Shown: piece after piece, positions 1 through 64,000 of the stretch | Layout: each line of letters starts with the position of its first letter | Position numbering within the stretch: position 1 is the first letter of the stretch | From: Parietichytrium sp. I65-24A | Taxonomy: Eukaryota; Sar; Bigyra; Thraustochytrida; Thraustochytriidae | Direction: 5' to 3' | NCBI GenBank assembly: GCA_012862575.1 | Contig: BLSF01000003.1 | Coordinates: forward strand, 62,001-126,000 | DNA: 64,000 bases | Program-made: the position numbers and the translations under genes | Notes under the pieces: model-generated | Told to the model about the DNA's origin: nothing | Database searches by the model: none | What the model saw: only the letters and a program-made list of their open reading frames with translations

Positions 1-1
1 G

Positions 2-2635
2 GGGCGGTTCGAGAGGGCTGCTAAAGAGTACAAGAAAATGCTCGATTTTGCCAATCCCGATTTCGTGGTCCAAAAGGCAAAAGAGCTGGTTTTGCAGGAG
101 ATCGCGTCACACGAGACTGGCCGCAAGTCGGTGATATTGGGCCCAAGCTCGTCTTATTTTACGAGGCAGCCCGTAGTGTCCAAGAAGGACACCATTGATG
201 GGGCCAGAGACCTCTCCTCAACTCGTAAGAGCAAGTTTTCGATAGCCCTGAAGCGGAACAAGGCCGTGCAGAATGCAAAGCTGAGGGTCGAGCAAGCCCG
301 CGAGCGGCGAGAATTGGAGCGAAAGTTTTCTACGGCGCGTAACTCCATCACAACATCTTCAGGCACGAGTTTAAGAAGGCGAGATCTCATTCCCAAGGGC
401 AGGAAGTTTTCCATCCCGAATATTCACAACAGTCCTGCAGACCATCCGCTGGCACCACACACTGTGCAGGACAAAGTGCTGGAAAAGCTTCTTGGTGGAC
501 GAGGCAAGCACGCTTCTCAGACTGACTCTTCAGGGCAACTAGCGAACGCGCTCTCGGTGATTACAAGCATGGCTCAAAAAAAGAACCAGTCGGAAGGAAC
601 ACTGCCACTCTTGAAAGACTACCGGGGCAACTTGTCTTACATTACGCTTCCCTGGGAAGCAGACCGCGCGAAGCAAAAGGTAGACGAGTATGGAAAAATG
701 CCCAAAGTGAATGCTAGGGACATTCTGCAAGCAGAGTTCCAAGAGCAGGTTCCCACCTCGATTTGCGCGACAACAGCTGGACAAAGGTACTTGCAAAAGG
801 GCTACGAGCTTCGCAAGAACGGCGATCTGGTCGGCGCAGTTCGCTTGTACACGAAGGCAACGCTTGCCGACCAAAAGTATGCGGCGGCTTATTTATGCCG
901 TGGGGTCGCGCATCACATGCTTGGGGACAATCGCAAGGCGTCCAAGGACTTCACTGAAGCCCTTCGACTTGATCCTCAGAGCTCAAAGGCGCGATTTAAT
1001 AGAGCCCTTCTCTTTGCCAACGACGGGAATGACGGCGCCGCTCTCGACGAGCTTGACGAAGCAATTGAGGTGGACCCAAAGAACCCGGAGCTGTATGGGT
1101 TTAGAGCCTTTATACACCGTAGATGCGGGAGCTTCATGCTTGCACAAGGCGACTACAAGTTGCGACTGGAGATCATAGAAGCGCAAAAAAAATCCCTCGA
1201 GGAAAAGGAGCGACTAAGGCTTTTGAAAAAGAAGAATACTCGATCATGGTCCACAGCTGCGTCCAACAAACCCGATCAACGTGAGAGTGGAAGCACAGCT
1301 GACCAGGGCCAAGAGTCCGACGACAGCGATGGCGATTTCGGCCCATCTTTGCTTGACAGTTCCAGGACGGATGAGTCGAACAGCGCCAACAAAAGTGGCA
1401 GTGAAGACGATGGTATTAGTACGCAGAGTTCGCGTGGGCCAGAAAAAATCGAGCAGATCCAAACCAAGAAGAATTGGGACACCAATTTTGATGGTCGAGT
1501 GGACCTGGCTGAATTCACCTCCGCGACGCAGCCTTATGACAGTATCTATGCCGCCCTTTTCCAGAGTAAAAGTGAAATTGAGGTGGCGTGCAGCAAGCCT
1601 TCCATGCAGCGAACCAAGCAGGACCTGGAGCTTATCGAGGCTGCTGCGCGAGAGGTCAAGTTGTTCAGGAGCATGCCTCAAAGGAAGGTTCGCGAACTGG
1701 CAAGAGAGATCGGTTTGGCAGCAGCTTTGCCCGGGGATTACGTGATCCAGCAGGGGCAGCCTGCAAATAACTTCTTCGCGATTCTGGAAGGCAATGTCAA
1801 CATCACCATTTCATTCTCAGACTTTGACCCCGAGCAAGTGGTCAATCGCATGGGCCAAGGAGAGACATTCGGAGAAGCTGGCCTGATCAATCAGTCCATG
1901 CGATCGGTGAACGTTGTGGTTCCCTCGCAGGGGGACACGGCGCTCATTTTCGTCGTGCCACGAGATCTTTTCTTCCGCACGGGGCTTGATGAGTACGTCG
2001 CGGCTGAGAGAGGGCAGTGGACGACCATCTTACGCAATGCGATGATATTTGACGACCTGAGCGAAGACGCGTTTCGCGATTTCAGTACTATCGTTCGACC
2101 TATCGAGTACAAACACAACACGGTAATTGTTCGACAGGGTGAGCGCGCCTCGCGATTTTGCATTCTGGTGAAGGGAATCTGCAAGCTGATCAAGTTCTCG
2201 GACCCGGGCGCAGAGCTTTCCAAGAAAAAGGAAAAGCTTGAGCAGCAACTTGAGCAGTTCGAAATGACTTTCTCGGTTCACCATGGCAATGCTCAGGATC
2301 ACTCGGCGATGGACCGCTTACAAAGAGCACTAAACATGAATGAGAGCAGAAAGAAGGATCTGGAGCGTGTGAGAACCAAACTGGAAAACTTGAAGAGGGA
2401 GCCTACCGTATCTTACAGCGGAAAGAAAGGCAAGGTGTTGGCAACAGAAACCCTCTACCCTGGAAACTTTTTCGGAGAGGAGGCTTTGTTGGACCCGTTC
2501 TCAGGCCGGGAGCAGTATACTGTGGTCGCTGACACCTATATTACCTTGTTGGTGGTACACAAGGACCAACTCCAGACCTACAAGCAGTCGGATCAGCTCC
2601 TTGAAAAAGTTCGTCGAAGGCGTATTGTGATCTGA
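2..2635 (+). CDS. TPR / EF-hand-like / double cyclic-nucleotide-binding protein (5' end outside window)
   Basis: The frame is open from base 2, so the gene probably starts upstream; the first visible ATG is at 38. A basic, low-complexity N-terminal part is followed by TPR-like repeats (about 781-1150) with the usual small/aromatic pattern, then a lysine-rich linker, an acidic Ser/Asp/Glu-rich stretch, and one EF-hand-like loop (about 1471-1515, DTNFDGRVDLAEF). Two cyclic-nucleotide-binding folds follow: the first about 1690-1990 with a GETFGEAGL phosphate-cassette-like motif, the second about 2040-2620 with NFFGEEALL. The second is split by a charged coiled-coil insertion (about 2210-2400). 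No kinase, channel or GEF domain is visible, so it looks like a cNMP/Ca2+-responsive scaffold rather than an enzyme. In both cassettes the arginine expected after the FGE motif is shifted or unclear, so ligand binding is unproven. Domain assignment is sure; function is inference. Confidence 0.88.
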   Translation, partial: GRFERAAKEYKKMLDFANPDFVVQKAKELVLQEIASHETGRKSVILGPSSSYFTRQPVVSKKDTIDGARDLSSTRKSKFSIALKRNKAVQNAKLRVEQARERRELERKFSTARNSITTSSGTSLRRRDLIPKGRKFSIPNIHNSPADHPLAPHTVQDKVLEKLLGGRGKHASQTDSSGQLANALSVITSMAQKKNQSEGTLPLLKDYRGNLSYITLPWEADRAKQKVDEYGKMPKVNARDILQAEFQEQVPTSICATTAGQRYLQKGYELRKNGDLVGAVRLYTKATLADQKYAAAYLCRGVAHHMLGDNRKASKDFTEALRLDPQSSKARFNRALLFANDGNDGAALDELDEAIEVDPKNPELYGFRAFIHRRCGSFMLAQGDYKLRLEIIEAQKKSLEEKERLRLLKKKNTRSWSTAASNKPDQRESGSTADQGQESDDSDGDFGPSLLDSSRTDESNSANKSGSEDDGISTQSSRGPEKIEQIQTKKNWDTNFDGRVDLAEFTSATQPYDSIYAALFQSKSEIEVACSKPSMQRTKQDLELIEAAAREVKLFRSMPQRKVRELAREIGLAAALPGDYVIQQGQPANNFFAILEGNVNITISFSDFDPEQVVNRMGQGETFGEAGLINQSMRSVNVVVPSQGDTALIFVVPRDLFFRTGLDEYVAAERGQWTTILRNAMIFDDLSEDAFRDFSTIVRPIEYKHNTVIVRQGERASRFCILVKGICKLIKFSDPGAELSKKKEKLEQQLEQFEMTFSVHHGNAQDHSAMDRLQRALNMNESRKKDLERVRTKLENLKREPTVSYSGKKGKVLATETLYPGNFFGEEALLDPFSGREQYTVVADTYITLLVVHKDQLQTYKQSDQLLEKVRRRRIVI

Positions 2636-3324
2636 GCCGGTTGAAGAGGAGGACAGTTTTTCTCTTTTTTCCGTCACCACGCCATCATGAGCATGGATGC
2701 GTGTTTCTAACTGTAAGATCATGTTTCTATCAGGAGTTTCGCGAAACGCAGTTTCTCAAGCTTTGGACAATGTGTTGTACCCGATTGAATAGTTGTTGGG
2801 TCTTGGCGACCCAAAAGTAGCAAATGCTGACCACGAAATGAATGAATCAATATATCTTCGGTTAGGTCTCTCACTCTTTTTATTTCTAGCCCCCTTTGCT
2901 TTTGTTGTTTTCCACGGGCTCTTCTTGCTGTGCCGATGCTCTTAACATTTCATCGCCTCGTCATTGGTGCTGCTTGGGAACGTACGGTGATAAAGATGGA
3001 GAGGAGTCCGCAAACAAGTCGATCGCCAAAGATGCGTCACCTTTTGGGGAAAGTGAAGACCAGGTCACACATTTTCGCAACATCCCAAAGGCTGGGCAAT
3101 ACCAACGTAAAAGAAATGGTGCAGAGCGAACGGAACATGAACGCAAAGGACGAGGCAGGGCAGGGCAAGGCAGCGCAGAACAAAGCAGGAGCGCCGTGGA
3201 CGGACGGACGGAGGAACGGGGTGGAGAGAAAAAGAGAGAGTGAGTGAGAAAAGAACGAAAAATACTGATCGACCCAAGACGAACAAGAAGATGATGGGAA
3301 ATACATTCAAATGCTTGAACAAGT
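2636..3324. other. Convergent intergenic spacer
   Basis: Space between the 3' ends of the cNMP-binding gene and eS24. I see no ORF of note, no RNA gene and no strong repeat; the right part is purine-rich on the plus strand. Confidence 0.6.
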
Positions 3325-3735
3325 TTATTCTGCGCGCTTTGCCTTCTTGCGAGCGGTACGGCGTCCAAGACCGCGGACCTTCTTCGCGCGGTTCTTGGCC
3401 TCCTTCACACTCTTTCTACCCTTCTTATCGGTCTTCTCCACAAGTCCAGAGCGGACGAGGATGTGCCTGGCGTGGAGCTTCTTGGCTTCCTCCACCGAGT
3501 TGTAAATGCAGCAGTATCCGCGGGTGAGGCCGCCTCCGAACTTGGAGATAAAGTTAAACAGCAAGATAGTCTGTGGGTCCTTCACCTTGAACATCTTGAC
3601 GATCTTCTCCTTCATCTCCGCTTGTGATGGCGTGGCACGCCCTGGATGCTGCACCTCGAGCACCATCTCACGCCGGGACATGAGAGGGTTCGCCCGCAGA
3701 TTCTTCGAACGGATTGTCACTGCCGCGTTACTCAT
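3325..3735 (-). CDS. RPS24: 40S ribosomal protein eS24
   Basis: 136-aa protein of the small ribosomal subunit, colinear with eukaryotic eS24: N-terminal AVTIRSKNLRANPLMSRREM, a HPGRATPSQAEMKEKIVKMF segment, the FGGGLTRGYCCIYNS glycine-rich turn typical of the family, and a very basic C-terminal tail rich in KK and RR. The start at 3735 gives MSNAAVTIRS, matching the family N-terminus; the frame stays open 11 codons further upstream but has no ATG there. No intron in the coding part. Upstream (higher coordinates) lies a strong pyrimidine tract on the plus strand, i.e. a GA-rich tract on the sense strand, which probably belongs to the promoter/5' UTR of this highly expressed gene. Confidence 0.96.
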   Translation of the reverse strand: MSNAAVTIRSKNLRANPLMSRREMVLEVQHPGRATPSQAEMKEKIVKMFKVKDPQTILLFNFISKFGGGLTRGYCCIYNSVEEAKKLHARHILVRSGLVEKTDKKGRKSVKEAKNRAKKVRGLGRRTARKKAKRAE

Positions 3736-3858
3736 CTTGCCTTCCTTGATGCTTGTTCGCTCGAACAATACCTAAAGCGCCCGCGCTTCTCCACTCTCTC
3801 CACACTCTCCACGTCTCTCCTTCTCCGTTGCTTCTTCTTCTTCTGTCTCTCTAACTTG

Positions 3859-3902
3859 TCTCTCTTATCTCTTACTATTCTCTCTCTTATCTCTTACTAT
3901 TC
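3859..3902. repeat. 22-bp perfect tandem duplication in a pyrimidine tract
   Basis: The unit TCTCTCTTATCTCTTACTAT plus TC occurs twice head to tail (3859-3880 and 3881-3902) and runs directly into a (TC)n stretch up to about 3930. It lies about 120-170 bp upstream of the eS24 start codon. Confidence 0.85.
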
Positions 3903-4030
3903 TCTCTCTCTCTCTTTTCCCTCTCTCTCTGTTGATCACTCATTCACTCCTGCCGCAGCGCCTAGCTGCTCTTACCACAGCACTCCTACCGCCCGCCACG
4001 CTCTGCGCCTAGTGCCTCCCGGGTCTTATG

Positions 4031-4345
4031 TGGAGGGTAGAGGATGGTATGGGGGTAGGGGTTGGGGTAGGGGGGAATAGGCGGTGGGTGGGGGCTAGGC
4101 GCGTGGGTAGGGGGGCGAGGTGGAGGGGGGTGTAGGGGTGGGTAGTGAGTGGGGTAGGGATATGTGGAGAGCGTTCGTTTGTTCGCGCTTGGTTTCTTGG
4201 CCACTCGATCGGCGGTCGTAGCGGTGGTTAGGGGAGGGTAAGGACTGGGATAGGAGGAGGGTAGTGGTAAGTGATGGGGAGTAGGAGTGAGTGGAGAGGA
4301 GTAGGCGGGGAGTTAGGTGTATTGGTAGATTGGTAGTGAGAGTTG
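4031..4345 (+). repeat. G-rich strand-asymmetric tract (GGTAGGGG-like)
   Basis: Plus strand carries many short runs of three to six G separated by T/A (GGGGGTAGGGGTTGGGGTAG and similar), with almost no C. The runs are dense to about 4160 and thinner to 4345. G-quadruplex formation is plausible. It resembles degenerate telomere-like sequence but contains no regular TTAGGG array. Confidence 0.7.
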
Positions 4346-5493
4346 CAGACCACTCATGGGTATTAAGGGTTATTGGTAGATGGACTACAGAGACTGCAAT
4401 TACTGCTCTGTGTAGGCTCTAAGATGTAATAAGCGACTCTACTCCAATCGGAATACGATTTTTGTTATGATTTCAGTAGAGTTTACCGAGATACCTTTTC
4501 GCATAGGTGCATTTCGAGAGCCTTATGCGATATTATCATTCAACATAGAAAAAAGCATAGTAGCGCCTACTCCTAAGAGTCGCCGTTCCCTGAGCGAAGA
4601 TCCTCGTGTTCCTCGAAACCTACCCTAAGTTAGGGTTTCTGTACCCTACGAACATCCCTCTGTTCGTTGTCATTTCTGCGGAACGAATGAATAGCATGAA
4701 CACTTGCCCTTCTTGCTTATGTCAGCGTGGCTAGCGTGGCTCGTCAGACACGCCAGTAGCTGCTTCGTTCACGGCATACGAGAGCAGGACGGCGACAGAA
4801 CGCGAATAAATTTAAAACTTCCAATTACCAATTCACCAGTTGCACAAGTTGCGCTGATCCGCTCTGACAGCTTACATTCATTCATTCATTCACAGCGCGA
4901 TACTGGATCTTCGACATCCCATAACGCCCGGCGGAGTGTGGGACAGCATACTGCAAGTGTTGGTTGATGCTGGTTGGCATGGACGTGCGTGGATATCCAT
5001 GGACGATGATGAGCTGAGCGATGATGTAAACTTACTGGGAAATCTTCCAGCTCGAACAATTGTAAGCTTTTCAAGGCCGCCAAGATTTGTTCCAAACGCC
5101 CAAAAAAGAGGTGGCAAAACATGTGTTTAGCCTTGCAAGTGAGGCCTCTTTTGGCTCTTTGGTTTTTGTTGCAGTAGTCAAACATTCCAAGGTTTGTTCT
5201 CGAGGCAAGCGACACTAGCGACCCAAACAACTCAAACGAGTGGAGTATAGAGGAAACTCAGCGGGACACTTGTTGTGCGACCCGCATCAAATCCCCGAGC
5301 GATACTTTCCATTTTTAGAGAAAAGCACAGAGCTTCTCAAGCCCTGGGTACGACCCGAGGCGGCCACCGATTCCGGCGCCTGCGCGGCAAAAGAAGAAGC
5401 GGACGAGAGAGATGGGAGGGTGGAATAGGTATTCGTTTTGCCACACAATTCTCCGCTGCGGCGGCACCAGCGATTGATCGAGTCAACAAGATT

Positions 5494-5539
5494 CAACATG
5501 CAAATGTGCAAATGTGCCAATGTGCCAATGAGCCAATGC
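5494..5539 (+). repeat. ATGTGCAA / ATGTGCCA short tandem array
   Basis: Imperfect 8-9-bp repeats (ATGCAAATGTGCAAATGTGC then CAATGTGCCAATGAGCCAAT). Related TGCAAA/TGCCAA arrays recur near 19070, 47939 and 57363. Confidence 0.7.
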
Positions 5540-6910
5540 ATACACGTCGATGGTGGAGTGTCGCAGTGGCTCATTCTCTAAAAGCACAAAGTAGACTACT
5601 TCCTTTCACTTCAATCGGCTTCTGCGGCTCCACGGCCATGCCACATTCACCTCAAACAATCGCAGCCAAAGCTTCCTTCCATTTCCTTCCTCTCGCACTC
5701 TTGCGCGCTCGCACTCTCGCACTTTGCCAACTTTCTTTTTCCGCATTGACATTATTGACATGTGAACAAATAAATGTACATTAACAGCTCACAGACTCAG
5801 CCAGCACACACCCTTTCGAGTAGAGAGCAGTAGCACTGCATAGGCCTCCGCGAAAGAGGGTCGGGTAGAAGTTGTCAGCGGTCCACTAGGCCTCGGAGGA
5901 GGGAAACTTCTTCACTCGAGTAGGTTTCAAGTGGATGCTCGCTCCATTTGCTCCTCTTCGCTTTCTGTTCTGTCTTTTGTATGTTTGTTTGTTTGTTTGC
6001 TCCATTCTGAACTCTGAGTTGTGCTCTTCTGAGTTCTGAATGCTGAGTTCTGAATTCTGAATTCTTTCTGCGAATCTGCGGTTGTGGAGGTGAAGTGTGG
6101 AAGCAAAAGGAGATGAGAGACGGAGCGCCTTATCCTTTCTCTTTCTTTTCTTTTTACGGGCACATCGGTCGTCGGCCACGCCGCTAGACTAGACTTGGCG
6201 TCCGGCATGCCAGACCCTTCACGCACGTTGAACCCGGGCAAAGTTGTATACCCAAGTATCCGATGGCCAGCCAAACAAGCATTCAAACCATCAAACGACG
6301 ATGGATAAACTTCAAAACTTACGGCAGATAAGATAGCACAACCGGGTGGACCTCCAGACTGACTACGGCCTTCCTACCGCCAACGCTGGTCAAATCGGGT
6401 GCGCGCTCTGCCTCGCCAACGCTGTTGGCATTTGTACTCTCTCCGTCGCGAGCGAGCGAGAGACAAAATAACAAAATAACAAAATGACAAAGAATCAAAG
6501 AAAGAGAGAGAACTCTGCCGAGAGACTGACAGACTGACAGAAAGACTGACTGACGAAAGAAAGAAAGAAAGCGAGCAGGAGACTGCAGAGACCGCAGAGC
6601 CCGAAGCCTTCGTCGATGGAAAAGCTGCCGATCGAAGTGAGAGCGTTTTCCAAAGCGCGAATTAGCAAGTGTCACGTTGGTAGGCCCAGGAGCCTGAGGA
6701 AGCTGCAATGTCTGGGAGCACATCGCCTGGAAAGAGCGAGCTGCCTTTGTTTGAAGTTTGCGAGAGTTTGTATACATATCTCAAAGCTCAGAGCTCAGAG
6801 CTCAACTTATGATCGTTTCTTTTGCAATACAATCGATCAATCAAATCAAAGACAAATTAAAATCAATCAAATCACTTTCCTCACAGCTAACTAATATTAC
6901 TAATACAACA

Positions 6911-6931
6911 GAGAGAGAGAGAGAGAGAGAG
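6911..6931. repeat. (GA)n microsatellite
   Basis: About ten uninterrupted GA dinucleotides. A second GA-rich run lies at about 7226-7258. Confidence 0.85.
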
Positions 6932-7802
6932 CAGGAGAAGGAAGGCGCGCCTCCTGCATCGAGAGAAGGTAGGCACACCACCATTTACGCTAGCCACTGT
7001 TACAACACACAACTTCTTTCCTTCTCCTCCTCAAAGCTCAGCTAGGATGCGCCATGGCACCTCCTAGCACACCCGCCCACTTCCACCTTCTTCTCTCAAC
7101 GCCACCACTACTACTGAATAACATATTCGGCCGCTAGCGCGTGGAACGCATGGAGAAAGAAATTTGCATTTGAGCAATTTGAGCTTTCGCTTTGTGAGGG
7201 AGTTGGGAAACTAAAAGGACGAAAGAGAGAAATTGAGAAAGAGAGAGAGAGAGAGAAACAGAGCAAGAAAGGAGAAAGGGTTTGTCTCCCTCAGTACGTC
7301 GCACATTGCATCGAGGACACCTTTGGCGTACGCGGACACTCTTGGCGTGGCGGCGAGGTCAAGAGTCGAGAGTCAATAGTCAATTGTCAATAGTCAATTG
7401 TGGAGAGTGGAGAGAGAGTTGGTCGTGGCGCGAGAGTGCGTTGGTGAAAGAGGGCTTCGCTGGGACAGGAGATGCCAGAGCGCAAGTGAGGCAAATTGGA
7501 GTACAATTAGAACGGCGGGTCTGTGAGCTGTGAGCTGTGAGCTTTGGGTTTAAAGGCCATTGAAGAGCGCTTGCAAAGTGGAAGATTGATTGGTAAAGGT
7601 TCCAATATATTGTGGATTGGTGGACTGAGTTTTGGCGACCTAGCTCAGTTCAAAAGTCTTGGTTGACTTTGGTTGATTGGCCTGCGTGTGCAATTGCTGG
7701 AATTGCTGGGTCTTCTGGAGGGTTTTACGCGCGGCGCCGGATGAGAAAGGGCTGATTCGCTCGAACATATATTGTTGGAGATTAGTCGAGGCTCAGAATA
7801 AA

Positions 7803-8828
7803 ATGGTGCGAAAGGAAAAAACCAAGCGGGCATTCGACTCGAATCCACGGTCGATGGTGGCGTACAAGCCGTCGAGGCAGGAGGCCAGGGAGTTGGATCT
7901 GCCCCCGCATATGAAGAAACAAATTGCGACGACGGTAAACCCGTCTGGGCCACGCGCGCCACCAAAGCCTGCGGAGCCCATTCGGTCCGCCTCGGCAAAA
8001 GCTACGATGCAAGCGCCGTCCTCGAATGGGTACGGATGGGGCGCAAAGGCAAAAAAAATGACTGGAAGAGGCTCCGATCAGGTGACCGTTCGCCGCAGAT
8101 GCCAAATACCGACTCTGTTGTTGTTTTGTGTGGTGTCTCTCGCGCTTTTGGTGGAAACGATGGCTTGCCTGATCGTTTCCTTTCGGCTCATTTACGCAGG
8201 GGCCTTCTCTGACGAGCATTCGAGCATTCTCAACCCAGATTCCGAAGATGCCTTCTCGTCCGTCACGCTCGCTACTGTTGGCGGCTCTCTGTACCTCGGC
8301 CTTATTCCTGGCATCCCGATGGCAGCCTTCCTCCTCACACGTATGTCTCACTCTCAAGAGACCAAGGGCATACTGCACACGGTGTCACGCCTCGGAACGT
8401 GCGCCATCTTTTCTATTGTCCTATTTTGTCTTGCGAGTATCGTGACCGGGGCAATCTTTGTGACTTTCCGCGAGCACGAATTTGCTCGCTATGCACTGGC
8501 ATATTCCATTATTGGCTTTGTAATTATTGGACTACTAGTTGTCGTGATTCTGCCGTCAGGCATGTACCTGATGGGCTACAATCAAGAGAAGCGAGACGAT
8601 CATGACGAGTACATGTTTGGCCCTCGGGAAGGCGAGATGGCCGCCGCCGAAGAGACTGGCGATGATGGCGCATACGCGAAGTCAAAGGGAAAGCCATCCG
8701 GAAAATCCTCCGCCATCGATGCAGACGATATGGACGATGAAAACGAGATTCGCTTGCAGGTGGATCTTCGAATTCGTGACTTGAAGGAGCAGCGCGAGGT
8801 GAAACGTTACCAGATTGACGCAGAGTAA
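7803..8828 (+). CDS. Four-transmembrane-helix protein of unknown function
   Basis: 341 aa from the ATG at 7803 (AAAATGG context); the frame is open further upstream but without a better start. Layout: basic, proline-containing cytosolic N-terminus (residues 1-95), four hydrophobic helices at about 102-128, 152-178, 200-222 and 232-258, then a 75-residue charged tail rich in Asp/Glu/Lys. The loop between helices 1 and 2 is acidic. The spacing is tetraspan-like, but I see no CCG motif of tetraspanins and no other family signature, so I give no function. It has no introns. The next gene downstream is on the same strand about 830 bp away. Confidence 0.75.
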   Translation: MVRKEKTKRAFDSNPRSMVAYKPSRQEARELDLPPHMKKQIATTVNPSGPRAPPKPAEPIRSASAKATMQAPSSNGYGWGAKAKKMTGRGSDQVTVRRRCQIPTLLLFCVVSLALLVETMACLIVSFRLIYAGAFSDEHSSILNPDSEDAFSSVTLATVGGSLYLGLIPGIPMAAFLLTRMSHSQETKGILHTVSRLGTCAIFSIVLFCLASIVTGAIFVTFREHEFARYALAYSIIGFVIIGLLVVVILPSGMYLMGYNQEKRDDHDEYMFGPREGEMAAAEETGDDGAYAKSKGKPSGKSSAIDADDMDDENEIRLQVDLRIRDLKEQREVKRYQIDAE

Positions 8829-9660
8829 CAGAGTAACCGAGCTACTGATCAACCAATCCTCCCCGCCCTATTTTTCGCTGCGTTCTTCGCAGTCCTGTGT
8901 GACTTCCTATATAAATTTAAACCTCATCTCGCCTTGAACAGAACCAACATTCCTTCCTCTATTCCCATGAAAGAGTTTCTGTCCCAGGGTCCTCGTATTC
9001 CGGTAATTCCGTCTGCATGCACACCACCTTGGATGAATTTTGTGCATCTTACGACTCGCCTATCAATATCGCTAAGCTCGAGACCCGAGAGATCCGTTAC
9101 GCCGAGCTTTTCAAGTTGTCGCCTTGTAGGTCCAAGCAAGCATCGTTGCAATGTCATTGCAATGGCAATTACAATTATCATGACAATGAAAAAGGAAAAA
9201 GGAAAATGGAAATAAGAAGAAGAATCGAATTCGCGCAAGATCGCGTTGCAGACGTAGAGTATCACACAAAGATCAGGAAGATCAGAAAAAGAAGAGCTAG
9301 TTTGACCGGGAGAGATGGTATCGTCTGTGCCCACAATGCACAAGAATGCACAACAATGCACAGCAGGACATCATGACGAGAGCTTGTAGTGGCAACCTTT
9401 ATAGTTCTCCCCAGCATCGCTCCACACGGGCGGGGGAACAAACAAAGGGATGCGAAAGGCAATTGTTTAATTGACAGAGTTGCGGCGCTTAGACAGTCGT
9501 AGCCACCGGACTGCAAGTGCCGTACTGATAGCTTCTCGCTCCCCTCACCATCGCGCAAACACAATTCTCCGAAGCGAAGCACTCGGCGGCTGGCTGGCTG
9601 GCTTGCTGGCTGGTGCCACCGGTGCTCGCGCTCTCGAGTCACTTCACCAAAACAAAAGGC
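8829..9660. other. Intergenic spacer
   Basis: Between two plus-strand genes. Short ORFs only; an ACAATGCACA-type direct repeat near 9338-9363 and a GGCTGGCTGGCTTGCTGGCT run near 9583-9612, just upstream of the next start. No RNA gene seen. Confidence 0.55.
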
Positions 9661-10521
9661 ATGGCGCCCCGGCGTCGAGCACGCCAGCTCAATGTGGGCA
9701 AGACCAATGTCACATCCGCGCGAGATGGGCCTGCCAGGCCGGAGCGTGCAAAGACGAGCTTTGCCAAAGCGAAGCCGAGAGAAGATGGGCCCGGTCTGGC
9801 GATGAGAGTTGCCGGAAAGGTCCCCGGTCTTGGCGTTTGGGATACTTCTGGCCCAGAAAAGTCAACAGTCAAGCCCACGTCGGTGAGATCGTACACATCG
9901 CTCAAGACGAGGAAACCTCGCGGTATTGGGGGCGCCGAGGAGGTGCGAGTTTCAGAGGAAATTGCTTCCTCCGGCTCAACTTCATCAGCACAGTCCCAGT
10001 CTTCGCCAAAGGTGCCCAAGCTGGACCTCGCTGGCCTAAGTTGGAATCTTTTGCCGCGCGTGGCAAGCGCACGTTTGCCTGGCAGCAAAAATCAATCCGA
10101 AAGTGACGCCGACGACCCTGGGGCGGGTCGCGTCACCTCGGCACGTATTTTTGAAGACCTTTCGAAGAGAAGCCGCAAGACCGTTTCTGCAAGGGGCCGA
10201 ACAGACGCTCAGCGGCACAAAGAAATCGGATGGGCGCAAGGGGTTGCGACCTGGAATTGTACAGACCAAGAGAGATTTGAGCGCAGCCACAAGTGGGACT
10301 TGTATGCCTGCGACCAGACCAGACCAAATCATCCGTGCATGGACAAAATTCGCTCAGCTCGGTCCAAGCGTATTCAGAGCAACGTGTCGCGTATACAGAA
10401 CTATGCCGACACAGAAAGCGAACGCATTGCAAAGCGCGATCTAGCACGTGTACAGAGCCGTGCCGTCGCACGCAAAGATTATGCCGAGAGGATTGCAGAA
10501 TTGGATAATAATTTATTCTAA
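9661..10521 (+). CDS. Basic protein of unknown function
   Basis: 286 aa from the ATG at 9661 (MAPRRRARQLNVGK); the same frame is open 16 codons upstream but without ATG. The N-terminal two thirds are basic and low-complexity (Arg/Lys/Ser/Pro), with an SSGSTSSAQSQSS stretch. The C-terminal 95 residues are more ordered: a Trp/Cys/His-containing segment (ATWNCTDQERFERSHKWDLY, then CDQTRP) and a long charged helix (RIQNYADTESERIAKRD, continuing to the end). This could be a cytoskeletal or nucleic-acid-associated protein, but I recognise no family. It converges with the RCC1-permease gene, with the two stops about 216 bp apart. Confidence 0.65.
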   Translation: MAPRRRARQLNVGKTNVTSARDGPARPERAKTSFAKAKPREDGPGLAMRVAGKVPGLGVWDTSGPEKSTVKPTSVRSYTSLKTRKPRGIGGAEEVRVSEEIASSGSTSSAQSQSSPKVPKLDLAGLSWNLLPRVASARLPGSKNQSESDADDPGAGRVTSARIFEDLSKRSRKTVSARGRTDAQRHKEIGWAQGVATWNCTDQERFERSHKWDLYACDQTRPNHPCMDKIRSARSKRIQSNVSRIQNYADTESERIAKRDLARVQSRAVARKDYAERIAELDNNLF

Positions 10522-10736
10522 ACGTTTGATAAATTAATTGAAAAGAATCGAGGAAGGCGAGAACGAAAGGATGGTGCAGAATGCTCATCCCATGAACTTT
10601 TTTTGCATTGCACTGCATTAGAACAGTGAGCACGCGTCTTCTTTTTTTCTCGTGGATGCATATGCTGGTACTGCTCCGATAAAGCAGAGGGAAAAGGGAG
10701 CTAGCAAACAGGAAAACATAGAGTTGGCCTCCTCGA

Positions 10737-13700
10737 TCACTCTGACTCGTCTGCCTCAAAGCTCTTCTGCGTGTTGTAGGTAACGCGCTCGTTGCCAAGA
10801 AGCGTGATGCGCTCGTTGCCGTCGCTGCCAGGATTAGATCCAATGCTGGACGAGCGCTTGTCTGGGCGATAGCCCTTCGACCAGTGGTCACGGTCGATAG
10901 AGCCTCGCGAAAGACCTCTCTTGCCACGCACAGCGCGTCTGCAGCTTCTGAAAAGCTGCACAAATACGCTTTGCACGGTATGTCCGGACTCGCGAACCTC
11001 GAAAATCATCAAAATGACCGCTGCCATTCCATAACCAAAACAGTACTTGAGTGGAAAGTCTCCAACAGTGCGCGATGGAAAGCCATAGCTCGACGAAATG
11101 CCATATTCGTCAAGCTCGAAGGAGTGCACGGCACCCACAAAGGATAGGGCAGATGCGAGAAGCATCCATCCCGCGGCATTGCGGAAGTTACGATCAATGA
11201 TTTCGACAAGCATACTGGATAGGAAGATGGAAGACAGCAAATATCCGCGCGAAAGAGAGATAAGCCCATACACGTATACCCCGTTTCCTTCAAGCGTCTG
11301 CATCACCTTGTCAAATGGAATCTGAACGCTAGTGTCTGGAGTCGCGGACGCCTCTGAGAGGACAGTGCCACACGCAGGAAGCGCGGCCTGGATGTATTGT
11401 AGCGCCCAAGCCGCAAGCGCTGGAAGGAGGCCAAGGGCGACTGCAGCAGCGTGTGACTTGGAAGAGTTGGCTTCCTGGATGTATTCGTCGTCGCGATCAA
11501 AAGCTTGTGCGGTCACCACGATTCCGATCCACATCAGTACACCCACACCAGCCACCTCGGGAACAATCCTCATCACCTCAGATGTGCCGTTGGTGATTCC
11601 CAGAATGATGACACTGATGGCGCTCACATACGAGTACTCCGCCGTAGCTCCCATGGACTTGAATGCGGAGTGGCCAATGTAGACACAAGTTGGGAATGGG
11701 TTTCCAAAGAGTGCGCCGATAATGGTGACCAATGCGTCCAAAGCAAGACCCCAGCGGACACTGTATTCGTCGCCCACAGCTGCTGCACCCTCGAGGCACG
11801 ACAAGTTTGTGACAATGTTGACAATCAACAACGGAATTACTACAGTGATCGACGACCACGTTCGTTCATCGGAGAGTGCCACGAGCACCTCCGGGAGGCT
11901 AGACTTGGGGAAGAAAAAGGATCCCTCAATGTCGTTGGCATGCACGTTCTCCTTTTGAGAGCCCTCGGAAGCCGGGTCCATCAGAGAGATATCCAGAAAC
12001 TTGGCTGTCCAAAGCACAACGGATCCAAGCACCAAGGCCAAGAGACCGGCAGGAATTTTATGCGGAAGTTGCACGTTTGATCCGTAACAAACCAGGATGA
12101 TGATCAACGGGATGAGCGCCACCGCAGGATTGGAAAAGATTTGGACCGTGAAAGTCATGGCAATAAAGGTGAGGGAGACGCCTGCCATAGCGGACATCAT
12201 GGCCGCGCGTGGCACGACCTTGCGAATCTTATCCACGAGAAAGAGGCACGGCAACTCGAGCACGCCAAGAATAAAGCACGAGGCGAGACCGGTGCGGTAG
12301 GCAAGGTGAGCATCGCCAGTTTTCTGGAACACGGGCGCCATGATGAGCATTGTGAATGCAAAGAACAGCACAGTACTAATTCCGTGTGGAAGTGCAGTGA
12401 ATTTGTTAGCCTCATTGGGCCTGTTTTTCAGTGCTTGCACAGACATAATTTCAGCCCATCCTCCAAAAATAATGTTGCCCACAAAGACTGTGAGGGTCGC
12501 ACCAGGGACGATCGAGTCCACAACAACATTTTGCTCAATCCCGACCTTGAATCGCAAAGAAGAGAGAATGTTGAGAAGTAAAATCAAAGTGTTCAGGAAC
12601 TGCCCGAAACCTGCGTCCATGTTTCCTGCTGTCACAGTCGAGGCGAGTCTGGCCTTGAGTCGCGGAAACCAACCAGTCTTTTTCAAGTTGAGTTCCTGGC
12701 CAGAGCGCATGAGCAGGGCCCGCTTTTCCGCGAGCCACTGCGTCGAAGGCGATCGCGACATGTGTGCACCGAGCTCGGCCTTCTCTGCGCCGTCCATCTC
12801 GCTCCCTGGGCCGTCATCGTCTTCCAGAATCGCAGCGGAGTGGCTCCAGCCCGCAGCGACAGAAGCAACGTTGGCTCCAAAGCAGCGGACGCGTGCCGGC
12901 TTGACTTGCTCTGAGAAGGTGACACCAAGCCCCAGCTGACCATCGTCGTTGCGTCCGAAAGCATACATACGCTTGGCCCCATCACTGTTCGCAAAAGCAA
13001 AAGCAAAACATGTACATTCAAAGGTTAGTAACGCTGTTGCGCATCGACGCCGACTTGCCGACGAGAAATGTTTACTTACCTGGATCGAGATGTGATCACC
13101 AGAGTATGGCGGCCACCGCCAGCCACGCTGTGCACGGCATTCGAGAGACTTGTCACCATGACCGGCACCAGCGAGTAAGGACTGTTTCCGGTACTCATGC
13201 CGAGCTGGCCGTACTGGTTCCAGCCCCACGACCAGAGCGCAGAATAGCCAGATTCAGTGGCATCGATACTGGAGTAGTTCTTTTCAAATTGCATAATTGC
13301 AAGACTGTGCCTGTAACCACAAGAGATCTGCGTAATTCTAATACTTTGCGAGGTCTGGAAGAGGTGCTGCTGGTTTGGAAACATCACCTCCACAGGCTCC
13401 TTGCGAGTCTTTCGGTCGTCCAAACCGAGCTGACCATACGAACCCCACCCGAAGGCGAAGAGGCGGTTCGCAAGTCCACTCTGACGCTTGCCAATTTGCA
13501 CAGGGTTCTCAACCAACACCAAGGTATGCCTTGAGCCGCACGCTACCTGGGAAACATTGGTCAGGCTCTCAAGGAGCATGGGCTCCAAGACTGGCTCGTC
13601 AACATCGTGGCCAGTGGCTCCATCGTCGTTGCATCCCCACGTGTAGAGGCCGCCGTTCGCAGCCACTGCGACGGAGTGCACGCGGCCACATGCAATCTTT

Positions 13701-14253
13701 GTGACTGGTACGCCTTCGTCGACGAGGGATTTGACCAGCGTCGGCACCTTGCACGGTTCGCGAGTTCCCAGTCCAAGCTGGCCCTCGTCGTTGCGTCCCC
13801 ATGCATATACTTGACCGTTGGCAGAGAGGGCCAGTGTATGCGCTCCGCGCGCAGCGATTTGCACGATGACGACATCCTCGAGGGTCTGAATGAGCCGCGG
13901 CACAGTTGCCAGCGACGCGCCTTTGGTGTGGCCCAGCTGGTAGTCATCACCTCTTCCCCAAGAGAACACATTGCCGCGCTTCGTAAGCGCCAGCGTGTAC
14001 CTGCTCCCGCACACCACCTGCGTCAACACGCTGGATTCCATGGCCGCAACCGACTGGGGAATAACCTGCGCTTCGTTTCAATTTCACCAAGCACCGGAAC
14101 CAACCGCTATTAGTTTCGCGCTGCAACCCATGCAACCCATGCAACCCGAGCGCCCCCAGTCCTTCCTCCCGCCACCGCCAAACTCACCCTGCTGTCAGAA
14201 TCGCCATGGCCCAGCTGCGAATTCTGATTCCATCCCCAACTCAGAAGCACCAT
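10737..14253 (-). CDS. RCC1-type seven-bladed propeller fused to an NCS2/AZG-like nucleobase permease domain
   Basis: Three exons, 14253-14188, 14065-13080 and 12984-10737, with introns of 122 and 95 nt (GTGAGT...CAG and GTAAGT...CAG). They join in phase to 1099 aa. Exon 1 supplies the first blade strand (SWGWNQNSQLGHGD). Seven repeats carry the W/F-G-x-N-x-x-G/Q-LG and V-x-x-V-x-CG-x-x-H-T-L signatures through about residue 415, enough for a closed RCC1 propeller. From about residue 465 to 1025 the protein is a polytopic membrane domain with about 12 hydrophobic segments, including IPRAA-like VPRAAMMSAMAGVSLTFIAM and an NxxFGNPFPTCVYIGHSAFK-like stretch, resembling the xanthine/uracil and AZG permease families. 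The C-tail is charged. Frame continuity across both junctions argues that the fusion is real. Substrate is unknown; the permease family assignment is less certain than the RCC1 part. Confidence 0.87.
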
Positions 14254-14478
14254 CTTGCGCCGCCTTCAGCTTCTGCGCGCCTGCCCGAGCACCAACAACG
14301 AGCCTCCACCGAGCTGCTTGCCAGCACCAAAGCCCCAAAGCCGAAGAGACCGAAACGACCGAAACGACCGAATCAATCAAAACAATTTCGACAAGATCAC
14401 GGGCCAGGGAGGCGCGCTGTGACTCTGACTTTCTCACTCTCACTCTCACTCTCGCAACCTCGACCGAGTGCGGAAGAG

Positions 14479-14502
14479 TGACTGACTGACTGACTGACTG
14501 AG
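14479..14502. repeat. (GACT)n microsatellite
   Basis: Six contiguous GACT/TGAC units about 230 bp upstream of the RCC1-permease start codon (minus-strand gene). Confidence 0.85.
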
Positions 14503-15824
14503 ACACCCAACGTGAATTTGACTCACATCCTCTCTATCTCTCTCACTCTACATAGCTATCTGTTCATCCATCTCTCTATCTCTCGTTATCTCACTAAGAC
14601 TTATCCCTCTCTCTCTCCGCGAGACTCGGAAGATACGGGTAAGAAGCGTTACCGGATTCACTAGAAGAGCCAAGATAGATGAATAGGTACTCTAGTGAGA
14701 GAGAGAGGTGAAAAAGAGTCTTAGTCTGAGAATGTAGAACTAATTATTCGTTCATGTGGAAAAGAAGGGACGCAAGGAAGGAAGGAAGGTAAATAAGTAT
14801 AAGATTGCCGCCATTGCTTCTTCTTCACATGTCAATGTCAATGATGATCATCTTCGTCTTCATCGTCATCTTCCTTTACCTTTTACTTCTTTTGCTTCTG
14901 CGATGGAATGGATGGAATGGAATGGGTTGGCATTCATCGTTTGAGAGCTGTCCAAGGTGCCCGAAGTGTTCCATGTGTCCGAAGCGTCCGAGCTCAACTT
15001 GAAGCTCTTGGAGAGGCCGGCGAAACGACCGAGCAAGTTCATTCATTCATTCATTCAACAGCGTTCAACAGTCGAGGTTGAACTAGCTGAACTGCTTGAT
15101 TCGTGAGTTCCGGACTCGGGATCGTGGAGGATCGACGGGATGCAAGTAGTCTTTGACATCGAAGCTCAGTCGAATCGCTTCGTGGTCGTGTGTGACTGAC
15201 TGATAGATGGGTATTGATTGATTGATTGATTGGCAAGTGGTTCGAGCTGAGGGTGCTCTTGCGAGCTTTGATGTCCAAAGCGTTTGGCTCACTGGACAGG
15301 CCACTAACCAATGGATGAATGCAACAGCAATGGCAATACGCACGAGCGAGCTCCGTCTTCCCACGCATCTCCTCCTCTGCCAGCAGAAGCATAAACCAAC
15401 TGTAAGCTCACCCATCCTCCCGCCACAGATTCACAATCACAGATTCACAGGTTCAACCCACTGTGGCATTTGCGGGCCAGTTGCACTGGCGAAAGACGAT
15501 AAGTTGATCGATCAATCTCAATCCCTTTCATCAATCAAGAGTTAAAAAACATCTTGTCTTGTCTTGTCGTGAAAACTTTAAAAACCGTGAAAAGCATAAA
15601 CGCGATGTTCACAAGTTCGAGTTGAGCGCCACGGAAGCGAGCAGAAGCGAAAAGAACTTTTGAAAGCGCTCCCTCCCTCCCTCTCTCTTCCGCTCTTTTA
15701 GATCGTCCACGCTCGCGAGCGCGATAGCGATAGGTGCACCTATGGGGGCCGTTAGCGTCGGAGCTTTGCACCTTGCACCCTCCCGCGGGTTGGCGTTTTC
15801 CATAAGTTGTTAGACCGGGATCCC

Positions 15825-16475
15825 TCAGGCTCGCCGGTCCGTCTCGAGACTCCCTGTGACTCGACTTGGCTGTTGGTTTTGAGGTTGCTGTCTCCGTGTC
15901 GCGAGACTTTGAGCCGTCACGAGCGCAAGTTGACGTGTAATTTGGCGCCCAAACTGTTCCGCTTCTCGTAGAATTGCTATGAGCGAATGAGCTTCAAGAC
16001 CCCCCATTTGCATGCCTCTGTTCTGACTTTGAATTATGAATCTTCTTCTTCTTCTTTTTAACATAAAATCAAATCGACTGCTTTCGGCAGTGCTGCAAGA
16101 GGCGAGGAGGTACCGGTACGGAGGTAGGGAGCGATCTTTTCGCACACTGCACACAACGTCTTTCGCAGTCAATTTTGAAAGACAAAACTTAACTTTGTGT
16201 GATTCGTTGCCCACCAAGCGATCAAAAGGACGAACAGAGCCGCCGAGCACAAGCTGATCGACGGCTGCGACAATTTGACTCCTCAAAGTCTCCAACGCCA
16301 ACAGTACGTCGAGCTCATAAAACTGCGACGAAAACGCCAACTGTGCATGAACACCATCATTCCGCACAGTATTAGTACCGGTAGACTTTGAGCTCGAAGA
16401 CGCGCGCAGGAGGCAAACATCGGCAGTCGTCCGGTATAGACGAATCAAGGCAGATAGTGCCGCATTGGGTGGCAT
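15825..16475 (-). CDS. Weak hypothetical ORF
   Basis: 216 codons from ATG 16475, open without introns. The product has no recognisable domain, contains a KRRRRRF run that comes from an AAGAAG-type microsatellite, and is rich in Ser/Arg/Leu. An ORF this long is not far from what chance could give in a window of this size, so treat it as doubtful. Confidence 0.22.
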   Translation of the reverse strand: MPPNAALSALIRLYRTTADVCLLRASSSSKSTGTNTVRNDGVHAQLAFSSQFYELDVLLALETLRSQIVAAVDQLVLGGSVRPFDRLVGNESHKVKFCLSKLTAKDVVCSVRKDRSLPPYRYLLASCSTAESSRFDFMLKRRRRRFIIQSQNRGMQMGGLEAHSLIAILREAEQFGRQITRQLALVTAQSLATRRQQPQNQQPSRVTGSLETDRRA

Positions 16476-17032
16476 GCAACTGACAGCATGTCGTGAGAAT
16501 GTCACTTGCTCCTTTCGTTACTTTCGCGTGGCAGCACTTGTCTTCTTGAGTAGGTCTTTCACTCTTTGAAAATTTCTTATACTTTGAGTTAATCACATTT
16601 TAATGAAGATCGAAATGCTCGGAGTTTTCACTTTAAAATTCGGCCGTAAAACAAGTGCCTTGGAAACATTTGCGAAAAGGTTTGCGCCTTGAAATCAGTC
16701 AAATTCAAAAGAGCCAAGGTCATGACAAGTTTACTACATTTTTCTCCTCAAGTATTTACAAGCTATCTACCGTGTCAAGGACGGGCCTAGAGCGAAACGA
16801 ACGAAAAGATGTTGCGCTTGTGACTGCGAGCCTCAACCTGGCGTTTTGATGCTTTTTGAGGCGACATTGAAAAGCTCGGAATCGAGCGGATGATCCGTGT
16901 CAATTCATTGACGGTTTCAGTTGGCATCGCACAGCGCACGGAGCGCATATTTTTTGTTTGTGAATATTGTGAATATGAATGCGAATCATCTCGAGAAGGA
17001 CGCACGGTGTCCCAAAGAGCATCACCAATCGA

Positions 17033-18241
17033 TCAATGGGGGCTGCCAATGTACAGGCCATACAAGCTGACGAGGAGCTCGAGTGTGATTAGAAAAATAA
17101 TCATCCATTCTAAACGCTCGGCTTTCTCGGTGTGTAACAGCTCCACGAAAAACCTCATGTTGTGCTGAAGGTAGTCAGTCTTGGTGTTGAGGATGTCCCA
17201 TCGAGTGTCGATTTCAAACTCTTCGCGCAGTCCTTCCCAGATAGTAAAGTACTTTTCGTACTTCCAGACAGTGTCACGCATCCTTGTTCGGTCCAGCACA
17301 CCGAGTTTTACGATAACGTCCGAGAGAACGGTGTTTGACTCGCGCAAAATACGAAACATCAATTTGGTCTGGGCTGGATTATACATGTGCGTCGCAGCAC
17401 CAGACTCAACGTTTGCTTTATCAAAGCTGTGGAGCATCCCGTCCACAACCTGCTCAGAGTGCCCCAGCGCAACCGACTGACCCAACACCGACGAGATGAC
17501 CCTAATGTTGCTTATATCAAGCTTTTGAAGAACGAGCCTGTTTGCCTTGAAAGCGCTCCAGTTTTCCAAGGAGCCATCTACCTCTACCGTGAAGTCATCG
17601 CTGCCAGAAGTTCCGCCGATCAGGTACCCTTCGCAAAACTGCTGTGCTTGAGCGATTGACTCGGTTTGCAACACCTCGTCACAGTTGAAGAACACCACAG
17701 CGCCATAGTCAAAGAAAACCGCATACGGAGGGAACTGGCTTCCTGGCTCGGTCGCAGAATTGCTCGTGTCCACTACCTCATTCGAACTTTCTTCATTTTC
17801 TGGCGGCGGAGGTGGCGGGGGCCGAATATTCCTTCCGCCGTGCCTCTTGCCGATCTCCCCATTTTCTTGAAACGAAATAATTAAACTGTCTGCCTCGAGC
17901 CAATTCCGCTGACGTCCGTACATCTTTTGGAACATGGGCACCACATTGATCTTGCGGGCGATATAATATGCCCGCACGTTTCCTACACCGTCGCTCCTTG
18001 GCACAACGAACCTGTTCGGGCTCACATTCGCTGGGTCCACCAACGAAAAGCTCTCCTGGCCGTCATCAGACATGAATCTGCGTTGTGAGCCCCATGGGCT
18101 ACCTAGCACCTCTCTCTTGCCACGCGAAATCGCATCCACATTCAGCGCCCCAAAGCTGGGCGCCCTGAGATGCTCTGCGGCCCATTTCACCGGCAACGCA
18201 GAAGGCGTCATACACCTGCGCCAAAAGCTAGTGCCCAGCAT
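17033..18241 (-). CDS. RMD1/RMND1-family (DUF155) mitochondrial protein
   Basis: 402 aa from the ATG at 18241. The family (yeast Rmd1/Rmd8, human RMND1) is membrane-anchored; RMND1 acts in mitochondrial translation. The N-terminus is basic with a presequence look (MLGTSFWRRCMTPSALPVKW). Family features seen: VRAYYIARKINVVPMFQKMY near the start of the domain, AVFFDYGAVVFFNCDE in the middle, DISNIRVISSVLGQSVAL, and a C-terminal block (DILNTKTDYLQHNMRFFVEL) followed by LEWMIIFLITLELLVSLYGL, the usual single membrane segment close to the C-terminus. A loop with seven consecutive prolines near residue 140 is lineage-specific. No intron. Family assignment is strong; mitochondrial location is inferred from the N-terminus and the family. 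Confidence 0.9.
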   Translation of the reverse strand: MLGTSFWRRCMTPSALPVKWAAEHLRAPSFGALNVDAISRGKREVLGSPWGSQRRFMSDDGQESFSLVDPANVSPNRFVVPRSDGVGNVRAYYIARKINVVPMFQKMYGRQRNWLEADSLIISFQENGEIGKRHGGRNIRPPPPPPPENEESSNEVVDTSNSATEPGSQFPPYAVFFDYGAVVFFNCDEVLQTESIAQAQQFCEGYLIGGTSGSDDFTVEVDGSLENWSAFKANRLVLQKLDISNIRVISSVLGQSVALGHSEQVVDGMLHSFDKANVESGAATHMYNPAQTKLMFRILRESNTVLSDVIVKLGVLDRTRMRDTVWKYEKYFTIWEGLREEFEIDTRWDILNTKTDYLQHNMRFFVELLHTEKAERLEWMIIFLITLELLVSLYGLYIGSPH

Positions 18242-21236
18242 CTTGTACCCCACAAACCTTTACGTGCGACGCACTTGCACAAGAAGCAATCCCGAGCAGA
18301 ATCACAGCCAACAGATCGATATATAGATAGATAGATACACACACCTAACAACCTTGGAAATCGGTGACGGACAGGATCCCAATCCAGAGCTACTCTTCCG
18401 AAAGGCTTTTCGTCACTCCAAGAGCATCCTACTTGCTTGCAGTCACGCTTGTTCCACTTGTCCCGCTTCCCAGTACGCGCTCGAAGGCCAAGTCTTCAAA
18501 GACACGAACGACTTGCCTTGCAAACTCTTCGCAGCCGGCAGATACAGAAGCGGATGACCCTCAGTCCTGTACGCGAGAGTCCCCAGCCTGTGCGTCCACA
18601 GCAAGTCTGCTTTGCTTCTCGCCTCCTTCTATAGCGACTCGTTGACTCACCGCCAAATTATGCGATGTGCAAGTTCAGTTACGAGTCTCGTCTCCCTGCG
18701 CACATGTTCCATCTGTGGCTGCGGCATTACTGCTGCCGATACGAGGTCGCGTAGGGGGCAGAAAGAATGTACGTGAGTTCATGAGTAGTTCTGAGATTCA
18801 TGAGTAGTTTAACAACGGACCCGCGAATGATTGGCTTTCGTTAGTTCAATGTTCAGTGAATGAACAGAAAATAGCAGGAGACCATCTTCAAGATGACCGA
18901 TTGAAGTGCTGGAAACGCCAGCCAATCTTCCAAATTCCAAAATTGAACCGTTGGCGAGAAGGAATGGGAGACGAGGAACGCCAGCACGGGTCGAGTGTTT
19001 GTGATTTGCTGATGTTTGGGCGTTCTATTCTACTCTGCTCTGTTCTGAGCACATGATAATCCCGACCCCGATCCCGATGCCAATGCCAATGCCTGGCGAG
19101 GAGCAATGCGAACGAATTGCGATCTCTATGGACTCGGTACTCACGGTACAGCGAAAGAGGGAAACAAAAGGCCGCGGAGCCCATTTCCCGAAGACGAGGC
19201 ACCTGAAGCGCCAGTAACTTAGCGCCAGAGAGCACTATGTGGCATCACACCTATCACACCCTTTTCATGATGTGACAATGTACCGATTCCGTGTGTTGCG
19301 TTGCTTGGAGAAGAGTGCAAATGCTCGCTTCTTCACAGTCGTTGCGCTGAGCAACAGCTAGCCTGAGCATGAGCATGAGGATATTATAGCATATTATGTT
19401 GTGTATTGGGATGCGCAAGTCAATTGTATATTGAAAGAGCTCCCCGGCACAGCTTTGCAAATTAGAAGCCGTTCTTGGCTCAAGTTCATCGAAATGCAAG
19501 TCGATCAATACAAGCAGTGCAAGCAGAAGGAGAGGGGGGGGTGGGGGGCAGCCAATCTCCAATCTCGAACAGGCCGATCCCACAGTGTTTTCGCGCAACT
19601 CGCACTTGCTTCCGTCCAACCACGATCAGTGCGTTGGCCACTCTCAGCTGCGCTTTTGACATCTTTTGACCATGCTTGCGTTGAGTTCTCCATCAACCCG
19701 AGAGGGCGTGAATTGCATGAACCAAAAATTGCAATGGCAACACCAGCAAGCGGACTACTGACTGTGAACACTAACTCCTTCTACAAGCAGTCTTGCGCCA
19801 GACGCCACAAGAGTCGCCTCGAGAGACACCAAAAGCTCCCAGAGCTGGCACATTTCGTGTCTGTCTCGCAGTCGGGGTGCAACTTTGGGTGTGTGTTCCG
19901 CTGGCAGAGCTGTGTACTAGAGCTCGGAGCGTGAGGTGGAGGTTGCGGAGGTACTCAGTACCGGTACCTAGCAGTGGTGCGGAGTCCTGCACGGACTCGT
20001 ACGGCGTAGGGGGCGCAACTTGCTTCTGGGAGCAACTGTCCATTCTACGCACTCTACGCCGTGAATTGTCGGGAACGGTTGGGGTCTTCTTGCCCAAGCG
20101 CAGCGAGATGTAATGCGATGTGCGCGAATGTGATGATGAGATGAGAGGCCCTCTTGCGTCTCCGCTGGTCAGAGTTGGTCAATGTGAATGAAAATGAATC
20201 AGAGTTCACAGCTTGGCTCTGCCATGGAGTTCAAGAGGTATCATCGGTGACTTTTCTTTCTTCTTCGCAGACCACACCACACCACACCATACCATTTGGG
20301 CACATGCTAGTACATCGAAAACCGGTACCGACAATACTCGAGCTCGCCAAGAAAGGGATACAACATTGGCAGGCGAACTGACGCACTCTGGCTCGTCACT
20401 GCGCAGCTGAGAGCAAATTACAATCTCCATTCAATGCATGAGATCCACAAGCAAGACAAAAGGCACTCAGGCAAGCAAACAACAACAAAAATGAATTATA
20501 GACAAAGGCGCCGCAGCAGCAGCTCCCACATTCAACTTGAATTTTGTAATTTTTCCGAACCGGCAATAGCACGAAATCTTGAACCTTGCAAGAGCACAAG
20601 TGGAGGTACCTAATACCGCTACCACTACGCACTTACGAATTGTAGTAGCAGTACACCTGTCACTAGCTAGCACAAAAGTCAGATTCGAAGAAATCGAGAG
20701 CGAGAGTAGTACTGCGTACTAGCACTAATACTATCCAGTGCAAGTGCTATCTATAGAGTAGTGCAACCAACACAAAAAGCGAGTCCTAGTGCTATAGTGC
20801 AATTCATTTCTTTCTCCAGTTAGCCATGTTGTTCAACTCAGTGTGCTCAATTCAAAAAGAAACGAAAAAAGGATAAAGGGAGAAGAGAGAGAAGAGAGAA
20901 GAGAGAAGGGAGAGAAGAATTTCAATAGGAGAGGGAGATTGGATCCTCATGCTCTCTTCTTTAGAGTATCTATGCTGTTGCTACCGCTTTTGTACTTGGT
21001 ACTATTAATAGAGAAGCGAACGCGCAGGGCGGGCGGCTAGGGATGAGGGGGTTTGTGGTAGATGCGACTACGGCTGCGGCTCCGAGTCGGGAGGTGTTGC
21101 AAAGCGAAAGTGGCAGCAAACCCCAAAAGCGAAAGCTCATTTGGTTTTAGACAAGATATTGTGCCGCTAATTTTTGCACAGAGTTGGCAACAGAAGCAGG
21201 AGGCGAACGGAGAGACCCAGTAAACACAGCAGCAAG
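18242..21236. other. 3-kb gene-poor region between divergent genes
   Basis: Lies between the RMD1-family gene (minus) and the UPRT gene (plus). Holds an ATAGATAGATAG run (about 18322-18334), TGCCAA repeats near 19070-19095, a CACACCACACCA run (about 20270-20290) and GAGAAGAGA repeats (about 20880-20915). Only short ORFs without family features. The final 200 bp are probably the UPRT promoter and leader. Confidence 0.55.
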
Positions 21237-21923
21237 ATGTCCGCACTCGAGCAAGTCCAGGAGAAGACCAAGGTGTACTCCCACCCTGTGGTCAAGCACA
21301 AGATGACCCAGCTCCGCCGCAAGGAGACCTCCAGCAAACACTTTCGCGAGCTGATGAAGGAGATCACAGAGTACCTCGGTTACAAGGCTACCGAGGACTT
21401 GCCGGTCAAGGAGCTCACCGTGTCCACCCCTTTCGCAGAGTTCAAGGGAGCCGAGCTCGACGCTTCCGTTTGCCTCGTGCCAATCATGCGCTCTGGACTC
21501 GGTATGGTGGATGCCATGCTCGACATTGTTCCTCTTGCGCCAGTGTTCCATCTCGGAATCTACCGCGACGTCAACACCCTCAGCCCATATGTGTACTACA
21601 ACAAGCTCCCACAGACCTGCAACGTTAAGCGTGCAATTGTGCTTGAGCCTTTGATCGCTACCGCAGGAACCATCAACGCTGCAGTCGACTTGCTCACCAA
21701 CTGGGGGGTCGAGGAAATCCACGTCATCTCCGTTATCGCCTCCGTCACTGGCCTCCAGGCCCTCTACGAAGCCTACCCAAACGTTGTTGTGCACGTAGCA
21801 GAGATTGACGATAAGCTCAGCGAGGAGGGATACATTCTCCCAGGTCTTGGAGACTCTGGTGAGCGCCTTAACAACATCTCTGCTGGCGCAAACCCAAACA
21901 AGCGCCAGAAGAAGTCTGCTTAA
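21237..21923 (+). CDS. UPRT: Uracil phosphoribosyltransferase
   Basis: 228 aa from ATG 21237 (GCAAGATGTC). Pyrimidine salvage: uracil plus PRPP gives UMP and pyrophosphate in the cytosol. Family landmarks in order: TKVYSHPVVKHKMTQLRRKE and SKHFRELMKEITEYLGYKAT at the N-terminus, the VPIMRSGLGMVDAM segment, the PRPP-binding loop region (VLEPLIATAGTINAAVDLL; most relatives have DPMLATGG here), and the uracil-binding C-terminus GYILPGLGDSGERL. It resembles the short bacterial/eukaryotic UPRT type and is not fused to uridine kinase. The tail NPNKRQKKSA is basic. No intron. The codon choice (many C-ending codons) suggests fairly high expression. Confidence 0.95.
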   Translation: MSALEQVQEKTKVYSHPVVKHKMTQLRRKETSSKHFRELMKEITEYLGYKATEDLPVKELTVSTPFAEFKGAELDASVCLVPIMRSGLGMVDAMLDIVPLAPVFHLGIYRDVNTLSPYVYYNKLPQTCNVKRAIVLEPLIATAGTINAAVDLLTNWGVEEIHVISVIASVTGLQALYEAYPNVVVHVAEIDDKLSEEGYILPGLGDSGERLNNISAGANPNKRQKKSA

Positions 21924-22843
21924 ATCGCGCGCCACGCCTACACTTTTTGTTTCATCAAATCCACCTCTCCTTGCATCATCCCCTCTCTAAAGCTCACCGT
22001 GACCCTCAAACGATAACATACCCAGATAATCGTCGTTCTGTTTGTTTTCTCGAACCACTTTTTTCCAGTTCCAGATCCCAAAGCTTTGTCGCTCGGCTCT
22101 ACTTTCGCATTTGCCACCATTTCTTCTCCGTGCAGCCTCTCAATCACGTACTCTACCCTCTGGAGCGATTGATGCCAACTTCTCGGATTGGCCTCAACAC
22201 TTGGGACCGGCAGAACAGGGAGATATTTACTACTTCACCACTATTGGTACTGACTGTGAGTGCACACAAAGCTGGCTTTTAAAAGCTACTCTGTTAACGA
22301 TGGGTAGTCAATCTGTTTGTGTGCCAAGACGACTCCTGGGTTCCAATGGCGCACCATGCGCACCATACCGGAATCTGGCGTTCACAGTCAGTAAACAAAG
22401 TGAAATGTAAACTCTGTTGTTCTTGGCGCGTCACGGCGTCACTAGCTAGAACCAGATGGTGTATCATGCAAAGTCTTTGTGTCCCGAGGTTTACAATGTT
22501 CGGCATGGATCTCTATCCTGCGGTTGGGATGAATTCCTTTTTCTGCCAGGCACAGCTTCGACGTTCTTTTTTTTCCACTCAGTGCGTGTCAGCAAAGAAA
22601 GCTCAGAAACAAACAGTTTTCATGTCAGCTCTCTGCACACATGGGAAAAGGCAGCGGCCCTCGTCGTCGGCAACCACGCCCCGTCCCCCGAGCTCCATCC
22701 GTGGACGTCAAATCTGCACAAATGTGCAAGCTCGGGTAGTCCATCTGCTGGAAAAAAAAACTCAAGGCGAACAACGGGCCAACATACTTGGAGGAGAGTA
22801 TTTCTCCGGCAATACTTTAAATAATAAAAACTAACATAGACAA
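21924..22843. other. Convergent intergenic spacer
   Basis: Between the 3' ends of UPRT and the J-protein gene. Short overlapping ORFs only; nothing recognisable on either strand. Confidence 0.55.
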
Positions 22844-23470
22844 TTACAGCGCCCCGGCATATGCGAGGACGACAGTCAAGACGAGCAAAAATCCGCGAAA
22901 CGGTGGTGGCACCAAAACAGCAATTGTCAGAAAGTAATACCAGTACTGCAAAATGACGCCAAACAGACTTATGAGCACAAACATGATCAGTAATATCCAA
23001 AGTTGCGGCGGGATCACATTTAATACAGGGCGAGCCCAAGCTGGAGCGAGATCCGCAAGATTATTGACCGATACGAACTGCATATTTTGTTGCGACCCAA
23101 AGCTGAACGTCGAAAATCCCGTAGCGCCAGCGCCCTGACTAAATTGCTGCTGGCGCATGACCTCTCGCATAAAGACCTCAAAAGGATCCTCCTCCGGCAT
23201 GCCAGCCATGGCATTTTCATTCGGATCGCGTCCAAATTTGGCGTAGTACTCTCGTGACGAATCCTCCTTGAGCACTGCAAAAGCCTTGCCCACCTTCTTA
23301 AAAGCTTCCTCGGCATCTGCATGAGAACATTTGTCCGGATGCACCCGCAATGCGCGCTGTCTGTAAGCCTTAATCACCGTTTTAGAGTCCGCATCTCGCT
23401 CCACGTCCAACACTTCAAAGTAATCTTTCGCTTCAAGCACAGCAGTCACTATTTCTTCCGCAGAAGCCAT
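22844..23470 (-). CDS. Membrane-anchored DnaJ (J-domain) protein
   Basis: 208 aa from ATG 23470 (MASAEEIVTAVLEAKDYFEV). Residues 16-80 are a J domain with the Hsp70-activating HPD at 44-46 and the usual helix pattern (YFEVLDVERDAD, AYRQRALRVHPDK, AFKKVGKAFAVLKE, YYAKFGRDPNEN). A Gln/Phe/Gly-containing linker follows, then two or three hydrophobic stretches from about residue 152 to the end. The layout resembles DNAJB12/DNAJB14-type ER membrane co-chaperones, which recruit Hsp70 to misfolded membrane proteins, but the C-terminal DUF1977 of those is not evident. The gene is divergent from the YIPF6-like gene (630 bp between the ATGs). Confidence 0.9.
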   Translation of the reverse strand: MASAEEIVTAVLEAKDYFEVLDVERDADSKTVIKAYRQRALRVHPDKCSHADAEEAFKKVGKAFAVLKEDSSREYYAKFGRDPNENAMAGMPEEDPFEVFMREVMRQQQFSQGAGATGFSTFSFGSQQNMQFVSVNNLADLAPAWARPVLNVIPPQLWILLIMFVLISLFGVILQYWYYFLTIAVLVPPPFRGFLLVLTVVLAYAGAL

Positions 23471-24100
23471 CCCCAGTGTCCCCGCACCAATTGCCCAGCT
23501 CAGAACCAGCACCCTTTCTGTAACCCCAAATCACAATTCCCAATTCGCCACGGGCCTTCTTTCGTGAACCGCAATTTCACGATGCTCAACGAGCGCCCCG
23601 TCCCATCCAATATTCTTCTCAATTCTGGTCACTTTTTGTTGCCATCTGCCTCGATGCGCGCGCCTCGCCCCCTCACGGAAACCCGCTCAATGCGGCTCTC
23701 GTGCCAGTAAATGTCCCCAGCGCCCCCGGACTCCTACCTCCGTCGCTAGGAGCACATTAGTAGGGAACTGTTCGTTGTGTTCCTCGGGAGATTCGACAGA
23801 GTTGGTTGAAGGGATGAAGGGATGAAGGTGATGAGGGAGAGACTGTCTTGTATGTTCGAGCAAGTGGAAGAGCGAGACGACTGTGAAGAAAAAAGCGCTC
23901 AGAGCTGATACTGAGTACGCAACTACGGCGAGTTTATAGGATTGAAAAGAAGGCGTTCGGCGTTGAGGTAACGTGGCGAAGGAAAGGCGCAGTTGGTTGC
24001 GGCTCGAGAGATATAGTGGGGTGCCAGCACACAAAGTTGCATACATTGGAGATACTTTGGTATCTTGCACTCTGTCCAAAGGTCGCAGACGCAAGCGAAG
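23471..24100. promoter_or_regulatory. Shared divergent promoter region
   Basis: Holds the two 5' regions of the J-protein gene (minus) and the YIPF6-like gene (plus). No specific element such as a TATA box could be assigned with confidence. Confidence 0.4.
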
Positions 24101-24682
24101 ATGAGCGTGCAGGGAACGATCGACTCGGGGTCGTCAGCGGTGAACACGGTGACGCTGGATGAGCCCGTGATGGACACAATAATGCGCGATCTACATACGA
24201 TTCGTATCAAGCTTAAGTATGTGTTGCTGCCGAAAGCGTCGGAGGAAGAGACCATTGCGGAGCTGAGGAACTGGGATTTGTGGGGACCATTATTGTTGTG
24301 TTTAGTTTTGTCTATCGTGCTCAGTTTTGAGGCGCCGGCGAGCCAAGCATCAGCAGCCTTTGCCTCTGTGTTTGTAATTGTATGGTGCGGTGCATACATT
24401 GTCACATTGAACGCTCAATTGCTCGGAGGCAATATTTCCTGCTTCCAGAGCGTGTGTGTATTGGGTTACTGCATCTTCCCGCTAGTTTTGGCAGCGATTC
24501 TGGGATTGTTCTGGGATAACATTGTGTGGCGAGCCATTCTGGTGTCGGTCGGCTTCATGTGGGCAACCAGGGCGTCCATCGTGTTCATGGGTCAGCTCGT
24601 TCCAAAGGAGAGGCAACTGCTGGCCACCTATCCAGTCTTTCTATTCTACATCGTCATCAGCTGGCTTGTCTTTATCGGTTAG
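24101..24682 (+). CDS. YIPF6-like Yip1-family Golgi/ER membrane protein
   Basis: 193 aa from ATG 24101. The Yip1 domain family binds Rab GTPases and COPII factors and cycles between ER and Golgi. Seen: cytosolic N-terminus with a conserved amphipathic segment (MDTIMRDLHTIRIKLKYVLL), then DLWGPLLLCLVLSIVL, and about five hydrophobic helices to the C-terminus. Family motifs include LNAQLLGGNISCFQSVCVLG YCIFPL-type and VGFMWATRASIVFM. The length and the LWGPL entry to helix 1 match YIPF6 better than YIPF1-5. No intron. The 3' end is about 140 bp from the convergent Alba-type gene. Confidence 0.9.
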   Translation: MSVQGTIDSGSSAVNTVTLDEPVMDTIMRDLHTIRIKLKYVLLPKASEEETIAELRNWDLWGPLLLCLVLSIVLSFEAPASQASAAFASVFVIVWCGAYIVTLNAQLLGGNISCFQSVCVLGYCIFPLVLAAILGLFWDNIVWRAILVSVGFMWATRASIVFMGQLVPKERQLLATYPVFLFYIVISWLVFIG

Positions 24683-24823
24683 ACGCGCATCGAGTCTGCC
24701 TGTTCTTATGAAGATGCTCTCTTCACTCTCGCGCGAAGCACTGGGGTTCCTTTCTCATCCTGGCTTAGATCATACTCCTGCAATGATTTATAGTTTTTTG
24801 ATTCAGTCAACACACACGCACAA

Positions 24824-25200
24824 TTAAAGCCCAATTGGGACCACAGTTTTCAGATAATTTGTCGTCAGCAATCTCCTTTGTAGACACAAAAGGCAATCTC
24901 TCTTCGCCAGACGTACAACTTGTAGACTCTTGCTGGAACTTTCCAAAGTGCTTCTTTTCAAAATCTCCACGACCGAAATCAGCTTGGAGATGTGATCTCC
25001 GCAGGACTCCAATTCCACCGACCGACCCTGCCGCAGAGACAAACAGTATATAAACAAGACATTTAGACCGACCGGAGACCTTCGCCCTTGGCCCCATCTT
25101 CTCTCGCTCAGACTTGACTTACCTTTTCCAGGCAACCTTCGATGTGCGCAACATAGTTTTTGATCTTGCCGCCCGACCGAATCCGTATTGGCTTCTCCAT
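24824..25200 (-). CDS. Small Alba-domain protein (two exons)
   Basis: Exon 1 runs 25200-25123 and exon 2 25027-24824, with a 95-nt GTAAGT...CAG intron. Joined in phase 0 they give 93 aa. Exon 1 encodes MEKPIRIRSGGKIKNYVAHI, which matches the Alba start (I-R-x-S-x-G-K-I-x-N-Y-V). Exon 2 continues with ELESCGDHISKLISVVEILK, fitting the Alba strand-helix region, then LQVVRLAKRD near the position of the LHQVTxL strand of RPP25-like members. Alba proteins bind RNA or DNA; RPP25/Pop6 types belong to RNase P/MRP. The C-terminal third fits the family less well, so the last exon boundary could differ. The gene is invisible to a simple ORF search. Confidence 0.7.
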
Positions 25201-25583
25201 TATGTATCTTTGCTCTTCCCCGTTCGTTTAAAACTTTGCCTCTCTCTCTCTCTCTATGTCTCTCGCAACTGTGATGTTCGTCTTGAGTGACTGCCACTCA
25301 TAAACCATCTGTGTCTGGTAACAGGAAATTCCCAAAATAATACGAGCAAAATCGGGGGAAAAATCGGGCAAGAATAAAAAGAATAAAATCTGCTCCCTCT
25401 TCGCTACGGTGCTCACACTACTATCCATTAGCGTTTAAGACATAAGGCTGTTACAAAGGTGCTATCTCTGGACACTGGGGAAAATTGGTCACTCAATATT
25501 TGACGATCTTTTTACTAGGATTTTGTTTTTGTCTCTCATAGTCTCTCTCAAACCAATAACATCAACTGAAACAAGAAAGACAT
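25201..25583. other. Short spacer with a (CT)n run
   Basis: Promoter side of the Alba-type gene. A (TC)n microsatellite at about 25232-25256 lies some 35 bp upstream of its start codon. Confidence 0.6.
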
Positions 25584-25943
25584 TCAAACCAGAAATACGC
25601 AGGCTGCCGCGCACACCACTCCCCCCACAAAGACAACACTACCCAAATCTATAACCATAATCAGCATTGCCAGGTACACACCATCATTAGCATTCGAGTG
25701 CACGAAACAGTAAGAGTTACACGCGATACTTTGGTTGACGAACACTCCTAAAGTTAGAGCCAAACAGATGCAAGTAAAGTGGGGGTGGAAGAATGCGACT
25801 AAAAAAAGGGCGAAGAAGAAAATCGTCAGCATGTACACTTTTAAGCTGACGGTATGCATAGCTGTATGGACAGGCGAAGTGTTGACGGAGCCGAATCTCG
25901 CCCCAACAACAGCCAAGTCGCATAGAAACACATGTAGAGACAT
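25584..25943 (-). CDS. Possible small three-helix membrane protein
   Basis: 119 aa from ATG 25943. Three strongly hydrophobic stretches (VYMLTIFFFALFLVAFFHP, CICLALTLGVFVNQ, MLIMVIDLGSVVFVGGVVCA) separated by short polar loops. No family recognised. Hydrophobic ORFs can arise by chance on AT-rich DNA, so it needs transcript support. It lies on the opposite strand to the G8 gene, 468 bp away, so a shared promoter is possible if it is real. Confidence 0.35.
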   Translation of the reverse strand: MSLHVFLCDLAVVGARFGSVNTSPVHTAMHTVSLKVYMLTIFFFALFLVAFFHPHFTCICLALTLGVFVNQSIACNSYCFVHSNANDGVYLAMLIMVIDLGSVVFVGGVVCAAACVFLV

Positions 25944-26411
25944 AGACACAAAGAAACTTGAACAAACAACTCGCAGTCAGTACTGAGTACTCACTTACTC
26001 AACAAGTCAGTACGGGCCTTCGAGGTCTTCGAGGCGTTCGGCTCCGAGTCGAGATTACCAGCCCGGTCGTTCCAGCTAGCTAGGTTGATTAGTTGGGTGG
26101 TCGGGTTAATGCTCAGCTTTGGTTTGTTTTGGCTTGTTCACACATTTCACACTGTCCACGCCACGTGCCTTCTCATCCCACTCAGTCGCCCACCCTCTGC
26201 GCCTGATTCCACAGAAACTCTGGCACTCTCACAGACACTCAAAAGTCTCGGGAGAGAGCCGCCGTCTCGAGGTTGCCGAAAGGGCGCGGGGGGAGTCCCG
26301 AAACGAATGTGAGATTTTGGAGACTCTGAACAAAAGCTGCCAGCTCTGACACCTGAGCAAACCCAAAACGAGTCGGGAGAGACCTCTGCCCTCAACAGGA
26401 GGAAAGCGAGA
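25944..26411. promoter_or_regulatory. Promoter/leader region of the G8-domain gene
   Basis: No gene. It contains direct TCAGTACTGAGTACTCACTT-type short repeats near 25976-26010. Confidence 0.4.
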
Positions 26412-29400
26412 ATGCGGTGGACCTGCACTGTAGCTGTCGCAGCAGCAGCAGCGGCCCAAGCTCACGCGGAATGTAGCATGTCTCCTACGATTGGAGAGCT
26501 CCCAAGGTTTCCAGACAGAACAGCGGACTTTTCATCAGCAGGGAAACTGTACACTTTGGAAGAGGTTAGTCGCGTTGCAAAGCTGCCGGAATTTGAGGAT
26601 TATCCGGTCGGCTGGGACGCCGATGATACCAATTGCCCATTTGACGACCCTCTTGCTGCGGACTGGCATGACAATGTAACATGGGGAGGGGAGGTGCCGA
26701 GCGTTGGAAGTGATATTGTGCTTCCTGAAAACTCCACAGTAGTGATTTCAAATTGTTCTTTGGAAAGCGGAGTGTACGGCAAGATCACCATCCCACCAAG
26801 TAGCAAGCTCGTGTTCAAGGACGAATCCATCGTGCTGCAGACGACTGGGATTGATGTGCAAGGACAGCTGATCCTTGGAACCACGAGCTGCCGGATTCAT
26901 AGTGACATCACCATCACATTACACGGTGCGCGTACCACAGAGAGCACGCCTTTTGTGTACAAAGGAATAGCTGCGACCGGGACCGGGACAATTGACATGC
27001 ACGGGAGCTTTTTCGTCGGGTGGAAGAGGCTCGCTCAGACTGCGGCAAAAAACAGTGACATAATCTATCTCCAAGGACATGTGAACTGGCAACCTGGACA
27101 GACAGTAGTCATCACCGGGACGGAGCTGAAGGACGCGAGGGACTGGCACCGCAATGAGATTCGTGTTATTGAAGAGATTTTCGCAAACGACCAGTTCACG
27201 CGGCTCAAGTTCACTGAGCCACTACTCTACACACACTACGGCGGCGAGGAGTACCAAGCTGAAGTGGGACTTCTCTCGCGCAACATCTTGGTGCAAGGAG
27301 ACTCAAGCAGCGAACCGACAGATACAGAGGACTCAGTATGTACGGATGGCGAGGATGACGGTTTCTATTCGAGCTATCCCTGCCCGGACAAATTCTTGAC
27401 TGGATTTGGTGGGCATATCGTAGGCGCTGGTCCAAATGTTCGGCTGAGGATTAGTGGAGTGGAAGCGTTTCGCATGGGGCAGACAAACATCCTTGGCCGC
27501 TACCCGTTTCATTTCCATTTAATGGGCGAGCAAAACTCAGAGTCTTACTTTCGGGACTCCAGCGTACACCACTCTTTCTTCAGATGCTTTACCATGCACG
27601 GGACAAATGGAACCTTGGTAACAAATAACGTGGCATACGACGCGATCGGCCACTGCTATTATCTCGAGGACGGGATAGAGGAACGCAATACTATTTCGTT
27701 CAACCTCGGCGCGCACATTCACTTCCTGGAATATCCGCGCGTGTCGTACACACAGTTTATGGACCCCATCGAGCAACATGAGAGCTTGCGCAATCCCGCC
27801 GACACCACCGCCAGTCCGTTCTATATTACGAACCCGTACAACAGATTCATAGGAAACAGCGCGAGCGGCGGCTACAGTGGGTACGCGTTCCCACGACTGG
27901 ACAAGCCCATCAAGGACTTTCGCACGGCCGCAATTCCTGACGGAATGAATCCTGCCAACCGCCCAACGCTAGAATTTAACGGCAATACATGCCACTCGAG
28001 TGCGTTTTGGTGGAACAGGGCAGGCTGCATCTACGTTGGTGGGTCGCTATATCACGCCAGCGAAGATTCGGACCTCCTGGTGTACAACCCTGGTCGCGAT
28101 AGTCCTTCTCGAGAGACAATGTGTGATGAAGGAACCGAGAAGTGCTCTATGGTGTTCAACAATACAAAGATTTTCCTGTCCGGATGGGGGCTTAACCACT
28201 GTAAGTTTTGTTTTCGCAACTGCATGCCCGCTTACCATTCCTTGTGCTTCGTGGCAACTCACATAGTTTTTATCTTGCGCTGAAATGCAGGGGGAAGGCG
28301 CAGCGAAATTTACAACCTGCAGGTTCACGACACGCAGCGCCCGCTGGGAATTCTTGGATATCACTATGTGAAGAACTTTTTCATTGAGTGCAGAACGTCG
28401 TCTTTTCTACCGGAAATTCCCCAAAGCTCCATGGGTGTGACGACCAAAAAGGTTGAGAGCAGATTCTTTTACCGCCCCTACGTTGGTTTCGAATTTTATG
28501 ACGTGTACCAAGCACACATCCTCGACACTGGCACATTCAAGAACTGTGGCAACAGAGAGCGAGACTCGCCAGTTTGGCGTGCTTTGACGCATTCAGATCG
28601 GTATGTGCCACAATTCATGCAGAGCTCCAAGGAGATCACGTACGAGAACGTCGACGACTCCATGATCCTTGGTGCGACGGTGACAAGCAAGGTGGCTCTT
28701 TCCCGCCTCTTGGCAAACTGGTATGATGCGGACGGATCAGCATTCGGTCGCCCGGGCCCTAGCATCGTCGGAAACGCTGCTTCAAGCAATTGGTGGAAGA
28801 TGGATCCCAACTGTGTGAACGCGACCCTCGGAGACACTGATCTTGATGAAGGCTGGTGGGTATGCGATGCTATCAGCCCTCACTCGAAGAGAGATCGAAG
28901 CGTGGGCTCGTTCTACATGGTCCATAATCAAGAGTATGATGACGAAGTAGATGCGGGCACGCAATGCTCTAATTCGGCCACGTCTGCGCCGTGCGACTCG
29001 ATTGGGTATGTTGCACCATTCGGGCTCTCCGACGCGTCATATCGGCTGCCAATTAAGAAACACTCAGTAATTACGGGTCCGGTGAGCGGTCTAGGTTGGC
29101 TCATGGTCTTTGAAGGAGGGTCTCCGAAGAAGATGACGTTGACGCAGATTCAGCTCAGAGAACAGGATTACATACTTCTCGTATTTCCATATCCCAAAGA
29201 CTCAGCGTTTCACATCCGATACTCTGCTCCGTCGTGGTGCCCAGAGCACTGTGAAATGGACCTCGCACTCGCCACTAGTGCCGCGGAGGTGTATGAAGGT
29301 GCAGGCGACAAGTACTACTTTGATTCTTCGGAAGGGCTGCTGTATGTAAAGTTTATCAACCAGCCTGAAGACCGGGTCGACTTTCTCGGGGATGATGTCG

Positions 29401-29945
29401 ATGTAGATCAATGGGCATATCAACGAGGTTCTCAAATGATTCCTTGGCTGAACTGGAGCTCCAAATTCATAATTGAGGCTACCACTTGCACGATGAATGC
29501 CACGAATGACAACTATTGCGCTTACTCGTACGCCGGAAAACTGACGCAGTCTGGTTGCGGATATTACGGAAGAGGAGTACAGTTCGGGTACGATGAGTGC
29601 ATATCTGTGGACCAAAGTGACGACCAAGTATGCAGTGCAATCTTTGCCGAGGAAGAAGAGTGCGAGTCAGAGCCGTCATGCTGCGAGCTTGCCGGAATGA
29701 AGTGTTATACGCGCAATGCATCTTGGAGCGCTTGCCTGAGTTCCTGCGTGCGCGGGGAAGTTCGGCCTGACGGTTATGCGTGGTCATGTGAAGAGATCCA
29801 ACCTACGACATTCCCCATTGTGTATATTATTGCTGGCGCCGGTGCTTTAGTAGCGATCGGCGTTTTGCTGTCTGCCGGAGTGATTTTGCGAAAGCGAAGG
29901 AATCGCCAAAAAGAGGAGCGACTCACTTCTCCTCTTGAAATTTGA
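26412..29945 (+). CDS. Secreted/type I membrane protein with G8 domain and parallel beta-helix (CEMIP/TMEM2/PKHD1L1-like)
   Basis: Two exons, 26412-28200 and 28291-29945, with a 90-nt GTAAGT...CAG intron. They join in phase to 1147 aa. Residues 1-19 look like a signal peptide (Ala-rich, cleavage near AHA). A G8-type region (W-G-x-x-P then DIVLPENSTVVISNCS..., GKITIPPSSKLVFKDE) is followed by a long right-handed beta-helix with HGTNGTLVTNNVAYDAIGHC and related coils, as in CEMIP, TMEM2 and PKHD1L1. Near the C-terminus is a Cys-rich module (SCCELAGMKCYTRN, WSACLSSC, WSCEE), then one membrane helix (about 1106-1130), a KRR stop-transfer signal and a short tail. Animal relatives act in hyaluronan turnover, but whether this one is an enzyme, and on what polymer, cannot be said. 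Multiple N-glycosylation sequons are present. Confidence 0.9.
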
Positions 29946-30258
29946 ATTCTAATTTATTTCTTTGGAAACTCATTCTTTTCATGCATTTAATTAAAGAGGA
30001 AATTGCACGCAGTGAGTTCTGCCAACAAAGCTGAAATTGCGGCAAACTGAAGTTTGTAGATTTGGAAAGCGCACAAGGCTCTCCTTAGTATGATGGAGAG
30101 AAAAACTCGGAGACCTTCTGCTGTGAAAAAAAAGAAGTTGCCCAATGCTATGCTTTACACCCTCAGGCTTGTAGCAAGCGCTCTTACACACAGGTGGTTG
30201 GCTACAATAGCGAGGAGAAGCAGTCTGACCATTGTTTCTTATCCGAGCATGGTTTGTA
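29946..30258. other. Convergent spacer
   Basis: 313 bp between the ends of the G8 and DXO genes. Nothing recognised. Confidence 0.6.
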
Positions 30259-31669
30259 CTATAGAAACAGATCAGGATCCATCTTTTCGTCTTTGATTCG
30301 ATCCTGCAAATCAACCCTCATTCCCCCAGCACCGTCATATGTAACAACACGAATTTTTTCAGCATTCAAGTTGGACCTCTCGGACTCCGGAATAACACTG
30401 TCAAGCCAGTTGAGAGCAAAATCTAGGAACTGGAGTGCCAAGCCAGCGTCCCAGGTCTCGGCTTCACGGCCCTTGAGCGTTCGCGGAATTTTCAAGGTCT
30501 CGAAAACCTGAATTTTGGAGATGAAACCGTCATCGTCCCGAAACCCTACATGAATCTCTGGTACTCCTGACAAGAACGACTGGCAATAGAACTTGAGGAG
30601 CTTGAACCTCTCAAAGTTGCGCATTTGTTTCTCGGACTCTATGATCCTGCTGACCTTCAACTCGAGATCCTTGCCCGTCTTCCCATCGTAGCAGTCCATC
30701 TCGGCTGCCCCAACTATTGAATTGTTGCCAATACGGGTCTTGAATAGCCGGCAGAAGCATTCGCGCGGATCCACTTCGCGAGCCGTCCCTTCGTGCCCCT
30801 CCTCCCGCGTCAGTATCTCCTCGAATTTGTAGCCATAGTACATGAATCGCTTCATCTTCTCTGACATCTTGGCATCGCCACTGTGAGCACGGCACAAGGT
30901 TGATCGTCAGGTTTCCCGGGACACCAACACCAATTACAAGACACTGCCAAAAAACAACCTCCAACTGTGATGCGCCTTACCTAATCTTCTCCTCCGTCTC
31001 CCGATTGGACAAGTACAGCACGCCGTCCACCTTCCACGCAGATAGCATGAACGAGTCTCGACGCGAGAACGGGAGCGCCATTAGCTTGCTGAGAATGCCT
31101 CTCCACGCAACAACTTTGGGTCGCGAGCCGAGCTCTTCTTTCGCTGTCATTTTCAGCGTCCTAAGCACATGCTCCAGCGAGTCCGGCGGGTGCGGCGTCC
31201 ACGTCTTTGCGAATTCTTCAAACCCTTCGTTCAAATCCCCTCCTCCTCCTGCTCCTGCTGCTGCTGCTGTGCCGCCGTTCGCCAGGGCCTCCGCCTGTGC
31301 TCTGTTCAGTCGTGCATACCCGGTCTGGTCCCCGTGCTTCCAGCTCATATCCTTCTCTCGAGACATGCCTCCCACCGCTCTGGGAGCGCTAATTTCCACG
31401 CGCCGCGGGTTCCTCCGCAGCTCTCGCACGCGGTCATCCACCCTCACATACTCCCCAGCGTCTCCCGTCCGCAGACGCGGCTGCCAGCGTCCATGTTCAT
31501 GTTCACGTCCATGTTCATGAGCATGAACTTGTGAGCCTTCTCCATGCCGCCATGCCTTCGCCGTGCGCCTGTCCTTTAGCTCCTCGTTCTCCGACAAAGA
31601 CAAAGACAAAGACGACAAAGACGACGACGATCTCTGCGGCTCACGAGGTCTCTTGCCACCTTGCTCCAT
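30259..31669 (-). CDS. DXO: DXO/Rai1-family decapping and 5'-3' exoribonuclease
   Basis: Exon 1 runs 31669-30981 and exon 2 30880-30259, with a 100-nt GTAAGG...CAG intron; 436 aa. The family removes incomplete and NAD caps from RNA in mRNA quality control. All core motifs are visible: VVAWRG near residue 185, GYKFE (the G-x-x-x-E motif) just after the splice junction, AEMDC (E-x-D) and DLELK (E-x-K) near residue 293, then the SFLSGVPEIHVGFRDDDG block. The N-terminal 100 residues are low-complexity (Ser/Leu repeats, a His-Glu-His-rich patch encoded by CATGTTCATGTTCACGTCCA-like repeats). The frame stays open upstream of ATG 31669, but that part is compositionally odd and probably untranslated. 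Catalytic competence is likely from motif integrity. Confidence 0.9.
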
Positions 31670-32183
31670 CGCGCTAGCGTCAACTCTTCGACTTGTCTCT
31701 CCGTTGTCCACGTCTCCAAGTCTCCAAGTCTCCAAGTCTATGGGTTGTTGGGGATGGAGACAAGTTGGAGACAAGCTGGGAAGCGACCAAGTGGCGCCAG
31801 AAGGACGCGAACACGGGACAAGGCAGAGCTGAGCTGAGCAAGCTGCGCGGGAATTGGAGAGAGATGATGGAGTGCGGAGTAGACTGGGAGACTTTTGGAC
31901 TTTGGGACTTTGGGGAGTTTGGGAAGTTTGGGACTTTGGCGGGTTGGAAGAGCGGTTTGCGTTGGTGCAGCTGGACATGCACGCGGTGAAGGAAGGGCGT
32001 CGAGCGCAGGGCGTGATGCGATCAGTTTTGGTTCGGAAATATGGTTTGTTTGTTGGTTTGTTTGTTGGTTTACAAGGGCAGGTACGAGTTCTTGCTGGGG
32101 CGACTGGCCGTGCACAGGTCCCGAGCGCGCGAGCCAAGCCAGGAATGAACGGCGCACAGGACGCAGCATGCGCTGGGCAAGAG
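31670..32183. other. DXO upstream region with short repeats
   Basis: Contains (TCTCCAAG)n (about 31709-31741), a GACTTTGGGACTTTGGGGAG repeat cluster (31890-31945) and GGTTTGTTTGTT repeats (32043-32074). Likely promoter and leader of DXO. Confidence 0.55.
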
Positions 32184-33191
32184 TCAGTGGTACTGCTTCG
32201 ATCTGAGGTAGTCGCAGTACGGCTCCATCTCGGAGTTTACTGTTTCCTGGGGAAGAGAGTATATAAGTGGCTTGCGCTCACGCCCGAGGGAAGCAGCGCT
32301 TGAACTCGGCCGCAACGTTTCTGAGCTTGGCACGGAAGAGAGAAAGTTGCTGCAGATGTTAGCGTAGTGCCTTTGAGTGAATAATTGGTGGTCGTTGCCG
32401 AGCTTATCGAAGCGCTCACGCACACCTTGACTGGATCGGATCACCCTCTCCGCGCTCTCTTGGGCAAGCCGCTTTGCGTCGTCCATTCGCGTTTGCTTCT
32501 TGGCAGTTTCTCTCCGACGATCGACATACTCCGCAAGGGCCCTATGATGACGAAGATTTATCCTCTGGCCCTGCTCGGCTGGGACCGGAATGGCGATCGG
32601 TGGCGATCGGCGGGTATATTTCTTCTTCGTGGGTTGCGAAGACAGGTACTCGGAGATTCCGCAAGCGTCTACGTCAAAAGAGACATTCTTGGCCACCTGG
32701 ACAGGGGAAGTCTGCGGGCGTTGCAAGGCATTTGGATCGGTACCCACAGCCACGGGGTTTCCTGTATCAATCTTGTACGTAGTTCTCATTGGCTCGTAGT
32801 CCGGCAGCCTCTCGTGGCTCATTTTTCTGCATGGCTGCATTGTGACGTGCTTTTCGCTCTGGTTTACTTTGATGCGCCCGGACCCTTTCGATCTCTCCAG
32901 GCCCATCGTATGGACGGAGTACTGCTTCCTGCTGTCGTCTCGCAAACGGGCCGGTTGCATAGACTCGCAGTTTCCCTCTTCCATTGGCGTCTCTGCCGTT
33001 ATTTCGTGGCCTTCCATCTGCATGATTTCATCTCCTGCGGTGGGCTTCAAGTCGAACGTGTCCTTTGGGACCCTCAAGCGCACCGGCGGCGGCGTGACCC
33101 CTCTTCCAAACAGGTTTCTCTTGCGGACGTGCACTGAGTTGGGCCATCTCAAGCTATCATCCGCGGACTCCACGCCCTGCGCCACGACCAT
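32184..33191 (-). CDS. Hypothetical basic protein
   Basis: 335 aa from ATG 33191 (MVVAQGVESADDSLRWPN). The frame is open 18 codons further upstream to a TTG, with a possible splice acceptor there, so a short first exon could be missing. The product is polar and largely disordered-looking in its N-terminal half. A charged helical segment follows in the C-terminal half (HHRALAEYVDRRRETAKKQT and the following 45 residues), consistent with a coiled coil. It ends in a compact YCDYLRSKQYH tail. No family recognised; continuous ORF length and codon use support a real gene. Confidence 0.6.
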   Translation of the reverse strand: MVVAQGVESADDSLRWPNSVHVRKRNLFGRGVTPPPVRLRVPKDTFDLKPTAGDEIMQMEGHEITAETPMEEGNCESMQPARLRDDSRKQYSVHTMGLERSKGSGRIKVNQSEKHVTMQPCRKMSHERLPDYEPMRTTYKIDTGNPVAVGTDPNALQRPQTSPVQVAKNVSFDVDACGISEYLSSQPTKKKYTRRSPPIAIPVPAEQGQRINLRHHRALAEYVDRRRETAKKQTRMDDAKRLAQESAERVIRSSQGVRERFDKLGNDHQLFTQRHYANICSNFLSSVPSSETLRPSSSAASLGRERKPLIYSLPQETVNSEMEPYCDYLRSKQYH

Positions 33192-34270
33192 CGCTCTCGC
33201 GAAGACACCCGCAAAAAACTTCCTTCCCGTGCCGATCTCATGCAACAGCGGCCGGAGCTGCGCAAAATGGGTGCTTCACGCAGACCAAGCGATTCAGGTG
33301 GATCAAATGCCAACTGCAGGAGACACGCTTCTTTTTCTTTGACCCAAGTTACACCAGCAGCGAGCCCGAGGTCTAGTCAGTTACGCTGGTCTTCGACGTA
33401 GTCCATCGAAAGGAACGCGGACTTTCTTGCTTTCCCACAGCAACCATATGTTTCCTCAAGGCAACAGCGGTATAAGTTTCTATATTGCCAACCAGATAGT
33501 CTTGCTTGCCGCAAATAGGACAGAGCCCAATCTGGGTCTACACAGCGCGTGGGCGATAGAATCAATCTCCTCTCAATCGCGTATTTAGCGCGGCTTGCAC
33601 GCTCGAACGACGGATTCGCGCCCCAAAGCTCCCAACGAAGTTCCCGGCATCGTTCAAGTCAAAATACATAAGAACGGCACACTGCTCGTGCTCTTTAAAT
33701 CGCTCATTTCCGCTCCATTGCTTCTTTTGAACAAAGTTGTCAATCATCAAGAAAAAAAAGCACTTCTTTCCCTTCTTGCAATTTTCCAACTCAAAGTCAC
33801 ACAACAACAACAACAACACTCGTCAGAGTTATTGTAATAAAGGTGCACACTTCAACAACAGATCCGTTGTGCATCGCAGATTCGGAATCTTGATTTCCAG
33901 TACTCTTGCAGCTTCGAGATGTCGGGCAGGGCGTTTATCGAGGGCGGTTTTCTCGGACTACAAAAATTTTGCACGAGCTGCGAATCGGATCGACGTTTCA
34001 TGCGCTGAGTCTGCTGATCGCTTTTCACGTTGATTGATTGAAGAGTGTGGCGAAGGCATGAAGCGAAGATAGCAATATTGCAATATAGCAGTGCCCGCCT
34101 TGAAGAGCAGTGTTCTAACTGGGTGCTGTGGTGGATTGGGGAGTAGCTGCGGCAGAGTGGAAGAGGCGCGAGAGGCTGAAGGGATCAAATCAAGTACAGC
34201 AAAAACTTGCGGTGTAGTTTCCGTGGGGATTCTCGAAAAGTAGTTGAGCTCGCTCGAAAGGTGTGAGAGA
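33192..34270. other. Spacer with a possible small zinc-motif gene
   Basis: Mostly without clear genes. On the minus strand, 33747-33601 and 33537-33373 are in the same frame around a putative 63-nt intron; the second piece carries CPICGKQDYLVGNIETYTAV followed by a His, a zinc-finger-like pattern. The donor (GTGCAAG) is weak. If it is not spliced, the frame is broken and this would be a relic. An ACAACAACAACAACAAC run lies near 33800-33818. Confidence 0.3.
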
Positions 34271-36726
34271 ATGTCACAAGTCGGGTATGGGTCCGTGTCG
34301 GAGTGGAGGTGCATGCGAGAAGTGACGCGGCAAGCTCTTCTCGGGGTGATTCGATCGCTGAGCCATGGTAGCGTGCCAACGTACAGGGTGATGGTGCTCG
34401 ACCATCGGGCAACTCGGGTTATGAACGCGTGCCTGAGGATGTTCGACATCACGCAGGAAGGCATCGCCTTGGTAGAGTCATTGGAGAAACGGAGACAGCC
34501 GTTTAGGGATATGGAAGCAGTGTATCTGGTGGAGCCAACGCTAGCCTCCGTGAAACGCATTGTCGAAGACTTTGCAGATCCAAAGCAGCCCATGTACGGG
34601 GGCGTGCACATATTCTTCCTCAAGCACTGTCCAGAAGAGGTGTTCGCCGAACTGAAGGGGAACGCTATGTTGATTAGCCGAGTTTCCACACTCACAGAAA
34701 TAAATGTCGATTTTCTCGCTGTCGAGGAGAACTTGTTCCACCTCGACCTGGACTCTGCGATGGTGCAGTTGTATAACGGCGCAAAGAATGGATTCTCCGA
34801 TTGCACAAGCAAAATTGTCGATGCTTTAGTGTCGTTTTGCGCTACTGTAAACGAGTATCCTTTCATCCGTTATGAAGCAGAAAACCCTCTCTGCAGCAAG
34901 CTTGCGATGGACTTTCAGTCACGTATTAATGGCTTTGTGAACAGCAATACCTCCTTCTGGTGGTACGGCGATGGACTGGATGGCCATGGGGATCGGACTC
35001 AAAGAGCCACGATGCTCATTTTAGACCGAGCAGAAGACATGGCCGTGCCGTTGGTGCATTCTTTCATCTATCAGGCTATGGTAAATGATCTTCTGAGTGT
35101 GAACGACGGTGTTTGTTTGGTAAGTTTTGTCAAACCTAAAGAGCGCATAGGTGGGAAATTACTTTGCATGGAATATGGTTCAAAAGAGATGCTGTTCGAG
35201 ATTTCGCTGACAACTGCTCAAACTGTTTTTAGTACTACTCGGGAGACATGAATACGTATCGCGGACAGGACGAAGACCCGGACTTGCAGCTGCAATTGCT
35301 CCCGCCGAAAGGGTCAAACGTGGAAGCAGGCATTTTGAACGAGGACGACGCCTTGTGGGTGGACACCAGGCATGCACAGACAAAAGACGTGATTGAAAAG
35401 CTTTCCGCAAATTTAAAAAAATATCAGGAGAGCGCTACAGGTAAATACGTTGCAAATCGGGCACAAATGTCGGCTCAAGAGCTCCTACGCGTGGTCCAAG
35501 AAGCGCCAGACGCCCAGCAGATGGTGGACAGCCAGGTTAAGCATCTGCGCATCACATCCTTATTGATGCACAAGCTCACAGCACGAAAGTTGACCGACTG
35601 TGCCAGACTGGAGCAGACCATGGCAACCGGTGTAGATGAGAACGGAAACACGGTGACACCGGCTCAGATTTTGTCGCAGCTTATGACTCTCGTGGCCGAC
35701 GAGCAGGTGAGCGCGCAAGACACTACAAGGCTGGTGGCACTTTACATTGTCAGCCAAAGGGGGGTGAAAGAGGAAGATCGAAGACGAATTCTGGAGTCCG
35801 CCAAGCCGTCGCTATCAACTGAAATGCAGTTAGCTCTCATGAATCTTAGCTATCTAGGTGTATCGGTGACCGCAAGTTCGTCGTCGAAAAAGATTGCAGT
35901 GGACAAGAACAAAATCGCAGAGGCCAAGCGTATCGCGCTTGCAAGTGACACCCCATTCACCAGATTTATTCCCACAGCCACGACTCTAGTGGAGGACATT
36001 TGCCGCCGATCACTTTCCACGGACAAGTATCCGTACGTGATCGACCCCCCACCGATGGGCACGGAGTCAGCTTCTGCGATGTCTCCTGCCAACAACGAAT
36101 CTCTTAAGTCTCGAGGAGGCTTTGGGTCTTCCTTCGCAGCAGCCTTTTCAAAAGGCTTAAAGTCTAGCAAAGCTACTGAACAAAGTCAAATGAGTCCTGC
36201 TCCCTCGAGCGAAGGGTTTGGGCTGTCGGTGCGGTCGAAGCCAAGTGCAGCGAAGATCCAGAAGGAAGAGGCAGATGCAGTCGTGAAGACTGTTTCCAAC
36301 AAGAAGCGAAACCCGAAGGGCGCGCGCATCCTGGTCTTCATCGCAGGTGGCGCTACCCATGCGGAGATTGCCAGTATCCAAAATCTAACCAGCGCCTATG
36401 GCAGGGACATCATCGTGGGAACCACTCACCTCTTGAACCCGAAGACATTCATGCACGACCTCCAGTATCTTGCCGATGACAGTGTTTCGTCTTACTACAA
36501 GGAGCGCGAAGAGGTTGCTGAGCGCAAGCGCGTGCTTTTCCGCAAGCGCATAGAGGAGGAGCTTGGCCAGCCCAATGGTACGGAAGCTGACGATGTGGAG
36601 CTTAAAGAGATAACTAACGATGAGCAGGCCCAGCAGAAGCGTAAAAAGTCTATCCTCGACGTACTCGGCTGCGGCTGCACCAAGGCGCCTCCAAGTGCGC
36701 AGAACCCTCCAGAGTCCCAAGCTTGA
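34271..36726 (+). CDS. Sec1/Munc18 (SM) family vesicle-fusion protein
   Basis: Exon 1 runs 34271-35119 and exon 2 35233-36726, with a 113-nt GTAAGT...TAG intron; 780 aa. SM proteins clasp syntaxins and promote SNARE assembly. Seen: domain 1 (VMVLDHRATRVMNACLRMFD then EGIALVE, MEAVYLVEPTLASVKRIVED, GGVHIFFLKHCPEEVF), domain 2/3 (ATMLILDRAEDMAVPLVHSF YQAM-type), DALWVDTRHAQTKDVIEKLS, and the C-terminal GARILVFIAGGATHAEIASI ... GRDIIVGTTHLLNP block. It resembles the Sec1/Munc18 exocytic branch more than Vps33, Vps45 or Sly1, but I cannot separate these firmly. It is longer than usual (about 580-680) because of a Ser/Lys-rich insertion near residues 560-640 and a C-terminal extension ending in LGCGCTKAPP, whose cysteines might be lipidated. 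Confidence 0.92.
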
Positions 36727-37076
36727 TCGCGTCGATCGTCCTCAACAAACCATGTGTAAACTCTGACAGCAAAAATGAACACCAAGCAAGTAGCTTGACA
36801 GTTTCCTCTCATTCGACACCTTTTTTTCGTTTTTCAAAGCATCCCAACTCATATCTCCGCGACACCGGCAACACCACCGCACAGCATGTGCATCATAATC
36901 CAAAGAATTTTGCATCATCACGTATTTCCCGGGGGTACGTTGCTGCGCAGGATACACTGGCTTCATCCTTTGTTTTCACACAGGCTGAAAAGACTGAAAA
37001 GGCCGTGAACCGACCATCCATATCGAATGGGAGCACCATGAAGCATTGTATTTTGTACACAATGCCTCAATCATAA

Positions 37077-37104
37077 TGCTCCACATTGCTCCACATTGCT
37101 CCAC
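37077..37104. repeat. ATTGCTCCAC tandem repeat
   Basis: Two full ATTGCTCCAC units flanked by a partial copy on the left (ATGCTCCAC). Confidence 0.75.
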
Positions 37105-38856
37105 GTGCGAACTCATGTGCATTTCGAAGAAGCGCCCTCACGATATCGGTGGAACGATCTCCGCGATAATTTCGTTCACGAGATCTCTTCCGGAATTTTG
37201 TGTTGACTTTCCGCACCGGGGTCAGTACCGGTACAGTACGGTCCCGGTACAGTAGCCAAAGTGCGATAAAGTCCGACGCAACTTGGCTCGATTGCATTCG
37301 CCAGTTCTACTGCCGGTCTATCGAAAGTTATTACGAGATCCGATTGTTTGAAAATGATCGAAAAGAGAGAGGAGGTCATGATAGGTCAGGTCAATCTATC
37401 CAACTGAAAGTGAAAAGAGTTCGGACAAGGACGAAAGACGAAAGATGATGACCAAAGCTAATTAGAGCACAGAGTACTCACTCACTACCCAGTATTTGCA
37501 GTTCAGAATTCAGAACAGATATTTGCAGCGCGAAATGCCGTGCTGTACAAGGTGTGCTCTTCCTCCAGCCTCTTGTTTCCAGGCGCTTTGAGTGCTTTGA
37601 AGGTATTCCGACGCGGCAGCGAAAGCGGTTTTAGGTTATGTTAGCTTGTGCAAGTTCCAATTCTTTCAACATCTTTCAACTCGTAAAAGTTCTAAATAGC
37701 AAGATCTCAATAATGAAAGTCAATCGCTCCGCGGGCCATGTGGCCTCCTGGCCTGTGCGCCTTGGTCGATCAACGATCGACTATCGACTAACTTCTCGAC
37801 TGATATCGACTGACCGCCACAGCACGCCGTTTCACGTCCCGCGATTGCGCGATTGCGGTCTCATTAGTCTCAGGAGTTGGCTCTGACTGGGCAGAAGAAG
37901 ATTGCCATATATTCCATTCGACAGAGCGTCTCGTAATGTCTCGTAACTTGTCTTCAATTTCCAACGTTCTAGTTTACTCTTTTGAGAATGTTGAACGCTG
38001 GCGAGAGCTGCGAGAGCGTTGGGATCTGTGATTGCTCGTGATGCTCATGATGCCCTCCAGCGTCCAGTGAGATTGAAACGGTCTTGGACTTGGCTCGAGA
38101 AAAGGAAGAAATGGCGACGTCGGGAACGGCGGGAGTGGGAGAAGATACTATTGATTCCCGCCATGGCACTGTGGCACTGCACGTGGACACATAGGCCCGA
38201 GTGGGACTGCGTGAGACTTGCAGTTGTCACAGCAGCCCTTCTCTCAAAGGAGAGCACGCGCCCATCAGCTTAGCGTCCAAAGCATGCAAAGCATGGTGCT
38301 CTGTACCCAGTCCTGGTACCGAATAGAGCGTAGCCGAGATGAGAAAGAAGGCCTGAGTTCCTCGGGAGCAACGGAGCAACGGAGCTACGGGACAACCGTC
38401 GCAACTCCTGCCGAAGATGTTACCTAACTATGCTGTCTCCTCACAGCTCGTGATCCCTCAGCAGCTGCAGCGGCCAACATGCGCAGTTGTCGGCGAGCCA
38501 GCCCCGACCTCGCCGACGTAGCGCTGTAGGCCGCGGCTCACGCAACACGTACCTGAATGGATATCCTCACGCTAGCGAACACATGGATCGTCCTTCCCAA
38601 CTTGCTCCGAAATCTAAAACTCTAAAATCCTAAAATTCTGAATTCTGAATTCTGGAGATTTCTGAGTTTCGAGCTGGAGAAGAAACACTCTTTTGAGAGC
38701 ACCCACCGCCGCTCGCTGTCAGTGCTTCCTGCAACGGCGCGGCGCGGCTTTGGTGTCCCGGCTTATCTCCGATTCGAAAACCTGCTCCGAGTCCAATGAA
38801 ATGGATGAACACAGATGTCCATCACCAAACAAACAATCGCATTCATATTCGATAAT

Positions 38857-38886
38857 CGATAATCGATCATCGATCATCGATCATCG
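38857..38886. repeat. ATCGAT palindromic array
   Basis: Runs of GATAATCGATAATCGATCAT type, partly self-complementary. A close relative lies at about 61697-61736. Confidence 0.75.
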
Positions 38887-40379
38887 CAGCCCTTACATGC
38901 GCTTGCCAAGTGTCTGAATTCACACTTTCTTTGCCCGAAGGCACCCTGCGGTCCGAGTCTTGGGCCCCACTGGTCCACCATCTCGAAATGCGAAATGCCG
39001 TTCTCTGTGTCAATGACGCAAAGTCCCACCTCTTTCTAGTCTAGTAATGAGAGCCACTGCACAAACGCGCTGCTCGTTTTCTTCTCCATCCTCGTCGTCA
39101 TCCTCATCCTCATCCTCGTCTTCAAAATGGATAAAACAACAAACGCTCCAGCTTTAGAGCTGGCAACAAGCAAGCACAGGCGAGCGCAGTATCTTTGTCG
39201 GAGCGGTGCGAAAGCTTCGGTGGAAAGCGTTATCGTCTGCTCGATTGTATTGTTATTTCGAACCTCTTCGTCTACTTTCATGTGTATGAGATCCAACTGT
39301 TATTTTCAATCAACATGAGCAAAACTAACAAAACGTTTTTTTTAACAATCCTGTATACCGGAGTAGCTCCTGTTCAATGAAAACGGTCTGGGGCAAAGTG
39401 TTCATGAAAGTAGAGCACAAAGAAAGGAAGAACAAGTGAAAGAGATAAAGTGAAAGTGTAAACCACGCAGAGAACAGCTTGCCTATGAAAAAAGGCACAT
39501 TGTCACGAGGCGAGGAACGGCGCACTCGTTCTGACTGAGTGTGAGTGCTTTACGTTTATGTTCGTTCGAGCTCACGCACAGAGAGAGAGACACTCGCAGC
39601 AGTTGTAGCAGTTGCAGAGGGAAAGTTCCAGTACTTAAAACGAAAGCGGATCTCAAAGACGCCGCGCCAGTAGTACAGTACAAATTGTCGATGTTGTTGC
39701 CAGTGCAGTGCCTGGCACGTGTGCAGCAGACTGTGGAAATCTGAATTCTTCTCCGATCCGAGTTCGTTCTGGCAAAGCATAGCCGAGCACATTGGGCTTG
39801 CCGTCGTCCTTCTGAACACCTCTAAAGGCAGGAGTTGTACAACTGCAAATAAAAGCAAGTGGAGAAACTACGCTGAGGAAGTGGCTCACCGCTCTCTCTC
39901 TATCTCTCTCATTCCCACACAGAAACTCACAGAAACTCCTTCACTCCTTCACTCACTCACTCACGCACGCACACGCATACGAATTCTCTTCCGCACACAC
40001 GAACGAGTCCTCACGACGACGACAACAAAGGAAACAGAGGCAGGAGAAGTCGGTACTCGAGTACATTCTCATTCCTTACTGGCAACAAGTGCACTTGGTT
40101 GCGGACCGCACTGTCTCTGTACATGCCCTCGGCGGCGAGGGGAGGAGCTCTCTGCGCATCGTCGTGACACTTTTGCGCTCGGTTGTGGCGCCGCGCACCA
40201 TCACAGGGGCGAATCAAAGAGTTGAGAGCGGAGCTCAAATCAACAATCGATCGATCAATCCATCCAATCGTTTGTTTCAAAGGGTTTCATCCCGAGTTCT
40301 GTGAAGACTAGGTTGAGCGGTCAATACAACTTGGTCTTGATTTTGACTGGCTCGGCAGAGCGACACCTTTGCCGCGCAA

Positions 40380-43300
40380 ATGTTGGAGATGATGCGGTCA
40401 AGGCGGACCCTGCATGAGCGCAAGGTGAGCGAAATAAGCATTCCCACAAAGTACGAAGGAAACGACGCCAAGCTGCTCAAGGCGAGCGGAAACAGGTCAG
40501 TGGAGACGCTTGAATGGCTAGCAAAGAATTCGTTCGACTATTTCAAGGAGGTGTCGGCTCTTTATGACCTGTGCGTGGAGGATGCGGAGAGTAGGTTCAC
40601 CGAGGCAGGGTCGGGCTTTCCGAAGAACTTCGAGTACCGCTGGACCGAGGACGGAGGGGAGCCGATCTCGGCTCCAGAGTACGTCAACAAGGTTCTGAAC
40701 TGGGTGGAAAGAACTCTTCTGGACCCCCAGACAGTGCCTGTGAACGACAGCTTTCAATTTCCGGACAACTTCTTCGCTGTCGTCAGCAAAATTTTCACGA
40801 GGCTCTTCCGCATATATGCTATCATGTATCACCAGCACGTAGCTGCTCTCGAGTCGCAGGAGGCGTCCGAATACCTGGACAAATCTTTCAAAAATTTCAT
40901 GTTCTTCGTATTCGAAAATGATCTCGTAAGGCAAAAGGAGTTCCGGCCGCTGCAAACACGCGTTGACTCTATCTCCAACGCCTTCCAGAAGGAAGTAGGC
41001 TTCCCTGTGGCGCTGTGGACTGTCGATGATGCTCTCGACGAAATAGATAACACGTTCACTGACGGGTCGTTCCGAACTGCGTCTGGGTCGGTAGTGGCAG
41101 ATCCAATTCTCCAGGAGCTGGTCGGGGACGAGCTGCATCAGTCCGCCTCGCTACATAGCCTCCTACAGCAATTAAGTATTGACACAGCTGAATCGCAATC
41201 ATGCTCTTCCGGGGACTCGCCTTTGCCCGAGAGTCCTGACAGAATAAGAACCTGTTCACCGAGGGCGGAGAAGGGTGTGCCGGGTAAGACGGCTGGCCAT
41301 CGTTTGCATCTGCGAAACCTTTCGTACATGGAAACTGTGCCGTCAACTTTAAACACACTTGGGGTGGAGACTCTGCTTCGACAAGTCGCGCAAGACGAGA
41401 TCGGTCAGCAACACGCAGACGCATGTGTGAACGTGATCAGGGAAATCTTGGCATCCGAAATTGCATTTGGCGACATGATCTGCAAAGTACTGGAGGAGTA
41501 TGTCGTCCCTGCCCAGACCATTGCAATGGTCTCAAGCGATCTCTCCGACAAGATGTTCGTGGATCTCCCTTTGATTCTAGATTTTTCGGAACTTCTCTGC
41601 TCCGAGATGCATCAAGCGGTGGAGAACCTGAGCATTCCCTTCAATGTTGATGACCCCGCCCCCGAGTCTATGTCGTTTGCGATGGGGAAGCCCCGGTCTC
41701 AAACGCTTGAAAGTACGCCACAAAAGCCAGGTCACGGTAGCGGTAGGCGGCGCGGGACAACATCATCCACTTCAGGTGCACTTACACGCAACATCCCATC
41801 TTGCTCCGATGTAGTGCATGCACTCCTTCAAGAAGCCATGCTGCCTAATCTTAGCTTCTTGGCTGAGAACTTTACTAATTTTGTCTCCCACCACTCTGAG
41901 TCTGTAGCTCTCATCGGCTCGACCATGTCCTCTAATCATCTGTTCTCACGACTGGTACAGTCCAAGAACGCCAAACTTAATGTAACGCTTTCCGATCTCC
42001 TCATGCAAATAAGAACGCGCCCTGCCGTCTACTTTCAGCAGATCGTGAAGCTGTGCGGCGTGTTCGAGGAGTATACAAGCTGCGGGAGCTGCTGGCACGG
42101 CGGCGTTGTGTGCAGCGGCTCTAGCAAAGGGCTCTTTGGCTCGCCCCTCCCAAGCTCGCTCAGGACCAAAGGCTGCTGCAAGGATGTTCAACGTTTCGTG
42201 TCCGATACGATCAAACGTGCGTTTTACCACACATCAGCAGTAGACGCGAGAGCCCACTTCAATAAACATCAGCGCCGGGTACAGAAAACTTTCGGAAGAT
42301 TTCCGCTCCATTCTGCCCCTGGAGAGTTTAAATACGCCGGTGTGCTACGTGACAAATGGCAGCCTTGCATACTGCATGTTATGGACAATGGCATTTTGAT
42401 TTCGAACTACAAGAGGGAAAGCAACGCCGTTCGCAGCAAAGAAGGGGTCTTCTCCTCGGCTATCAAAAAGGTCCAAAAGCTCCGAGGCAAGGGGCATCGA
42501 AGGAATGGCTCGGATGCTTCCACCACCTCGGATCCGCATGGCTTGTTAAAGGAGGTGGGAGGCCCCGGATTCACTGCTCCCGAGGGGCTTCCCACAGATA
42601 ACTTTACGAGCGGCATTGTAGAAGCACTTTCAGAACTAGAGGCGGGCTACATCGACCGCGTGCAGGTGGAAGCGTTCTTCCACAAGATCGAAATGACTGC
42701 CCGACAGCGTCGTTCAGCGCGGCTAGAAAATGCATCCGAAGATGATGAGCCGGTCTTCGTATTGAACCTAAACGGCTACGAGAAATCTGGAATCAAAAGG
42801 GTAACCCAGCTACGTATCGCAAGCTTCGACGCTGCCTGCCGACTCTTTCGAATGGCGGCGACCTCAATGCCTCATAATCTGTACGCTTTTCCGCACTTTA
42901 TGGCGTTTCGAACTCTGAGTACTGTGGAACGTTGGACCCTTTCACGATCGGCATACAGCAAAATCTCCAAACTGAGCACTAGCTCAGCCTTCCCGGCTTC
43001 TCCGCCCAACCTATTTATTTGTCACAATCCTGCAAAGGATTTTGAAGATGCCCTGGACATTTACCGAGACTTAAAGGAGCGCTCTTTCCAGCCGTGGATG
43101 GAGCAAATGGCGCACACCCCGAGCCTCGTTGTTGAAGCGCTTGAAAGTTGCAAGGCAGTCATCCTAGTTCTCACTCCAGGGGTCCTTATGCTTCCATCAG
43201 TGCGATTCCAGTTGGCTACGGCTTGGCAGCTGTGCAAACCTGTCTTGTTGCTGATGTTGGAATCGGTGCCAATCAATGTCTCGCAAGAGATGGACCGATG

Positions 43301-43535
43301 CCCTCCAATTCTTGCTGGATTCTTGGAAATGGCCGTACGAACACTCCCGGAAGACGAGGAAGCTCGGAGTTCCTTCTGGGGCTCGCTGATTTCTCTCCCA
43401 GAGCTTAGCGTGTTTGCTGGTGCCAACCAGTTGCGGCGCTACCAAAACCGCACTTCTGCGACCCCGATAACGAAGAAGAGTTCGAAGAGATGGTCTATCG
43501 GGGTACCGGGTTCCAGTCGGCGGGGAAGTGTCTGA
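40380..43535 (+). CDS. MOB - RhoGEF (DH) - PH - TIR multidomain protein
   Basis: Single-exon 1051-aa protein from ATG 40380. Residues about 35-205 form a MOB domain (TLEWLAKNSFDYFKEVSALY, FEYRWTEDGGEPISAPEYVN, FQFPDNFFAVVSKIFTRLFR, YLDKSFKNFMFFVFE). Of the four zinc ligands known in MOB1 (C79, C84, H161, H166) only the first Cys and last His appear kept. About 338-633 is DH-like (CVNVIREILASEIAFGDMIC, then LTLSDLLMQI-like core helix). About 647-840 is a PH domain with a basic insertion (FKYAGVLRDKWQPCILHVMD). About 876-1018 is TIR-like (LFICHNPAKDFEDALDIYRD, CKAVILVLTPGVLMLPSVRF). The Glu used by TIR NADases aligns with a Gln (VRFQLATAW), so enzymatic activity is doubtful. MOB proteins couple NDR/LATS-type kinases and DH-PH activates Rho GTPases, so a signalling scaffold at membranes is a reasonable inference. 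I know of no protein with this architecture. Confidence 0.9.
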   Translation: MLEMMRSRRTLHERKVSEISIPTKYEGNDAKLLKASGNRSVETLEWLAKNSFDYFKEVSALYDLCVEDAESRFTEAGSGFPKNFEYRWTEDGGEPISAPEYVNKVLNWVERTLLDPQTVPVNDSFQFPDNFFAVVSKIFTRLFRIYAIMYHQHVAALESQEASEYLDKSFKNFMFFVFENDLVRQKEFRPLQTRVDSISNAFQKEVGFPVALWTVDDALDEIDNTFTDGSFRTASGSVVADPILQELVGDELHQSASLHSLLQQLSIDTAESQSCSSGDSPLPESPDRIRTCSPRAEKGVPGKTAGHRLHLRNLSYMETVPSTLNTLGVETLLRQVAQDEIGQQHADACVNVIREILASEIAFGDMICKVLEEYVVPAQTIAMVSSDLSDKMFVDLPLILDFSELLCSEMHQAVENLSIPFNVDDPAPESMSFAMGKPRSQTLESTPQKPGHGSGRRRGTTSSTSGALTRNIPSCSDVVHALLQEAMLPNLSFLAENFTNFVSHHSESVALIGSTMSSNHLFSRLVQSKNAKLNVTLSDLLMQIRTRPAVYFQQIVKLCGVFEEYTSCGSCWHGGVVCSGSSKGLFGSPLPSSLRTKGCCKDVQRFVSDTIKRAFYHTSAVDARAHFNKHQRRVQKTFGRFPLHSAPGEFKYAGVLRDKWQPCILHVMDNGILISNYKRESNAVRSKEGVFSSAIKKVQKLRGKGHRRNGSDASTTSDPHGLLKEVGGPGFTAPEGLPTDNFTSGIVEALSELEAGYIDRVQVEAFFHKIEMTARQRRSARLENASEDDEPVFVLNLNGYEKSGIKRVTQLRIASFDAACRLFRMAATSMPHNLYAFPHFMAFRTLSTVERWTLSRSAYSKISKLSTSSAFPASPPNLFICHNPAKDFEDALDIYRDLKERSFQPWMEQMAHTPSLVVEALESCKAVILVLTPGVLMLPSVRFQLATAWQLCKPVLLLMLESVPINVSQEMDRCPPILAGFLEMAVRTLPEDEEARSSFWGSLISLPELSVFAGANQLRRYQNRTSATPITKKSSKRWSIGVPGSSRRGSV

Positions 43536-44646
43536 GCGTTTAGTGCTGTTGAAGCGCTTCCCCGTTCGTGTATATATTCGTAGCTCTCTCTTCGGCCCCA
43601 AGTGCGACTTCGTTGGGCGCCTCATCTTGTTTGTATTTCACGCCTTCCATCATCTCCTGTACCCGATACCGGCACCGAATTCCGGGAAGGCTTATAGCAT
43701 TTTTATACTACAACTTTGTAAACACGCAAAAATTTTTGATTCGCCCTTTTTTGTTTGGGTTTTCGCGGCTGTCGTTGTGGAGATCATTATTTTTTTCGGG
43801 CTGTTGCCCTTCGCGATTCGGGAGCGAAAGCTGCAGCCCTTGCGACTCGGCAGCTGGAGTATTCAAGGGTGCGTGGTCTGATCGGAGCATCTTCAGCCTT
43901 CGTGTCGGCTTCGCGCCTTGTCGCATCATGCAACTCGAGCTCGTGCGCCGTCTTCTTCGCTCCGATTTCGATCATCGTCAAGCATTGAAACCATGGCAAA
44001 CCATTGCAATTGCAAACCATTGCAATCTCGTCTTCGCTAGCAATGCGGATCAATGCGGCAATCGGAGACATTCGCAAACTCGCCCTAATTAGACTCCAGC
44101 GACGCATAGCCAGCGCTTAGTTTCTGGATACGTGGATCCATGCATATCCATGCACGCACACTCCATCCGCGCTATGTCGACCTACTCGCGACGCTAGCTA
44201 GGTCGTCCTGGAGAGAGAGCGAGAGAGAGCTGGGTTGGGTCGGGTTTGCCAGGATAATGTGCCATTTGGACATTTGGACATTTGGATATTTTCGTTTTCA
44301 CTGTCAATCAAGATCTTGATTCACATTCACATGTCAATCAAAAATCTTGATTGATCAATTGATCAAGACAAAGAACAAGAAGAGAAGATTTTCTAGGGGG
44401 CTAAAGTGCTCATTGAATGTGGAAGTAACAATTTATGTGAAAGCGGAAGTGAAGGAGATTGAAGGAGAATGGATCTTGGCCGAAAGTCAGTCTTATCTCA
44501 GTATCTTGTTGAGATGGAGAGAGAGTGAGGGCAGCAGACCCCGAACGAGGTTGGGACTTGGGCAAAGGAGGAACGAGCGAGGAACGAACGAGGACAACAC
44601 AGAGGCAGAGGCAGGGCTGAGGATCGAGGAGTTGGCGAGCGCGAAA
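43536..44646. other. Intergenic region with short inverted and tandem repeats
   Basis: Contains AAACCATTGCAATTGCAAAC-type repeats (about 43997-44026), a GAGAGAGAGC run (44212-44230), an ACATTTGG tandem repeat (about 44262-44290) and alternating TCAATCA / TCTTGATT / GATCAATTGATC motifs (44307-44370). The urocanase frame is open back to 44347 without ATG in good context. Confidence 0.6.
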
Positions 44647-46820
44647 ATGTCTTTGGAGACGCTGAAACGGGGGTTGCAGCTGGACCCGATGCCAGAGCAC
44701 CCTGGTTTGTCGGATCAAGTGCCGCACGCGCCAGTGCGCACGCCGAACTTGAGCAGCGCCGAGAAGAAGATGGCGATCAAGAATGCACTGAGGTACTTTC
44801 CAGTACAGCTTCACAAGCAGCTAGCGCCAGAATTTGCAGAGGAGCTGGAAAAGTATGGCCACATTTACATGTACCGCTTCCGTCCGACCGAGTACGAGAT
44901 GAAGGCGTACCCAATCGAATCGTACCCTGCAAGCTGCAAGGCTGCGGCGGCAATTCAGCTGATGATCATGAACAATCTGGATCCTAAAGTCGCTCAATTC
45001 CCTCATGAGCTCGTAACGTACGGAGGGAACGGGAGCGTCTTCCAAAATTGGGCTCAGTATCACTTGACCATGAAGTACCTCAGTGATCTGACGGAGGAGC
45101 AGACTCTCTCCATGTATTCTGGTCATCCGATGGGTCTGTTTCCAAGCCACAAGGACGCCCCTCGAGTGGTCATTACGAATGGTATGATGGTCCCGAACTT
45201 TTCAACCACCGAAATGTACAATAAGATGTATGCACAAGGAAACACAATGTACGGACAAATGACCGCCGGGTCCTACTGTTACATCGGGCCACAGGGAATC
45301 GGTAAGTGACAGCGCTTTGATTTGACCTTGAAGAGAGCAGGATGAAAGCTTACGAGAAGCCTCGACCTTGGGTTGCGTTTTGGGACTCATTTCCAGTGCA
45401 CGGAACTACGATCACGATTTTGAACGCGGGGCGAAAGTATTTGGGCTCTGGAAATCTTCAGGGAAAAGTCTACGTCTCCAGTGGACTCGGAGGCATGTCA
45501 GGGGCACAAGGAAAGGCTTCTGACATTTCCGGCGTGATTGGCGTCATCGCGGAAGTGGACGAATCTGCCCTCATGAAGCGTTACAAGCAAGGGTGGATTC
45601 AACAAGTAGCAAAGACTCCACAGGAGTGCATCGATATTATTCAAAAGCTCCGCTCGGAGGCGTCTGAGAGCACCAGCGGAACCAGCGTCGGCTTTTTGGG
45701 AAATATCGTGAGTTTGTGGGAAGCACTTGCAGATCACGTTGAAAAGTCCGGTGAGCTCATCGTGGAACTAGGTAGCGACCAAACTTCGCTGCACAATCCT
45801 TACAACGGAGGCTATTACCCAGTCGGCTTGGACAGCGTTCAAGAAGCCCAAGCAATGATGCGCTCAGACCCAGAAAAATTCAAGGAGCTTGTTCACGAGT
45901 CTCTGCGGAGACATGTGGACGCGGTCAATCGCATGGTCGCAAAAGGGATGTACTTTTGGGATTACGGCAACAGCTTCTTGTATCAGTCCAGCGTTGCAAA
46001 AGCGGACATTTTGAAGCAGAACCCAGCTTCCGATCTGGACTTTCGCTATCCCTCTTACTTTGAGGACATCATGGGTGACATCTTCTCGCTAGGTTTCGGT
46101 CCATTCCGCTGGGTATGTACGTCGCTCAAACCAGAAGATCTGGAGAAGACGGATAAGATTGCTGAGGAGGTCATGAGAGCTCGCATCGAAGAGCTTGAAA
46201 AGCTCCCGGACGCATGTGCGGAGCTGGAGAAGGTTAAAGAGCAACTTCGAGATAACTCGCAGTGGATTCGGGAAGCCGGAAAAAACAAGCTTGTGGTCGG
46301 TTCCCAAGCTCGCATCCTGTATTCTGACTGCGTTGGCAGGACCAGAATTGCGCTGGCATTCAATGACGCGATTCGCAAAGGGGAGCTTGCGGGGCCAGTG
46401 GTGCTGAGCAGAGATCATCACGATGTCTCCGGAACCGACAGCCCATTTCGTGAAACGAGCAACATCTCCATGGACTTGGGGGACAACTCCATGTTTTGCG
46501 CAGACATGGCCACCCAGAACGCTATCGGACTCGGAATTCGCGGCAGCACCTGGATCTCGCTTCACAATGGTGGCGGTACTGGATGGGGCAATGCTACAAA
46601 TGGTGGCTTTGGGCACGTCCTCGATGGGTCTGAAGATGCGGCACGCAAGGCGAAGGCATTCTTGTTTTGGGATGTCAACAACGGTGTTGCCCGCAGATCT
46701 TGGGGCCGGAATGCCTGCGCAGAATATGCGGCAAAAGAGGCCATGCAGAGCGAGCCACGTCTGCAACTCACCACCCCAAGCCATGTCGACGAGAGCCTTC
46801 TGGACAGTTTGAACTGCTAG
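44647..46820 (+). CDS. UROC1: Urocanate hydratase (urocanase)
   Basis: Exon 1 runs 44647-45301 and exon 2 45397-46820, with a 95-nt GTAAGT...CAG intron that restores YIGPQGI-VHGTTIT. 692 aa, close to the animal enzyme's length. It converts urocanate to imidazolonepropionate in histidine degradation and uses NAD+ as electrophile. Diagnostic blocks: NALRYFPVQLHKQLAPEFAE, TYGGNGSVFQNWAQYHLTMK, MYSGHPMGLFPSHKDAPRVV, GLGGMSGAQGKA, then GSQARILYSDCVGRTRIALA, GPVVLSRDHHDVSGTDSPFR and WISLHNGGGTGWGNATNGGF. The catalytic-region glycines and RDHHD are intact. It implies that this organism can use histidine as a carbon/nitrogen source; the other hut genes are not in the window. Confidence 0.96.
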
Positions 46821-47102
46821 TTTGGAGAAGACGTCTTCACGAATTTTCTGCGCAGTGTGCGAACGTCGTGATCGGGGCTTCATTTTAATCAATCTTGAAA
46901 TCAAATGTCCAACGAAGGAAAGCATATAAATGAAGGGCTATTTATTATTTCACTGTCAGTGTTCGGTATTCTTTGAATCTCTCCCTTCCTTGCTGTGCCC
47001 GCTGGCTGGCCCACCGTTTGCAGTCAACAAAATTGGTGCTCATTGCACGTATATAAAAAACCTACAACAGGATTTTCCCGTTCCACGCGACTTGCATCTC
47101 GT
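46821..47102. other. Short convergent spacer
   Basis: 282 bp between the urocanase and CIAO1 3' ends; nothing recognised. Confidence 0.6.
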
Positions 47103-48321
47103 CTACAATGTCCACAACTTGACCATTGCATCGTCACCAGCGGATGCGACCAGATTAGGCACTTTTGGGTTGAAACGTACGCAGTTGACATCTGAAGTGT
47201 GCGCACTTGAAATCCGCTTTGCGATTTGGAAGCCTTCATCTGGACAAAGCTGTTGAACCACGATCGAGTCGTCGCCACCAGCGGATGCGACGTACTTCCC
47301 ATCTGCACTCCAGTCTACTGAAAATATCGTACGCTCATGAATGCCTTCTAGGACGGCGCCTGGGACCCACTTGCCTCTGTCATCTCTCTTCCAGGTCTTC
47401 ATTGTGCAATCCTGACTGCATGATACTAGGCGGTTCCCGTCGGGGCTCACAGCCAGCCCCCACACGGTGTTTGTATGGCCTTGAAGCAGATCAACAACGG
47501 CATAGTCTTGGCCGTCTTCTGCCCAGACCCTGATCGTGTCGTCGTAGCTCGCCGAGAAGAGCAGCCGCTCACTGGGGTGCCACCTCACAAACTTGACGTC
47601 GCCAGAGTGACCAGAAAGGACGCTGCGAAAAAGGCCGCGGTTAGCAAAGCTTTAGACTACCCCTTCCCACGCTCCTCAGAAACCATGACAAGAAACGTAC
47701 CTGACACACTCAAGCTCGATCTCCTCATCCGCAAGCGGCCCGTTTGGGTCTGCTGGCGGCGGCGCATCGAATACCCACACTGATTTGTCCCTCGAACAGA
47801 TTGCTAACAAACTCCCATCGTGGCTCCAAGCCACGCTCTTGATCTCCGACTCTGCGTCCGCGCATCATCACCCGCCATGTCAGTCACGGCCGATAGCTAT
47901 TCGGGGATCCCATTCAAAACCCCGACCAGCTGCAAAACGCAAATGCAAATACCAATGCAAATGCAAATGCAAATACATATGCATCGCCACAGCCAACGAC
48001 CAACTTACCTGGCCCTTCCAACGTCGCCACCACCTGCCACTCAACTTCTCCAGAGTCTGCCTTGCCTCTTTGCCACACGACCGTAGTGCTGTCAAAGCTG
48101 GCAGCGGCCACGTACGCGCCGCAAGGGGACCACTCCACGCACCTCACTGTGCGCGACTGTGCGTCCTCTAAAGTCTCCACGCAGGCCCATTCGCCATCCC
48201 GCGACACAGCCCACACTCGCACGGCCTTGTCTGCCCCGCAGCTCGCCAGAAGCTGCCCGCACGGGCTCCACGCACAGTGCCAGACGCGCTCCTCGTGCCC
48301 AATTAACTCTCTGGACGACAT
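47103..48321 (-). CDS. CIAO1: CIAO1/Cia1, cytosolic iron-sulphur assembly WD40 protein
   Basis: Exons 48321-48009, 47851-47701 and 47622-47103, with introns of 157 and 78 nt (GTAAGT and GTACGT donors, CAG acceptors). 327 aa, seven WD40 repeats. Cia1 is part of the CIA targeting complex that hands Fe-S clusters to cytosolic and nuclear apoproteins. Seen: [25 protein letters not shown] near the start, [78 protein letters not shown] and the last blade DAMVKLWTL. All junctions fall in phase and rebuild family blocks such as [13 protein letters not shown]. Intron 1 contains an ATGCAAAT tandem array. The divergent upstream region leads into the EsV-1-7 gene's 3' side. Confidence 0.94.
47939..47985. 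repeat. ATGCAAAT tandem array in CIAO1 intron 1
   Basis: Five or so copies of the 6-bp ATGCAA unit, with one ATACCA interruption. The same unit recurs at 57363-57392. Confidence 0.8.
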
Positions 48322-49091
48322 TCTCACTCTTCTCTGTGCTTGTCTCCTTCCTCTTAACCTTGCTCTTGCTCTTAACCTTGCTCTTTGCTCTCTTTCAGTC
48401 ACGCACACAGCTGGAAACTGCTCTCCACCGCTCGGTAACTTACCCGTGGGTTTCAACGGATGAAAACGGACTGGGACGCGCAGGCCGTCTCAAGGTGTGT
48501 AGCTGTGGGGAGAGTGCGCAAGTGTGGGGTGTGTGGGGTGTGTGGGGACGGAGACGGATAGGGAGTGGTAGGGTTTAGGGTGGGTGGCGCTTAGCCCTCC
48601 TCGCTGGAGTGGCGAGTGTGTCGAGATGTGTCGAGCGAGATGGGTTCCGCAATGGGGAGAAAGCGTTCCGCAGGAGGGGTGTGGCGGAGAGGGAATTGGA
48701 ATGTAAAGCAAATGTGGAGCGCGACGAGGGGATGAGTGCTGTCAGATTGGAAGGTGGGACGTGAAATGTGTCGCACGATGAGTAAAGCAAAAGTGAAAGA
48801 GAAAAATTTAATTGTGCAGCGAAGTTGACAGTGAAAGGCAAGTAATAAATTGGTGTCCGTGCGAAATCGTGAAGGGGGGTAGGTGGTAATCAAAACTGCG
48901 ATGCACAGAGCGACGAATAGAACGCGCAGCTGAGCGCGAGCACCGAGCATGTGCAGGATAAAGATTCAGCAAGGTGGGTCTTACATCAGACTCCACACCC
49001 AGCTGAAATATATAGAATAGAAATCAGTTGCAGATAGCACAGTAAGCAGAAGAAGGGGAGCAGCGATGCGTGGTTCATGTGGAACACAAAC
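48322..49091. other. CIAO1 upstream region with G-rich segment
   Basis: Plus strand 48500-48590 carries GTGTGGGGTGTGTGGGGTGT repeats and TAGGGTTTAGGGTGGG. CTTGCTCTTAACCTTGCTCT direct repeats lie at about 48358-48392. No gene. Confidence 0.6.
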
Positions 49092-50240
49092 CTACTCAAA
49101 GTCATTTGGCGGGGGCATGCGATTCATGCTAGGGTGATACATTTGGCGATGAAGGTGGGGATGGTGCAGATGCTGCTGCTGGGCTTGGTGGCTGCCGTCG
49201 TCTACATCAGCATCTTGGCTATGCGACCCGATTTGAGGGTGACTGCTGACATGTTGGAAATAAGTGTTGACGTGATGCCTGTCGCTATGTATGCCAAGTT
49301 CCCTCGCCTGTATCTGAGGATTATGTTCTGACTCGAGAGCGGATTCGTGCTCCAAAATAGCCGGCCAATCGCCCTGGCCAAGACCGCCTGTAGGAGAAGT
49401 GGACGCGAGCCCAGAGCTGGAAGGCTCTTCATAAAGGTGACTGCTCAGCTCCATCGAAACGAGGGCGTTTTGCGAGGATAGCTTGGCTTCGGACATGCGC
49501 TTCGACTTTAGTTTGTCGAATTCCTTGAGTTTCTCAGGTTCTATGAGTTCACGAAGCATTTTGTTTTCTAAGCGCAGATTTGCGTTTTGGCGTTCCTCAT
49601 ATCTGAGCTGGTCATTGAGTTCTTCCACGCCCTTTTTCCTCCTGGGATTTATTTCAACGCACATATCAGGAGCATGGTCTACACAAAATTTGAGCTTGGA
49701 CTCAACGTTGACCAGGGTTGCTTTGGTGGTACAGCCACTGAAATAACAGTTGCGCTTCGTCAGGTTCATGGCCCCCGGCATTTTGTGCTGCACGCACCAG
49801 AGCCTCTGTTGACCAGGAAACCCAAAAGTGGGCTGCTTGGCGCAACCCTCAATCGCGCATTGCTTTGCACTTCGGAGAAAGGCACCTTGAGGTCTGCGTA
49901 CGGGAGTTGACAGTGAAGAAAAAAGCGAGGCAAAATTCGAAGAAAATGTCAGGTGCGAGAGTCCGCATAGATATTGGAACGGAACTAAAATTTTCCAAAC
50001 TTACTTGTGTAATACGCACCACCTCTTGCGCCCCCCCTGCTCTAGCGTAAAGGACGCGTATTTTGTGCAACCGGGCTCCTCGCAATAACAAGCTTGAAAA
50101 GATTTGGCTTCTGCCGACCGGTGCTCGGCGCACCACCTGTATCGTTTCGCTTCATCGCCAAACGAAGGGCGCTTTCTACAGGTCGGGACCTCACAGAAAG
50201 CACCGCGCTTCGCCTTGCGCGACCCGCCCTCGCCTTCCAT
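49092..50240 (-). CDS. EsV-1-7-type cysteine/histidine repeat protein
   Basis: Exon 1 runs 50240-50005 and exon 2 49893-49092, with a 111-nt GTAAGT...CAG intron; 345 aa (a second in-frame acceptor, GAAG, lies 24 nt further in). Four repeats of C-x4-C-x15/16-C-x2-H: C16-C21-C37-H40, C53-C58-C75-H78, C91-C96-C112-H115 and C128-C133-C149-H152, with a conserved W/F before the third Cys. This is the pattern of EsV-1-7 repeats, known from stramenopile proteins such as the brown-algal developmental regulator IMMEDIATE UPRIGHT and from large algal viruses, and presumed to bind metal. A charged coiled-coil follows (RQNANLRLENKMLRELIEPE and on), then a Ser/Gly-rich and a His/Gln-rich C-terminus. Molecular role unknown; a host gene by its intron. 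Confidence 0.85.
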
Positions 50241-52740
50241 AACTCAGTTTACGGAGCTCACTTTTCTAGTCAGTGAGCCAAAATCTATGCAGGGCAAGAA
50301 AGGATCTATGATAAGCTCGAAGACGCTTGACAACGATTGCATGAATACCCAACCGAAATGTCAAGATCTCTTTCGACTTGGTAATCTCAGAGTGCGAAGA
50401 GGGCCCTTGCCCGCGCGACAGTAAACAAAATTCCGAGGGTAGAGCGCGCTCAGCTCAGGACACAGGCTTCAGGTACCCCTTTTAATCACCGCAACACACG
50501 ATTGCGGTATGCTTTCCTTCCTTCTTGTCCCAATGGACCCCGCCTCCCAGCACCTTCGCGATTGAGATTTGGTGACAACAGAAGCAGGAGAGCCCTCAAG
50601 ACAAGTCCCAAAAACAGTTCTCTCCAGACAGAAAGGTGTCTCTGCGCACCGTTTTGGGCAATAGCAGTTGCCGGCGACACTCGGTTAGAGCCAGCAGAGT
50701 CCAAGCGCCCAAAGTGGAAGCCACACGTTTGCCACAGAAGTTCCGGGTTCCAAAGAATGCAAAGGGTGTGAATAAGCGGATGCGAGGACGGCGGTCAAGT
50801 TGAAAGGGCGCCTAAGGGCCAATCGGAATCTACCGTGCCCAGCCCAACGCAAGGCACACGATGGGGGCGATCAGTGATCACTGATGGGNCTACGACACAA
50901 GGACTCACAATACAATTTCCAGCTCCTCCTTCAACTTCTTTCCCCCTGCTCCTATCCCTACTCTCTCCTCTAGGGCCGCTAAGAAGCGGTAAGGACACAA
51001 ATAGTATATAATCCGAGTATCGGGACTAGGAGAGTGACGAGTCTTGAACGCATGAGGAGAGTGAGGAGAAGGCAGAATGGGCTAGCGTAGCTTCCGAGTT
51101 GTGTGTTGGAGCTGTGAATCAGCATAATCTTGTCTTCTGAGCTGTCAGATGCCAAGACTACCAGCTAGCTACACAAAGGGCATAAAAGTACTGTAGTACT
51201 GAGTGAGCAAAGTTTTGTTAAATTTCAAAAAGAAGTCACTATTATTAGAATTTAGAAGTTAGACAAAGTCTGGATAGACAATCGTTTGCGCCTGATGCGA
51301 AAGGTTGAAGTTGCCCGTTCATCACTTGATCACCATGGATCACCATGGTCGCTTGTCAGCGGTTCGCTCTTTGAGGCCGTCTGAACAGCTTCGTTCATTC
51401 CTATTCTTAACAGTGAATCAAAACCGGAGACATGTGTCGGAAGGGAACGTTGAAAGGAAACGTGCCACAACACATCACTTGCTTTTCCTACCTACCAACG
51501 TCCATTTCAGTCTGTATTGGACTGGACCCCCCAGTGAGCAATGCGCAAAGTGATGTGGCTCAGCAGCGCCGGTCCCGGGAGCTTTACGCGCAGTCATTGC
51601 AGCTGTAAGTTGGCTTTCGCCGTCGTTGAGATCGCTTGGTGAAAAACGGCGGACACTACTGGTGTGGGATTCGCGAAGTCCACAAAGCGAAGCAAAGTTC
51701 GCCTCAAGAGATGTGCAAAAATGCGCGCCGCGCGTAAAAGCCTCAAAACGGCGATCCACTTTGAGCGCACTGGACTGGTGCTGGGACGGCAGTTTCCCCG
51801 TAAGCGGTCGCCCGTGGCCTTGCGACCCTTGCGATGCGCTTTAACTGGTTTTGGAGCTTCCCCAACTGCTGGAGACGTTTCAGTCACACTCCACTGGCAG
51901 GACAAACTGAGGTCCAAGCACCTGGCGGATTTGCGGGAAAAGCTTTATCGAAAGGTTGGCAAACACAGGATCCGAAACCCCGAAAGTCACGCTGAAGAAG
52001 GTCACGAAATCTCGCACTGCAATCGCTGACCAGCGTAAGATGCCGCCAGTTTTCGAAGCGCTGCAGCGAGTACTATTTCTGCACAGAGACGCATCTGCTT
52101 TAGTTTGCTGCATAAGGGCCAGTCCCAGTGACATCCAGAGCCGGAGAGAAAAGTATCGCACTGAATTCTGTAAGAAGAAGGAGAAGAAGAAAGCTAAGAG
52201 CGCTCGACTCATCGCGAACGTCGATGGATGTCGGTGGCTTACGATAGCCTGCAAGTTGCTCACTCAGAGTCAGTCCAGATTGGAAGAGAGCGAAGTCCGG
52301 AGTCTTTGAGCGTCTGGAAATTTGAGTCAAGTTGCAGTACAATGCAGCAGGTGAGAAGCGAGCTGGGTTGGATCTGATTCTGATGAAAGCCAAATCGTGG
52401 CGCACAACACGCAAAGGTATGACCACTCCTACTCGGAAGGAGATTAAACCACACAATTCTCATCACTAGCTTTCTTGCGGTTCCTTTTCGCCGCCAAGTT
52501 CGCGTTCCAGGCTGTGCCCATACAGCCCACGTTGTCGATGCTTACTTGTGTTGCGCATAGTTTGTGATTTTGTTCATTTTTAGAAGTAAAAAGACGGACG
52601 CTGCCGCTATTTTTGAAGGCGGCATTTTTCTGCTCTGTTCATCCTTCTGGTGCGCAACAGCGCCTTGCTTGCTTGTTTCTTTCCACGTGACGAAGCACAG
52701 CCTATTCTCACTCCCCGGTCTCGGATTCGTTTTCGTATTT

Positions 52741-52780
52741 TCTTTCTTTTTCTTTCTTTCTTTCTTTCTTTCTTTCTCAA
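52741..52780. repeat. (CTTT)n microsatellite
   Basis: About ten CTTT/TTTC units. Confidence 0.85.
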
Positions 52781-55685
52781 AACCAGCACTTGTTCTTTCG
52801 CCTTCGTAGAGTCGTGAAATGCAGTCCCTCAGCTCATCGCTCCTCATGTTCGGTGCGACCACACAGTAGACCACCTCCTTTCCTTCCTCGCTGACAGCAA
52901 GCCAATCTACCAGTCCGCGAGATCGCGCAGAAGTGAGGAGGCGTTTGGTACTTAATATTCCCACTTGCCGTTCAACCTTTTTTCTTCTTTATTGAAGGAC
53001 GTTGAGTTGTTGTCACTGTGAGTCAATTTTTGGAGACGAGAGACAAGAGCCCCTAGCCGTGGTTCGCGCGGTAATAGCAGCTGTTGCTTATTGCTGCCCA
53101 GATGGCATACGGGCGCGCGCTGTAATGGATTGGACATGAACTGTTTCACATGGTGAATACTCTCGCTTCGCTGCCATGGCTAATTTAGGCGAAGCGGGAA
53201 GGAATGAAAGAAGGAAGGAAGGAAGGAAGGGTGTGACCAGGTTCTAACGCGAGAGACGGGGTGTTACAGCTCCAACAGAGCTTTGCCGTCAGTCAAACAG
53301 AAAGCCCAAGAGATTCCAAGAGGCAGGCTGTTCCCGGTGCATTGGCACGGCCTTTTCAAATTATATTATAGGTTTCGAGGTGTTTTGCTCAAAGCAAAAC
53401 AGAAGGTCAGGCGACGGTTGGCCAACTCTTAACGCCTAATGACTCTCCTCTGGTGGGAAAGAGGAAAAAGAAGAACGAAAGCGGGAAAGGGGAAGGAGCG
53501 GAGAGGAAATTAGTGTTAGAGGATGTGTATATGTCTTACGAATTTACGATAGGTACAGGTTCGGCTTTCCTCTTGCTTCTTCCTGACTGATTTGTGGATA
53601 TTGAAGAAAATCTATTTGGAAAGAATTAGTGCGGGGGTCTATTCAGGCATAGAGACTCCCAGAATCACTCGAAAATTTGTTCAACACTTGTTCGGACCCG
53701 AGTCTGGTAACTTCCCGAGGGACCATCGGGACTTTTAATACACAATGTGACAGGCAATGCATGCAGATTTCATTTTTTTCTAACGTCTTCACACGCGCAC
53801 TCGCGCATTCCCGAGCGTACACCAACTGCTGTGACCAACGAAATCGAAGAACACAAAGTGGTGCTCGAGGCCGCCATCGTTAGTGCTGGTTCCGATATTC
53901 AAGAGTCTCAAGAGCTTTCCTTTTTCTTTGCGGTATGTGTTTGCGCGATGAAGAGGAGGCGCCTTTCCCCGGAGTTAGGCGCGTTTACAACATTTGCTGT
54001 GCCCCGAAGCAAGGAGCAAACTCTCTTCACAGCTCAGCTTTTCCATCAAGGCGGGTTTTGGCTCGCCCGTAGTCTCCTGATTTATTTCTGCAACGAATGT
54101 ATCTTCAAACGAAATTAATTCGGTGCAACTGTTGACAAAATCGAAACGAGTATCCTGGAGAACTCTACCCGCACCCATGTGCTGGTTTGCAACTCCGACT
54201 CCTGAACGTTTGCAATGAGCGTACACAGGCTGGTTTCAGATATCACTTCAGAATTGGAGGCACAAAGTGAGAGGAAAATTAGGTTCTGTTGCCCGTGCAG
54301 CGAAAGATGAATCGCGACGCTGTCAGTTGGCACACCTTGACCCGTGGATAATCAGTCCTTTTTGTGAAGGTATGTTGCGTGATATTTCAGCCAGCTCGTT
54401 GTTGAGTGTCATTCCCGGACCTAAAAATTGAAGGAAGGCCGTTGCATGATCCCCGAAGTCAGTTGTGCATCTTACTTCCTCGGGCATCCTCCAAGACGAA
54501 CCAGCCTGAGAAAGTAGGCTTTAACGCCTCTGAAGCTTGTACTTTGTTCTGGGAAACAGACCCAAAGCGGCGAGGTTTTCGCTCGAAGCAAACAATGAGT
54601 GGTCAACCTTCAGCTCAAGCTCGTGCCAAGCCGGCCGCATAAAAACCATACGTCGCTCTGACCCTGAAGAATTAATTCAAACCTAAGGTAGCATCCAACA
54701 GCAAGGTGGCAAAGGAGCCTTCTCGGCAATCATCGTTCGGTGAAAGAAATAGAACACAACTTCCTCCAACTTCGTGGAAACAGCGCGGCCATGACTATGA
54801 GACTCTATTCCCCTTGCGTTGACGTACTCACCGATCTCTGTAGGATGTCCGAAAGAGAGTCGCAAAAAATTTGTTGATTACTGCATTGTCGGCATCCTTG
54901 CGGATCGCAACTGTGTACCCCGCATCTGAGAGAGCAGATATTCGTTTCCTATAATGCTGAAAATAATGAAATGCTTGCTGGAGCTCAGCTTCGGCAAGCT
55001 AGCGCTTGCAATGGTTCAGGTTGCGGCGGTAGGAGCTCGGGGAATCCCCTTTCCCGAATTTGCAAATTCGCTAACCTCTCGGTCATTGGTGTGAGTCATG
55101 CTCATCAAGCTCTTCGTCACGTTGTTCCGGAGACACAGAGACAAATCGAGAACAGAATTTCCCGCAAGGAGAACTGTGGAGCCACCCCCCGGGCCTCCGG
55201 ACTTTCGGGCCCCGGCAGTGTCGATCACAGCGAACTACAAATGCAACAAGAAGTATGCTCCTAAGGCTCCCGAATCGAAGTCGGAGCGAAAATTCCAAGG
55301 CTCACTAGCAAGAATTTCCGTACTCGAGACCCAGAATTTGATTATACGCAAACAAAAATCGGTCCCAGCTGCGTCTGATGCTACATGGGGTGGCGTGTCA
55401 TTTACATTCAGTTGTTTTTAGAAAACAAACATTAAAGCAAAAACGTGTCTGTTGATTTTCTTTTCGAAGCACAACGTCGTTTGTGGAGTTTCAAATTTTA
55501 GAACATTAGAACATTGCGAACAAACTGGAAACTCAAATCCGGAATTTACTGACTGTGAGTATGATCTAAAAGTGGGCCGCCGATGGCCCGTGGGGGTGGG
55601 TGGGAATTTGGAGCTTTTACGCTTCACACACTCGTTCCAATTATCTGTGCGTCGGGGCGATTCGCAACTTGCTCCTCCCAGGCCT

Positions 55686-55719
55686 ACTTTCTGTTTGTTT
55701 GTTTGTTTGTTTGTTTGCC
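55686..55719. repeat. (GTTT)n microsatellite
   Basis: Seven to eight TTTG units; related shorter runs at about 5978-6000 and 32043-32074. Confidence 0.85.
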
Positions 55720-57362
55720 CACCACGCCCTCCGAGTGACTGACTGGTCGCGAGCCTAGATAGTCGAACAACTACGAAGTGCCAAGAGTCAGTAAAGTGAA
55801 GTGAGAGCATTCCGAGTGACGAGCTGCCAGGCTGGATAACAATGCCGAGTGGGGGCTTTGAAGGTGCAACAGCACCCCTGGATCCCTGGAGCACTGAATG
55901 CTTCTCGCCTCTCACAGCGATGGTGTGGTGCGGGCCATTGCTGCTTGGAGATGGTCAAGTCCTACAAGAGCCCCAGTGCAGCCCGCGCATTTCCGTACCA
56001 CCCGCACGTCCTGTCGTAAGAAGTCAGAAGACTCACTAAAACGGCCGACGTTGATAGTTTGACGTTTGATTGTCCAAATAAATGCAAAACCACAGCGCGA
56101 CTCAAGAGTGAAAGAATGAATCGTACTTCGGAAACGAAAGCACTTAGCCCCAACCCCGCCTCCCAGTTGTGCGCTTAAATCGTTTTCTTGTCTCCTTCTG
56201 TTGCCCTTCATGGCATCTCGCCCAAGTCCGCAGATATCCACAGAGGAGGCGTGCGTTTTCTTTCACCTTTTTCTTCCTTTACTGCCATCACCGTCTTCAT
56301 GATCATCATGATTATGATGGGTGCATATTTCTTTTTTCTTTTGATAAATAAATCATCTCGTCGAACAATTTTAAAAAAAGCACACGTAAACTTCTCCTGC
56401 AAATAATCACAGCAACTGCTACCTACTGACCAGCTACTAGTTGGAGTAGAGGCGGTAGCACGGAGGGTCTACTCGAAGCAGACTGTGAGCCACTCTGTTC
56501 TGAGAAACGTTTCTTTCTCTCAACTCTCTCTGTCCACTCACCGATGTCACGGATGCTCAGTACTTGCTCAGAGAGTGCTCAGCTATCGCGCTTCTTCCTC
56601 CTCTCAACCGTGCCTTGGCACAAGTTTAATAAAGTAAGTTCAAAAACCCCTCATGACGTACGTCGCGACATCCGATCTATTCTCCCCTTCCAAAACTCTT
56701 CAAGAGCCTTCCCTCCCTCACAAAAAATCATCCTCCGCCTGAAGGGAGATGCTTCTCCTGAAGGTAGGAGTGCTATCGGTATCAGGTAGGCCTCCGATTT
56801 GAAACGCGCTTTCGGGGTCCCTCACAGTAGGTGCTTTCCAGAAATTCCGCTCGTTGTCAGTGCCGTGGGCTACTGGAAACACTGACTAGCTTTTGCTCCC
56901 TTCTCTCTGTCTTACCGGCGTTTTCGAGGGCTATAGTATTGGATAGGTGTCCCATATTCCAAAGCTACCACAATTAAGCAGCGGGAATGCGCGACCATTT
57001 CCCGTAAGTACTATGTTTATACTTTTTACCATAGTCATCTTGGTGTGCATTGCCCTCCTAGTTTTTCAAAAAATGGCTCTACTGAACTGTTAAAGATAGG
57101 AGAAGGAAGAGGAGCAAGGTGTGATAGACGGAAAGAGAAGGAAAGCCCCTCAGAGTTCCAGATTTTCATATATTATCAAGACGATTAGACTGCAAGTAGG
57201 ACCGCGATCGAGTTTGGACTGGTTGGAATAGGACTCCACAGCCCACTACACTGAAGGTCAGCGGGACGGGTCCCGTAAGAGCCGCACGTCGATTGGAAGA
57301 CTTGGACTTGCGGAGAGTTGAATTTGAGGGAGAGCAGAGCGCTCGCAAGCCAACACTTGCCG

Positions 57363-57392
57363 ATGCATATGCAAATGCAAATGCAAATGCAC
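57363..57392. repeat. ATGCAA tandem array
   Basis: ATGCATATGCAAATGCAAAT type, four to five units; same unit as in CIAO1 intron 1. Confidence 0.8.
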
Positions 57393-58203
57393 GTCGGCGC
57401 TAGTACTGAGCAAGGCGCCTGCTTCTTGATAAAAAAAAAGTCATTGGCGCTTCTCCGCTGTCCGCTAGGAGGGAGGATTTATGTAGAGCGTGGTCATAAG
57501 TCCAGGCGTTTGACCAACGCTCCTAAGTCCAAGTGGACTAACTCCCGATCAGTACAGGGTAAGAACACTGTGCTTTGAAGGTGACCGAGGCCCTGCCGGG
57601 ATTCACGGGTTCACTACAGCTAGTAGATGAGCAAGAATGGGCACTTATTCTGGCCAACCAGGATGGAGGAGATCGTGAAGTCACACCCCTAGTAGCGTTA
57701 GTATGTGCCACGTTGGCCACCCCACAGAGATGACCGTCGGCCAGTTCCCGCTCTCTCTCTCGCTTCTTACAAAACTAGACGACCCTCGCGGAGCATTCAC
57801 AATTATTTCTCTTTTTCTTATGCAATGCTCAAAAACAAAACATATAGAATAAGAATATGTATATGTATGAGGTTGCCGTGTGGCCCTCTTGTTCGCTTAC
57901 GTGCGCATCCCACATTCGTACGGTAAGCTCAGTCAGAGAGAACATCAAGCGAGGGCTTTTGTGGCCCTTCATGTACAGTATCTCTCTACCGGTACTGTGT
58001 GGCTCAAGTTTTGAGTTGTATGAAGAGCTTATCTTCCTTTTTCATTATAAATCCTAATATTCTTCAATGTTACAGCCAGTTGGCTGATCTGCGTGCCCCA
58101 AGAGAATTGATGAAATTTGATCAATTCGCACGGCTGCCTCGTTGTCCATGTTGTAGCAAGAGGGCTTTGGAGGGATAACCTAACCTTACCTGTGACAGTA
58201 AAA

Positions 58204-60798
58204 CTAGGACAAGACGCAACCTGAACGATCCTGCCGCCTGACAGAGGTGATGGGCTGTGCGTGGGATCGCATGTTCGCTAGAGACGAGAACCTACCACTC
58301 CCGGTGCCACTGCTCACGCTGCTGCCTTTCCGTTGTAGCTGGCTCACTTGCAGCCTCTGTTGAAGCCAAGGATGGTCGAGAGCTTGCTCGGGGGTCAGGC
58401 GCTCTGAACACTCTGCCGTTAACAGCTTGGTGACGAAATCCTTGACAAGATCAGAGTTCCTTCCCCATGCCTGGTCGTAGAAGAAGAACTCACACTTGCG
58501 ATTTGCGCGGAGCGTTTCCGAGATATCATGACGCTGGAAAGGCTCGTATCCGCTCAGCAGCGTATAAATGATCACGCCCAAGGAGAACATATCCACGAAA
58601 GGAGGGTATTTCTCCCCTGGCGACGCCCGCAAGATTTCTGGGGCAACATAGCCAGGGGTTCCGCAGCGCCCGCGTAGGGACCCGTCTCTGGTGATAAAAG
58701 CTGCCATCCCAAAATCGATCAACCGTATGCTGGACCGGATTTCGTTTGAGGTCAAGAACTTGAACTTGGAATCCGCGCCAACTTCTAAGACGAGATTTGA
58801 AAGCTTGATGTCGCGGTGAGCTATACCGTGCTTTCGCAGAGTTTGGATGGTTCTGATGATGCCAATGGCAATATCTGCGGTTCGCTTCTCCGTAAAGCGC
58901 GTCGAGTCCTGAGATGTTGCCAGGTGAAAGAGATTCATCTTTGACATGAGCTCCATCTCGATAACCAAAAGAGAAGGCGTTTCAAACACACGTCGAATGG
59001 GTACGACGCCACCACGATCCTTCGAGTGGCTCGTTTTCCTAGTCAAGAAGGCGTGGACGCTTATCTCGCGAGCAAGCGCATCAGGTCGCTCCTTACCAGC
59101 AGCTACAAGCTCCCAGAATACATCCTTTTCGACAATTTTGATCGCACTGGAGCGGCCGTCTATGCGGCGTACGACATGGTGTACCTTGGCATATCTTCCG
59201 ACTCCTAGAAGCGAGTTTTCTACCTTTTGAGACTCGAGTTCGTACAGATCGTCCAGCTCTAGGCTTGCGTTGGCTTCAATCCGGGACGCCCAGCGCTTGG
59301 AGATGGATCGAACGGGGTCGAATTTGACCTGCTGCAAACCATGCTGTGTGTCGATGTTTGCAACGATAGGATACAGCTCCAAAAAGGTAGTCCCCCGACG
59401 GGAACTGGTACTCTCTCCGGATGTTTGGTGAGAAGCCGCATGGGAGCCATAGTTCACCTTGCTGTGGGTAGACTGTGCCAATCGGTCACCAAGGCTACCG
59501 GGGGTCCCCAGTTTGCGGACAAACAAGAGACCTCCGTTGTTTTCGCCCGCGTAAAGATTCCCGCCCCCACCTCCCCCGGGAGAAGCAATCCGCGACATCC
59601 GGTCTGGAGTTAAAGCTGTGCGCAACGACGAGCTACGCTCAATACGTTCTGGCTCAGCATTCACGTCGTTCAAGGCAATGACAAGGGCGCCGTCATCCTT
59701 CACAGAAGCTTGCACCTCCGAAAGTGGCGCGAAAGCAACAGGCGCCGAGTCCCTCCTGCTTAAAAACTCAAAGATAAAGTTATCTGTCAACACCAAGAAT
59801 CGCTTTTCGAACGTTTCGTCTCCAAGTCTAACACGAAAATGGTTGCCGAGCCTTCGAGTGGTTTTGCACAACAAGTCCTTCGCTGGCTTGACCTTCGATT
59901 TGTTTCCGGCATGAAGGGCGTATGGGGATATCCACCTGTGCTTTGGGGTGTGCGCTGCAAGAGGGGCCGCACCTCGTTGGGGTAAGAGGGACGCCTTCTC
60001 AGTATATGAAATTGGGTAGAGAAAGCAGACCAGCCTCAGGTCTCGTCGCCTGACGGCCTGAGATGCGGTCCTACTTCCGGGAGCCGCGCTCAGCCGAATC
60101 GGCTGCGAAACACTCTCTATGGGCGATGGCGGCTCCGAGTCTTGCTGGTCAGAGGAAGAGTCTGAAGAAGACCGAGAGAGCTCATCGCACTCCTTGTCGT
60201 CAGATCCACTTGCCCCACTCCCGTTACTGGTCTTGGGTCCCACGGCTTTGTTTAGCATCTCTAGATAATATGAGCCGCCGTGGACAGAGCTGTGGCGCCC
60301 AGCCCCAAGGTATGCTTGCGAGTTTCTCTTTTGCGGACTTCTCTCAGGGCTTGCATGGGCGCTGGTTGAGATGCTGTGATTGGAAGCCTCGCCGCGGAAC
60401 ATCGCAAATGCTTCTGACAGTACGTTGCGCGCAGGCGGAGTGTCGAGCGTCGTGCTTGACAGTGGCGTTCTTGCTCTGCACCGCGAGGTATCGTGCTCCT
60501 TGGTCACGTGGTCAATGTGCCACAATCTCCAGCGCGCATTGTGCACCCTGCGCCGGAACCGTCTACTCACCTTGACGTCTTTGGTTGTGACTCGCGACCT
60601 CGCCAGCGACACCAGAAGCTCCCGCTGCCACTGATTGAACTCAAACTGCCGCGCGTGAGCCGCCCGACCGGTTTCGCCAAACGCATTTCGGACTGCATTG
60701 CCTCGCACGTCTCCTCTGCCAAGTCCTACCTCCGCTATTTCGCGTGAGCCGGCCTGCTCCTCTCTTGACTGCTGCTGCTGCTGCAAGCACAAACGCAT
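58204..60798 (-). CDS. PH-domain serine/threonine protein kinase (CaMK-like)
   Basis: 864 aa, single exon, from ATG 60798. The first 290 residues are low-complexity (a Gln run, Ser/Asp clusters). About 295-380 looks like a PH domain (GNHFRVRLGDETFEKRFLVL TDNFIFEFL). The kinase domain spans about 535-800: glycine loop LLGVGRYAKV, ATP lysine K554 in SAIKIVEK, HRDIKLSNLVL with catalytic D663, DFG starting at D695, and a GTPGYVAPEIL activation segment. The ending DHPWLQQRLQV is typical of the CaMK/AGC side. All catalytic residues are present, so it should be active. The layout (PH ahead of kinase) recalls protein kinase D or Akt in concept, but no C1 or AGC tail is seen. The C-terminal tail is Ser-rich and ends in GCVLS. 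Confidence 0.9.
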   Translation of the reverse strand: MRLCLQQQQQSREEQAGSREIAEVGLGRGDVRGNAVRNAFGETGRAAHARQFEFNQWQRELLVSLARSRVTTKDVKVSRRFRRRVHNARWRLWHIDHVTKEHDTSRCRARTPLSSTTLDTPPARNVLSEAFAMFRGEASNHSISTSAHASPERSPQKRNSQAYLGAGRHSSVHGGSYYLEMLNKAVGPKTSNGSGASGSDDKECDELSRSSSDSSSDQQDSEPPSPIESVSQPIRLSAAPGSRTASQAVRRRDLRLVCFLYPISYTEKASLLPQRGAAPLAAHTPKHRWISPYALHAGNKSKVKPAKDLLCKTTRRLGNHFRVRLGDETFEKRFLVLTDNFIFEFLSRRDSAPVAFAPLSEVQASVKDDGALVIALNDVNAEPERIERSSSLRTALTPDRMSRIASPGGGGGGNLYAGENNGGLLFVRKLGTPGSLGDRLAQSTHSKVNYGSHAASHQTSGESTSSRRGTTFLELYPIVANIDTQHGLQQVKFDPVRSISKRWASRIEANASLELDDLYELESQKVENSLLGVGRYAKVHHVVRRIDGRSSAIKIVEKDVFWELVAAGKERPDALAREISVHAFLTRKTSHSKDRGGVVPIRRVFETPSLLVIEMELMSKMNLFHLATSQDSTRFTEKRTADIAIGIIRTIQTLRKHGIAHRDIKLSNLVLEVGADSKFKFLTSNEIRSSIRLIDFGMAAFITRDGSLRGRCGTPGYVAPEILRASPGEKYPPFVDMFSLGVIIYTLLSGYEPFQRHDISETLRANRKCEFFFYDQAWGRNSDLVKDFVTKLLTAECSERLTPEQALDHPWLQQRLQVSQLQRKGSSVSSGTGSGRFSSLANMRSHAQPITSVRRQDRSGCVLS

Positions 60799-61696
60799 GG
60801 CCCCGTGACAATTCGATTCTTGAGTTCCTTCCCTCTACTCCCTTCTCTGACCGAATGTCCACAAGCGTTCGTATCCTGATACGTTTCTTCTTTGTCGCCC
60901 AACGCACCCAACAAAATGGCTTTCGGCAGTCGCAGTCGATTCGCACCAAAAGACAAGATCTACGTCAAGATCTACGTCTCTTCACCTGATTGTCTCTCCC
61001 ACACTCTTTATCAAACCAAAGGTGGAAACAGAAATACGCTTGAGATTTATCAGCGCAACAATCCGAACTCCTTCTCCTTCTCCTTCCTTCTATTTCTCTC
61101 TAATCTCTAATCTCTCGCGCACTCCATGCACGAACAAAACTGTCCCCGCACCACCTCTGTATCTGTGGGGTCCGCTCCGCTGTGGGGGATGCAAGAAAAG
61201 AATTGCCTCTTGCTATTGGCTCGCACACAGAGGGACCGGCTGCTGGAAACCTCTGTGGTCCGCACGTTCCCCACAGGTAAATTCGCTCGCGCCCTCAGCG
61301 GCGTGCGCCTCTCTCGGAGAAACCTTGTGAGGAGTTTCTCCGCGAGGACCCAGTCTCTGCTCTTCCTTTCCCTCCTCTCAACAACTTCTTCGGAAAATGT
61401 ATTTCCCGCACTTGCACTTCTAGTCGGTAATTAGTCTTTCGGATAGATGGCGGCCAGTGTGCTCTTTTTTTGGGGAAAAGTGTTTTGTGATAAGGTTTAC
61501 CTATAGATTAATATAGGAGCAGCACACTGCTGGCGCGAGTAGGAGGAGCATAGAACTATGTAGGCGAAAACGGCTCGGATAGAGTTGCGCAGATCGCGTC
61601 ACGGAGACGTGTTTGTGATGTATAGAATCGGTGGGGATGTGTGAGTGGGTTGGGAAATTGGGGAGGTGGGATTTCAAAAGTATCTATTTTGATTCG

Positions 61697-61736
61697 ATTA
61701 TCTCGATCAATGATCATCGATGATCATCGATGATCA
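61697..61736. repeat. ATCGATGATC palindromic array
   Basis: Three ATGATCATCG-type units; the motif is self-complementary and resembles that at 38857-38886. Confidence 0.8.
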
Positions 61737-61930
61737 GAATCAGACTTCAGACTTGAGAATTCAGAAGATGGAAAGTAAGCACAAGAATGATATATCTTTC
61801 CAAGCTAAGATCGAAGGCACTGGAATGCTTCGAAGTTTCATTATGTTGAACGAAGGCTTGGATATGCTTGGATTTGCACAACACGCTGCCGCAAGCGCAA
61901 AACAACAAAGGACGTGAAGTTCGTTCCGAA

Positions 61931-62000
61931 GTTGCGATTGCTTGCCACGACTGAACTTCTGCAAAGTTGCAATTGCTTGCCACGATTGAACTTCTGCTCG
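61931..62000. repeat. 35-bp imperfect tandem duplication
   Basis: Copies at 61931-61965 and 61966-62000 share GTTGCRATTGCTTGCCACGA and TGAACTTCTGC, differing at only a few positions. Confidence 0.85.
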
Positions 62001-63154
62001 CTGCGTCAGCTGCGTCTGTTCGTTCGGTTTTATGCAGCGGGCACTGGACACGTAGTCTAGACCAGATTGTAGATGATGTCGAACGTACGACGTTTCTAGC
62101 TAGCCATTCACGTCAGTTCGCTCGAACCTACTCGCGAAGGGCTGGGGCGAGGGCTCTCGTTTCCATTCCCAGGATCTGCGCGTCTGACCACGTCGTTCAA
62201 GACCTGCACTGGAGAGCACATGCGAGTGAGCGTGTGAAAAGGAACCATGGCCGGTACGTCTGAACGTCAAGCGAGTGTGCGGTTTCGACGCCGCAGTCTA
62301 CAGCGCGAGGCGGTTCTGTCGCCGTTCGCGGACTCGAGTCTGGATCTTGAACGCAGATATCCAGCCAGGCGGGCAAAATGCGCAAGGGTTTTTCTCGGAC
62401 GTGCATTGGCTAATGAAGACGCCTCCAATTCGATCGGGACCCCGCCGACTGCCTCGAGCGAGCAGCGTACGAATGCAAGGCAGACGCGTGCGAACGCAGT
62501 ATCGCCGTCAATCCCATATTCCCGGTGTCGTTTGCGGCATCGAGAAAGAGTTGAACTTGAAAACCAACCTCTTCGCAAGCGCATTCCACTACTCGTGTGC
62601 CAACTCGCCGCGACTTCGAGGCCGATTCATCGCATTCATTCATATTCATTCTTCGATTTCTTCGATACAGAAAACAACCAACCAACCAACCTACCAACCA
62701 ATCCATCCCAGTAAGTCCAGTCCGAGATTGTCTCATTTGGATGACAACGTTCTCTGTCGGTCGTCTCTTTCAGAACATTTTCATTGAACAATAATTGATT
62801 CACATGGAACGGTACTCACTACTCGTTGCAGCGGAGACTCCTACCCGACACCGTATCTCTCGCCTAATACTCATCTCGGCTCGTAGGGAGACCAGCTAGG
62901 GCCAGGAGCCCCGCAGCTGCGCACGGAAAGAGGAAGGAGAAGGCTAGAGAGGAAGCAGAGAGCGAGGACCCCAAGGAGAGTCCGCGGACGCAAAGTCAAG
63001 TCAGACCAAAACTTTCTGCCAGCGTTGAGGCGAGGCGGCACGTGGAGAAGGTTGCAGTCCTCGGCAGGAGATCGGCGGAGCGAGGACACCCCGCAGGTGG
63101 AGAAAGGAGAAAGAAGAAAGAAGAAAGAAGGAGGGGTGCTGGTGGTGCGGGGAG

Positions 63155-64000
63155 ATGCGAATTGTTGTGCAGAAAGGAGCTGCGAGCAGCGGGGAGAGCC
63201 ATGCGAGGCGGGAAAGCGCGGAGAGCGCGAAGAAAGAGGGTAAGAAACGTCCGCGGGAAGAAGAGCAAGCGGGGGACAGTGCGGCAAAGTCGGTGATTGT
63301 CAAGATGCGAGACGTAGTGGGCGTCGTGTTGCGTGAGCTGAAACGCAGAGAAGGGCTGGAGGCGGTGCAAGTGAAAGGCGATGGGAATTGTCTGTTTCGA
63401 GCGGTAAGCAGGCAGATTTTCGGTGACGCAGACTGGCACCAGGAAATCAGACGCAGAGTGGCGGATTACATGCTCAACGAGAAGGCGCACTTCGAGAGCT
63501 TTGTGCCCGGGGACTACACAAAGTACGTGGAGCTCATGCGCCGCGAAGGCACGTTCGGGAGCAACCCTGAGATTCAGGCCATTGCGGAGCTGTATAATCG
63601 AACTGTTTTGGTGTTTTCGCCTCAGATATCCAGCTGCGCGTCTACTCACAGCGGCGGGTCTTCTTCCTCTTCAATCGCCCCGAGTCCTTCGGTTTCTTCT
63701 GCCTCGTTAACGGGCGCCTGTCAAACAGCTCTCATCAAAGCGGATCCTTCGATGCCCCCTCCGGTCTCGTCTTCGTCGTCCAGTTCATCCAACAGCGCCG
63801 GTATGGGCACGTATGCGGGGAGAAAGCGCGCAAAGCTGGAAAAACCTGATGGAGATGCAAGCGTGTTGTTGAATCTTGTCGAGTCAACGAGACCCATAAA
63901 CATCTTCCAGAGCTCCTACACTGGCTCCGACCCACCCATCCGACTGCTATACTCGAACGGCAACCACTACGACGCATTGCTTGATCCGTACGAGGCATCC
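63155..64000 (+). CDS. OTU-domain deubiquitinase, OTUD5-like (3' end outside window)
   Basis: 282 codons are visible, open to the last base. ATG 63155 is the first in the frame; ATG 63305 (MRDVVGVVLRELKRREG) is an alternative that would remove a 50-residue basic N-terminus. The OTU core starts with VKGDGNCLFRAVSRQIFGDA: D76 and C79 (numbered from 63155) are the catalytic aspartate region and nucleophile. It continues with HQEIRRRVADYMLNEKAHFE, EIQAIAELYNRTVLVFS and ends with INIFQSSY, PIRLLYSNGNHYDALLDP, where H271 is the catalytic histidine. The order EMQAMAEMYNRP/INxF/HYN-type matches OTUD5 (DUBA) relatives. A Ser-rich insertion of about 70 residues sits between the YNR strand and the INIF strand. 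Cleaves ubiquitin chains; linkage preference cannot be told. Confidence 0.9.
   Translation, partial: MRIVVQKGAASSGESHARRESAESAKKEGKKRPREEEQAGDSAAKSVIVKMRDVVGVVLRELKRREGLEAVQVKGDGNCLFRAVSRQIFGDADWHQEIRRRVADYMLNEKAHFESFVPGDYTKYVELMRREGTFGSNPEIQAIAELYNRTVLVFSPQISSCASTHSGGSSSSSIAPSPSVSSASLTGACQTALIKADPSMPPPVSSSSSSSSNSAGMGTYAGRKRAKLEKPDGDASVLLNLVESTRPINIFQSSYTGSDPPIRLLYSNGNHYDALLDPYEAS

Follow-up and report, generated by a model that had tools for sequence, protein, structure and literature searches.

A single open reading frame joining MOB, DH-like, and TIR domains in the thraustochytrid Parietichytrium sp. I65-24A

An open reading frame (ORF) encoding a protein of 1051 amino acids occupies positions 40380..43535 of the window, the 64,000-nucleotide stretch of Parietichytrium sp. 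I65-24A DNA analyzed here, and lies, with all the features described within it, on the forward (+) strand. It is uninterrupted from the start codon (ATG, 40380) to the stop codon (43533-43535), and in-frame alternative start codons, also ATG, are found at 40389 and 40392. The neighbors include urocanase, which has an apparent intron, Sec1, RAI1, ribosomal S24e, WD40, OTU, and a CaMK-like kinase, and judged by its sequence the content of the window is eukaryotic. An ORF further downstream (49095-50000) carries a strong EsV-1-7 cysteine motif (57.8 bits), characteristic of stramenopiles and of a small number of other algae, which would suggest a stramenopile-like protist. A scan of the window returned no tRNA and no Rfam match above the gathering score.

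A Pfam search of the entire protein lists Mob1_phocein, RhoGEF, and TIR_2 only, the HMMER filters dropping most matches above about 0.1; segments cut out for the RhoGEF and TIR_2 profiles were picked with prior knowledge of the claimed domains. The initial annotation had proposed four modules in this chain, a MOB domain, a DH (RhoGEF) domain, a PH domain, and a TIR domain. Profile searches find the MOB, DH, and TIR modules but not the PH module. An architecture with MOB, DH-like, and TIR domains in one reading frame is well supported by these sequence matches. Two single-sequence AlphaFold2 predictions are of low confidence (mean pLDDT 42.4 and 36.6) and are given no weight for any fold.

Across 40380-43535 the +1 and +2 frames contain 42 and 39 stop codons, respectively, and the 1051-codon open frame is therefore not due to chance. 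When scored with a codon model derived from nine Pfam-supported ORFs elsewhere in the window, the ORF frame ranks first among all six in 18 of 20 windows, each 75 codons long, but not at residues 251-325 and 801-875. The synonymous-codon z score is 6.0 for the entire ORF, 4.0 for the MOB domain, 2.8 and 2.5 for the two parts of the DH domain, and 3.1 for the TIR domain, whereas it is only 0.2-1.0 in the linkers, the insertion, the PH parts, and the tail. With 1051 codons from ATG to stop, no internal stop, and a coding signal, the ORF is confirmed as genuine within the limits first given to it. Between the MOB and DH domains lies linker 1 (40992..41384, residues 205-335), 62% of which is made up of S/T/P/G/Q/N/K/R/E/D; the segment 41010-41430 has no Pfam match. 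A GTAAG occurs in linker 1 at 41284 and introns are apparent in this genome (urocanase, GTAAGT near 45302), which, along with the weak codon signal in the two exceptional regions, speaks for two adjacent genes, MOB and DH-TIR, seemingly fused by an assembly error or by unseen processing. However, an in-frame intron inside linker 1 would merely shorten the linker, the frame stays open throughout, and the sole ambiguous base of the window lies at 50889, so that we regard two separate genes as very improbable.

The MOB domain (40500..40991, residues 41-204) is certain. Its limits come from Pfam and from matches to MOB1 structures: Mob1_phocein (PF03637) matches residues 41-191 with 125.7 bits against a cut-off of 27 (E 2.4e-36), and a PDB sequence search returns MOB1 chains (best E 4.3e-27) with matches that extend to residue 199-204. 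In the alignment with MOB1A, 56 of 156 aligned residues are identical. Residues E45, W46, and D53, the equivalents of MOB1 E55, W56, and D63, which we take to form part of the kinase-binding surface, are all retained. The phosphate pocket of MOB1 consists of K153, R154, and R157 (PMC4917820), and two of these three are kept here, both arginines being present as R141 and R144 while K153 is replaced by T140. The zinc site of MOB1, with the ligands C79, C84, H161, and H166 (PMC4917820; PMC2684140), is less well preserved, as the corresponding positions (40584..40838) are A69, T74, I148, and H153, and only the last ligand is kept. Fungal Mob proteins lacking the full zinc site are known (PMC2684140), and for this reason the loss of three of the four ligands does not bar membership in the MOB family. 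The protein resembles the MOB1/MOB kinase activator family in its profile match, its identity, and most of its phosphate pocket, but it differs in the lost zinc ligands, in a length of 1051 residues compared with 210-240, and in the other domains attached to it, Mobs generally being single-domain proteins according to a review (PMC7096357).

The DH domain spans 41397..42299 (residues about 340-640, the C-terminal limit being estimated) and contains a polar insertion at 41670-41804 (residues 431-475). In the entire protein the RhoGEF profile matches residues 352-551 with 25.6 bits (E 1.6e-5), just under the Pfam cut-off of 27.6, and as a cut-out segment the same region scores 28.0 bits, above it; the match covers model positions 1-144 of 180. 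When hhalign compares the region with a profile made from the DH parts of three known structures (Tiam1, collybistin, and P-Rex1), the probability is 29.8% (E 5.6e-4) and the alignment is confined to 60 N-terminal columns; this is weak by itself but coincides in position with the Pfam match. Two control segments reach 0.05% and 0.13% against the same set. A PDB sequence search with the DH segment returned no match. Together, the two profile methods lend some support to the assignment of this region as a DH domain.

Of the contact residues compared with Tiam1, E355 (41442..41444) aligns with Tiam1 E1047 of DH helix 1 in both of two alignments, and the adjoining S359-E360 are likewise retained in both. 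Tiam1 K1195 and N1232 are placed opposite K557 and Q635 by one alignment and opposite R595 and N628 (42261..42263) by the other, the latter bringing out an HxNxxQ pattern common to Tiam1 and the N628 region, and an ungapped reading by eye places K1195 at V550. Since the placements of K1195 and N1232 differ between runs, the second half of the domain is not reliably aligned; E1047, K1195, and N1232 are presumably the Tiam1 residues of functional weight. In residues 538-560, taken as the third conserved region, the P-x-Q-(R/K)...K-Y-P run seen in the three DH sequences is missing, and a Cys/Gly/Ser-rich stretch comes next. The protein is like the Dbl-family Rho GEFs Tiam1, collybistin, and P-Rex1 in its RhoGEF profile match and helix-1 glutamate, and in one of the two alignments in the HxNxxQ end of the domain, but unlike them in its polar insertions, in a third conserved region that is not clearly recognizable, and in an unconfirmed PH domain. 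Its exchange activity may have been lost.

The putative PH-like segment (42300..42884, residues 641-835) is split by an insertion at 42465-42746 (residues 696-789). Pfam finds nothing in three segments, nor in a construct that splices the halves together and omits the insertion, and a PDB sequence search with the segment gave one chance-level match (E 0.095). The PH module is a conjecture that draws on the position after the DH domain and on the strands and a helix of a low-confidence AlphaFold2 model. While the initial annotation had ranked the DH domain as its weakest call, it is the PH call, lacking a profile match even when the insertion is removed, that is weaker and is not confirmed.

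The TIR domain follows at 42996..43424 (residues about 873-1015, again with an estimated C-terminal limit). TIR_2 matches residues 879-961 of the entire protein with 26.0 bits (E 1.4e-5), just under the Pfam cut-off of 28, and the cut-out segment scores 29.0 bits, above it. A TIR profile was built without the window sequence from ten sequences, namely seven related TIRs (one from a Candidatus Chlorohelix plasmid record and six from Anaerolineae contigs) and three pieces of PDB chains; identities to the Candidatus Chlorohelix sequence are 51-72% for the Anaerolineae sequences and about 30% for the PDB pieces. Of five PDB alignments, two were left out of it: 8g83, whose letters are the same as those of 7uwg over the stretch, and 7qqk, a TIR_SAVED protein. 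Against this profile the domain reaches an hhalign probability of 96.0% (E 4.7e-9, 87 columns), compared with 0.1% and 0.2% for two control segments of the window. Other searches with the TIR segment gave three chance-level PDB matches (E 0.88 to 2), all to retroviral capsid proteins, and among plasmids one weak match (E 1) to a record that has a TIR_2 domain at that place; the single-sequence AlphaFold2 model of the domain, of low confidence, is all-helical. With E values of about 1.5e-5 in the entire protein for the TIR and the DH domain alike, and with segment scores above the cut-offs, both calls are supported, the DH call only weakly so by hhalign.

The residue at the catalytic position of this domain is altered. 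Glutamate occupies the column in ten of ten profile sequences, although seven of them are closely related to one another, and here it is a glutamine, Q944 (43209..43211). The column is taken to be the catalytic one from its match to AbTIR, a PDB chain annotated as an NADase, and from the motifs of TIR domains. About six residues are also absent after the conserved Trp. The domain is akin to TIRs of the TIR_2 kind (bacterial TIRs and metazoan TIR-STING) in its sequence-profile match, but it is unlike them in the glutamine, in the residues missing after the Trp, and in its placement behind a GEF-like region. A conserved glutamate is needed for TIR NADase activity (PMC10937652; PMC8635717), and in SARM1 mutation of the catalytic glutamate abolishes NAD+ cleavage (PMC8635717). 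Because Q944 replaces this residue, the TIR domain is predicted to be non-enzymatic, and it is probably a scaffold rather than an NADase. TIRs work through self-association (PMC8635717), and assembly is the likely role of the domain, one which likens it to the scaffold TIRs MyD88 and MAL in role and not by sequence comparison. The initial wording, TIR-type oligomerization, fits the predicted loss of the NADase glutamate. The presence of a TIR domain and the self-association known for TIRs (PMC8635717) would also accommodate a cell-death or immune sensor, in which the TIR is active or assembled by a trigger and the MOB and DH domains serve as regulatory input and cytoskeletal output; the catalytic glutamate is, however, replaced, the Pfam list of three domains includes no LRR, NB-ARC, or ARM sensor module, and we consider such a sensor distinctly unlikely.

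Three sites of the form HxRxxS occur in the protein, at S17 in the N-terminal extension (40413..40430, residues 12-17), at S315 in linker 1 (41307..41324, residues 310-315), and at S711 in the PH insertion (42495..42512, residues 706-711). The NDR/LATS kinase consensus is HxRxx[ST], although this consensus is generally insufficient for identifying NDR/LATS substrates (PMC4428629). Three matches in 1051 residues, all with serine, compare post hoc with a mean of 0.275 in shuffled sequences (P about 0.002) and with four matches in 7976 residues from a further 18 ORFs of the window (Fisher P 0.04, also post hoc). None of the three falls within the domain limits that we set ourselves, which take up 63% of the protein, a placement with a post hoc chance of about 0.05. 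The sites were spotted while reading the sequence and the P values are uncorrected for that, so the enrichment figures are suggestive only. The docking motif [YF]xFP was considered as further support; it has two matches here (shuffle mean 0.225, P 0.02) compared with four in the 7976 residues of neighboring ORFs, a rate at which about 0.5 would be expected. One match lies within the MOB fold and the other, YAFP, is without the K/R that the docking motif needs at position 2 (PMC4428629), and the motif lends no firm support.

From the domain matches and residues described above we infer kinase binding, phosphorylation, exchange, and assembly, and tentatively propose a single multidomain signaling scaffold in which a MOB domain docks an NDR/LATS-type kinase, a Rho GEF is phosphorylated in cis, and a non-NADase TIR clusters the complex, a reading to which we give slightly less than an even chance. 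The MOB domain would dock a kinase of the NDR/LATS family, which would phosphorylate S17, S315, and S711 in cis and so control the adjacent DH module. A GTPase of the Rho/Rac type would be the substrate on which the DH module exchanges nucleotide, and the TIR domain, devoid of its catalytic glutamate, would leave NAD+ uncleaved and instead cluster the complex by self-association. Actin, polarity, or division would thereby come under local control. The more specific idea that an NDR/LATS kinase is docked through a built-in MOB domain on a Rho GEF that is its own substrate and carries the kinase sites in cis, with a dead TIR gathering the complexes, is rather doubtful. The overall interpretation with which the analysis started is in this way partly supported, the MOB, TIR, and DH modules standing and the PH module not.

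The same modules could instead form a pure scaffold, with a MOB domain that binds a kinase and with DH-like and TIR-like domains that are both degenerate and provide contacts and assembly only, without exchange. The missing P-x-Q-(R/K)...K-Y-P run and the Cys/Gly/Ser-rich stretch after it would agree with this, as would the replaced TIR glutamate, the lost zinc ligands of the MOB domain, and the unrecognized PH domain. It is less easily reconciled with E355 and S359-E360, retained in both alignments, with N628, matched in one of the two, and with a RhoGEF match spanning most of the model, and the zinc site carries less weight given the fungal Mobs that lack a complete one (PMC2684140). We hold a scaffold devoid of exchange to be somewhat unlikely.

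The closest functional parallel to the proposed GEF-linked signaling scaffold is the Orb6-Mob2/Gef1 circuit of fission yeast, in which Gef1, a GEF for Cdc42, is an in vitro substrate of the NDR kinase Orb6 (PMC6367570). Both join a MOB-NDR kinase to a GEF, but in fission yeast the functional link is made in trans via phosphorylation (PMC6367570), whereas here the MOB and DH domains would be in one chain together with a TIR. A tblastn search of the window with the 1051-residue protein gave, apart from the ORF itself, chance-level matches only (E 5 or more). Short peptide patterns or tblastn revealed no relatives of the protein in viral contigs or phages, and of 21 pattern matches in genome contigs, from collections made up mostly of prokaryotes and viruses, none was confirmed. 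As the MOB family was found in 0 of 14 control genomes of a genome collection, that collection is uninformative on MOB. Among the matches listed from titles and abstract beginnings of the open-licence literature there was no MOB-GEF or MOB-TIR protein. The protein presents known domains in a possibly new combination.

In fission yeast it is disputed to what extent the action of NDR kinases passes through GEFs of the Rho family (PMC6367570). A natural fusion would constitute evolutionary evidence for joint action of MOB-NDR and Rho-GEF in one lineage or more, and would offer a single-chain system for measuring docking, phosphorylation, and exchange. The protein would also be a non-catalytic TIR in an unusual setting. 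More broadly, the fusion hints that Hippo-type kinase docking, a Rho switch, and the immune-type assembly of TIRs, which belong to separate signaling pathways, are wired into one molecule.

Immediately 5' of the main open reading frame (ORF), which encodes the 1051-residue MOB-DH-(PH)-TIR protein (40380-43535, + strand), lies a CT- and CACA-rich stretch at 39816-40304 (+). This stretch is open in the main ORF's reading frame and is ended by a stop at 40302, and a Pfam search of it returned no match. The urocanase gene at 44347-46820 (+) consists of two ORFs with an apparent short intron between them, at which a GTAAGT motif is located near 45302.

Two cysteine-rich EsV-1-7 stretches (57.8 bits) are encoded by an ORF on the - strand at 49095-50000, with a TSC22 match below the cut-off after them. 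The EsV-1-7 motif hints at an organism of stramenopile type. The window is gene-dense apart from the adjoining coding-poor region of about 8 kb (50000-58200), where the coding signal is almost nil, with a best core score of 12.1.

Elsewhere, a single 865-residue ORF at 38-2635 (+) combines TPR repeats with three cyclic-nucleotide-binding stretches. At 21147-21935 long open frames on both strands overlie a uracil phosphoribosyltransferase gene, and the Pfam search matched the + strand only, with none on the - strand. CEMIP-type domain matches are found in two adjacent ORFs at 26412-29945 (+): the second carries CEMIP domain X together with a TNF-receptor-like match slightly below the cut-off, and the first carries G8 and the CEMIP beta-helix.
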